Notes under the pieces: model-generated
The model's database searches: none
What the model was told of the DNA's origin: nothing
Seen by the model: only the letters and a program-made list of their open reading frames with translations
In this document: positions 1 through 64,000 of the stretch, one piece after another
Position numbering within the stretch: the stretch's first letter is position 1
Layout: every line of letters starts with the position of its first letter
Position numbers and translations under genes: made by a program
From: Owenia fusiformis
Lineage: Eukaryota > Annelida > Polychaeta > Sabellida > Oweniidae
NCBI GenBank assembly: GCA_903813345.2
Contig: CAIIXF020000002.1
Location: 8,393,555-8,457,554, forward strand
DNA length: 64,000 nt
Reading direction: 5' to 3'

Positions 1-984
1 AATTAGGCTTGGACCCACCTGAAAATCCATTTGCACCCACTTGGAAATGAGAAAAATCATAAAATATTGGCATATTTTGACCAATTTGGGCTGAATTGTG
101 AAAATGAGAATTTTGCAACCACCTAAGAAAAAATCTTTGGGAGATCACTGTTCCTTAAGAAATTATTTTTATATCAATGGATTATGGGAAAAGAAGAGCT
201 AACCTGATGACATGGATATTAAGTACAAAAACACATTTATATGCCCATATTCTATTTATGTCTACAATATGGCATATACATGTAGTTTCACATTACTAAT
301 AAAACTGGAAAATCAAATTACAGTAGTCATAAAAAGGCTTTCTGTAGAGATGAAAAAATCAATATGTTTTTAATATTTGCTACTGGCATATAGCATGTTA
401 AAAATGAGAATTAACTTGTTTTGAAATTTTAATTTTGAAGTTGTTATTTTATCTTGTGACTCTAAATCCATTGAGACATTTGTGTTTTTTGAATGACTTA
501 AGAAATGATTGTGACATTGCCTTGAATGTATATATTTTATTTATGTTTGTCTCAATGGTGGCAGGTGTATGCATAACGCAGTAAATATTTCCTCACATTT
601 CATGTCTATTTCATGCTTTTTCTCTCTAAAATTTGAATGAAGTACCTCATTTTCTTGTATTTCTATACAATTTAGAGTGTGAACTACATGCCTGTTTACT
701 TTATCCGTTGCTGATTCCACTCTTTTCCACACATTTTTCAATTTAAAAATATGAACATGTGGTTATTTTCATGCGGGCTCTGTTCAAGTGGAAGCATGTC
801 AGTTATTGATTCATTCTGTTTATTATGTTGAAACAGTTGTGAAGTATTGATAATTTTTCATATTTCATATTGCTTTTTATAACACGTGTTGAATAGACTG
901 AATGCAGAAAAACATAAGACGTAATATTGACATGAGCTCTGGAGGATAAAATAGTATTTTAAGTATGATTTTTTGCATTTTTGT

Positions 985-1140
985 TATGTCACCACCACAA
1001 ATGGTGACATATTGTTATAGTCTCCATTTTTTGTGGACAGCGTTCTGCAGGCAGCGTCTGTAACAAATGGCAGGTGGTGATATTTTGTATGTTAACGCCT
1101 TATTTGCTTACATTGCTCTACCATATGTAGATAAGTTATT
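985..1140. repeat. Dispersed repeat with GTCACCACC / GGTGGTGACA ends
   Basis: The block holds TGTCACCACCACAAATGGTGAC, then 'tctgtaacaaatggcaggtggtgat' spelled in pieces, followed by 'atgttaacgcctt'. Related blocks occur at about 31065-31220, 33885-34015 (opposite strand) and, in part, 63108-63150. I read it as a dispersed repeat family; its class is not clear. Confidence 0.55.
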
Positions 1141-1243
1141 GTATTGAGAGAAAACATATTTGATAATACTGTATATAAATGTCTAATTTTTAAATATTTT
1201 TGCTTGCAGTTTCCCCGTTTAAGTATTCCCGTGTCCCATCTCC

Positions 1244-1693
1244 ATGACCTGCTGTGAAGCGGATGATTCAGACACTGAAATGCCAAGAGAGAAAGATCAT
1301 ATGAGCATGACGGAACTCGAAGCACCAATCAATGGCCACCCAGAAATGGACAGAGGTAGCATGGCCGCAGATAACAAAAAACGCTACAAGCATCACCGTA
1401 ACCTTATATGGTCATTATTCGCGACAGTAATCGGATGCCCATTATGTGGAGTCGTTGCAGTATATTACGCAATTACATCAGCTGATTCCTGGGATTATGG
1501 CGATATTAAGGACTCACGCCGAAGGGCTAGATTATCGATGAGGTGGTCAATGTATAGCATGTGTACATTCTTATTGGTCCTTGCGGGTGTAGTTGCCGCT
1601 GTTGTATATGCCGTCTTAGGACTTATGCCAATGATGAAAGACTTCAAAATGAACATCGGGATTGTCGGTCCGCTAGAAGTGGATATAGTTTAA
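1244..1693 (+). CDS. CD225/dispanin (IFITM-like) family membrane protein, 149 aa
   Basis: A single coding exon begins after a 3' splice site (TTGCTTGCAG ending at 1209). An in-frame TAA lies between the splice site and the ATG at 1244, so the start is well supported and the 5' UTR is split by an intron that runs out of the window's left part. The N-terminal 45 residues are acidic and polar. Residues about 52-78 form a first hydrophobic segment with GCPLCG, a Cys-Pro-containing motif typical of CD225 proteins. A basic cytosolic loop follows (DSRRRARLSMRW, matching the family's A..S..AK pattern), then a second transmembrane helix at about 100-128. The family includes vertebrate IFITM and PRRT proteins, which are small dual-hydrophobic-segment membrane proteins. 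Family membership is fairly sure; an antiviral or trafficking role here would be inference. Confidence 0.8.
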   Translation: MTCCEADDSDTEMPREKDHMSMTELEAPINGHPEMDRGSMAADNKKRYKHHRNLIWSLFATVIGCPLCGVVAVYYAITSADSWDYGDIKDSRRRARLSMRWSMYSMCTFLLVLAGVVAAVVYAVLGLMPMMKDFKMNIGIVGPLEVDIV

Positions 1694-3398
1694 GCTTCAT
1701 GGTAAATGGATATAGATGGAGTTTAAAATATTATGTATGCAAAATTGATGCTTTTCGTCACTACACAAAATCATTAAGTGTTTTAAACAAAAAGTTTATA
1801 TACAAAATATGGATACAAACCACTAAATCTACATGAATAATGAAAGATGATGGAGATAAAAGTATTAGAATATGCACAAAGGAACACTATGAATTACATA
1901 TATACTGGTATATGCCTATTGGGATAATGGATGTACATACTTACTTTGGAACTATTTCATGGAAAAACTAGGAGTCATTAACCCATGTAGAAAAGCTTGC
2001 CCCTTTGAGACACTGAATGTCATCAAGAATTCGGACTATTTAAAACTTCATATATGCAACAGCGTGCAGCCATCAAGATCAAGATGTATACAAAAACATA
2101 CAGCAAAATATGCAATTCGTTAGAGCTGAATTTGACACCATCATAGTTATATAATATGACATCAAATCAACATATGTATATTGTTTGACGTGTCATTTTG
2201 ACTGAAGCGTATGTTATTGTATGTATAACATACATATTGTCTGTATTATATTACTGTACAAAAATGTGTTGTTGATTGGATGATATTGTATGTAATACTT
2301 AATATATTGTATATAAATATCACAAAACCACAGCACAAAGTGCCGCCTATAAGGGTACAAATAAATGGTCCAATTTTGTAAAGACAATGTCCTGAGTATT
2401 AAAGCAAATATGCCCTGCACCCATTGGAGTCTTGGTGCACCAATCTGAAAGCCCATTTGCACCCATTTGAGTCTCGGTGCACCCAGCTGAAAGTTCATGC
2501 ACTCATATGAGAATTAATGCACCAAGCTGAAATTCCATGTGCACCCATTTGAGATTTTCAGTACACCTAGCCGAAAGTCCATATGAGAATTACAGCCTAC
2601 ACAGTACACGCTGGAAGTCAATTTGAGCCATCTATTTAGTGCCTTGGGTATTATTTGTACAAAATGCAAAAAAAAGATTTAAAGATCTTTAACTCATTGT
2701 TAGAATCAGGTTTTATATTGCTCTTTTTGTTAAGAAATGTACAGAGTGACCCATGTGAGTTAAGTTAATGGTGCCCATGTACAGGGTGAACCAAACCCAT
2801 GTAAATTGTAAAAGGTGACCCATATTTACAGGGTGAACAATCTCAGTCAAACCATTTTTAGAAATTTAGAATTTTGAGTTGAGATACAAGAGGCCAGTAC
2901 ATACAAAACTGTATTACAATTTACAAATGCACGTAGGCATCAACTGTCTTGTAAGTACACTACCCACTGAAAGTTTGGCAACATAGATGCCCTATTCAAT
3001 AACATGTTAAAGCCTGTTTGGGCCCTCAATTACAACAAGGGGCAGACATTTTCCTGAAAGATTAAATGGAATTTTGCAAATTGTCAAAATAGTAATTAAT
3101 AAATTGCCAAATGAAGGGTTTAGGTTTCCAAACTTTTTGAGGAGAGTGTAACTACTTGTAAATATATACTGTACATACATGTATATTTTCTAGTATTACA
3201 TACCCAGCGAAGCATTTGTATTGAAGTCAATGGAGCTGAAGGTCGGCTATATATTCCTGTATAGCCGCCAAACCTTTTACCATGACAATCTTATGACGTC
3301 ATCGGGACGTCATGTTTCATTTCTTCCTAATTTCACTCGCACACAGACACGTGGCGTCATTGATATAACGTAGCCATGATATAAAAGTATGTAATACA

Positions 3399-3517
3399 AC
3401 AGTTATGTCCGTATCATTGAATATATGCCTTCGGTCTGTCGTAATATAACCCTCGCAAGCTCGGGCTATATTGGTGACAGACCTCAGGCATATATTCAAT
3501 GATAGGGACATAACTGC
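3399..3517. repeat. Palindromic MITE-like hairpin
   Basis: The left arm acagttatgtccgtatca at about 3400 is matched in reverse complement by the right arm ending near 3517. Each arm is about 42 bp (tgaatatatgcct...ggtctgtc) and they flank a 30-bp loop. Confidence 0.7.
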
Positions 3518-4840
3518 TAAATATGTTATAATGGTCTCAAAGTATATTTCTTTTATTGGTATATACTGTAACTATATCATATCAAACTATGATCATTTAT
3601 CATAACCTGAAATGCAGTACTGACATCCCCCAAAATAAATATAGTTTGGTATATAGGTTCTCAAAGGTTTCGTTAGAATTTCTCATGTAAGGCAATATAA
3701 ATGAAAACTTAACAGACAAGATTATTAGCATTCATGATTTAGAATATTGAAACAGTCGCAGAATATCATCAAGATAATGCGATTTTAGTCAAATCCACCC
3801 AAGAAAATTGCCTGCGTCTTATGAAACCCCAGCCTTTTAAGTAGAGTATTAACGATTCAGGGACGCCTGACCCCTCCTACCTATGTCGATTCTTAATATT
3901 TAACTGGACGAGGATTTAACCATGTACATGGTATGACCAAGTAATTTGCCTAAAGTATTAGTAAGTTGCTTCATACTTGAATAGTTTGATAAACATGAGA
4001 ATATTCAAATACAAATTCATTACTCCTGAGGAAGAATATGGGAGGTCAACTATGAGCCAAATAAAAATAACCCTTACAGGAGATTGCCTAAAGAAATCTC
4101 TTGCATAATCACATATTAAAGTAGATCATAACTTTTAGCTTCTAACTTAAAATGGAGTTTCAACTTCAGAGACTGCTGGTTTTCTATTAAAATGTGATTT
4201 CCGAGGAAACAACTTGCCGTATTGAAATAAATTGTTGTAAAAATCAGCTCTCATTTTCATTTTTTTAAAAAGCTTGCGCTCGCTCAATGATCAATTTTGA
4301 TGATGCATTTTGTAAAACGCTAAGTGCCTTAAATATGAAAACCATGTCTTCCTGAACATGAATACAGCAATTTTTATTTGCTAAAATTGTTTTTGGAGAA
4401 AGATACGTTGTAATTTTTATTCATTGAATGTTAGTCTTACTAGAGGCCTCTCCAAGAAGTATAGAAAATGTTACAATCATGGCACACTATAGCGTAATGC
4501 AAACCAAATTTACTTGTACTATGTTAAGAGCCCTTTTAATTTTGCAGGTGTTTTTTAGAAAATACATATGGCAGAAATGGTATGTATGAGCCAAAACTAA
4601 AATTGTAACAATTCTTTAGAAAGATTGCTTTTTAGATCTGATTCTGCCATTAGTTGCACTAATTCAAACCTGAATACATCAGATGTGTTTTCAGTTAGCA
4701 GTCAATGTATATGATCTAGAAGTGGTCTAGAGATTCATAATAAAGGACTATATATATGATCTATTTTATTTGTAAATATTATTATGTTGCTTGAGTTTGT
4801 TGATAGATGAAGAATCAAATGTTAGACCCACATAGCTCAA

Positions 4841-4955
4841 TAAGAGGGAGAACAACCCAGAATTCAAAGATAAACCTATCTTTGTATGGTCCTTTTGGTT
4901 AATTTATACATGAAGATTAAGTTCACCTTTGAATTCTAGGTATTTCCCCTCTTTA
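4841..4955. repeat. Short MITE-like inverted repeat
   Basis: Left end taagagggagaacaaccc plus agaattcaaag pairs with the right end ctttgaattctaggtatt plus tcccctctttag. Arms of about 28 bp with a few mismatches enclose about 55 bp. Confidence 0.6.
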
Positions 4956-5883
4956 GGAAAACTGTCTGTTTTCCTGTGATTCATTTTTGGAAAGCAACCA
5001 CTTGGCCAGGCTCTCTTTTAACTCTTAAATCTGTAAATATACCTTTCCAGTCCCCACCAGCTTTTCACGTAAGAAGCTAGCGTATGTTGGTCCGATCTAT
5101 GGTGTCATGTGTGGAGGTTTCAGTGTTAAGTAACAAAAGCCTAAGAACTTTTCAGAAATATTTTTGCTTGGACACAGTGCCATGACACCATGAATCGGAT
5201 TAAAATATCCTGGTTTCTTAGGTTTATCAAAAGATGGCATCACTTCCTGAAAACGTCTACTGCAGTACAAAATGTCAAAATAAAATTTTTCAGTCAGATT
5301 GGCATAATGATTTGACCAGCATAACCAGGCAGACAGCTTAACAGAGAGTTACGTGTACATTCCAAGGGATATATTCATAGTTCTAAGAGGAAAGATGTAA
5401 ATATTTACTATGTACTGATTCCATTTCCATCATTAATGCCGGACCACTTTCCATTTAACTTTGTCATAAATTATTTGATTTTATTTCAATTTTCTTCTGA
5501 TGAGATACTGCATGAAGTAAAACTTAAATTCCAATGAGTGGGATGGATATCATACCTTCCCACAAACTGGCTCAAGCATGAGATATGGAAATTACTCAAT
5601 GTGAGGTTTGGGATATTGTGATTATCTCAAGGCCAATATAATGTATCTGCCCCAGTTCTGAGGGTAGATAAATGATATTGGAGTATGACTATAACAATAA
5701 GCCGATACTCAAGGCGGTGATATCCTTTAATGTAGAACACAAAGAATTGTTAAAAAAGCTATACTCATTATTATTTATTCACATATTTCAACATACATGA
5801 CTTCTAAACTTGCATTCATAAAATGAATATTCCTGTATACAGTTGTATATTATATTAAATAGCTACATTCCTGTTGTTATAAA

Positions 5884-6064
5884 TACAGTAAAACCTGTAA
5901 AGTGGAACACCTCTTTAGGTGGAACACCTCCATAAGTGGAACACTCTTTTAAGTCCCGCAACCTATTGACTTATTGTTAAACCAACCTCTGCTCGTGGAA
6001 TACCACCCATGTTGAACACTTAGTGGTACCAAAAGTGTTTTCGACTAACACAGATTCTACTGTA
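5884..6064. mobile_element. Pogo/Tigger-like MITE copy A
   Basis: It starts TACAGTAAAACCTGTAAAG and ends GATTCTACTGTA, flanked by TA. The internal sequence has several GTGGAACACC repeats. The same terminal pattern recurs at 28478-28618, 30448-30630 and at the right end of 39262-39753. CAGT(A/G)(A/G)AACCT termini with TA duplication are typical of pogo-type Tc1/mariner elements; no transposase is present. Confidence 0.65.
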
Positions 6065-6230
6065 ATATGATATGATGAGACTACAATCTTTCTGACTAAG
6101 ACACATATGACCAAATAAGGTCATATCCGAAATGAATATACTTTAAGTATATTGTATAATCCCAGACCATATAAGGTATCATTTACACTATGAGTCGACC
6201 TGAAATCAAACGCATCTGAAGGTCTTAATT

Positions 6231-6447
6231 AATAAAGGAAGAATCAGATCTATAGGCAGTTACAAAATTGCAAGCCACGTGTTTAAATTCTCCCAAAAAT
6301 AAATACGGTGACCACATTTGTAGAAAACCTTAGTTTCTCAAAAATGCACATTGAGTGTTTTTGAAAAAAAAATGATAGGAGCCAAAAGATCTCAAATTGG
6401 AACAAGTCTTCTTCGGGTTGCTTGCTAGATCTGATACTACCTTTATT
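6231..6447. mobile_element. MITE-like repeat, family with AGAATCAGAT termini
   Basis: Left end aataaaggaagaatcagatc and right end gatctgatactaccttta are inverted. A second copy with the same internal order (caattc..cccaaaaataa, a run of 'aaaacctta', 'ggagccaaaag') lies at 14132-14525. It is non-coding. Confidence 0.55.
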
Positions 6448-7556
6448 TACAAATATATCAAGAAAAAACATTTTGTTCTAGTTTCATAATTAGACTCAAC
6501 CATAATGTTAGTCACATGAGTTGCCCGAGGCTTTCACTTTAGTTCCATAACAAGGCTCAGCACTATTTAACAATTTAAATTCATTCACAAAAAAGGCTAC
6601 AGCCTCCATGAAAATATTATACCTATGTATAAAAACATCCAAAATGCAGTAATGTGTGTAAATAGTATATACATAACTCTATGTATTGCAAAAATTCCCA
6701 TACAGTGAAAAATGTATCTTGCAATATTTAAATTAACTGCCTGATTGGCTTAATTTTGTAAAATACAATTTAGATCTAGCCAACTACATGCCTTTTTTCT
6801 TTATTCATTTTCGATTCCACACTTTTTGTGTTTCAGAACATGTCTCGATGAAATTTGTTTACATTTGTCAACCATGAAATTTTCACCAGTTTTTTCTCGA
6901 CAGGGTGCCAAATCCTAATGCTACCTTTTTTATCAAAATATCTCAACATTTCATATGGAGAGGGTCCAAAGTTTTTCAGCAGAGTGTGTCACTCAGTTGC
7001 TCCCATTTTTGTCAGATCACTCACTGACGTGTGTCAATTTCATTAATTTTTTACCAACCTTTAATGCTGGTTCCATAATGAGAGTCAACCTTTAATCCCA
7101 GTTTCATAATGACACACAACCTTTAATCCCAGTTTCACATTGACACACAACCTTAAATACCTGTTCCATATTTTGCCCACAATTTTTCAGTTTAGAGATC
7201 AAAATTTTTCCATTTTCATTGCTCGTCCCATGAAGTTGTTCACTTGGTTGTTTGATAATCCATATCCTGTTTCCTGTTTGATGAGATTGGACAGGAACAT
7301 GATTCCCTATAAAACACGATACATTCATTTTTAATTCATTTATATCGATTTTTGGAATTTAGCAATAAAAAAGGCAGATTAAAGATAATTCTTTGATGTA
7401 AGGTTTAGTGTTAAACGGTTCTAACAAATTCTGATTTCTGCATTTTTGATCTTGAATTTCAACTTTTATACATGACCCCATATCTAAATTCTTATTCGGA
7501 AAGTAAAGTTAGGATTAAAGGAGGATTGCAGGGGCTCCCAGGGTTCCAACTCAATA

Positions 7557-7590
7557 TTGACCTTGACCTTGATCGACCTTGACCTTGAAC
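7557..7590. repeat. TGACCT microsatellite with nuclear-receptor-like half-sites
   Basis: TGACCTTGACCTTGATCGACC and a continuing TTGACCTTGA run just downstream of aminotransferase exon 13. It reads as a short (TGACCT)n simple repeat. The extended half-site TCAAGGTCA is present on the minus strand. Confidence 0.6.
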
Positions 7591-7637
7591 TTTGAAAGTG
7601 CAATTCCAATATGACTAAAACAAAGAATGCCACAAAC

Positions 7638-10600
7638 CTGGTCTATTTCCTGTGGAGTGAGGTTGCTAAAGCTGGCTCTAACAAAGGCACATTGCTCATC
7701 AGAGAATGCCAAGAAAACACTACCTGGCACAACTAGCACCTAATAACAAGAGAAATATGTCTTACTCTTTAGAACAAAAAAATAGATTTTGTAATCGCAT
7801 CCATGATTACATATATTTTTGATTTATCAATACATCATTTGTAAAATGTGAAAGGATGAGAGTCCCTAAAAACCCTATTATATATAAATACATGGAGATT
7901 TTTGTAGATTTTTTGTAGATAAAAATGTACTTACCATTTTATAATTTAAATAATAATTGCTAATATAACCCTTCATACTCAAGTTATTAAAATGCCAACT
8001 CAAGTTTGAGGTTTCATTTCACTTACATTATTTTTTAAACCTTTATCTTTGATGGTCTCTCTTGAATCCTTGATGTTGTTGATGCGTATCCATAGATACA
8101 TGCCACCAGAGGGCTCTGACCATTCAGCCATACCTAGAAATAGATGGAGCTTTGAAGATATTACAAAGGAGGCATGTTCCCAGAAATCTTAGGTATGTGA
8201 AAATTAAATCATGTTCTCAAATGTCTTGGATAAGGGATAATTAATGCAGGTGCCTAAATTAAACAGACAAAGGAGCTATATCCCCAAATGCCCAAGACAC
8301 ATGACCAAGAGGATAAATTCAACTCTGAAGTATTCATTTTTACGCATAAAAATGTATTGAAATTTATATTCCATACAGACCTGTTCAAGGATTTTTTACT
8401 AAAATCACCAGTTTTTAAAGTATATTTTCTCATCAACAGTTAACCCAAATTAATTGAAACTCTACATATGTAAAGGACACATCATCAGCTTTCCAAAAAA
8501 ATAAATTTAGTTGCCATAGCAACAGTGGTTGCTATGGTAACCATGGGAACAATATAGTCAAAAATCTCATTTTTACCCCCCAAAGATCAATTTGGTGAAA
8601 AATATTTTTTTCAAATCAATGTTAAAAGTGATAAAAACCATATTTATAAGTAATTTGATGGAAAATAAGGTATTTTAGGGTATTTAATAGCACATTTGAC
8701 CATTACATGTACTAATTGAAAGGGTTTTTAGCGATTTTACTAAAAATCTGAGATTTTCAGCTATTTTGGGTGTGTTTTATGGTGATTACACCATATTGAT
8801 TCATAGGATGACTTGAGAATAATATGAATTCAACAAGGTATTGTATAATAATGCCCTGGGAGTTTAAAATTACAACAGCTGTTACAATTGTATGAAAAGA
8901 TAACTGTTGCCATGGTAACAACCATTTTGGTTCATTGTACTGTATCTCTCAAAAACACATAATGCACATCTGTTTTAAATAATGTATGTTGTATTATATG
9001 TATTATTATTCAAGTCAATAAATAAATATATATATATATATTATTATTATACATCTAATGATTAATAAATATAATAAGTTATTATTTGTTGCTATGGTAA
9101 CTTGTTTACTACCCTTTAACTACTGTACTAGTAAATATATATTCTTACATCACTCGAAAACAAAATGATATAACTCGGCCAAATTTTATCGGATTTTGCT
9201 CATTTTTGCACCAAAATGATCAGAATAAAATGCATAATATAGTAGCGATGTATAGATACTGTACCATACATATGGAAAACATAATGTAATACAATGTATG
9301 TCAGTATCAAGACAAATGGTTTCCACCCAGAATGCATTTTAAACAATGTCACCAACCCAAGGAGGATTGGCTCCCAGAGTGCACCACCGATATTCTGTCC
9401 CATATATGGGTATGTCGTAATACAAAATTCGAATTCAAACAGCCGCCATTTTGTTCACTTCAACATTTAAATCGTGAATTTTGGTCTTATTTCCAAACGA
9501 AAAATTCCAAAACTCACAAGAAATGATCGAGATATTGGTTCGAATCTTTTGAACTGTTTATTTTGAATTTATAGTCGGTTTTAATTTCAGAAAATAACGA
9601 CATTTCGACGTTTTCATTGTTGGAAAATATCGAGTTTCGATCCTGGGAGCCAATCCTCCTTGTCACCAACCTATAAGTTCTAAGAATGGGCTGTACATCT
9701 ACCCTGATAATAAAAAAGGTGAACATTAATGGTGGTGATTACACCATATAGTCACTTTTTGATAGTGACAGAAACAAAACATTCAATTTATTTAAAAACA
9801 TCAAAAATGTTTCTCTTATCTCCATACACAAGGCCTAGTAGCTCAATTAAGTTATCTTTTAATTTTAAAATAGTATGTACTCTACCTCTTTCAGAAAAGG
9901 TGAAAAGGCTTTTGAATTCAACACTCTCATAAAAGGATGCTTTGATATAATTTATTTGAGATTTGAGGGCAAATTTCTTGTCAAGGAGGGTATGTTTATT
10001 CTTTAACAATAGATCAACTTGACCCTTTGTGACACATTTACCATCTGATGATATTGCATTTGCCAGTCTTTTTTCCCTATTTTCCCTGCTAAGTTTTTGT
10101 CGTTCAAAAATTAGTAACTTTGCTTGCCTATGAGGCTTGTTTTTTTCTGAAATGTGTTTTAAATGCTTTTTTATTGTCACAGTGGTATATTTCCTTTCCA
10201 ATTTTCGAGTTAAACTAATTGCATTTTGTAAAACCTGATTTTTTCTGACTTTATTAATAGTTTTATTTGCCCTCATGGCCACTTTACTGTTGATGGTATC
10301 CCAACGAGCACTTGGCTCTTTTTGTCTCTGCTGACTATACTGTCCCAGGTTAGATTCATTTCTGTCGCTGTGAGACTCTTTTCCACTCAACATTGATATC
10401 ATATGTGGAGTGGGAGAATAGTATATTCCTTCCTCAAAATATTCCTGAGAAATTTTCCTAAGGGCAGTAGCACCCAGGTTACAACCTGATATCAAATAGT
10501 CTATGGCTCTATCTATGATATTTTGTGAGTTTGAGAGTAACTGAGCTCCAACAGGCATGGACAATTTTTTTCCATCAGTTCTCAAGAACTCGCTATTGAA

Positions 10601-13600
10601 TAACGTTTTTTCTCCATTTAAAATTTCCCTTGCATTATTTTTATCTACATTTTGTAAAAATTGAAAAGCATTGTTAATGTAGGGTCCAACAGACAAAACG
10701 TCATGACTTTTTAACATAGTCATAAATTGTTTATGATATGAAGAGAAAGCATCTGCTGCTGTTAGTTGGGCTAAAACTTCATCATTTGCAAGGGCATTTT
10801 TGATTAAAATATCTTTGTTTCTTAGAGTGGCACCTTGTGAAAGAAGTTCCTCATAAAATTCAATGATATATGGAATAGCTTTAATGATCTTCCCAGACTC
10901 ATACTCATGTCTGTAGTGTTGTCAAGTTATTCATAGTGTGATCTACTGTACCCCTGGTAACTTTCCAAGTATTTCATATCTGAGTATTTTACTCATTCAG
11001 TGAAAGGGTATATATAGTGCGAGTAACAGAAGCACGTGGTCTGTTTTCTCGTTCGTGCTGTGTCGTGACGTCTGTTTCGTGTCCCTTGTGCTGTATACGT
11101 GGCTTGCTTTATAGATGTGTATACTGAGGTATTTATATTGTTTATTTCACATACTGTTGTCAAGTAAAAATAAACAACAGGTAATTATTTGTAACATAAA
11201 CAATTAATAAATTACAGCAAGCTACATTCAAGGTTTCTCTAAAAGAATTTGGTCAGTAGGTTCACAGTTGTATTTTAAACATTTCTATTTCATTGTACAC
11301 ATAGTAGAGTTTTGCTCAATTTATTTATAGTTTTTGAGACGAATATATTTTGAGGAAAGTGGACTACGTTCTCGAAAGTACCTTTATACTACGTTTGCCC
11401 TGTCGGAGTACCTAACCCAGAAGTGACATTAGATTTACTCCAACGCAATCTTCAGAATTCGGACTATATCGGAATATGATATGTGACCATATATCGATAT
11501 CCAGAGGGAGGTCTGCTGATATTATTAAGTATCTGATGCCAAGACTGTTTTGCTGTCTTAAATTTCAAATATAATGTTTGACTTTCCTAAAGTACTATTG
11601 TAAAACATTATCATAATAGTTTACCATTATTGTGTACAAATACATAGCATTATTCTTAAAATACTAATTTATGTCAAATATATCACTTTAACAGTTTATT
11701 GAACCTGACAACTTGACAAGTGTCTGTTCTTATTAACATAAGAAAATGTTGGAATATTGTAGTCTTTTTCAGCACACCAGCCTCTCCAGACATCCGCACG
11801 GCTAAACTCATTTTTATTGGCATGATCTGGACTAAAAACTGAACTTATTGTTTCAACAATCTTACCACCCATTGCCTCAAATGTTCTTCCTGGCCGCGCC
11901 ATATTGCTTTGCTCATACTTGCCTAATAACCCTAGATCTGGTTGTATTTGATGCATTCCCTCATAAAAGGATCTGCTTACTTTTGCACCAGAATGCATTT
12001 GGCAGGCACTCAGGTAAAGTTCTTTCAAATTGATGGTTTGCGCTGGTGTTAAGATATCCTCCTGAAGTAACTTTTTAAGACAGTCCAAATGTTCTAACTC
12101 CAATTCCCTATGAAGTTTTTTATTGACATGATCCCCCATGAATTCTGTTATGTATGCAATAGATTGTTTGGAAGAATTGGGAATATTAAGTTGATCTAAA
12201 ATAGATGTTGTTTTTTCCAAAGAGTTCTTTATATGATCTAGTTGAGCCTCTGATGTGTGGTTTGGAAGATTCTCTACCCTAGACTCAAGAGAATTGCCAT
12301 CATTAAAAGTCCATATGGTTGACACATGTTCTAGGCCTTTCCTTGTTGTTGTATCCTGGGCAACACGTATGCCATTCTGTGCTCTTGCCTCCATTTCAAG
12401 TCCAACTTGAGCATCACTTAGAAGGCCTCCGCGACGAACCATTCTGCCAGAAGTAGTTCTGAAATCAAATGTGAACAGTTTATTTAAAAAATCAATCTGG
12501 CATGGTACATTTGATACCAAGTGCCAACTGGTGCCACAGAAAGTGAAAATAGGCTGAATCATTTTTCTAATCAATAGGAATCCCTTGGATAAGACAAGTT
12601 AAAGTTTATTTTTCCAGATAGGTCTTGATGCAAGACTAAGGAATTGTCTAAAAACCTCTGATCATTATACCAATGCAATTAAACATTAATTATGTGAAGT
12701 TTATGTGTCTGTTTATAATTCAATTACTCTGCTACAGAATTAAACCATTATTGATTTTGCATCAAAATTATTGTACTATTACTTAATTTGGTCGCTGTTT
12801 TAATTTGGCGGATCCGCTAAATTCCCATAAGTGCGTTATAATATTGCAATTCCGCCAAATTAAGAACCCACCAAATGCATGTAATGATCAAGCAGCAAAT
12901 CGGCCAAAATAAGTAGGGCAAAATTAAGTAGAAGTATAGTACTCAAAATGGATTATAAACTTAAAAATGACAAATAAAGAAATGTATACCTCGATGGAGT
13001 ACATTCTAGTCTTTTACCACAGTATGCAGTCAACACAGTGTTTTGAATTTTACCAGCTATCGTTGCGTTGACCCCCATATTCTGTAACTCAGTTGTCACA
13101 AGCATTGTTTTATCATTATATGCACCTTTCTCAACAGTTTTAATCATTGATGACCTTCTTTGTCTATTTCTCTTCTTTATTTTTCTTAGACTTTTCTTTA
13201 AATTGTCTCTTTCTTTTGAAATTTGACTTATTGTTTCATTGTTTTTATTTAAATCTTCTTTCAAAGCATTGATAGTTGCATCTGATTTATTTGACATATG
13301 CTCAAATCTAATGTTCTGTTTCTGTAACTTTTTCATTGATAATTCCTCTTCATTTTTCATTTGGAGTTTTCTTTTTAAACTCAAAGTTTTGTTTTCTTTA
13401 TTAATCAATTGTTCTTTAAGTTTTTTCCTTTTCTGCTTTTCCTGTTGACATAATAATTCATTTTTGTCGATTAATAATTTCTATTTTTTAGACACAGTTT
13501 TCATGATTTGAATTGTTCTTTTACTTGTGTGACAAGAACTACAAAATACTAGTTTTCTTCGAGAAATTTTAGTTCCATTTGTCACATTAAAGGTTCTGTC

Positions 13601-16600
13601 ACTAGTAGGTGTACATGTATTTGTAAGATCAGGATTTGTAGATTTATATGTTGATACAGGAATAATGAAAGCGTTCTCCTTTTTCCATTTAGATCGAGAA
13701 ATCTTTTTTGCAACCGAATCGATGAATGCTTGGCTATAGTCTGATCCACTAAGTTCTGACAGGAAATATGCAAACAAACGTTTGTGCCTTAACTGCTCTT
13801 TTGTTATTTTGTAGGAAGCATGTAGAAGCTGCTTTACCAGTTTAGTGGGTAGTAAATGTTTATTTGCTTCATGGGACAGGTGCTTTCGTAATCCCAAATA
13901 CTTTAATGATGACTTTTCACCAGGCACCTGGAAATACAAATAAAAGTTTATATGATAACTGTTTATATTCTGATGGTAACCTGCACTTCCTGTTTACACA
14001 ATAATCAAATATGTAAGTTAGCACAATGAGTCTGCCTGCCATAAAAGTAGACCTACAATTCCTACATGTTCAATTGTATTGATATCAAAATTCAAAATGT
14101 GAGTGAACTTCATTTATCTTTTTCATTTTAGACTTAAAGGCAGAATCAGATATATAGGGGTGACAAAATTACAAGCAACATGTACGATTGACCCACCAAT
14201 CTATTCCTTACAATCTCAATTACAATATCTCCAAAAAGATTCACGATAGGCCTATATTATAAATTGGTAAAGTTATCATGGATTCAAAGTGCAGAAATAG
14301 GTGAAAAATGTTTAAATTCTCCCAAATAATAAGAATGGTTACGGTACCATTCTTATAGAAAAATAACACATTATTGTAAAAATCTTAAGTTTACCTGAAA
14401 TAAAGTGTGCACTTTGGGGATTTTCAGAAAATAGAAATGAGAAGGAATGACATGAGCTAGAAATATTCTAAAATTGAAACAATTTTTTGTTAGGCCTTCT
14501 CGCTATATCTGATTCTCTCTTTAAGACATTATACCCAACATTTTATGTACTGGGGTATGCCGAGATTTACTACTGTATCTCTTTGAATTTTAAAACTTGA
14601 ATACTTGAGAAGATAAATGTAAACAAAAACATGAATATCAAATCCAAGCTTGATCATCTTTATACATGTTACATACAAAAGTTATGATTACAGCAGTGTA
14701 CATGTGCAGTATGTTAGATTTGCCATTTGCTGTATCTTGGTATAACTCACAGACTCAAATGTTTATGTAAAATTTATACCTGTGGCAAATCATCAATTGC
14801 TATTTCAAACTCTTTCAGGGCTGTATCCTGCCACTGCCTAGAATGCCCCTTGGTCATTGATTCTGCCATTGATGCTGAGATCTGAAATGTTCAATGGCTA
14901 TAATTAAAATACATTCTTATGAATATAATGTCAGTCTGATATACTGATGAAAATGTCTTGAAAATCAGTCACCAAATGAGACTTTCAACATGGATCAAAA
15001 TATAGTAACATATGTAAGGTTGATTTGGATTTTTTCCAAACCCGTAATGTGACCGATACCAGCAATGCTTCATTTATCTCATGCCGCCTACACTTAATAA
15101 TTAGGGCTAAATAGGCCCTTGACCTCTATATTCAAGCATGAGTCCATGTTCACCCCTCCCCCCACAAAAAATGTACCACTAACATACACACTTTCTAATA
15201 GATAATAGGGCCTCTGAAAAAGTACAAGGGCTTGATGCAAGACTATTGTATGTCTGTTGATAAGTGATTAAATGAAACCATGATCAAATTACTTAGTATT
15301 TAAAAGCATGAATTAATATCAAATCAAACTAGACTACCAGTATGTCAGTACAGTATGGCATGTATGCATATCAGTAATTTGAACTGCAAGAAAATCAATC
15401 AAGGCTCTGGGTTTTTTACAATTGAAAATGAAGGTGAAAGAAGAAAATCATCACAAAATAACTATAGATTGTTATACATGAACATGTTAAATGGACTGCT
15501 ATAACCATCTCGACCTCTGATACATAACAAATCACCGAAATATTTCCACATTGAAAAACTTGAAAGCAGAGTGGGCGATAATAGACTATGGTTCATTTCC
15601 TGGTTTCTAAAATAAATAATTTCTGAAAGGATATACGATAAATGATAAAAATACATTATTGGGGCATAGTTCAAATCAATAGTTGGTTTTTTAGAGAGTA
15701 GGAAGCGTAACAGCGATGAAATCTTTCAATTTCTTGACGTTTTAAAAAAAAATTCAACGACGTCTTTCACGCCATTTTGTTTGTTTCAAAATTATGTCGT
15801 TGTGACCTGGGTCAACTTTGCACTCCCATTTCTAAGCCAATATACAATGTATTCCAATGAAATCAGTCCCAATCTAAAGTTTGATATCTCTTGTTTGCCG
15901 AGGTGGCCGGCGTTTTGAAATATACACATAAATTATAAGGTAAATACCTAAAAAACAACGGAACAACTTACCCGCTTCAAAATTTCCCAAACGGCGGGTG
16001 GCTGAAATAATGTGATGCCTCGTCCTGGCATTTGGCAAAGTTTCAAAGCATTTGACCAATGAATGACCTAGAAATTGAAAATAAGCCAGGGAAATCCACG
16101 ACGATAAATCAACCTACCTTCTTCAGTCCAAATCGCGTCATAACAATGTCTGCAAACCCTGTATTTCCTGAAGTGAACTTGTTGTAACGTCTTCAGAGAT
16201 ACATTTCCCGGGAACGTAGAAATGTGATATTTTAACAAACGAGTACTTTGTATATATTCTCTCAATAAATGCATTTATTTTCTTAGTCAAAAAATAACTG
16301 GGGCAGTAAAAGATGGTCAAACTCTGGGCACTTTGGGGTATATCTACTCTGGTACAGATATATGTCAATCATGACGTCATGCGAAAATTTGGCCAGTTTC
16401 TTCAAACTTCCAACTTTTAAATGGTTGAATTAAAGTACTTAGGATAGTCAGATTGATTCCAAACTTGTCATGCTGAGAGAACAGTGTACATATTTGTAAA
16501 GAAAATCAATAAAAAAGAACTTTGACATTATATGCCCCTATTGTGGATGCATCATTTGGGATGATTTTTGGCCAAAATCCTTGAACAGGTCTGTTCCATA

Positions 16601-19600
16601 AGACTAATAGTATTTATAATTAAGCAATAAAGACCGAGATTTTATGATTTATGGTGTAATAATGACCGAAAATTTTATTCTGTTCATTGTTAAAAGACCG
16701 AAATCGCGTAGCGATTGAGGTCTTTGGCAATGGCCACAATAAAATTTGAGGTCATATATTTGACATTGATGTCACGTATCATATTAGAATTTTTAACATA
16801 AGCCACAGGCTTTCAAGATTCATGATGAAAGATTAGGATGTTTTAATTCACCATAATATGCATGAAAATGCATGCAGGTGAAAAAACTGAGTTACCCTGT
16901 ACTATTGTACTGACCTCTAAGATACTTATCAGCTGCTAGCAGCATACAGTCTCTCTTCTGCTTATGTAGTTCAGCAACCCTGAGAGAAAAGAGAATACAC
17001 TAATGGAATATGAGGTTACATAATGATTTATTCTCACTGTAAAGATTGTGTTTATTCAGAAGAGGGTATATGTATGAAATCAGGGTCTGCATGTCATTTT
17101 CTAATTTCTCATTTTATATGTCTTTGCTGCACTTTGCAGCTTGAGGCCAAATTTTGAAAATTTTAATGTTCAGTACTTTTTAAAAATTCCCTGACTTTTT
17201 TCTGACCTTTTGACGAAATTCTAAAATTTGTTAACCATTTTGGCGAGACTTTTCAATTGTTTTTACCAGAGATTTCCCTCACTATGGCAATGAGTGAAAA
17301 CATCAGGAGTAACAAGATCCCCCACCTTGTAGCTTAAAAAGTTAAACAATACTCACCTCTCTGTATGGGCTTTATATCCAGAGACACCCCAAGTGTTGAG
17401 GATCTGATACAGCACCAACTGAAAAGACATTTCAATCAATTGTCATTCATCGTTACGGAAATTAAAATAGATGAATGTAATGGAAAAGAGCAATTTCACA
17501 CAAGCTGCAATAACCAATAATCAATGATAAGTTTGGCAAATTGGCAAAACTTCAAGGTGAAAACCGCAGTTATTTTGCTTCAACATTTTTATTTTTTACA
17601 GTAGAGTTGCCATCCTCCTAAGCAGGTATCCAGAATCCGTACCTCCTTCTTCCCCCTGCTATAACCAATTTGGAAGCGCTCGATTAAACAAAATCACGTG
17701 ATCTTATTATGCGCAATGACTTATACATGATTTCTGTCGCAGTGTTGCGACAGCCAATCAGATTGCAACTTCTTAATGGGGAAATGCTAACTGCTTATCG
17801 CAGGGGGTAAAAAGAAAGAATATATTCTGGATTTCGAGGTCCCGTGATCGAAGGATGTAGAGTTGCATATTTGTGACAATATTTAAGTAGCAATATTGCA
17901 CTTGGGGACTACCTTACCTGTGACATTGCACTTGGGGACTACCTTACCTATGATATTGCACTTGGGGATTATCTTACCTGTGATATTGCACTTGGGTTAT
18001 CTTGTCTGTGATATTGCACCTGGGGACTATCTTACCTGTGATATTGTACTTGGGGTTATCTTACCTGTGATATTGCAATTAGGGACTACCTTACCTGTGA
18101 TATTGCACTTGGGGTTATCTTACCTGTGATATTGCACTTGGGGACTATCTTACCTGTGATATTGCACTTGGGGACTACCTTACCTGTGATACTGCACTTG
18201 GGGACTATTTTACCTGTGATATTGCACTTGGGGACTGCTCTGCAGCCTGTATATGATGAACAATCTTGTCCACTAGTGTAGTATGACCTGTTACCCAACC
18301 AAGTCTGTAGCTGAAATTCAAAATTCAATCAGTAACTCAATAGATTTTTCAGACATACAAGAAGAGGAGCAATATATAGCAGTACCAAAATAGTTCAGAC
18401 AAAAGATTTAAATAGCTGTGGAAAAAGTATAACACATATGGATATTAGACATTTATAGGACAATTTTCATTGTTTTAGTTCACATGCTTTGTAAATTTTT
18501 CCAATGTCTTACAGATTGCTTTAAGCTAATGTAATTATTGACAGCCTGCAATACAGTCCCTCACCGACTGCTCAATCAGTGTATAATCCCATCTTTGTGA
18601 AATCAGCTTGTTTGCGCTCAAAATATCTTAAAATGGTAACAGATACTGAAAACATCTCTTTTATTTGCAATTTCCAAATATGGAAAACCATGAAAATCTG
18701 CAAATAATGAAATATGTAGACAAAAAACGGATGATAAAATCAAACACTAGTGTGTTAAAGAATTGCCTGTTTTGAAACCAAAACAACCTACCCTGGTCCC
18801 ATTGTGTTTTCAAAAGAGTCAAATCTGAGAACTCTTCCATCCACATCAAGTGAGAGATAGCTGGGGGTCAGCACCTGTATTAAGCAGAAGACTAGTTATT
18901 CAAGAAGACAACAATACAGGGTGTTCCAAAAGTAACAGGACTGGTGCTGGCATTTTGTCAATTTTGCATTGAGTGTCTTCAGATTTTCACAAATTGTACT
19001 TTGAAGTATTGCAACTAAAATTCTAAAGTTTCAGAAAAAATTATGAAATGCGGTTAGAGTTATGGTTACTATAGTAACATGACATCCCAATACCCGGGGC
19101 AACTTTTTTCCTGAAAATGTGATATTTAACATTTTTGTATTACTGAAGAAAGTATCAGATTCATCTATTATAATACAACACTTCTTGTTTACTTAAGGAG
19201 TTGCTTCGTTGTGAAGATGTTGCTATACAACTCAGATTCAAGTATAATTTCATAATGAGAATAATATTTATCCAATTTCCTGGAATATCACTACAGGTAT
19301 GTATAACAGTCTGAACAATTCACAGTTGCGTTTTTGAAAAGACGCAATTTGAAGCCAGCCATCCACCTTGATAGCTCACCTGCCCGCAGGTCACCATTAA
19401 AGACCATGCAGCTATAGTGGAGCTAGGTCTTGCGGTCTAAAGCCATGCACCATACTCTTCTGATCATGCAATATCTAATCTTTACTTATATTGAGAACGG
19501 AGTGCTTATCAGTGCTGTAAGACCTTTAAAGATGAGAATGACCTTCTCCAAATTGTCCAATCGACCCTGCGTGACATGTCCTCAAATGGGTTCACTCATG

Positions 19601-22600
19601 TGTTTGGGTCATGGATACAGAGTACTACTCTTGTACTGACCAAAGAAAAGCCTATTTTTCAAAGTATAGAGGATGCATAGGAATATCAAGTGATGTAAAA
19701 CAAATGGAATTCCCACCAGTTGTTGCATTTCAACTTTGATATGGCATGTACAAAATGATATGGTATGTACAAAATGCTTCATGTCTCTGTAACTTTTTGC
19801 ATTGCCCCGGGTATTGTGATGTCATATTACTAAAGCAACCATAACTCTACCCAAGTTTAATATATTTTGTCGAAACTTTGCAGTCTGAGTAAGGACACAT
19901 GAATGTATATTATGTAAAATTTTGAAGATGATTGGTGCATATTTAACAAAATGCCAGCACCAGTCCTGTTACTTTTGGAACACCCTGTAACTTATATTTT
20001 CAAAATGATTGTAATCTGACTTTGATAAGCGTAATGTGTAAACTGAAAGGAAAAAAAATAAACAAATATGTAATTCAATTCCTTCTAAAAATATTATACG
20101 TGGGCCTGCTTAACTTGATGATTGAAAGAATTTATGAAAAAATGTACCTCAATTGATTAAAATCCATCGTGTACACACTATACAGTTAACTGCTTTTAAT
20201 TCTTTCAAGAAACAACATTTAAGGGAGAATACTCACAGAGGAAAATTGTAGGAAATAATTGGGATCATCCTCCAGTATCAACATATTGTACTTCCGACAT
20301 ATCTAAAACACACAAAATGTAAGTCTAAAATTTCATCACAGATTTGAACAGTGCAGTTACACACACCAGTTCACTTATGGATAAATTGTTATCATTAATG
20401 GATAAAGAAGAGTGAATATGTGATTTGATTGATTGATTGAGAACCAATTCAGTGCATCTGAAGATATTATGAAAAATACCTCATAAATCTCCAGCTTGCG
20501 TTGCTCAGTAATGGTGGCTCCAGTAGGGTCCGCCGCAGTAGGCATTGTATACAACACCCTCGCAACATCAGAATGCTGACTATGCGCTGCAGCTGGGTGC
20601 CAACGGCCCATCTGGTACATCAAAGACTCGGGAATGATTCCAAATTTGTCAGTCTCAACTTCTATGATCCTAGCATTTAAGGCTCGCAGCTGAAGAATGG
20701 ACATTTAAGCCTCGATCACATTTGCTCTACGGCAGACATAGCTTCACAAAATCGATTTAAAAAACTACATCATACTGCTTATCCCCATATTTTATGTTGC
20801 ATATTTCCGTCGATTTTGGAAAGCTACTGACGCCATACCGTTTTTGTAGATCAAATGTGATTGAGGCATTAGTTACATTAATTAGCCTATCAAAATATTC
20901 AATAATAATCTTTAAATAATTGTACCAATTATTCAAATACATCTAATAACTATATTTACTCAAAGCTGTTGTCTCAAATCTGTCAAAGTTACTCAAGGCT
21001 GTTATCATATACTCAATGCTTACTTACAGCTGTGAGTGCTCTATGATTTGTGGGTCTTTCAACAAGGACAAAATCCCCAGGCTTCAGCAACATCTCAAAT
21101 GCCTACAACAATGATATGTATTTACTCAAATGCCTACAACAATGATATGTATTAACTCAAATGCCTACAACAATGATATGTATTTACTCAAATGCCTAGA
21201 ACAGTAACATGTATATACACATAGAAATTAACATTAGAATCTTCCTGGAGCCCAAATCCACTACGAACCACCCCCCAGGCCAAGTCCCCATCTTTATATT
21301 GACATTGCGACTAGAAATCACCCTTGGTATATGCAGCTAACGAAAATTGACCGGTACGGGTCAAAAGCTGGACCGGTACGGGTTAACGGTTTTATTTGAA
21401 TTTAAAACAGCCATAACTTGCTCAATATTGACTTCCTCGTGTCTAATTTGAAATATATGATGCCTCCCGATGCTTTTAAGTACCCCAATTTTTTACAGAT
21501 TTTTAAACGGACAAAAACTCTCTAAATGCGCATTTATGCTCTTTTCTCTCGAGAACGACTGTCTCATTTTCACGATAACTTTTATTTAGTACTTCTAACA
21601 TATAAGATCTATTTTTCCCCATCAAGGTATGATGTAAATGACATGCTATTTACATCTTGTGAGTTTCAATGACGCGCGTTTGATTTTATAAAAAATGCCA
21701 AACTTTGTGACAAAGAATTTCCTCCTGCTTGCAGTGAGAAGATGGACCGGTTCGAGGCAATCTGCTTGCAGCGAGAAGACGGACCGGTTCGGGGCAATAG
21801 CTGATGAAATTTTTTGTCACAAAGTTTGGCATTTTTTATGAAATCAAACGCGCGTCATTGAAACTCACAAGATGTAAATAGCATGTCATTTACATCATAC
21901 CTTGGTGGGGAAAAATAGATCTTATATGTTAGAAGTACTAAAAGTTATCGTGAAAATGAGACAGTCGTTCTCGTGAGAAAAGAGCATAAATGCGCATTTA
22001 GAGAGTTTTGGTCCGTTTAAAAATCTGTAAAAAATTGGGGTACTTAAAAGCATCGGGAGGCATCATATATTTCAAATTAGACACGAGGAAGTCAATATTG
22101 AGCAAGTTATGGCTATATTAAATTCAAATAAAACCGTTAACCCGTACCGGTCCAGCTTTTGACCCGTACCGGTCAATTTCCGTTAGCTGCGTATACCAAG
22201 GATGGAAATGGTCCAAATTTTTACAAAGGAGTCTAATCTATGGAAAAGAAGCAAACAATATGCAGTGTAAAATGTTAGGAGCAAAATTTTAGAAATCTAT
22301 GCCTATATTTCCCTTAAACCCCTCATTTTATTTTCTGAAATGAATTGTGTTATATGATGAAATATGTCAATAAATAAACAGTAAGTTGCGGAAATGTCTA
22401 AATTCATTAGAATTGAAAAAAGAACATCCAATCAAAATTGTTGTCACATACATATGTATAATTAAACTCAAAGCATTGATATAAAATAAAATTACAACTG
22501 TTGACAGAATAGGCATGACATCTATAATGCTACTAGTAAAAAAATATATGTATGCCAGTTTTTGAAGGTCACTCAAGTCACTAGTATGCTGCCTTATAAG

Positions 22601-25600
22601 TGAAACTGAAATCATACTATTCTATAAAACTGTCTCTTAATAGGCATTTACGATAAATAGTGCCATATTTGATCCAACAGAGAAACTATAATATTGACTT
22701 TATATACATAATGTCATCAGTTGTAGGTAGCAATCTATCCATGCAAAAATAGTATGAACTTATTGCTAATTTTGAGAAAGTACAACCAATGACTTCATCA
22801 ATCTCGCCAATATATTATAGTTTCTCTGATGGAACAAAAGATGGCACAATTTATCGGAAATGTCTATTTTTATTTACATATGCCTAAGTAAATCGTATTT
22901 GTTATAAACACTATTAACCGAACAGACTTTGAAATAAAAATTAAATTCATCTCCTTAATTGTATGCCTACCTTACAGGGTTCCTCTCTCCACCAACCCTG
23001 TTTTCTAACCCCATATGGAGGATAACTATGCCCTCATTCATACAACTCAAGCACACACCAATATAAAACATATAAACTTACCCTCCTTTTTTACAATTTT
23101 AACCCGCTTTTCCAACCATTACATATGCTTTTAAAATTTAAGCTATTTATACTTGGTAGAATGTAAATTTTTGATTCTGTAGAATTTTTTTTTTTTTGAT
23201 AAAAAAAGTCGATACATTATAGAAACATCTTTACCCCCAAAATATTCCTTTTAAACATTTAAATAAAATTATATTTAAAAATGACAATTTACTTTTGATA
23301 TCCCCTTACTTCTCTAAATTCTGAAAGGAAATGAAAACCTGAAAAGAACAATCTTGAATTCATTCATTTTTCTTTTTTGGTGAAACATGAATATCCCCTG
23401 ATTTAGAAAAATGACCAAAGTATGTATCACTCTTTCAAAATCTCCAAAATATCAAGTGACACAGTAAAAATATTGTGTTGCAATTTTTCAAGTACCACAT
23501 GGAAATTGTAAAGTGCATAAACTATGTATGGTATTTTTTCAAAAACTGTTTACCCATTCTTTCAAAAAAGGTTGACACATTTCAAATAATACTCCATTTA
23601 TTAGGTACAAGGTCCCAAATATTGTCTTTAAACAAAATAGATTAGTCATTAACATTATAGCCCTATCCTATCACTGTCAAGTATAATTGTGTGTCCCTAT
23701 ACATGTCATTGTGTGTCATAATGTGTCCCTTCAATTTGTCATGATCAGTGGCAACACATTTTACGTTACCACACTTTTCAAAATTATGTGTCACTACATA
23801 TGTTATTGTGTGTCACTATATATATCATTGTGTGTCACTACATAATTGTCAGTGTCTATCTGAGCATAATATGATTATGTAAGCCCCTTCCCTCCTTGTG
23901 TATATTATGATAAAATGATGTTCAGATATTAGAGTCACAAATCAATACACAAGTCTAATCTACGCCATTTAATCATACGCAACATTCAGACATTCTCAAC
24001 CACCATTATTGTGTCTACTGTCTGTAAACACTGTCACATGACAAGGATATCTATAGATATTGTCACATATGACTGTCTATAAACATGTTCACATGACTCT
24101 GTAAACACTGTCCCAGTGACTGTATATAAACATGTTCATATGACTCTGAAAACTCTGTCCCAGTGACTGTATATAAACATGTTCACATGATTCTGTAAAT
24201 ACTGTCACATGACAGTAGATAAACATTGTCCCATGACTATACAATGTCTATTGTAACGTGGCTATCTATAGACATTGTCTCATATGACTGACTTTACTGT
24301 CCATAAACACTGTCACATGACTTAGTGTATTGTTGGCCACACTTTCTGACAATGTACAATAATAATACTGACATCATCATTAATAAATTTTGACTCAAAG
24401 CTAGCCATTCTTTCTTCTACAACATTCACTAAACACTCACACCATATTCAAGTGTCCCCCCTTCCCACACCTTGTGCCCTCAATACCTTCCCAAGCCCCG
24501 CCTGACTGCCTGTTGTCATGGCAATCTGTAAATTGTTTCCCTCTTTGCCCTTGGCTGCCTGAGGAGGCTGGTGGTATGTCATCTGGAGCTCTTCTAGGAA
24601 CTTCACCATTGGTGGATAGCTTGAATAAAAAATTATCATTATACATTTGTAATATATATCTTTTATTGACTCAATAACCATGACATGTAAATGACATATT
24701 AGTCACTACAGTGTACAAAAAACTACAAACTACATACTGTAACTAGATATAATTAACTCCATGGACAGACTGATGGACTGATGAATGGAGGGCTTCACTA
24801 TATCCCTACCAAACTTCATCCCTTAGGGTTATAATGATCCTTTATTATTACTTTGTGTTTTATTTGGAAGGTTAAAGATGCAAGCGCCAGCCATGCCACC
24901 ACATTCTCGTAAAGAAGGGCTGAGTTCATTCATGGCCTTTCTCTTGAAAGCCCATGGTTCATTATACATTGTTATGATGTTTATACTCAATCTTATCATC
25001 AAATTAACTTCAAGTTAATGCAGGGGTTTCATTTATAGCAACAGGCAACAGGCGATTTTCACCAGTTGCTTTCACAAAATCGTTTGTTGTTTTTAGGAAC
25101 TTTACAATTTTTCCATGTTATATTTATGATTTCCATTAATTTATTATGATAAGATCCATTATGATCTAAATTTTGCTTATTCTGCCCTATGGGCTCCCCA
25201 TACCTACCCATATGAGCTAGTTTCTGTCTGTGCAACTGCCATCTGAGACTGGTCCAAGTATATAGGTGTTCCATCCCTGAAAAATGAATGCATATTTTTA
25301 GAATTCAGGGGTTTAGATAGGATCTCCTTAAAATTGTTTGCCCATGCTTATGTTTTATTTCTATGGTACTTACTCAATAGAAATCTCAGAGAAAACTGCA
25401 TATAGTTAAAGAGGAGGGAAAACCCCATGATTCAATTGATGACATACGATTTTCTCCTTCGCACACCTCCTTTCCCGGAAGTACATATATTTGTTTCCCC
25501 TCCATCTTGGTTTTCAAAGTTTTCAAATTGACCTAGTTTTAAACCAATCAACGATCGACTTGCTTAACCAATCAGCGACGATGTCATCTCAATACAGATT

Positions 25601-26540
25601 TACATTATAAGCGTATGTCATCTTTGAACCCTGGGGTTTCTCCCCCTCTTATATAGTTACATAGTTTTCAACGCAAGAAAAATCTTTGGAAAAATTATCA
25701 ATAAAGGCCCCCAATAAATTAGGCACGTGCAAAATTAAATGTTTTTTTCAGAAAAAAATAATTTAAAAGGAACCTTTCTGCTAATAGATTAAAACAATTG
25801 GTGGAAGCTGAGAATGGCCACAAACAATTCACGATCCCTTGGGAGTTACCCCCATAGATGTGGGGTTATTTTGAGTTTTTTGATATTTAGGACATTTGTT
25901 AGAGAAACAAATGTCCTAAATATAAAAAAAAACTCAAAATAACCCCACATTTATGGGGGTATTGGGAGTCTTCCCTAAGGCTTGGGATCCACTGTCTGTT
26001 TTTAAATGAACAATGACTTGTGAAAACAACAGTTCAAAAACAGCCATTTGGCAACTTACTGAAGTGTGAAACTGGCATGTGAGATTGGGAGATTGACAGT
26101 CGCTGGTATTCCTTGAACCATCGAAACTGCTGGCAGTTGGTTTCCATCACCACCATCCTGCATATGTTCTACAATACATGTAATTATAAGTCAGAACAAG
26201 CAAATTAAATTAGAAAATTGCGGCTCAAAATTCAATTTTTCGCAAAATGTGACACATGTGTAACACCAATGACACTTTGGTATTCAGTAGTTCAATGCAG
26301 ATATAGCCTAGATAAAATAAATAGAGGAAAAAAGTTTGATGCAATATTTAAAAAAATCGACGGTTTAAATGAAGAAATCGGATAAAGTGCAATCTTACTG
26401 TATTCTTCTATTGCGTCTGGCCGCCTAAATTTGGATTTTTCGGTGAGAAATCTAAAATAATTCACTCGGTGTTTATTGTTCTCCGACATTGCCATCTTGT
26501 TTTGTTGTTGTGGATTTGGTTTGTACCTTTGGTCTGCCAT
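7638..26540 (-). CDS. KAT2/AADAT-like aminotransferase homologue lacking the catalytic lysine (13 exons, 3' end missing)
   Basis: Exons on the minus strand: 26540-26399, 26168-26060, 25276-25208, 24619-24487, 21102-21028, 20689-20480, 20302-20237, 18874-18792, 18310-18214, 17418-17357, 16979-16915, 8133-8027 and 7739-7638. All have GT-AG borders and compatible phases, giving 440 codons without a stop. The order matches fold-type I kynurenine/2-aminoadipate aminotransferase: MTTGSQAGLGK (PLP phosphate region), KPGDFVLVERP, the large domain ending KLEIYE, LILEDDPNYFLQF, LDVDGRVLRFDSF, GYRLGWVTG, GGMYLWIR, and CAFVRASFSN with the carboxylate-binding Arg. The lysine of DSFSK is absent: the sequence is DSFENTMGPG. 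The PLP-stacking Tyr of EPAYSG is replaced (ERPTNHR), and the NPTG Asn is Asp (DPTG). The start may instead be the ATG at 26495. The last approx. 15 residues should lie on a further exon below 7637 that I did not find. It is most likely an expressed pseudoenzyme; a recent pseudogene is less likely given 13 clean exons. Confidence 0.85.
8510..9101. promoter_or_regulatory. Cluster of four X-box-like 14-bp palindromes
   Basis: GTTGCCATAGCAAC (8510-8523), GTTGCTATGGTAAC (8528-8541), GTTGCCATGGTAAC (8906-8919) and GTTGCTATGGTAAC (9088-9101). All fit the RFX X-box pattern GTNRCC-N-RGYAAC. They lie within 730 bp of the left end of the 8.2-kb element, so they could be subterminal transposase sites rather than host regulatory sites. 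Function is not shown. Confidence 0.5.
9358..9662. mobile_element. 305-bp MULE-like MITE with 9-bp target duplication
   Basis: Ends CAAGGAGGATTGGCTCCCAG and its reverse complement (CTGGGAGCC..CCTCCTTG), 20 bp each. The flanks TCACCAACC at 9349-9357 and 9663-9671 are a perfect 9-bp direct repeat, the size typical of Mutator-like elements. There is no coding capacity. It is inserted in the 3' flank of the gene carried by the 8.2-kb element. Confidence 0.8.
9788..10916 (-). pseudogene. Probable 3' exon of the transposon-borne gene
   Basis: An open frame runs from the edge of the LTR-like block (about 10916) to a stop at 9788. It encodes about 375 residues beginning HYRHEYESGKIIKAIPYI. It is rich in Lys, Asn and Leu and has a helical, basic C-terminal half (KLERKYTTVTIKKHLKHI). 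No named domain is recognised. The segment AMRANKTINKVRK and the general order resemble the C-terminal part of a large multi-copy uncharacterised protein family I have seen in cnidarian and mollusc genomes, but I cannot name it. Either the exon's own 3' splice site is at 10917 (ACACTACAG) or the exon is cut by the LTR-like insertion. Confidence 0.5.
10917..11179 (+). mobile_element. Possible solo LTR
   Basis: The block starts TGTTGTCAAG and ends CAACA, a perfect 5-bp TGTTG/CAACA inverted end. It holds a TATA box (TATATATAG near 11010), a GC-richer initiator-like stretch (tgtcgtgacgtctgtttcgtg), and an AATAAA near 11169, in LTR order. I find no clean 5-bp target duplication, so the boundaries, and the call itself, are weak. 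Confidence 0.35.
11180..11695. other. Non-coding stretch inside the 8.2-kb element
   Basis: No exon is seen. It separates the LTR-like block from the third exon of the nested gene. It may hold 5' internal sequence of a truncated LTR element or simply an intron/3' UTR of the nested gene. Confidence 0.4.
11696..14881 (-). pseudogene. Multi-exon gene of the 8.2-kb element, broken by an in-frame TAG
   Basis: Exons: 14881-14780 (ATG at 14869, MAESMTKGHSRQWQDT), 13927-12990 and 12458-11696, with GT-AG borders and matching phases (0 and 2). The second exon is interrupted at 13481-13483 by TAG after MKTVSKK. The same frame continues at once as KLLIDKNELLCQQEK and stays open for 160 further codons, so this is a point nonsense change, not a frameshift. 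The first part is basic with a CSSC pair. The middle is a predicted coiled coil (KLQMKNEEELSMKKLQKQ; KERDNLKKSLRKIKKRNRQR). The third exon contains GIRVAQDTTTRKGLEHV, which resembles the D-T/E-T-T start of a DDE/RNase-H-like core, and ACQMHSGAKVSRSF. The product is unrecognised. A transposase role is inferred only from its position inside paired TIRs. It probably continues into the 9788-10916 exon. Confidence 0.6.
14132..14525. mobile_element. MITE-like repeat, second copy of the AGAATCAGAT family
   Basis: Left end cttaaaggcagaatcagata and right end tatctgattctctctttaag are inverted, with an approx. 390-bp interior. The internal order matches the copy at 6231-6447. It is inserted between the first two exons of the nested gene. 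Confidence 0.65.
14882..16593. other. 5' flank of the nested gene within the 8.2-kb element
   Basis: No coding exon is convincing. If the nested gene has non-coding 5' exons or a promoter they should lie here, up to the terminal repeat at 16574-16593. Confidence 0.4.
17628..17832. repeat. MITE-like inverted repeat in an aminotransferase intron
   Basis: Left atccagaatccgtacctcc plus ttcttccccctgc pairs imperfectly with right gcagggggtaaaaagaaag plus aatatattctggat. Arms of about 32 bp enclose about 140 bp. Confidence 0.5.
17895..18220. repeat. 30-bp minisatellite of 11 units, each containing the exon-9 splice donor
   Basis: On the minus strand each unit reads a copy of the last approx. 21 nt of exon 9 (..AAGTGCAATATCACAG) followed by GTAAGATAG or GTAAGGTAG, then repeats. 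The first unit's GT at 18213-18212 is the donor of exon 9 of the aminotransferase gene. Ten of the 11 units keep AG|GTAA; the unit near 17995-18020 has lost the GT. Use of a downstream donor would add 30 nt in frame, but the added sequence carries TAG or TAA. Confidence 0.9.
18915..19989. mobile_element. 1.07-kb mariner/Tc1-like non-autonomous element with approx. 190-bp arms
   Basis: Ends TACAGGGTGTTCCAAAAGTA and the reverse complement. Arm similarity continues through AACAGGACTGGTGCTGGC to a second block (taaccataactct, cccggg) about 180 bp in. TA flanks fit Tc1/mariner insertion. No transposase frame is seen inside. Confidence 0.75.
20709..20867. mobile_element. MITE with GCCTCGATCACATTTG termini, copy 1
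   Basis: Left gcctcgatcacatttgctct pairs with right gatcaaatgtgattgaggc. Related copies lie at about 40845-41085 and 46562-46674. This copy ends only about 20 bp upstream of the 3' splice site of aminotransferase exon 6. Confidence 0.65.
21095..21198. repeat. 31-bp tandem repeat duplicating the exon-5 splice acceptor
   Basis: The unit tcaaatgcctacaacaatga plus tatgtatttac is repeated about 3.4 times. On the minus strand each unit carries TTGTTGTAG|GCATTTGA, the acceptor and first bases of aminotransferase exon 5 (real border at 21102/21103). The unit is not a multiple of 3, so upstream acceptors would shift the frame. Confidence 0.85.
21323..22200. mobile_element. 878-bp near-perfect palindromic foldback element
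   Basis: Arms of about 410 bp (left starting cttggtatatgcagctaacg, right ending cgttagctgcgtataccaag) are nearly identical in inverted orientation. The centre holds two tandem copies of a approx. 38-bp unit with ggaccggttcg. ACCGGTACGGGT is repeated twice near each end. It lies in the intron between aminotransferase exons 5 and 4. It has no coding capacity. Confidence 0.9.
23680..24335. repeat. Degenerate tandem repeats in an intron
   Basis: 23680-23860 repeats TGTGTCAC(T)ATA-type units. 24010-24335 repeats units of about 60 bp built from ctataaacatgttcacatga and actctgtaaacactgtccc. Both are in the aminotransferase intron and are non-coding. Confidence 0.6.
25841..25968. repeat. Small palindromic hairpin repeat
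   Basis: taccc-ccatagatgtggggttattt and aggacatttgtt pair with the inverted aacaaatgtcct and aaaataaccccacattta, leaving a loop of a few bases. Arms are about 60 bp and almost identical. Confidence 0.8.
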
Positions 26541-26936
26541 TATTGATAAGTCTGATCGCCAAATCAGCAAAAGTTACAGTTCTGATTGTTTCTGCTATTT
26601 CTTTCTTGCAAATTATCAATATTCGAATCTATATGATTCGGGTACAGATAGCAAATCTGCATTAAAATGCAGAGATTACTTATCTTGGAATTTGTTTCTA
26701 GAACGGAAGTGTTAGTTTGTTTCGTTCAGTGCTAAAGGCCCCATACCCTAAACACTATTATATACTATTAATTTCAAATATTTGATAGGTAATACAGTAT
26801 TATTCAGCCCAGGAATATATATTTCTTCAATAAATTTATATTTTTATCTGCTAAACTCTTTATCTATTGGGTTGATTAGGTCAGTGTCAAGCTTTAGGGT
26901 TTTGTTAAAGGTTGTAGAAGAGGTCTTCAAATTAAA
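26541..26936. promoter_or_regulatory. Putative bidirectional promoter region
   Basis: Only 396 bp separate the aminotransferase start (minus) from the EBPL start (plus). The stretch has no repeat of the families seen elsewhere. Sharing of promoter elements is inferred from the head-to-head layout alone; no core element is convincing. Confidence 0.4.
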
Positions 26937-30026
<3,090 letters not shown>

Positions 30027-31859
30027 GTTATCCCACCTAATTGTATGAATCATTGAGGAGAAAAAATCACATGACATATCAGAATATGATTTGAAAGATG
30101 GAGGAAAATCTCGGAAATATAGAAACATGTAGCAGTGATCTCCCCAGCATTAAAGCAAGACGATGCAGCACCTACTTGAGATTTTAAAAACAGGCTTGCA
30201 CCCACCTGAAGTTCCATTTGCACCCACTTGAAAATGAGAAAAATCTTGAAAAATAGGCATATTTTAACTGTGAATTCTGAAAATGAAAATTTAGCACCCA
30301 CTTAAGAAAAAATCCTTTGGAGAACCCTGTGTAGGATACATGTAGTTATTAATAGCAAACAACATCTATCTGTATATAGTGTAGTATAGACATTACAGAC
30401 CTTCAACTGAATCTGACATTTTAGTTCAAACTTACATTTTTTGTACATACAGTAAAAACTGCATATAGTGAACAATAATGGAGCCTCAAAAAGTGTTCAT
30501 TATATGAAGGTTTTGACTACAGAGAGGGGATTTTATTTAGGGAGTCAATATAAAATGAGTCTTGGAGTGGTGTTCACTAAACACAGGTGTTCACTTTAGA
30601 GAGGTGTTCACTTAGACAGGTTTTACTGTAGTTTTTAATTGTTTTAATATTGCAGACACCTTATACGGTGATTGTCAATTCTGTATATGTTTTTACACTG
30701 TTATAGATGCTGGTACTTCAAGGGGTTTTTGTTTTCACAAAAATCCTTCAAACTAAACTCATGTTTTGTTGCCAATATCCTGAAAGTAGTACAAGTACCA
30801 ATGTAGTGCCAAAGAAAATCAAATTAAGATATACTTAACACACTCTAATGGAATCCACACACTTTATTAAAGACTTTCTCATGTATGGTATTTCTGTACA
30901 TGTATTTGACTCCAGTTATTGAATAATAAATTGTTATGTACCAAAAATGTTGCATGGTATATATTATATCACAGTGTTTTAAAGAAAAGAAATATGATCT
31001 CCATATATTGTAATTAGAATACATTATTTTTGTTACCACCTAATTTGTATTTTATTTGTTTACTTTTTATGTCACCGCCAGAAGTGCTTACATATTTAAA
31101 AAACATAAAGTCTTCAACTTTTTTGTGGCTGATGTTCGGTGGTCGGCGTCTGTAACAATTGGTAGGTGGTGACATTTTGCATGTTAATGCCTTGTGTTTC
31201 CTTGGCAACATAACTTGTAAAATATTGCATGACTCTCCACACAATGGCTTTAAATGGAGAAAATAAAGTCTTACGAAAATCTCCTACTGGAAGGCATGCC
31301 ATCCTGACCCAATCATACTTCATCGTTTTACCCCAGTGAAATTTGTCAGAAAAACATTGAATATAGCATATACTTTAAAAGACTTGATTTACTCGTTTTA
31401 TCTTATGGATACTTTCTCATTCTTCTGATCTTTCGGAAGATCCATTTAGTGGTATACAAATAAGCCAATTACACGTTTACATGCACAAGCGTTGTGTGTT
31501 CAAAAGGATTTCTTCTGGAGATCCAGAAATCGTTTCTTCTTTTTTTACCAAGTGTTTTATTATATCTGTCGAAAACTAAGAAAATGAATGGATGAGACAT
31601 GTATTCCAGAGTGATTCAGTCTTTAAAAACAAAATGAATTGAAATATTTTTTCTCATTTTTTTTATATTTACTATCTTCAAAGGATTCTCCAAACTCACA
31701 GGAATGTATCAATGTCATATATCCAGCGGTTTCGTAACAAACCACGTCACTCCTTGATAATGTTTATTATAGCCTTTTCTTGGCTTGCCCTTTCAGAGCC
31801 ATTGCACTTGGCATGTTTTTACATAAATTGTTCGTATGTTTTTACCAATAGTTCTTAGT
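30027..31859. other. Intergenic region with repeats
   Basis: It should contain the 3' UTRs of EBPL (+) and of the repeat-protein gene (-), which converge here. It holds a 'gcacccacctgaa' dispersed repeat (30185-30330), a pogo-like MITE (30448-30630) and one copy of the GTGACA-type repeat (31065-31220). No coding exon is seen. Confidence 0.6.
30448..30630. mobile_element. Pogo/Tigger-like MITE copy C
   Basis: TACAGTAAAAACTGCATATAG at the left and CTTAGACAGGTTTTACTGTA at the right form inverted ends with TA flanks. GGTGTTCACT units lie inside. Confidence 0.7.
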
Positions 31860-34800
31860 CTAATCTCCAACCGGTGCCATTCCACATGACCCATTACGTG
31901 GGTCGGTTGTTGAGCAAATACCTTCACCAATTCTGGTGCGAGTGACTGCACTGGAGCATGAAACTCTACCGTCTCTATCGTTAAGGCGTTGTGAAGTTCG
32001 TTGTACGTTTACTCGTGGTTGACAATTGGCGGGTTCATTGCGACTGTTTGAATTGTCATCGACTGCACGAATATTTTGCTCAATAGTCTGTCTTGCAGTA
32101 TCGTCATCTGGTCGTACGTTCGTAAGACCTATGTGGGTCCCACGTGGATTAACATTTTGTTGTGATTCTGTGAATTGGTTACCCAAAGACCTGCGACTCT
32201 GTGTTGTGCCATTAACACCAGTCACATTTTTGTCATCGAGCCATAGCCTTGTAGCAGCCATACGGGCCTCCTGTGGGCTGAGTGATCCTATGATAGGTTG
32301 GTTTCCCAAGGACCTAGGGCTCTGAGCTGTGACATTAGAACCAGTCGCATTTTTGTCATCTAGCCATAGCCGTGTAGCAGCCATACGGGCCTCCCGTGGA
32401 CTGACTTCGTATAGTGATCCTACGATGGATTGATTACCCAAGGACCTAGGGCTCTGAGCTGTGCCATTAACAACAGTCGCATTTCTGTCATCTCGCCATA
32501 GACTTGTAGCAGCCATACGGGCCTCTTGTGGGCTGAGTGATCCTACGATGGATTGGTTTCCCAAGGACCTAGGGCTCTGAGCTGTGACATTAGCACCAGT
32601 CGCACATTTGTCATCTAGCCATAGACGTGTAGCGGCCATACGGGCCTCCCGCGGACTGAGTTCATACAGTGATCCTACTATGGATTGGTTTCCCAAGGAC
32701 CTTGGGCTCTGACCTGTGACATAAGCGCCAGTCGCAGTTCTGTCATCTTGCCATAAACCTGCAGCAGCCATACGGGCCTCGCGCGGACTAAGTGATCCTA
32801 CGATAGATTGGTTACCTAAGGACCATGGGCTGTGAGTTCCAATTTCATTAGTATCATGCTTGTCCTCTTTCCCTAGACGTATTACAGCCGTTTGCCCCTC
32901 ACGCGGACTATCCTCGAATAATGATCCCACGATCGATTGATTGTCGTTGGATCTAGGGCTATGGTTCAGACCAATAGTGTTGTCATCTCGACATCGAGTC
33001 GTAGCAGGTATGTTACGTTCACGCGGACTGGGACACGCTGAGGTTTTTGGTCGATTTCTGGAGCGTTCATCTCTCGCTTTCGATTCCCCTAATATGGACG
33101 CCACTTCTGAGGTCATCGAATGATTTGAGGACTCTACCGGACGTGGTCTTTGTTGGCCAAGAGGAGCAAATTCTAAAACAGGTGCAGTCTCTTGTGTCTC
33201 GGGAGTCATACACGGTGTATACGGCAGTGATATTATCGATAGACCATCATCAGTCAACGTGTCACCACCGTCGTCACTCGGTATGGTAATCTCTGACTCT
33301 GACTCAATGACGTCAGCTTCAACCTGAGGTGGTTCTACCGGCTCAACCCACGTTCCCTTTGCCTGTTGAATCGCCTTCAATTCTCCCCTCTTAGAGACTG
33401 AAATACAGTTTACGTACACATATGTAAATATGGAGGTTCTATTCAATTACTCCGAAAACTGCTTTTAAGGAGGTATAGACTAGAGATAGTATAAATCCAT
33501 TTTGTTTTGAATTTTCGCAAAGACTAGTCTTTTTATCCAGGGTACTCGTTAAGTATACAAATTACACCAACGACCTCCCATTTTAAACGTTTTAAGCAAT
33601 CATCAAATATTTCACATTTCAATCAGTTTACACATCTCACACAAGCAATTTTCCAAGTATCGCATGTATTCGGAAAACATTTCAGAATACATAGCATGTC
33701 CCTAAAGATTATTTATCACACAGAATAAAGCTGATGTGAAAATGAACTTTTGAAGTGTTGTGAAAATGAAGTTTTGGGCCATGTCAGATTTGCTCTTTGA
33801 TTATGAAAGCGTAGTTACAATACTGTAACAGTGTTAAGTCCGATTTTGGGTCGCAGAGTCTAAGAAACTGATCGGTTATAATGGCAACATATTGTTGACA
33901 GTGCATCGACATGCAAAATGTCACCACCTGCCATTTGTTACAGACGCCGGCCGCGTCCCGCCGAACACTGCCCACAAAAATGTTGTAGATTATAACTAGT
34001 GGTGGTGACATGTACTAAATATCCATTCTATTCTATCATTCGTTTAATTTCATGACAGTAGGGAGTTTAAGCTTGCAATGTTTTTCACAACCTAAACGTG
34101 AACGAAAAATATCTAAGCGATGCATTTGTATGGATGGGCGAAACGTATTGGCATTTCGATTTTATATGCAAGCTTAAACTCCCTATTGTTGTTGACAAAC
34201 CGACAAACAATAAATCTTCATATAACCTTCATATCTAACAATTGAATAGAATATAATTTAAAACTGCTTCTGTCTCGATTTATCCAAATCTCTACTGTCG
34301 GTTTTAATATTACTTACGTGTTCAATAAAAAAAAATTCAATAAATGTGACGTTTGGCAACGCGCCTGTCCGACAGATTGTCATCATTGACAGTGCACTTT
34401 GTATACAGGCAATGCACTTTGAAAATTGCCATAAAACTTTACTCTTATAAAAATGTACCTCGCCAAAAACTGCCAAGCAGCAAATGGTACGTACAGGTAA
34501 AATAAAAATGCGGTTGGGGTTTTCAATACCCCAAAATTTGCGAAGCAGAAATTTTGTAAATGGTTTTGTTCTTGTCGCTGTATAATTGTTGAAAAAACGA
34601 TCGAAATATGGCAATCCTAAAACTTTAAATGATTTTATTTTACAAATATTAAAACGGATATTACGATTGAAACGGATTTCGTACTGCATGTAGTAGCAGA
34701 GGAGCTCTATTACTATTTCTTGGAGTTTATTATTAATTTTCTACATCAATTCAGTTTATGAAACAGCTATCCATCTAGTATTATTAATGTTAATTTCTAA

Positions 34801-36532
34801 TAGATATAGCCTCTCTGCGTCTTTTGATAAGTCCTCTTTTACAATCTATAAATTTTCTGCCCGGCATTGAAAAGTTATTTCGTGCATTTTAATTGTTGAT
34901 TTTTGTGACGTCCAAGTAAAGCTAATTTCTCACCAATTGTGGCTTTCATTTCAACAATATCCACCTTCAGTTGAGCAATCTCCGACCTCATCTCCTCTTG
35001 CTTTGTCCGCTCTTCTATTATCTGTTTCTTTGTCTTCACCAGGGCCTTCTGTAGGAAGGGATTATGACGCGGGTTGGTCGCTGCAAACATGTTTTCATAC
35101 ATTAGCAAATATTTTGGAAAATATGCACTCAGGGGCGTCGGAACATATTTGAAAAGGGAATTATGCTGCCCAATGGAGTACTCATGTATCAGTAAATGAA
35201 AACAGGGCCAATGGTATAGGACATTTTATGAACGTATTATACACAGGGGACCTTATGCTGGGTAGAGATTAAAAGGTGGATTGGATCGAGTGGATTGGAT
35301 TCATGTAAAAGGTGGATTGGATTGGGAATCTTCAAAATATGGATTTTTTAGTTGATCTCCCTCTAAGCAATTTCCTCCGGCCTAAAGTATTTTGTGATTA
35401 CTTTGGTCCCTTTAAGGAATTGCCAAAGCAATGACAAATACATACTTCAATTAGTTGATAGATACTCTAAAGCATTTAACTGCTCTCCCTTGTAAATCAA
35501 CATTAGTAAGACATAATAAACATATAGATCGGTAGATAAAAGCTGTTATTCAAATTGACGTGTGGGTGTTCCCAAGACATTCTGCCATGTTCTGTTTGAA
35601 TTTAAAACAGATGATATGGATCTTCGACTTGAAAAGTCTGCCTTATGATTTGTGAAATGTCTAAAATTACCCTTGGAATGAATAAGATTGTGTATCAGGT
35701 CACCTTTCTAGTCTACCCAAGCAAAATGATATCATCTATTATTTGACATTGTGGAAGTGAAAAGAGCATTAATCGTCTGATGGGAGATCAATATAATTTT
35801 TTTAAGGAAAATCCATATTTTGAAGAATCCCGATCCAATCCCCCTTTTACATGAATCCAATCCACTCGATCCAATCCACCTTTTAATCTTTACCTTATGC
35901 TGCGTCTGCATCAATAAATGTCCCTGTATCTAAAAATAAGAAATTGACATAGGAATGAGAATTACTATAATTTATCGGCAATCGAATGGGAGTTTACACT
36001 GGTTGTGGTGGTACCAAATATGCTCACGTACGTCCATTATGTAGGAAAATCACTCTTGTGATCGCATTTTGAACATTCCAAGTTTTTTATACTTAAAATT
36101 GTTTTTACATACATTTATTACGATTTAAAATAGTTTTTTCATACATTTATTACTATTTAAAATTGTTTTTTCATATATCGTTCCACCATGCCGACTTAAC
36201 AGTATACAACAATGAAAGGATCATTTTGATTAAGTTCTTTACAATCACAGTAAAACATAAACAACGATTGTTTTATTTTAAGTTTGGCAAAATGCTATGT
36301 GTCTATTTGACCACTATAAATAAATAAAAAATATACTAACGCTAAATACTATACTAGGAAGTAGACTATTTCCATTTTGCATTTTGGAATATTACTTACT
36401 TTGATAGTCAACATCAGGGATGCTGAGATCGGTTAATATCCCGACAGATGTCGTTATAATGACGATATCTTTCTTTTTCGTGAAAAAATTCTTCAACCGT
36501 TTCCAAGCTGAACGCATTTTCTGCAAACCCAT
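31860..36532 (-). CDS. Unrecognised approx. 605-aa protein with coiled coil and 41/44-residue repeats
   Basis: Exons 36532-36400, 35080-34934 and 33397-31860, with GT-AG borders and phases 1 and 1, giving 606 codons including TAG. Exon 1 encodes a basic N-terminus (MGLQKMRSAWKRLKNFFTKK). Exon 2 encodes a short coiled coil (QIIEERTKQEEMRSEIAQLK). Exon 3 opens with an acidic Pro-rich stretch (EPVEPPQVEADVIESESE). Exon 3 then carries about six to seven repeats of the form SPRSLGNQSIVGSL-(YEx)-SP(R/Q)EARMAATRLWLDD, alternating with and without the three residues YEx. The tail is Asn/Arg/Ser-rich. There is no signal peptide or membrane span. I do not recognise the family. A scaffold or adaptor role would be guesswork. 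Codon use and clean splicing argue it is a real gene. Confidence 0.7.
34059..34195. mobile_element. MITE-like palindrome with TAGGGAGTTTAAGCTTGCA ends
   Basis: TAGGGAGTTTAAGCTTGCA at 34059 is matched by its exact inverse TGCAAGCTTAAACTCCCTA ending at 34195. The 137-bp unit is non-coding and lies in intron 2 of the repeat-protein gene. Confidence 0.8.
35261..35894. mobile_element. 634-bp hAT-like MITE with 8-bp target duplication
   Basis: Left ggtagagattaaaaggtgga and right tccaccttttaatctttacc are inverted. The arms continue for about 85 bp (ggattggatcgagtggattg...). Flanks TTATGCTG at 35253-35260 and 35895-35902 form an 8-bp direct repeat, typical of hAT. It is inserted in intron 1 of the repeat-protein gene. 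Confidence 0.8.
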
Positions 36533-37308
36533 CTTCGCTGGCAGTTATATTCCGTCGTGAATCGCGCAAAATATAAGCCAAAGTGAACAAGCAAACAATC
36601 GTTTGTTGCCGTTGCTATTGACGTTATTATGGAGATGTATATGACGTTATCTTCTCTGTCTTATATGACGTCACTACTTCTTCAATAGTATAAACGTGAC
36701 GTCACATTTTTGTCATGGTGAAGTTATTTATTGAATTTTAGTTTAGGTCACATCATATTGCTAATTTGCTATGTGGAGGGAGCGTTCTGAGAACTTTTCG
36801 CATGATGTTTTGCCAAAACTGTAAGAAGCTCCCCCCCCCTTGGCAAAACCGCTCCCCCGGTAAATCCTGGCTACGGGCCTGTATATTATATGGAAACCTC
36901 GATTAAGAGGGGACAGTTATCCTTTATGCAGTTATGATAGCACGCTCTCGTGTTTTCTGAAGACGTGTGACTTAAGTTTATCAGAGGAACATAGCTATGA
37001 TAGTCTAAGTGTTTCTTTCAGACGAGTACTGCGTTCTCGTATATTTCAAACGTAACATATTTTACATTTAACACAAAAATTAATGTGTGCAAAATATTCT
37101 AGTTAGATTTATTTAGTACAAATGTTGTGGAAAATCTTTGATATTTTTTAAAAATATGTTATTAGAAATAAAAACCGTTCAGAGAGTTCATGGGTATATC
37201 TCCAATGGTAGCTTTCCAATGATAGCCATATTTGACGTCACCTGCTTAATGTCCCGTGCGGTCATATTAATGACTCGCTATTACAAAATGGTAAGAGTGT
37301 CAAATGTG
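36533..37308. other. Intergenic spacer
   Basis: It contains the presumed promoter of the repeat-protein gene (several TGACGTCA/ATGACGTCA CRE-like motifs at about 36620-36705) and the 3' UTR of CD73. It also holds a repeat fragment with 'aatcctggctacgggcctg' near 36862. No coding exon is seen. Confidence 0.5.
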
Positions 37309-40300
37309 TCAGAAAAGCAGATTTACGAAGAAGGCACTTATTAATAGGGCAGCGACAGATATCGATGAACTCATAGCCGAGCTGATGGGTCCTTTGGAAC
37401 CATCTTTAATAACGATTCTCTTATTTGTGCTTGGATAGAGAGGCGAACGCTTTTTGATGTAGGCGATGAAGACATCAGTGTCCAGAATGCCTGAAAGTAG
37501 AAGGATTTTTATAAATAAGAAGTTGTCACGTTGGCGAAAGGCGACGCATTCTAGTAATCTGAAGTTGCCTGCATCGTTTCAGTTATCTCAGTGAAATAAA
37601 GGAGGTCTTTGGGGTTTCTTATATTAGTTCAGTAATCATACGCTTCAAATAGATTTTACGGCAATTTCTAAACCACAATAAATATCCAGTTTCTCACCCA
37701 AATTACGATGATCCAGTTTATTATCTCTTATAACAAAGTATCCATCACCGCCATTGGCAACATATGCTGGCATAATAACATTGTAGATTTTGTTGTCGTC
37801 AACTGGTTCCAACATAGGCTCCTTGCACTCCGTACATAGCACTTCTAAGGTCTCCACGCGACTTCCAGGGGGTTTAGAGACGTCATACACCACATGGATT
37901 CCTAAAAAATGAATAAATCACCTATACTGCTCCTGATATCCATAGCACTATACCAAGCTCATCCATATGATATACCAGTTTGAAAATACGAACTACATGT
38001 ATGTGTACCGCTGAAAAATTAGTATCATCAAAAATAAGCCAATACGCGATAAATTTTTAGTTTTGTTCAGTTTAGTTACCTCACGTTTGAAGAGCTCTCA
38101 TAAGAGGTACAACTTCGTCTACATCCGGGTTCTTTCCCATTGGATTACATAGGATTGCGATTTTCAATGCCGCACTACGGCTTACTCTCATAAATCTCCC
38201 TACCTGATACTTGGAGAAATTCAGTAGCAACTTCGGGATATCTCCCCACTGAGCGCTCAAACGCTTTCCTTAGGATAGCTCCTTTTAAAGCAACCATGTC
38301 AATGAGATTCCCGAACGGCATCAGCGCAAGAACGTTTTCCATTGTAACATCTGTAATAAGAAAACATTTTAAATGTAGTATGTACAATGCGTAAACCACT
38401 TGAATTGAATCATCTCAAATTTAAAAATTGATGAGGGACATTTTCCATGTGCAAATAATTAAAAAAGAAAGGAGAATATATCAATGGAAATAAACGTTTA
38501 AAATTGGCAAATCCATGTCAAAATCATAACGGCAAGGGATACAATTAAAGATATGCGGAAGATGCCATACTTTTAGTGACCATACTATTTGCCATTTTTG
38601 TGAATGGCAGATTCTCCGCGGATTGGTACATTTTACATCGAACACTGGCACACCTGCTTTTCGGTTACCAAAAATAAAGTCACTTACCCCCGGCATCAAT
38701 GGAAGCTCGCATGCCACCAGTATTATGTAGAGCCAGAGATACGTTGTTGCCATTCCAGTTGAGATCTGATTCCTTTCGATCTGCTATGAAATAATCCATT
38801 AAAGAATCTGCAATTAGGTTGCCTAGGTTACACTCCCTTTTTCTGGAATCAAAATTATATTAAGCATTTATTCATAAGTACTTGATATTTCCAATAAACG
38901 TAAATCTAGACTATGAAGTCCACACTCATGATGCTGTATGTACTGTAGCAATTTCAAGAAACAGATTTTTAAGAGGTTTTTCAAAGTTAGCACTAGGTTT
39001 AACCCATTTTTGCTTGGATACCTTGATCTACTTGTATGACATTATAAATGTAGCCTATGATCCTGCTTTCTTTGACATTGCAAAAGATGGCGACTGTATT
39101 GTATTTGTCAGACAGGTTTTCCGGTGGGGATGAAAATATTTTATGTGTCATGCTGGTGGTATATTTTATTCAATAAAGTGTTGCTATAAATAGGTCATGG
39201 GTTTTCAAATATAAAATAGCATATCCACCCACTCTGTATATAAACTATGGGACCGGCCAAAAGTGTTCAGAGACTAGCAGATGTTCGCATTTCAAGGTTT
39301 TTTAACATGTAAGTCAATAGTAAATTACAAATTTGGGACGGAGAAAAGATGTTCACATTGAGAGGTTTTATTAACATGTAAGTTAATGGTAAATTACAAA
39401 TTTGGGACGGAGAAAAGATGTTCACATTGAGAGGTTTTATTAACATGTAAGTCAATGGTAAATTACAAATTTGGGACGGAGAAAAGATGTTCACATTGAG
39501 AGGTTTTATTAACATGTAAGTCAATGGTATATTACAAATTTGGGACGGAGAAAAGATGTTCACAATGAGAGGTTTTATCAACATGTAAGTCAATGGTATA
39601 TTACAAATTTGGGACCGAGAAAAGATGTTCACATTGAGAGGTTTTATCAACATGTAAGTCAATGGTAAATTACAAATTTGGGACCGAAAAAAGATGTTCA
39701 CATTGAGAGGTGTTCGGATTAGAGAGGTGTTCCGATATACAGGTTCCACTGTAAACGGATGTGAAAACCAAGAAGGCGTCGGGTGTCAGTCGAGATTCTC
39801 ACCCGCAAAGAGGCCTTTCGCCATTTAAGAATACATTGGAGTATGCGAGTTTGTTGGTCTTGATATCGTCTAGAACCCGCAGGTATTCAACCATTTCTCC
39901 TTGGATTGTCGGATCTGTAAAACAAGTAATATAATAGTCAATGAGAAAGAGAAGTGCGAGTTTGATGAAGTTGAAAACTATGTTTATTGTATTTTGTTCT
40001 GAATGAAAGCTCAGAATTGAGCGTAATTTTCTGTAAAATGTCATCATTTCACAATGTTTGTGCTCAAAATAATTCATTTCATGTCTTTTTTATACAAACC
40101 TCAACCATGTCAACATTCACTTTCGGGAAACGTAAAATGAAAGTAACCTCTTGCAATTGATCCATTCAGCAAAATTGGGTTTCCACTGTATGACGTCACA
40201 ATTCCCTCATCATTAAACTCAAGATTAAGATACCCAAGGTATTTTCCATAGAAATAATCCTGGACTACGACGACCTGATTTCCGGATGCTTGCGTAACTA

Positions 40301-43300
40301 CTGTCGGGTAAGGGCCCTCAATTACTTCCGGTCCACTAGTCAACAATGGCCCTGTAATTTATAATTCATCCCAAGGTACAGGGTGAGACAAAACATGAAA
40401 ACTCAATTTTTGTAATCATGAATTTCAAAAGCTGTTTGGCATGCTCAAAGTACTGGGCTAACAGGATATCTTTATTTATACTCCGTTGGTCATTTATCAG
40501 TTTGAATATTTTCCAAGTTAGCGTTATTTTCGTCAAAAGTTAAATGAAGTATTTTCAAACGCAACAAAATATGTGAGCTGCAGAGTGGAAAATTACCATT
40601 AAATAAGAAATTATTTGTGTGCCCTCCAATCACCAAATCGACACCAGTAACTTGCTTGGCTATCTCTTTATCTGTTTTATATCCAGAATGACCGAGTGCT
40701 ATAATCTTGTTGATTCCCTGAGCTGTCAGTCTGTCGACCTCTGCCTGAATTGTCGACACTTCATCCAAGAATTTCAGCTTTCCTAAAATAAAGCACGGAA
40801 CTTGAAATGATCAAAAAGTTTACATTACAACAGTCACATTTGCTTCGGCAACCGTACGGCAATTTTTGAATTTGTGAAGACAGATAACCCAAGGTTTTTG
40901 ACAAAAAACTAAGGAATACGCAAGGCGATCACAAGTGACGGGGGCGTGCGTTGACCAAGCGTTGACTGTGAGGCGAAAAAGGTATATGGTGACCCTACAG
41001 CAACCGCTTCTAAATAGGTATTTCTCGATTTCGGGTGACTACAGTCGCTGTATAGTCGCCGTAGAGCAAATGTGATCGAGGCAGAAATTTATTTCGGAAA
41101 ATATGGGGCCTTCATTTTTTTACAGCAGTTTCGAATATACTAACCAAACCGTTGAGACAGTGCAGGCATCTCAGATGTCAGATACCCTACTACTCCTATC
41201 TTCTCTCCAGCCACCGTCAAGACTGTGGACTTCTCCACGAGACCTTGGAATGTCGGTTCATCAGAGGCGTCAATGTTAGCAGCGAGGATGGGGAATGTGA
41301 CGTTATTGATGAATGGGATCAAGCCTTCAAGATGGTTGTCAAATTCATGGTTCCCTAAAGCCTGGAATGGGATAATAGATTTCAGAAAAAGATGCAAAAT
41401 TTAGAGACATCTATGCCATGTTGAGCAAAGCATTTCACAGTCGAATAAATTTGCCATGTTGGGAGAAAACTACGATATTTTGGAAGGCGATAGTAAAATA
41501 AAACCACAAGGAGAATGTCATGTAATATTTTAGAAAAAAATGTCACATTAAGACTATCATTAGGAGAGAAAACTACAACGTTATACTAAGAGACACTTGT
41601 TATTTTGTTGACATTTGTTATATACTCCGACCAAGGGCGTTACAATACCCGGGAATTTATCGGTTCGTGCAGTACTTGTTTGTGATAGCGCCCTCTGTAG
41701 GTCACTGTGCTTATAGCCAATTATATTGGATAATCACATTTATGCGTGCGCGCGCAGCTCATCCACTGAACGAAAAGCCACTTCCCGCTGAAATCACCGG
41801 GTATTGATCTTTCCCTTGCTCCGACCGCATAACACAGAACACCAACCACCGAACACGTTTATACCAAAACGCCGAGACTAGAACAATATGTCGCCTCTTT
41901 TGGTTGTGGTGAAAGAAAAACGAAGCAACAATCAAAAACATTGAGAGATAAATATGTCACATTGAGATATGACTGTCATAACCATAGTGATAAGAGAAAA
42001 CTCATGGAAACTATGCGATATTGGGAGAAAATATATGCCAAATTAGGAGAGGAGGTCAAGGTCATAGAACTATAATTTACTGAGAGAAAATACCTATATT
42101 GGTTAAACTATGTAATGGAAAAGCATAAAAAAATAAACATAGGCCTATGCAAAATAGCAAACATTAAATTGCGAACAAAATTAGCATTGGAATATTGCTT
42201 TGTGTAGCTCTCGTGGTATGATATTTACCAACAATAGGATGTTTCAGTTGCCAAATTATTTTATAATCGGAGGATGGTTTCATGTCATATTTTGGGATCT
42301 ATGTACACCACACGCTGATATTCGGTCGGATTAACATTTCCCTAACTATTATTATCACTTTGGATTTTAAATTTTGGACGAGATATCCATTTGCTGAGCG
42401 ATGCACAGGATATTAGTAGAGCAGTGAACTGTTATCTTAAGTACTTGCCAAATTCACCCAGATTAATGGCGCACATAAAAATCCAATATACATGATTTTC
42501 CAGACATTTTAGATTTTAACATATTTTTTATACATGTAGAGCCCCAGTTCTGAGTCCCAACTAGATAGCGTGCCACGTACGATTGACAAACTTTTGGTTG
42601 GAATGGGAATCGTTGAGGATCCTGGCTTTATATCAGTCCTTTAGTACTTTCTTTGCAAGGTCTGAACATGGGAGGTTCCGTCGATTGTGGTATTACGTAA
42701 ACTTCGTAGCTTAAGGTAGTTTCGTATGTTCAGAAATATTAATGGCTTCCATTGGAGTCCCATTTTATTTTAGGGTACATGTAAATAATTCCATCATGGT
42801 CCTACTTACATCTTTCAATTTTATATAAGGAGTGCATGAATATATCTAACTCATCAATTAAGCATTGATGAGTATTCTAGAAAAGGAAAAATTACCTTTT
42901 CATTCGTTTGACTTCGCTTCTAGTGGAGAGCTTCGTCTTCGTACTTTATATTTATTTATTTATTTTATTAAAGTGCCATGAGTTATAAAACATATAAAAT
43001 ACAATTAAAACACCCCAGGCCGACAACGACCTATAGGACACTATAAATACATGTAAACCATTTATATAGAAAATTTTCACGAAGTTTCAGCATTTGGCCA
43101 CAGGCCTTTGTAACATATAGGTAAATACTAATATTGCTCATTAAGTTAAAAAATAACACAGAACTCAAATTAGGTCGGAAGCCAACATGAACTTACCGAG
43201 AACCACCTTAAAAGCTTTCCTTCGATAATTCCTGTAAACGTGACATTTATGGTCGTTTCTACAACTTGTAGATTGAATCTTTAAATGCACTCACCATTAG

Positions 43301-43994
43301 TATGTATCCAACAGACTGACTAGAAGTCAGTCTGTTATGATGTACTACTTTCCTGTGGAAATTGCAGTGAATTTTTTTGCACAAAATTATCAATTAGAGG
43401 AACCATTTCTTCAATAAAATAAACATTACAAAATTTCAATTAAATAGTAAGGTACAATTAAATGCAATAAAAAGTAACACAGCATATTGTCAAGTGGAAA
43501 TAAAGCTAGTTGAAGTAACAAATGAGCAAATTAATTTTACCAATCGGCCATTTTGAATAGCACTTCCTATGTAAACAAATATTTCATATTACCAAACTTT
43601 AACATAGGTGCCTTATAGTCTGAATATAATTCAGACTAAATAGGATCATATAGTCTACACTCACCATGGCGTCATATCGCATTTCATTCATAAACCTCGA
43701 TGTTGCACGGCCCTCAAAAGTAGAAAACCAGATTGTCCCTTGAAACTGATCACCGGCGTCAAGAAATATAACATTGTCATGTTTATCTCGAATGTCTTTT
43801 ACTGCTGTAAAACGGCGAGCAACGCCTCCAAAACATTTATCTTCATCTTTGTCCCCCTGCGAGCATGGCCCGCCATATTTGTTCGACTCGTCTATTCTGG
43901 CATGAACGTCATTTGTATGAATTACTGTTATGTTAAAACCTGATGCTACACTACAAAACGTAAGCACAGTGGTGAGAAAGATATGGCTAAGCAT
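37309..43994 (-). CDS. NT5E: Ecto-5'-nucleotidase (CD73/NT5E), GPI-anchored, 578 aa
   Basis: Nine exons: 43994-43665, 41361-41145, 40782-40597, 40351-40148, 39914-39803, 38842-38688, 38350-38204, 37901-37698 and 37490-37309. All junctions are GT-AG and in phase, giving 579 codons with a stop; human CD73 is 574 aa. The enzyme hydrolyses extracellular AMP to adenosine. A signal peptide (MLSHIFLTTVLTFCSVASG) precedes the metal-binding motifs HTNDVHARID, LDAGDQFQG, ALGNHEFDNH, ALGHSGY and GGHTNNF. The C-terminal substrate domain has KRECNLGNLIADS, HNTGGMRASID (Asn and Arg of the NGGGIR motif kept), MPFGN and ANGGDGY. The substrate-stacking Phe appears as Tyr (MPAYVANGGDG). The tail GPISSAMSSS plus a hydrophobic end fits a GPI signal. 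All catalytic residues are present, so it should be active. Confidence 0.95.
39262..39753. repeat. 69-bp satellite (about 6 units) ending in a pogo-like terminus
   Basis: The unit (taagtcaatggtaaattaca, aatttgggacggagaaaag, atgttcacattgagagg, ttttattaacatg) is repeated about six times from 39290 to 39712. The right end, TCCGATATACAGGTTCCACTGTA cut to its last bases AGGTTCCACTGTA, matches the pogo-like MITE terminus. The block lies in a CD73 intron. A 160-codon minus-strand frame across it is a by-product of the 23-codon period. Confidence 0.8.
40845..41085. mobile_element. MITE with GCCTCGATCACATTTG termini, copy 2
   Basis: The right end gtagagcaaatgtgatcgag matches the family terminus. The left end cacatttgcttcggcaaccg is diverged. 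It sits in the CD73 intron between exons 2 and 3. Confidence 0.5.
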
Positions 43995-44268
43995 CTTATC
44001 CTCCTAAAGCAATACAAGGGCGTCCTGCCTCAAAAATGGTTAATTTGGTTGCGTTATAAAAGATAAGCCTACACACTTCGCTGACCGTAAAAAGCCCCCG
44101 GCCAGTAACTGTTTTTACAAACTCATCAAACTAGGATCTCCCCAACATGTTCACTTTGGACTGAACACTGCGCTCACCATGCGTCCACCTAAGTCAATTG
44201 CTGGAGTGGAATATTACACATGGCGTTTTACAAAAGCTTCTTCGGTTTTAACCAGGTTTAAGAATTAG

Positions 44269-44410
44269 GTGTAATCACGATTGCGGTTTTATAAAAGCGC
44301 TTTTTTAAAACTCCAAATACCCTTGTCACTAGTTGCTGGAATTACAGCACAAAATCCGCTAAAACGTTTTAGTGGAAGGCGCTTTACAAAATCGCCATTC
44401 TGATTACACC
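44269..44410. repeat. MITE-like inverted repeat with GGTGTAATCA ends
   Basis: ggtgtaatcacgattgcggt and the inverted accgc-like right arm gccattctgattacacc form arms of about 32 bp with mismatches. The unit is non-coding. Confidence 0.5.
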
Positions 44411-44532
44411 AACATTTCTAAAGCGTCTTAGGAATTATATTTTGTAAACTTTTAGACTTTCAAATCAACAAAATCCCATAAAATGAGCAATAACCTGCCA
44501 TCTATACGAGTTCAGGACAAGCCAATGACAAC

Positions 44533-44790
44533 CCAGATGCGAGTAGTTAGTTACCCGTTTTACCACCAGGTGGCTAATTCGGTTCGTCAGATAGCGTGTC
44601 AGGTATAGTAGACAGTTCCCTTTAACTTGAATATTCATCAGTTTTTAGTGGTTCAATTTTCACCCTTGTGTATCTAATAGTTTTGCAGTTTGAAATATGT
44701 CCCGTAAAAGTAAATATTATCTGTCCAATACAAGATATTCACTTTTTGTGATTTTATTACATGGGGTGTAAGTTGATAAACAATTTTTGG
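44533..44790. mobile_element. GATGCGAGTAG-family MITE fragment
   Basis: The sequence gatgcgagtagttagttacc, then accaccaggtggctaattcg, then cacccttgtgtat and tcactttttgtgatttta, matches the same blocks in the same order at 55345-55763. The right terminus is missing here. Confidence 0.6.
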
Positions 44791-46228
44791 ATTTAAAATT
44801 TTAACAATTTAAAATGTTGCGTGTTGACACATTTTAAAAGCAGTCTATATAAAATTCAATATGAATTAAAATGTATTTAATACTTTCCTATATTATGCAA
44901 ATATACAGAATAAATATTCATTGTGTCTAAAATAGGTAACTATTCAGTTTTTTTGTATGAAAAAATGTTCTTTTCAATTGATAAGAAACTGTTTCTATCC
45001 TTTAACATTGTATATATTCTTTTCAAAAAATATGTGTTCACTAAGGTTAATTTTTACTTCAAATAAAATAGAGTTTAGGGGCCAGAGCAAAATTCTTAAT
45101 TAATACATGATGATATTTTCACTTAGAGGCGAAACTTTCAATCAATAAGTAGTTTTACAGAGAGGTACAAAATTTTCTCCGGGAAAAATCCGGTTCGGCG
45201 CTCTATAAACATATCTATCACCTAGAATGACCAGTTTTTTAAACCCAACAGAACTTGTGAATAATTTATAAATAAATGTGAATTGTATTATTTACTCCCA
45301 AAACGTGACAATTGTGTTAAAGTTAGCTGATCTGGGGTGTATCACAAATATGTTTCCAGTTTAAATGATGCTTAAGAAAGGACCACGTAGTGTATCGCAA
45401 ACAGTTTTGGACAGTTCTATTTTTGACTGGGAATATTCACGTTAGGACTGAAGCACAAAAATTTGGATTAAACCGAAATATAATCGATTAAAAGTCCGTC
45501 TCCTTGGACTTTCAAAAATGTTTTCCTCATTTAAAAAAGATATCGTTTTTCTCGTTTTACCATATGAAAAGTTTCTCCTGCCAGTAATCACTGAAAGGGA
45601 GCAATGCGATTAAGTTGAAAACGATATCAGGACATATCTCACATCTTTGGTCGAAGGGTATTTCACTTCTTTCCATAATTGAGTAATAAAGGAAGTCCTT
45701 TGAATAAAGGATGATAACAGGGACATACAACTTATTGATCCTTCCGCCAGAGTGGCATTTCATGCAAGAAAATTAGTCCTATCATTGTAATTATAAGCAT
45801 CACCATTGGTTGGATTTTGGTAAGTACATGAATGAAAAGGTGTATGTATGTAGATGTGTGTAGATGTCATGAATCCCCCTTTAATACAAATCATATTCTC
45901 GAAAAGGGTGGTCTTAATATTGGTTTCCCTTTAAGCAAATTCTTGCGTTTCTATAAGCTGGTTAGCTTAACCTCTGCCAGTATTGTCTGAATCTAAGTAT
46001 CTAGAATGATCAAAATCATTGCAAAAGTATTGGCCCTTAGCACAGAACAGCTATGCTTAGTGGATTATATATTATGTACAACCCCCTCAATAAGTATAGC
46101 AAGTTAGCAACCGGAAGTATCCTTCTGCGTGCTAAGCCTGATTTGGTGAACATTTCATCTTTGTCTCAATATACATTTCTGACACTGTCGTAATAAATTA
46201 ACGTAATATGTTAATTAGTGTTAAAAAC

Positions 46229-46367
46229 AAAACAAAATGTTGAGATTTACAAATTTTCGATGTATCCATACATTTTCATCAGGTAAATGATGGTAATGAT
46301 AATGTAATGGTTTACCTGATGAAGATGTATGAATACATCGAATTGTAAATCTCAACATTTTGTTTTG
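46229..46367. repeat. Palindromic MITE-like hairpin
   Basis: aaacaaaatgttgagattta at the left is matched by the inverse taaatctcaacattttgttt at the right. Arms of about 60 bp (continuing through gatgtatccatac and catcaggtaaa) enclose about 20 bp. Confidence 0.8.
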
Positions 46368-46561
46368 TAATAAAGTAACAATATAAGTATTCAAACATTA
46401 TGCTTTATCAAACGCAACATATGAAGCCAAACTTATGAGGGGCGATGTATTAGAAAAGGCCACTGGATTTTGAGGGGGCTCGGAGGTATACATGTTATTT
46501 TGAAATATGTTGTATAGATAACCATGAGGAGGCCCAGAGGCTATGTTTTGCTTCTGTCACA

Positions 46562-46674
46562 TTTGATCTATGGCAACCGTACGACGGCCGTAGCTTCTAA
46601 AAATCGAGAGAAACATGCACCATAACATGTAAGCTACGGCCGCCGTAGAGCAAATGTGATTGAGGCTACAGTAA
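46562..46674. mobile_element. MITE with GCCTCGATCACATTTG termini, copy 3
   Basis: ttgatctatggcaaccgtac..gccgtagctt pairs with aagctacggccgccgtagag plus caaatgtgattgaggc. Confidence 0.55.
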
Positions 46675-47198
46675 TAACTACTTATTTTAGAAGATTGACC
46701 CGTTCTTTTCCGATATGGTTAAAAGTTGCTGAAAGGTGTTAACACTTTTAAATGTTACCCCTTTGCTTCTGACGAGCAGTAAATCGTACAATCTAGTACA
46801 AATTCCAAGTTTGTACATTCTAAAAATTTAACTCTATCTGAAATGATGAAACGACCCCTTTTCTAATACTACAGTACATCGCACGCGATTTGATCTGAAC
46901 TCGGTTATTTTATAAGATTCGGCCTGGATCGCATTTACTTTTTTCTTAAAGGCTCATTCTAGCTAACCACATTTACTAATTATCATGACATTAATTCATC
47001 CAAATAAATATATGTTAATCCTGTAAAAAACTAAATTGCTCATTGCAGACTGCACGTAACGATAATCTGACTTTTGTATTTCGGTATTAAATTATGTGCC
47101 AACAATCGCAACACTGTTGAAACACGGAGGCTTTAAAGACGAACGGACATACATTTTGCAGATTGAAGTAGGACGCCAGCGTTTTTCTCAGGAAAGCC

Positions 47199-47537
47199 AT
47201 GCATGCTTATATTATGTATTTGCCGCTTGTGATTGCGCTTACGCTTTGTGCCGTATCACTGGGCTTCAACGTAACAGTAATACATACAAATGACTGTCAC
47301 GCTAGAATTGAAGAATCCGACAGATTGGGTGGACCATGCCCTCAGAAAGAAAAGGATGCGAATAAATGTTTTGGTGGCGTAGCTCGCCGATTTACAGCAG
47401 TTAAAGACATTCGTGAAAATCACGAGAATGTTATATTTTTGGACGCAGGAGATCAGTTCCAGGGAACAATTTGGTTTTATGCGTTTGAGGGACGTGCAAC
47501 TTCGCAGTTTATGAACGAAATGGGATATGATGCCATG
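47199..47537 (+). CDS. Exon 1 of a second CD73-like ecto-5'-nucleotidase (partial)
   Basis: The 113-codon exon encodes a signal peptide (MHAYIMYLPLVIALTLCAVS), the metal-binding HTNDCHARIEESD, and FLDAGDQFQGTIWFYAFEG. It ends NEMGYDAM|GTAAGTGAA, a good donor in phase 0, the same border and phase as exon 1 of the CD73 gene at 43665-43994. Over this exon the two are close paralogues (shared CFGGVARRFTAVKDIR). The metal motif HTNDVHAR reads HTNDCHAR here, with the Asp and His kept. I find no plus-strand GNHEFD exon in the remaining 16.4 kb, so either intron 1 is very long and extends past the window or the gene is truncated. The 10.4-kb foldback element and the Harbinger locus would lie inside that intron. 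Confidence 0.8.
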
Positions 47538-49159
47538 GTAAGTGAATACTTATTCTGCGGAGGAATATCACAGAAGCACATGAATTAGAAGTCCCCATTA
47601 AATTGCACAGCATCCCAGTCCTATATTTAGATTTGTTATCTATCCAGAGTATGAAAACTGAAAATATCAAGTTTAATATCAAGTTTTAAGGCCCCCTCAC
47701 ATATGAACGAATCCACCAAACGCAGCCTGACGCATGTGGTAAATTAGTCATTTCTGGCGAATATTGAGCGAAAATGTTTACAAATATGTTATATAATAGA
47801 AAACATAACGGATAGTAATGTAAGGTAACTATTTGTTGCGAATGTTTTACGAAGTGTGACGAATTACTACTTTTCTTTGCTAAGATGCGTTGCGTCTCGC
47901 AAACAACCTTTGACATCCCGTTCAGCGAGTAATAAAGCATACATGCGAAATAAAGCGTAATTATGCGCATTCTTCCGAATCTGAACAAAGCCTTACGAAA
48001 AGCAGGAGGCGTCAGCGATTCCCGTCAGCGATTAACAACGCATACATGCGAACCAAAGCGCAATTGTGCGCATGCTTCCGAATCTAAACGAACCTTTGCA
48101 AAAAGTGTAAGGGTCAATTTACTTGACAAAACCACACTATCATATATAAATCAAGCAGATTTTTGGCAATATGTTCTGTTGCCGTGCCAATATACAGGGT
48201 GACACAAAAAATGCCACCCACTTATTCTGGAATAACTTTGTCAATAACGACGGAATCTTCGTATTTTTTTTATCAAAGATTGATGTACTTGAATTGCATC
48301 AAATACAATTTTCTGAAATTGAGATTTCTTTCTTAGCCATTATTTGTGTCATTTCTGTATTGCTTTCACATATTTTATCATTTAAATGTCATAATTACCC
48401 ATTTTCCTTCATAATTTGTGCTATATTTGAGGAACTGACTCACTTTTTAAGTAAATTTAAAAAAAGAAAGATTTCTAAATTACATTTTCGAACGATTTTG
48501 TGTCAGAGCATGCCTCCGCGGAAAATCTGATATCTCTTTATTCTTAGTTATTGATGCAATGCAAGCATACCAATCTTTCTTCCATTGAACACTCTATCTA
48601 CACATAAAAGAAAGTCATTCTGAAATAAGTGGGTGGCATTTTTGGTGTCACTCTGTATTTAATATGGCTCTTCTGACATTTCTAACATAGTCTACCTTAA
48701 TTAAGAGGTCGTACGCGTAGTCAACACAGATTTGAAATTCATACAGTGATCATCCTTTGGGAATGTTATTAACACGTACAATTGGTTACCATGCCAAGCA
48801 ATTATTGTAATTACTTCAGTTTGAATGAAATATCCCTATGTTTTATGGTTTTGGGTCGTAATATTTGATATTAGAATGGAAGGGGAGGGGTGTTGGACAC
48901 TGTTCCTGTTGACGCTTGAATTTCATTTGGGATAGTTGGGGTTTGTTTTTAATGACAATATTCGCTTAACGATTTTGTTTCTCTTGTGTTTTCTGATCAT
49001 GTTTAGTATTTTCCCTTTGAGATTATATCAATACATTTCTTATTATTAGACTCGTAAAACAAAAATACGTTTAAACTAGTTTTTACAATTTATGTCAGGC
49101 AAATTACACTTAATTTCAAGTTGACACAGTGCTTTAGATTATTTCTCAAAGTCCAACCT
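47538..49159. other. Non-coding region after CD73-like exon 1
   Basis: It holds a duplicated approx. 65-bp block (about 47922-47985 and 48023-48088, both with gcatacatgcga and cttccgaatct) and the mariner-like element at 48193-48657. No exon is seen. Confidence 0.5.
48193..48657. mobile_element. 465-bp mariner/Tc1-like non-autonomous element
   Basis: Left TACAGGGTGACACAAAAAAT with GCCACCCACTTATTCTG and right CAGAATAAGT-type inverse (ctgaaataagtgggtggcat, ttttggtgtcactctgta) form arms of about 37 bp. TA flanks fit Tc1/mariner. It has no transposase frame. Confidence 0.75.
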
Positions 49160-49989
49160 TTAATTTGGCACGATCCTGTCTTGCCATGGTACACTTCCTG
49201 CTCGAGAGTTGACCCAGTGCTTCAGAGTATTTCTCACAATCTTCCCCTTTTTGTTTGCTGTGTTGTGGCCTCTGATATTGACAGCCCTGACATCTTCCAA
49301 GTTGCGATCTCTCCTCCATTCCCCAGGAACCATGTCGCCTCTTCTGTCCTCTTGGTCAATCAGTGCATTTTGCATTGTAGGGTACCTCATTCTCATCAAG
49401 TTGTGGAGAATGCAGCATGTCTTGACTATCAGCCTCGCTGTGGATGGCTTATGGTTCATCGTTGAGAGGAGTACCTGAAATGTTATTATGCGTTAAATTG
49501 AATTAATTTGAAAATACGGATTAATAGTTAAACTGTTATAGGTCGAATGTGGAACTCGGTTGGTTCCAATTTATTTTATACGCATCTTTCTAATCATTTA
49601 TCAAACAAAACATACTATTTTCATGTCTCAATTAGCGGAAGTTCGAATGAAGTCTCATTTACTCGAAGTCGAATAAACGTATCTAGATAGTCCCAGGAAC
49701 TTGGAGTTTAACTGTTTGTTTCGCAGACAAATATTATAAATTACAATGTACCTGGAATCGGTTGGCCAAAATTCCAAAGGCGTTTTCTGAAACTGCTCCT
49801 AGCCCTCGATAACCGGTAGTTTAGAATTATTTCCTCTCTAGTGAGGGTTCTATGTCCATAGGGCTTCTGCATGTGATCACTGAGGCTGAATGCGTTATCC
49901 CCTACCAAGAAAATATGGTGTAAATTCTGTGTCAAAAGTTTACAGACATAATTTCGCAATTTAGGTGCACGAAAATGTACGATTTCGTG

Positions 49990-50430
49990 TGCTCTTTATT
50001 CCAGACGCTCTAAAAGCGAACGCTCTCCATTCCTGACGCTAATGTTCTATTCCAGACGCTATTTACCTATTCCCGACGCTATCTATTCTGGACGCTCTGA
50101 AACCGAACGCTATCTATTCAGGACGCTCCATTCTGGACGCTCACTATTAAACCGGACGCTATCGATTCCAGACGCTCTATTCCAGACGCTCCATTCTGGA
50201 CGCTCACTATTAAACCGGACGCTATCGATTCCAGACGCTCTATTCCAGACGCTCCATTCTGGACGCTCTATTCTGGACGCTATTTAACCGGTCGCTTTCA
50301 GCAATCAGGACGCTCTATTCTGGACGCTATTTAACCGATCGGTTTCTGCAATCAGGACGCTCTATTCTGAACGCTACTATTTAACCCGACGCTTGTATTC
50401 AGGACGCTCCATTCTGGACGCTCGATGACA
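49990..50430. repeat. Left-arm GACGCT subrepeat array
   Basis: More than 25 units of about 13-16 bp built on (A/C)TTC(C/T)(A/G)GACGCT, for example CTATTCCAGACGCT, CCATTCTGGACGCT and TATTTAACCG(G)ACGCT. The array lies just inside the left terminus of the 10.4-kb element. Confidence 0.9.
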
Positions 50431-51059
50431 TTAACCAAAAGCTCTCCACTCTTATTCTGATTGATATATTATGAACGTATTGCATTAACCCCGACCTCAA
50501 CATATTACATCAAGGGCAATACAATATTAAACACGCGCTTCTATCATATCGTAGTAAAGTTTCGAACATTTTCAAAAGATGGGGCGTATATTAGCACTTT
50601 TGATATTAAGTTTACGAATTTAATTTATAGATCATGAACGTAAATTGCATTAACACTGTCTACAACATCTCACATCAAGAGCAATGAAGTATTTAACGAG
50701 CACATCTTACATATCATATCATTTGTTGCGGTAGACCTTCGGATTTGTTTTGTTTAGTAACCATTACATAATTGGATTAGCTCAATATATGTAAGCTAGG
50801 GGTGGTAGCATATATTTTAAAATGGCTATGGCAATCATTGGTAAAAAATCTTAGGAAATATATGCCATTTTCCTGGGGCTAGTTTACCCACAAACGATTT
50901 ATTTTGAGCAATTTAAATGCATACTCAACTATTCGACAGATATGCTACTTTGAAATTAAGAACATAAATAAACATACTTTTGCTTTTTAGTCATTTATTC
51001 ATGGAACAAATCTCACGTTACTGCCAACTCGAAAAGCTAGTTTCGCATTCGTCAGGTCT

Positions 51060-52370
51060 AAGGTGGATAAATGGGTTTTTGGTGGTTCAGGTGATTTGTT
51101 TAATGTTTCAGCTTTCCTGGTAGGTATATGTATTCTGTTGGTAGTATATCTTGTTGTTGAGATATTAACTTAAATGTTCCATTTAGTGGTCCGTATTTCA
51201 AATATTTCGATTTTATTGTATTTGGTTTTTATCAAATGGGTGTATTGGTTATTGTATTGGGGTATGGACAGTTCGGTGTTGGTTCGGTTGTTTTGTTCAT
51301 TGCGCTTCATTGTCATGTGTATTTTGTGTTGATATCGTGTGTGTTCGAAGAGGCATTAACTTGTTCGTGTATGGTTGTATTTTTTATTTTTCCGCATTTT
51401 GCGATATTTTCGATTTGTTAAGTTGGTGTGAGTTTGACGGTGTCTCGGGTAGGTCTATTGTGTGTAAATTGCATTTTGGTGGTTCAGGAAATCTGCTTGA
51501 TGTTTTAGCTTTCAGTTGGTATATGTATTATGTTGTTAGCATATCTTGTTGTTGAGATATTAACTTGAGTGTGGGGCATGATGGTCCGCTTTTCAAATAT
51601 TTCGATTTTCTATATTCGGTTTTTATCGAATGGGTGTAATGCGTATTGGTTAATTGCATCAGGGTATGGTCAGTTCAATGTTGAGATTTAATTTGGTTGT
51701 TTTGTTCATTGTTTTAGCTTCATGGTCAGGTATATTTTATGTTCATATTGTGCGTATAAGAATAGTTGTTAACTTGTTCGTGTTTGGTCGTGTTTTTGGT
51801 GTTTTCCGCGTTTGCGGTATTTTCGATTTGTTAAGCTGGTGTGAGTTTGGTGGTGTCTAGGGTGGGTCTATGGTGGGTGAATTGTTTTTTTATTGGTTCA
51901 AGTGGCTTGTTTAATACTTTAGCTTTCTGTTGGTGTGTGTATTATGTTGGTGGCATATCTTGTTGTTGAGATATTAACTTGAATGTAGGGTTTAATAGTC
52001 AGAATTTCAAATATTTTGATTTTCCCATGTTTGTGTTTTATCGGAAGGGTGTATGCGTATTGGTTAATTGTGTCTGGCTGTGGTTGGTTTATTGTTTAAG
52101 TTTGGTTTTGTTGTATTGTTTTTCTTAAGCCTCTATTGTGAGGTATTTTTTGTGTTGATAGTGTGTGTGTTGAGGGAGTTATCAACTTGTTTGTGCATAA
52201 CCCTTTTTTGGTTTGATCTGAGTTTTGTGGTGTTTTGGTTTGTGTATGTGGTGTTGGTTTGGTGGTGTGTGTAGTACGCATGTGGTGGGCTAATTTATTT
52301 TTCGATGGTTTGGTTGTTTTACGATTTGATTTGGCTTCGTGTTGCTGTGTGTGTTGTGTTGGTGGCATGT
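51060..52370. repeat. Left T/G-rich tandem block of approx. 410-450-bp units
   Basis: Three units share gttgttgagatattaactt, tttcaaatattt(c/t)gatttt, a 'gggtgta' step and 'gtgtgagtttg'-type ends. The plus strand is strongly T/G-rich. Inverted relatives lie at 56975-57860. Hydrophobic short frames (for example SSMLRFNLVVLFIVLASWSG at 51670) come from the T-rich strand. Confidence 0.75.
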
Positions 52371-55019
52371 CTCGTTGTTAAGATATTAACTTGATTTTGG
52401 GTGCCGTCTTCCCGTTTATGGATATTCTTGTTTTCCGTGTGTTGCGGAATTGTTGTCGGTTTTATAGAAAGATGTCGCTCTTGGTTACAAGGGGCGATAT
52501 TTTTTAAGATTGGTAGTAAGGTTGCTTTCGGTGAGTTCGAAGTGTACACGCATTGTTCATGCAGTCTGTGAACAAGTGGTGAGGGGTCTCTGAATGGGGA
52601 CCTGGAAGACATAATCTAGTCGCCTTAGTTTCCCTAAACTATCGCATGTCTAATATGTGACAAGAGTAGTATATGTCAGTAAATAAGGCGTAAGATACTA
52701 GTATTGTTCGTATACCCTAGAGATAATATTGTTTTTGTTTTGGGGGTATGGTTGCCAAACTTCCCCTAACCACCGTTAGTACTCATGTGACGGGTAGTGT
52801 ATATTTGGTAGATCCTAGCTATAGTGTAATGACGTTGGTGTGTTATTTTCTATCTTAATGATCATTTACGTAGGAGAGACAATCTGAACCCGGGATTTCG
52901 AACATGAGAATATGAGATGGAACTGTCTGAATGGAATACATAGGCCTGACAAATCAGATCAGAGGGGCAACCCCCCCCCTGGAGTTGACTTTTTGTTGAT
53001 ATGAAAAATGCATTTGTATTAACAGGGTACCTACTCACTCATCAACTTCATGTTAAGGCTCCTTTTTAATATGGCACATACCTCATCAACCCCCTACGTA
53101 GGCTTTACTTTTAATAGGGTACCTACCCCCACAAAATTATAGATAAATCCATGGGCTTTCAACTCTCTTGAAAGCCCATGATAAATCTAATTTTAAAGTT
53201 ATTCAATTCATGAAAGCGTCTGGTCTGGACAAGAAATCTCAATGACTAAGATAAACAAATCGAGTTCAATGCACGAGAGGTTTATCCTTACAGGAAATAA
53301 ACAAATGGCGTGTTTTGATAACTTATTAAGAATAAACCCCGGGAATAAACAGTGTATCTGATTGCTAAAAACTTGGTAAATGAATCAGTCCATGTACGTT
53401 TTACCTAAATATAATTAACTAGATACAAACTATTTCATTAAAAGTAAATAATTAAAACATAAGACGGGATCATATCAGAATTTCACTCAGGGAAATAAGA
53501 AATGTTTTCTTTTGGCAAATTATTGGGGATTATGAAATTGTCTCTCCAAATAGCTAAATATCTGCAACTTTGTCTCATTTGCTTGTTTTCCTCTTTTATG
53601 AAACAGCATCGTGTGTTAATTTATTATAGCTCACCACACATCTATAAAAGTTTTTTTATTTTGGCAAATCAATTTCACATTTATGGGTGAAGTTTCGAGA
53701 TCTTCCATTTGTGTACGAGAGGAAAACTTAACATCCAAATTCCCAGTAAATACCCCCATAACGTATTAGGATACAGCTTGGCATATGAAATATTCTCCAA
53801 ATGAAACAAAGCAGTTCTAAGAAGGACTTACATGTATGTTGGCCGTTGTACATGTATTCTTTGAACAATCACTCTCTCAATAATGTTTTCAGAATCATTA
53901 TAACGGATTACTTTATCTCCAAGACAATTTCAACAAACTGGAATTTACAAAACTTCCCTTATTTCTTAAAAATGGACTGGTCCAGTTGACTCACCTGGAG
54001 CCGCTATATTGTTAGCTCACATGGTGAGCTATTGCAATCATTCGCTTGTCCGTTCGTCCGTCTGTCTGTCCGTCTGTCCGTCTGTCTGTCCGTCTGTCTG
54101 TCCGTCTGTCCGTGGACAAAATTTCCGGTTTAGTTTTGGGAGTGATGACTTAGACCCTGTCTTGAGACATCACCCGTTGTGAACACGCATCAAGTCATGC
54201 AATCTGTGTCAAATGGTGAGCGGTCTCATTTAGGGGACCTGGGAGACATACCTGTAGTCTAGTGTCTAAGCTTCCCCGAACCACCGTCAATGATTATGTG
54301 ACAGGTAGAGTATATTAAGTTGATCCTAGGATGGTGACATTGGTAGTGTCACTCCTATTGCCATTTTTTGTAGAGAAAGGCCGGACATACCGATCTTTTT
54401 TTTCTTTTTTTATTGGATCTTACACATACATCACACATGATATACACACATGTTCACATAATTCTTTTACATTTTACAAATAGGTACTGTTTTAACAGCT
54501 CATCACCATGTATGAGGATTTCCTAACAATATGGTTTACAAATGTTTACAGCATAATGTACAATGGTCTTCAAAAACATATAGATTACCACAGTTTTATA
54601 ATATATAACTCCATACCTTAAATATAATACATACCGTAGTTATTGGCTTAATATGTTCAATAAACGATCTCCAAGTATTGAAGGTTTCTTGCATACCATT
54701 TGAATTTGCAATTCAATGTTCTGTTCATCTTTGATTCTATATTTTATGATTTCCTTTGTTTGGATAAAGGTGATTTTAGTTTTAGTCAGTCTCGATTTAT
54801 GTATTAATTTTTTTATATACATACATACTGGACATCTCCCTTACTTGTGAGTCACAGTAAGGGCCCAAGATGTTTCGAACTCATGGTTGGTGGTCCATGA
54901 TATGTTCTTCATCAGCAGCCTAATGAGGGGGAGGGGGAGAGGGGATGGGTTGTCCCCGATTTGGTTTTGTTTTGGGATTGTCTCCAGTTGGAGACAGTTA
55001 GTTGGGTAGTAAATTGGTA
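52371..55019. other. Interior of the foldback element
   Basis: It is non-coding. It contains a copy of the 'ccaccgttagtactcatgtg' block (52690-52890), a related block at 54115-54390, a hairpin around 53152-53185 (atgggctttcaa..ttgaaagcccat) and the TCCGTCTG microsatellite. The copy 'gggcccaagatgtttcgaa' at 54860 recurs inverted near 57985. Confidence 0.55.
54040..54112. repeat. TCCG/TCTG microsatellite
   Basis: gtccgttcgtccgtctgtct continues as alternating TCCG and TCTG for about 60 bp. It is preceded by ttgttagctcacatggtgag, a pairing common in bivalve-type repeats. Confidence 0.8.
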
Positions 55020-56480
55020 TCATGGTTTGGGTTGTGTTTGCAGATTGTGCCTGATTGTATTTTAATTGATTCAGTATTGGGTTGTGACTGACTCCGTTAA
55101 CTTGGTTGGTGTCAGGTTGTGTTGTGATGATTCAACAATGGGTTAATTTGAGTTTTGTCTCGTTGGCTATGTTGTGTTGTGTTGGTTTGTTGTTTGGTTG
55201 CTCGATTGTGTTAGTTTGATAGTCGATTGTGTTTTGGTGGTTGTTTGTCTGGTTGAGCCTGGATGTGTTGTGTAAGTTTGGTATCGAGTTGTGTCTCATT
55301 AAGTTATGTCAATTTCAAAATGGTTGTGTTATGTTGTAATTACTCAGAAGCGAGTAGCTAGTTACCAGTTTCGCCACCAGGTGGCTGATTCGGGGGAAAT
55401 AACATGGCAGGGTATTACAAAGTTCCCTTAAATTTGAATTTACATCAATTTTAGTGGTTTACAAAATTATATTACCCTTGTGTATGTTATATTTATACAA
55501 ATTAAAATATTTCCAGTGAAGGAAAATATTATCTGCCCAACACAAGAAAATATATTTCACTTTTTGTGATTTTACAACATGGGGTCTATGGATAATCTTC
55601 CCGACCTAGAAGTCACAAGAAATTTAAATTTTATAGTTGATATACTTTTTTCAAAACCCAATTCTAGATGTATTTTTTATGTAGATTCCAAATATGACAT
55701 CAGATTGACTGAGTTTTGAATTTTCGTTGACAAAAATCAAGATTTTTCCTACTCGCATCTAGTCTTTATTGTGTTGTGCTGGTCGGGTAGCGGGTTGTGC
55801 CCAGTAGGATGAAGTATCGGGTTGTGTCCGATTGTGTTGCGTGATTGGTGTTGTTTTCAGAGAGTGTTGGTTGGGTGTTTTGGTATTCCAGTTTGGTTGT
55901 GCTTGGTTGTGTTTTGATTGTTTTGTGTAAAATTGTGTTGTGCTACATCAACAATGGGTTGTGTTTTGGTTTTGTTGTTTTATTATTTGGTTGTGCCAAA
56001 TTGTGTTGCGTATATTTGACAATTGGTTGTGTTTTCGGATTTTAAAATAAGGTTGTAGTATTTGGGTTGTGCCGTATTGTGTTGTTGGATTGTAGTTGGA
56101 TTGTGTTGTGTGGTTGGTTGTGCCTGATCGTTGAATGATGGGTGGTGGCGAGTTGTGCCCGATTATGTTATGATAGGTGGTCGGTTGTGCCTAGTCGGGT
56201 GAGGTATTAGGTTGTGTTCGGCTGTGTTGTGTGATTGTTGCAATCTCTAGTTCGAGAAAGCTGGTTGTGTGTGTTGGGGTTTTTAGTTTGGTTGTTCCTG
56301 ATTGTGTTTTTATAGTTTAGTTTTGTTGTGTGGTTTTGCCAAATTGTGTTGTGCTAATTTGACAGTGGGTTGTGTTCTTGGTAATTGTGAGTTAAGTTGC
56401 GTTCTCATTCTTCTGACACTGGTCGTGTTGCGTTGTTGGTGATCTTATGGGTTGTGCTTAGTTGTAATGGTTGGTTGTGA
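55020..56480. repeat. G/T-biased TTGTGTTG region
   Basis: About 1.4 kb in which the plus strand is dominated by GGTTGTG, TTGTGTTG and GTTGTG words with few C or A. It is broken by the 55345-55763 MITE. No stable reading frame is seen. Confidence 0.75.
55345..55763. mobile_element. GATGCGAGTAG-family MITE, full copy
   Basis: Left cagaagcgagtagctagtta and right tttcctactcgcatctag are inverted. The interior matches 44533-44790 in order. It is inserted in the G/T-biased tract of the foldback element. Confidence 0.6.
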
Positions 56481-56974
56481 TAGGTTATGTATTAAGTAGC
56501 AGGTTATGCCGAATTGTATTTTGGTGTATCGTGGAGTTTAGATACAAGTAGGGGTATTATGGTGTAGGTATATTCGTTAATTCTTGGTAGAGTCAATAGT
56601 ATAAATGTATTTGTGTACATTATTAGTATATGCAATAGGTTTGGTACACTGTACCTATTCATACACAGTGAGATCTCGTGTAAGAAGTACACATGGTATG
56701 ATGGGCGTTAGCGTTGCGTTGTTCTTTGGTTCTGAAGAGATAGTTTCTCGTTGTTCATTGAATCTCAAAATCTCAGAATGTGGCAGTTTAGTTCGGCGCT
56801 CCTCTAGTATATTATATTGCGCGGACGTTAGAGAACAAGCTTCCGGTTTTTGGGAATGCCTGTAAAGTGAATGGTTTGCTCGGAAATTTGTGTTTCTTGC
56901 CTGTTTTGTATATTTTATAGTTTCTGTTGTGGTGAGTCAGTTCAGATGAAGTTTGTTACATCTTATTAGTTAGG

Positions 56975-57860
56975 CTTAAAACTCAAACAATAAACCAACC
57001 ACACCCAGACACAATTAACCAATACGCATACACCCTCCCGATAAAACACAAATATGGGAAAATCAAAATATTTGAAATTCGGACCATTAAACCCTACATT
57101 CAAGTTAATATCTCAACAACAAGATATGCCACCAACATAATACACACACCAACAGAAAGCTAAAGTATTAAACAAGCTACTTGAAACAACATAAAAAAAC
57201 AATTCACCCACCATAGACCCATCCTAGACACCACCAAACTCACACCAGCTAAACAAATCGAAAAAACCGCAAAATGCGGAAAACACCAAAAACACGAACA
57301 AGTAAACAACTCTTCTCATACACACAATATGAACATAAAATATACCTGACCATGAAGCTAAAACAATGAACAAAACAACCAAATTAAATCTCAACATTGA
57401 ACTGACCATACCCCAATACAATTAACCAATACGCATTACACCCATTCGATAAAAACCAAATACAAGAAAATCGAAATATTTTAAATACGGACCACTAAAC
57501 GGTACATTGAAGTTAATATCTCAACAACAGGATATACTACCAACATAATATATATACCAACGGAAAGCTGAAACATTAAACAAATCACCTGAACCACCAA
57601 AAAGCAATTTACCCACCTTAGACCTACCATAGACACCGCCAAACGCACACCAACTCAACAAATTGAAAATACCGCAAAATGCCACAAAATACTACGGAAC
57701 ACGAACAAGCCAACAACCCTTTAAATACACACAATATCAACACATAACACACATGACCATATGGCTTAACCAAAAACCAAACCAAACTTTAACAATAAAC
57801 TGACCACGCCCTTATGCAATAACCCAATACGCCTAAACACCCCCCCCCCCGCCAAAAACG
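56975..57860. repeat. Right A/C-rich tandem block, inverse of 51060-52370
   Basis: aagttaatatctcaacaaca and aaaatcgaaatattt occur in two to three units, inverted relative to the left block. The plus strand is A/C-rich, mirroring the T/G bias of the left arm. Confidence 0.75.
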
Positions 57861-59340
57861 AATAGGGAAATAGGGAAATTACAACTGAATGATAGATCTA
57901 AAACAGCATCCATTATTCACAATCAAATCACAAATAACATTCTTTCGGCCGCTGAGGAAGAACACTCATGGGATACCCCCATGAATTCGAAACATCTTGG
58001 GCCCTTATAATGACCAACATATAAGGGAGAAGATCCGCTATGGATCAGGATATCCGGCCTCTCTCTACAATGAAGACAGGGAATAACACACCAATGTCAT
58101 TACCCTAGGATCTACCAAATATACACTACCTGTGACATGAGTACTGACGGTGGTTAGGAGAAGCTTAGCTACCAGACTTTGTCTCCCAGCCCCCCCCCCC
58201 CCGAACGAGACCTCTCACCATTAATACAGATAGCATGACATATATGCGTATTTACTACAGGTGATGTCTCAGGACATTGTCTAAGTCACCACTCCCAAAA
58301 ACTAGGCTACAATTCACAAATGGGCCGGGTTATAATAACTAAGATTGGTAAAAAGTGCTTTCATTCTACAATATGCCCATGATCAATGGATACGACTCGG
58401 CAGTCCTAATTTTCATCAGTTGAGAGGATAAGATTCACATTTTGGACGACGAAAAGCTAAACCTGAACGCAGAAGAAGTGAGTAGCTCCCATGATGGCAT
58501 CTCATTTCTTCTCAGCCCTGAGATATTTCAAGTGAAACAGAAAGATGCTATGAGTATCAGAATGGGATTCCCCTTAGCCATCCTATATGGCCATACAAGC
58601 CTCATATGGATCTATCACTTGATATTCAAAATAGCGGACAACGGTCAGTTTGATTCCTAGTATATGGTCATGTAAGCCGAATCGAATACGAAGGCTGAAC
58701 TTCGGGAGATCTCCCCCCTGACCTGAACGTAAAGTGCGATGCGCGCGCAACAAATTATGTAAACTCTTTAAGTTCGACTCAGGGGGGGGGGGAGATTTCC
58801 CAAAGATGACCTATCATATTAGCACGTTCGAAAACAAATTTTATAAACAGGCCTCAATTTGACATTGAAATGGATCTCTAAATGTTTAATGTAGTTTTAT
58901 GACTATTCTCTACAAGTATGGATCGAGTAACTTCAATAGTATTACCGAAGGTTTGAAATGATGATGTTGACGCCATTCCCACGATTTCAAATTTAAATTT
59001 GCGCATGCGCAGCACTGAGAGAGCACTTGCTCATGATTGTTCACGTGATCGAATCCTGCAATTTGATTGGAGATGATGCAAGAGATGATGTAATGGGGAA
59101 TCCCCGAATACGATAGAATATGAAAGAATTATGGGGGCTACTCACTCCTCCTGAGTTCGACTTGTTTTATAATCCCATCGACGTGTAGATTCAATGTAAT
59201 TTCAATTGGGTTAGTTGGGTTTTAGTCTTGCGATGAACCTGTAACACGAGGGATTGTGAGTAAGGTTGAGATAACATATAACTTTCTAGTACTTATTTCA
59301 CGGTCTCAATCATTTTATACGGCCATTGAGATGCGAAACT
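57861..59340. other. Interior of the foldback element, right side
   Basis: Non-coding. It holds the inverse of the 54115-54390 block at 58030-58310, C- and G-homopolymer runs near 58190 and 58783, and otherwise unique sequence. Confidence 0.5.
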
Positions 59341-59894
59341 CTAGCTAGCAAAAGTATGTTTATATATGTTCTTAATTTGAAAGTAGCATAGCTGTCGAAT
59401 AGTTGAGTATGCATCTAAATTGCTCAAAATAAATCGTTTGTGGGTAAACTAGCCCCAGGAAAATGGCATATATTTCCTGAGATGATTACCATAGCCATTT
59501 TCAAATATATGCTAGCACCCCTAGTTTACATATATTGAGCTAATCCAATTATGTGATGTTACTAAACAGAACAAATCAGAAGGTCTACCGCAGCAAACGA
59601 TATGATATGTTAGATGACCTTGTTAAATACGTTATTGCTCTTGATGTGAGATGTTGAGGACGGTGTTAATGCAATACCTGTACGTCATGATCTATAAATT
59701 AAATTCGTTAACTTAATATCAAAACTGCTTATATACGCCATGTTTTGAAAATGTTCGAAACTTTACTACGATATGATAGAAGCGCGTGATTAATATTGTA
59801 TTGCCCTTGTGATATGTTGAGGTCGGTGTTAATGCAATTCGTTCATGGTATATCAATCAGAATAAGAATGGAGAGCTTTAAATAAAGGTTAATG

Positions 59895-60285
59895 TCATCG
59901 AGCGTCCGGAATGGAGCTTCCTGAATACAAGCGTCGGGTTAAATAGCGTCCAGAATAGAGCGTCCCGATTGCAGAAAGCGACCGCTTAAATAGCGTCCAG
60001 AATAGAGCGTCCAGAATGGAGCGTCTGGAATAGAGCGTCTGGAATCGATAGCGTCCGGTTTAATAGTGAGCGTCCAGAATGGAGCGTCCGGAATAGAGCG
60101 TCTGGAATCGATAGCGTCCGGTTTAATAGTGGGCGTCTAGAATGGAGCGTCCTGAATAGATAACGTTCGGTTTCAGAGCGTCCAGAATAGATAGCGTCGG
60201 GAATAGGTAAATAGCGTCTGGAATAGAACATTAGCGTCAGGAATGGAGAGCGTTCGCTTTTAGAGCGTCTGGAATAAAGAGCACA
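59895..60285. repeat. Right-arm GACGCT/AGCGTC subrepeat array
   Basis: AGCGTC(C/T)(A/G)GAATAGAGCGTC-type units repeat more than 20 times, inverse to the array at 49990-50430. The order of variants is nearly the same as in the left arm. Confidence 0.9.
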
Positions 60286-61322
60286 CGAAATCGTACATTT
60301 TCGTGCACCTAAATAGCGAAATTATGTCTGTAAACTTTTGACACAGAATTTACACCATAAGAAAAAAGGCATATCAACGGTGTCGTTAGGAAATGGCTGT
60401 TGGTGTGGAAATGCGATCGAACCATCCTGCACCATCTCCAAGAATTCCGATGCATTATAGATCCTGGCATCTCCACTTGAACCATATCCTGAGATTATAC
60501 AAGAGTAAGAGGATAAAATATTGTCAGTATACATTGCAAATATAGCTATAATTGTATTAAATCTATATAATTACAAAATTAATGCAGTAACGTATGTAGA
60601 GTTTACTCACCACCCAGATCACACCACACGAACTTGTAGTCTGAGTCGACAATTCCCAGTAAGATGATGCTGTTGAAACCCTTATAATTATAATATAAGG
60701 AACCAGAGCTATTAGGCTTTCTGATGGCTATGTGTTTGCCATCAATTGCACCAACGCAATTTGGAAAGTTCCACTTCTCGAGGAAACCATCAGCCAATTG
60801 TTTCCATTCTTCAGGTGTGGAGGGGGCAGTCATGACTTCATCAACATATTCGTCACATATAGCTTGACAGACTTCTCTTACCACTACAGAGAGGGTATTC
60901 TCGGCAACCCGCCAGGAGTACTGCATGTCAGAGTACTTGGCACCAGAAACCAGGTGGCGAATAGTGGCAGCTAGTTTGAGGCCTGGACCTAAAGGCTCTC
61001 TGTACCAGCTATGTTGTTTCCATAGCCGAGGACGGACCCTCTCAAAGATTTCGTCATCCATTTCTGTTGGCATACAGAGGAACTTTTTGAATGTTCTGGG
61101 GTCCTCTCTTCTCAGCTCCACCATGAGCTGATCATAAATGCCGAATTGGCGCCGTCTCTCTGGATTCAACCATTGTCTCCTCCAGATGCCACGTCCTCTG
61201 GCTCCCCTTCTCCGCCTAAAACGGCCTCTGATGAACTCATGAATGTTAAGTTGCTGCGTTAAAACTTCTTGCTGGGCCATAGCAGCCACATACTGCAGCC
61301 TCAGTCGATCTGTGTCTTCCAT

Positions 61323-63319
61323 GACAAAAGAATTATTTGATTTAATTTGGTATTCTCTCAATTATTCAGCTTAACGTAGATCCAATTCGAAAGTATTCGT
61401 TCCACTGCGTACAAGGTTGCAAACTGCCGCAATGGTTCGTAATGGTTCGTAATGGGATCGTCGTCAGTCGCTTGATATGCAAATTATGGGGATACGACCT
61501 TATCCCCAGCGACCTGTAACGTCACTTGATGAAGCCAATGCGAAGGTTAACCGATCGTTAACGCATTGAAACGAATTTCAACGAATGACACGAAACTTTT
61601 ATTCGCTGCAATTTTTTGAACATGTTGAAAATTTTCCGACGAAAAAGACTAATTTCAACCGAGGTAAACGCTGACAAACGCATCTATACGAACACTGCGA
61701 CGTACTGTCACGAACTCGTACTAATGAGAACGAATTTGACTAATTTCCTATTCGCCACTATTAGTCAGAAACCCATGCCTCTCTATCGTTTCAAAAAATT
61801 TACCCAACGTATCGGTCTCTGTTAATTTATGGCATCCATACTTTTTTGAAAGGTAACATTTTGAGGTTCAATTTTCTGCCGGATGCCCTTGCAAACTCTC
61901 ATTGGTTGCTCTGTATTGTAGCATTCCGTTACCATGGTTACGCATCTATAGACATCTTACCTTGGAATCTTAAATCATTTGTAGCTTTGTCATTATTTTG
62001 TCTACAGAAATGATATTGGTATCAAATTAAACCTAAATAAATTTCCCATATAATTATAATATTCAATTATGCAAATTAGCTCATTTGCATAAATTGTGAC
62101 ATCATGAATCTATTTTTGGTTCAGAATTTTCAAGTATAGCAATGTATCTTTAAGAACTGAAGCCGTACGGTAGAATTTCTTCAATGTTATGACTTTTATT
62201 CTATGAGCAGAAGGTTTAAGCAACATAAAAGTGAAAACAGATTCAAAATTGAATCAGAACTAACAAAGTTATTAAGCTTTCTAGGCAGCTACCATGAACG
62301 TTATCACTGAACAATTAACTTTAAACATCTTACCAAAGAATTGATATGTTTGGTAGCTTTGTCATTATTTGGTCTATTAAAAGGAGATCTTGGTATCGAA
62401 TTGATCATAATTGAATAATCGGTATGGAAACGATATTCAATTATGTAAATTAGCTAATTTGCATAAATTATGATGTCATCAACCTATTTTTGGTTCAGAA
62501 CTTCCAAGTATAGCAACATATTTATTAGATCCAAGGTTGTATGCCATAGTTTCTGCATAGTTTGTCATTTATTCTATGAGTGGAAGAGGTATGAGCAACA
62601 TAAAAATGATTCAAAATTGAATTAGTATTAGCTAAGTAATTCAGCTTTTGAGGCAGCTTCTATGAATGTTACTATTTGACAATCAAAAATAAAACACTGA
62701 AATAACAAAAATGAAACAAAGCTGATTCAAGCTTATCGAGTGAAATCTATATATTTTCCATGTCATTGAATTAGTTGGTGTATAGAAATGATACAAGTAT
62801 TTATAATTTTGACTATCATTGACAGGGGTCAAAACAGTTTTTTTTGATTTTGTAACATGATTTATTGTTTGTGAGAAAGTTATGGATTAATAAGTTAGTG
62901 AATGGGTGAATGGTATTGTAAAATCTGTTATGTAATCTATACATTTTTAAACTGATTTGCTTCATAGGCGTCAATCTATTTAAAGAGATGAAACATTATG
63001 CCTGGTCAAACATCAATATTTGTTCTGCTATTCAAGCAGTGGACATCTACATGAATTTTTAAACATTATATTATATTATTATAGATTATATCATTGCTGT
63101 TTTTCATGTCATCACCAAAAGCGGTGACATATTGTTATGACGATGACTGCTGATGACGTTGCGCCATTCTTACACCTAATACCTAACTGATTTTACCATA
63201 CTATATGCTTTTTGACGAAATAAATCTTATTTGTTGAATTCTCTTGCAGAAATCGCCTCCCCTTCACTCATTTTGTCATATTACTGGCAGTGACATTAAA
63301 GATACAATTTTTATTTTCT
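61323..63319. other. Region 5' of the Harbinger locus with a approx. 375-bp direct duplication
   Basis: No coding exon is seen. Blocks at about 61978-62300 and 62350-62680 share, in order, gtagctttgtcattattt, an octamer palindrome, cctatttttggttcagaa, ccaagtatagcaa and ttattctatgag. A partial copy of the GTGACA repeat lies at 63108-63150. Confidence 0.6.
62068..62093. repeat. Octamer (ATGCAAAT) palindrome in a duplicated repeat
   Basis: TTATGCAAATTAGCTCATTT followed by GCATAA is two inverted octamer motifs. The duplicate at 62441-62466 has one octamer changed to ATGTAAAT. Confidence 0.7.
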
Positions 63320-63950
63320 AGGGTGTCTCAAAAATGTACCCAAAGGTATATCAACAGCAAAGATAAATCAATCAATATTTTCAGATATTTTTTGCATGGT
63401 CATTTAGGAAAAGCATGTAAGTTTTCTCTCCAATACTAAATTTTTAGTTCAGTCTTGCCTTTTTGATGCTTTTTAGCCCTTTTTTATACCATGTGTTTAA
63501 TTTAACCTCCTTACATTTTGATAAGAGCCTGCATCCTTACTGCTACATTGTTTATCATATATGATAATGTTTCTGGTGGAATGTTTTGAATTTCCTTTCA
63601 CATGTTGATCTCAAGTTGTTCTATGTCTCTAGGCTTGGGATAAGCATAAACATGGTTCTTGAAGTCATCCCAGAGAAAATGTTTGGGGTGTCAAATCTAT
63701 ATGAATAGGGAGGCCCTCACAATGTCTATATGCAGAGAAAGAAACTCCTTTCATGTGAATTTTTGTGTGGCCATTGCTGTACATGGAGGGGCTGAAACTG
63801 TCTGGAACCACAGTGTTCTCATTTGGATATAATTCAGTCTCCGTAATTCTGGCAGACCTGGTTCTCTGTGATTGTTCTGCCATCTTCAACCTTGGAACTT
63901 CTTTCTTTAGGGCTATTTGAAGGAACATGTTAAGCTAATCCCAACCCAAA
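63320..63950 (-). pseudogene. Decayed mariner/Tc1-like transposase end
   Basis: On minus, the C-terminal part of a DDE/D transposase can be read in two frames: GLPIHIDLTP, then after a shift near 63675 HFLWDDFKNHVYAYPKPRD, then IQNIPPETLSYMINNVAVRM after a stop at about 63600. This follows the usual 'SPDLTP.DFFLW..LK..VY' and 'I..IP.E.L......R...' layout. Just beyond, AGGGTGTCTCAAAAATGTAC (63321-63340) fits a mariner terminus. The N-terminal part lies beyond the window or is lost. It has frameshifts and stops, so it is inactive. Confidence 0.55.
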
Positions 63951-64000
63951 AGACCTAGAACAACATAAGGCCAACAACCAAAGAAAATTTCAAAACATTC

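Follow-up and report, generated by a model that had tools for sequence, protein, structure and literature searches.

Gene model and genomic context

A gene of the KAT2 (AADAT) aminotransferase type in the annelid Owenia fusiformis has lost its Schiff-base lysine, which raises the question of whether its product is kept for a role other than catalysis or is the remnant of a disabled gene. Here, we analysed a stretch of 64,000 nucleotides (the window), in which this KAT2-like gene lies on the minus strand and consists of 14 coding exons, from position 26540 to 7199, encoding a product of 475 aa. The initial annotation had counted thirteen exons and placed the gene at 18792-21102, a span that covers exons 5-8 only; its observation that the exons join without a stop or frame break holds, as neither occurs in the 475 codons. 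All introns (13/13) are GT-AG and keep the phase.

Exon 1 (26399..26540) encodes a hydrophilic 25-aa N-terminal extension and the NYFRFL arm. At the other end of the gene, exons 10 (17357..17418), 11 (16915..16979), 12 (8027..8133) and 13 (7638..7739) are followed by exon 14 (7199..7306), which contains the C-terminal helix region, a tail reaching ~22 aa past the human end and the stop codon. Intron 11 carries a mobile-element-like insert, a copy of which occurs elsewhere with 99% identity. Upstream, 396 bp (26541..26936) separate the start codon from that of a divergent EBP-like (sterol isomerase) gene, and this gap is possibly a promoter region shared by the two genes. The EBP-like identity was obtained from a query of the joined later exons; an EBP query with the first exon alone gave no match.

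Homology and the intact KAT2 of the same genome

Residues 22-451 of the 475 match residues 3-429 of the human KAT2 chain 6d0a (E 5.2e-106), and the Pfam Aminotran_1_2 match scores 54.9 bits against a cut-off of 19.7. A separate, lysine-bearing KAT2, which the initial annotation had suggested looking for, is present with DSFSK intact at C2:8099538-8108535, on the same contig and strand at a distance of ~292 kb. The KAT2-like protein is 38.9% identical to human KAT2 and 39.1% identical to this copy, hereafter own KAT2.

The two genes of the worm have nine consecutive exons of equal length (exons 5-13, 867 nt), over which the protein alignment is gapless (289 codons), whereas the intron between exons 3 and 4 is placed differently (69+133 nt in the KAT2-like gene and 106+99 nt in own KAT2); the own KAT2 model used in this comparison lacks an assembled last exon. 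Full-domain homology and gene structure thus indicate that, as judged from sequence, the gene is a member of the KAT2/AADAT homologous family. Two protein searches of the genome did not find a third KAT2-type locus. A genome search with Pfam PF00155 gave 10 matches elsewhere, several of them long intronless frames, and included neither KAT2 locus; it is therefore a poor detector of genes divided among short exons.

Losses and retentions at the active site

Replacements affect seven cofactor or substrate residues (human numbering): R20E, Y74E, Y142N, N202D, Y233N, S262E and K263N. The Glu at the R20 equivalent lies in exon 1 (26408-26406) and that at Tyr74 in exon 3 (25208..25276; codon 25224-25222). 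We take Tyr74 to reach the phosphate of the neighbouring subunit's PLP. In exon 5 (21028..21102), which reads ERPTNHR, the PLP-stacking Tyr142 has become Asn (21048-21046), and in exon 6 (20480..20689) NPTG reads DPTG, with Asn202 changed to Asp (20530-20528). Exon 7 (20237..20302) keeps Asp230 and has Asn at Tyr233 (20260-20258). Exon 8 (18792..18874) has GAA (Glu, 18811-18809) for Ser262 and AAC (Asn, 18808-18806) for the Schiff-base Lys263; it ends in LRFDSFENTMGPG and is spliced to YRLGWVTG of exon 9. The initial annotation had reported the losses in exons 5, 6 and 8 and read them as coordinated loss around the cofactor, a reading strengthened by the three further losses found here, Y233N, Y74E and R20E. 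Since the seven replaced codons differ from those of own KAT2 at 13 nucleotides, the change is not a one-base slip.

Other parts of the site are preserved, again as first annotated for VRASF, GSQ and the EDDP Asp. The GSQ phosphate-cup residues are present in exon 4 (24487..24619), Arg270 in exon 9 (18214..18310) and the substrate-carboxylate Arg399 in the VRASF of exon 13; exon 2 (26060..26168) has QG in place of the GG of GGLPNP. Thus, the KAT2-like protein shares the GSQ phosphate cup, Asp230, Arg270 and Arg399 with KAT2/AADAT (human PDB 6d0a, 2r2n, 5eun; own KAT2) and differs from it by the seven replacements and by its longer N- and C-terminal ends.

We compared these positions in 16 proteins: human KAT2, own KAT2 and 14 bacterial relatives, the latter being two loci and 12 of the 40 plasmid matches listed (168 matching records), chosen by genus before residues were inspected; two of the 14 (L003, L004) are weak relatives. 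Five residues invariant in this set (16/16), Y74, N202, Y233, S262 and K263, are all replaced in the KAT2-like protein, with Asn at 263 where the 16 others have Lys, whereas D230, R270, R399, G116 and P203 do not vary among the 17 proteins. Of the eleven PLP contacts given in PMC4848902, six are kept (G116, S117, Q118, D230, P232, R270), and four of the ten non-lysine contacts are replaced (Y142N, N202D, Y233N, S262E). R399 is kept too.

Together, R20E, Y74E, N202D, S262E and K263N shift the charge of the active site by ~-6, which would argue against PLP binding. PLP is probably unbound because of this shift and of a Glu beside the phosphate cup. Since six PLP contacts and R399 are kept, a ligand could still be bound non-covalently.

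To look for a lysine elsewhere, the pattern [DNEGA]S[FYLAM][ST]K was scanned in six frames of the window; none of its 10 matches has a KAT2-like context. One match lies in intron 7 (19202, context SNSLSKQEVLYYNR) and is unlike a KAT2 exon, and a DSFTK at 53386 on the minus strand, ~27 kb upstream of the start codon, likewise stands without KAT2-like context.

Evidence for selection

Conservation in at least 14/16 proteins holds for 36 positions; of these, 6/12 active-site residues are lost compared with 2/24 others (Fisher p 0.009), so that 22/24 highly conserved residues outside the active site are kept; this excess weakens at stricter cut-offs (p 0.036 at 15/16 and 0.215 at 16/16). Substitutions were then scored at the 235 positions at which human KAT2 and own KAT2 carry the same residue. 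Outside the active site there are 102 changes, with a mean BLOSUM62 of 0.04 compared with a neutral expectation of -0.78 (sd 0.15); 0/300 simulations reached the observed mean. The seven active-site changes, with a mean of -0.71 against -0.75, look neutral (151/300 simulations). Neutral-looking changes in the active site combined with conservative changes elsewhere help to separate a pseudoenzyme from a pseudogene in a single genome.

Moreover, neutral simulation from the KAT2-like coding sequence at 0.05 substitutions per site gave a mean of 2.9 stops, and 6.5% of 200 runs were stop-free. For an active-site list of 16 residues (the eleven PLP contacts of PMC4848902 and five added here), the best joint neutral probability of no stop and at least 7/16 residues replaced is ~1e-4, and it is ~2e-4 when the list is restricted to the seven conserved PLP contacts (4/7 replaced); both values are rough, as neutral drift at the active site was assumed and the stop rate was approximated by an exponential. 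Because the BLOSUM and conservation tests integrate changes along the entire branch, some of the constraint that they record may be older than the loss of the lysine, and only the joint calculation addresses the timing of constraint relative to this loss. Taken together, the BLOSUM, conservation and stop-free tests provide indirect evidence, from one branch, that the KAT2-like protein looks maintained by selection.

Age of the duplication

In the best tree, the duplication precedes the split of human and own KAT2 (support 88%), although a lineage-specific duplication is not rejected (AU test p 0.247). The KAT2-like protein shares 34 residues only with human KAT2 and 35 only with own KAT2, an equal split. 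Its branch is long (0.995 compared with 0.439 for own KAT2), and 32/57 four-fold sites differ from own KAT2, with a pairwise dS too high for use.

Interpretation and alternative explanations

The KAT2-like gene is probably an old same-chromosome duplicate of KAT2/AADAT that turned into a pseudoenzyme, as the initial annotation had proposed; the open frame, exon lengths equal to those of the paralogue and conservative changes away from the active site speak for this. By sequence it is a putative pseudoenzyme, in that its catalytic residues are missing while the paralogous enzyme keeps them, and the reading of a KAT2-derived pseudoenzyme under constraint appears well supported. Given that the PLP site is dismantled and the frame intact, the protein is most likely kept for a non-catalytic role. 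Transamination should be impossible for it and PLP binding is probably absent, while the aminotransferase class I fold would be kept, and probably the dimer, and its function would lie in binding or regulation. Since both subunits contribute to each active site in this fold, pairing with KAT2 in a mixed dimer should lower KAT2 activity and not complete it. We therefore place a stand-alone binding or regulatory homodimer first and an inhibitory KAT2 partner second. In a more speculative form, a paralogue of bilaterian age, whose PLP pocket turned from anion-binding to acidic (~-6 charges per site, Arg399 and Asp230 kept), might have acquired a cationic or zwitterionic metabolite as its ligand, or act as a poison in mixed KAT2 dimers, thereby regulating kynurenine/lysine catabolism non-catalytically. 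Own KAT2, the intact sister copy, serves as a control, which makes the pseudoenzyme hypothesis directly testable.

It is conceivable, if doubtful, that the protein instead joins intact KAT2 in a mixed dimer as its non-catalytic subunit, or regulates a partner, tuning KAT2. The accessible texts offer precedents in SPTLC1/LCB1, a partner of SPTLC2 that has no PLP lysine (PMC3794620), and in plant TSB-like, a non-catalytic paralogue that activates its partner TSA (PMC12727527), and they describe KAT2 as a homodimer with its active site at the interface (PMC4848902). Both genes lie on one contig. Against this, residues 1-40 form the least retained 40-residue bin (10/28 of the positions shared by human and own KAT2), and, given the hydrophilic character of the new 25-aa N-terminus, the protein may not enter mitochondria. 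Moreover, Glu replaces Y74, the residue that presumably reaches over to the PLP phosphate of the partner, and a mixed site should suffer from this.

That a recently disabled gene is becoming a pseudogene, its frame open by luck, is improbable: whole-branch averaging in the selection tests, the long branch and the insert in intron 11 would fit it, but seven replacements (13 nucleotide differences) stand against zero stops and frame breaks at a joint neutral probability of ~1e-4, the 289 codons of exons 5-13 are gapless and substitutions away from the active site are conservative. Some enzymes do work without the lysine, such as the His-bearing sugar dehydratases ColD/E1, which use PMP. A working enzyme of another kind, using PMP or another ligand, could draw on the retained D230, R270, S117, Q118 and R399; we consider it very unlikely, as the Asn at K263 would hardly serve as a catalytic base, none of the ring contacts Y142, N202 and Y233 remains and Glu stands at S262 and Y74, the latter presumably also beside the phosphate. 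An assembly error or wrong gene model is the least credible explanation, given GT-AG introns with phase kept throughout, exons 5-13 matching the paralogue in length, a changed motif that differs from DSFSKILSSG at many nucleotides, and a search of the window in which no convincing lysine-bearing alternative exon was found.

Comparison with known PLP-family proteins

SPTLC1 is a fold type I PLP protein of the oxoamine synthase family, TSB-like is a fold type II tryptophan synthase beta, and MocR/GabR regulators keep the lysine and bind PLP. In the MocR/GabR proteins the aminotransferase-like domain serves sensing, according to the available text of PMC6522883. They are among the best NCBIfam matches of both the KAT2-like protein and own KAT2, all below the cut-offs; unlike them, the KAT2-like protein has no Pfam match to a DNA-binding domain. 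TSB-like of eudicots is, as proposed for the KAT2-like gene, a PLP-enzyme duplicate turned non-catalytic and retained as a regulator, with the difference that two key residues are changed and that its function is proven (PMC12727527, in the portion accessible).

No pseudo-KAT2 appeared in the accessible parts of the literature on AADAT/kynurenine aminotransferase, pseudoenzymes and lysine replacement (including PMC9481534 and PMC9309667), in which a pond-snail AADAT-like protein is given 26% identity to human (PMC9481534). The lysine-less proteins of the human and mouse PLP-enzyme sets are, in the accessible part of PMC11016064, AZIN1, AZIN2, SPTLC1 and PDXDC1, with Ldc1 in mouse. As in the KAT2-like gene, the lysine was lost and the gene retained. 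To our knowledge, none of them is a KAT2-type aminotransferase.

SPTLC1/LCB1 of serine palmitoyltransferase offers a parallel, as a paralogue without catalytic lysine beside an active one (accessible part of PMC3794620). SPTLC1 pairs with SPTLC2 and supports catalysis; given Y74E, such a role appears less likely for the KAT2-like protein, in which the residue presumably donated to the partner's active site is not kept. We rate the KAT2-like gene as a putative member of the lysine-less PLP-family proteins such as SPTLC1. These are few, and one of KAT2 type would add a pseudoenzyme to the branch responsible for kynurenic acid synthesis and lysine degradation.

Structure and family of the KAT2-like gene

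The KAT2-like gene runs on the minus strand from 26540 to 7199 of the window (8400753-8420094 on the contig), where 14 exons join into one 475-residue frame whose sole stop lies at its end and 13/13 introns are GT-AG. The initial annotation had correctly described an uninterrupted frame, albeit with 13 exons, and its span (18792-21102) covers exons 5-8 only. Residues 22-451 match residues 3-429 of human KAT2 (6d0a; E 5.2e-106), and the protein passes Pfam Aminotran_1_2. In an alignment of 17 proteins, comprising human KAT2, the intact KAT2 of the same genome ("own KAT2"), the KAT2-like protein and 14 bacterial relatives (L003 and L004 being weak ones, with 18-23% identity to own KAT2), its identity to human KAT2 is 38.9% (160/411). 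Judged from its sequence, it is a KAT2 family member by descent, not a KAT2 enzyme.

An intact KAT2 in the same genome

A protein search of the genome (498 Mb, 525 contigs) gave 18 matches, which arise exon by exon and all lie within the KAT2-like gene or one other locus. The latter, at 8099538-8108535 on the same contig and strand, ~292 kb away, carries DSFSK, and is the separate lysine-bearing gene that the initial annotation had advised looking for. Assembled as 13 exons with the last exon left out, own KAT2 is 57.2% identical to human KAT2 (235/411). The reverse search with its protein returned both loci and one weak match on another contig (C6, E 0.26); an additional copy may exist elsewhere in the genome. 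Exons 5-13 of the two genes are equal in length (75, 210, 66, 83, 97, 62, 65, 107 and 102 nt), while the position of the exon 3/4 split differs. Part of exon 12 of own KAT2 occurs once more within intron 11 of that gene (contig positions 8100212-8100286).

In the best tree, the duplication precedes the split of human and own KAT2 (88% ultrafast bootstrap), a placement that might also stem from long-branch attraction. The data do not reject a lineage-specific duplication (AU p 0.247) and marginally reject placing the KAT2-like protein with human KAT2 (p 0.049). The KAT2-like protein shares 35 residues with own KAT2 only and 34 with human KAT2 only.

Replacement of active-site residues

We compiled 16 active-site residues (human KAT2 numbering), among them R20 and Y74, whose roles in KAT2 we assume. 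The others are P203, S260 and R399, and the eleven PLP contacts named in PMC4848902 (G116, S117, Q118, Y142, N202, D230, P232, Y233, S262, K263 and R270); S260 and R399 are mentioned for docking in PMC11768104. K263, S262, N202, Y233 and Y74, identical in all 16 other proteins, are replaced by N, E, D, N and E, respectively. Moreover, Y142 (aromatic in 16/16 others) is N, and R20 (Arg in 14/16 others) is E. Five of the eleven PLP contacts are thus lost and six kept. G116, D230, P203, R270 and R399 are identical in 17/17 proteins, and S117, Q118, P232 and S260 are likewise retained. The losses of K263, S262, Y142 and N202 were as initially read from the DNA, as was the retention of the GSQ region (G116/S117/Q118), the Asp (D230) and the substrate Arg (R399). 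Together, R20E, Y74E, N202D, S262E and K263N change the net charge by -6, which would disfavour binding of the PLP phosphate.

Signs of selection

When neutral decay of the coding sequence was simulated, stops averaged 2.9 per run at 0.05 substitutions per site; at 0.1 the mean was 5.7, and 0/200 runs remained stop-free. The joint probability of no stop and at least 7/16 active residues replaced was at most ~1e-4 at every neutral time tried (at most ~2e-4 when restricted to the seven conserved PLP contacts), an estimate that leaves out indels and so favours the neutral case. Human and own KAT2 agree at 235 positions, 126 of which are retained. Outside the active site, retention is 22/24 at positions also identical in at least 12/14 bacteria, 17/35 and 25/43 in the intermediate classes, and 53/117 at positions identical in 0-3 bacteria (22/24 vs 53/117, Fisher p 1.5e-5). 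At equal conservation, loss is greater in the active site (6/12 vs 2/24, p 0.009; p 0.036 and 0.215 under stricter cut-offs of 15/16 and 16/16). Substitution outside the active site has been conservative: the 102 changes there average a BLOSUM62 of 0.039 (neutral -0.78, sd 0.15; 0/300 simulations that high). At the active site it has not, the 7 changes averaging -0.71 (neutral -0.75; 151/300). These tests, which concern one branch with proxy ancestors and do not date the lysine loss, argue against a drifting pseudogene.

Neighbours, repeats and mobile elements

An EBP-like (delta8-delta7 sterol isomerase) gene lies head to head with the KAT2-like gene on the plus strand (26937 to ~30030, 3' end approximate), its later exons matching human EBP (6oht, E 3.6e-18). 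The start codons (EBP-like ATG at 26937) are 397 bp apart, so that a shared promoter is plausible.

Mobile-element-like open frames occupy 9788-13939 (minus strand) in intron 11 and interrupt no exon. A Pfam scan of three of these frames gave no match, and the stretch 11699-12460 has at least one other copy, on contig C10 (99% identical, 668-aa open frame); they are probably a recent mobile element of unassigned family. MITE-like inverted repeats are present at 18915-19989, with 188-nt arms (78%) that stop 40 nt before the start of exon 8, and at 21319-22204 in intron 4, with 266-nt arms (97%).

Minisatellites span 3 of the 50 splice junctions of the two KAT2 genes. At 17893-18236, the end of exon 9 and its 5' splice site form a 30-bp unit in 11 copies (≤3 mismatches), in which the next donor, if used, reads into TAG. 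At 21094-21218, the exon 5 acceptor and exon start form a 31-bp unit in 4 copies. In own KAT2, the exon 8 acceptor and exon start form a 33-bp unit in 36 copies (TRF; 6406-7585 of L001, the cut sequence holding this gene).

Elsewhere in the window are a CD225 (IFITM-like) domain encoded in a single open frame (1244-1693, plus; Pfam E 1.5e-11), a DDE_Tnp_4 transposase fragment (60603-61361, minus; Pfam E 1.4e-5), and two similar N-terminal exons in opposite orientations (43599-43994, minus, FNITVIHTNDVHARI; 47199-47588, plus, FNVTVIHTNDCHARI), presumably resembling a 5'-nucleotidase pair.

Proposed role and known counterparts

The sequence, the paralogue and the constraint pattern are direct observations; from them we infer loss of catalysis and of PLP binding, as well as fold, dimer and role. 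Most likely, the KAT2-like protein would be a non-catalytic protein of aminotransferase fold that no longer uses PLP and is kept for binding or regulation. It may form mixed dimers with KAT2, which should inhibit KAT2 rather than complete its site, because Y74 is Glu.

No paper on a KAT2-type pseudoenzyme was found in the literature searched, whose scope excludes most subscription journals; orthologues may well already be annotated automatically under names like 'KAT2-like'. Lysine-less proteins of PLP families include SPTLC1, AZIN1/2 and PDXDC1, according to PMC11016064, and the KAT2-like protein would act as these do. A similar mode of working to that of plant TSB-like, as described in PMC12727527, is proposed for it.
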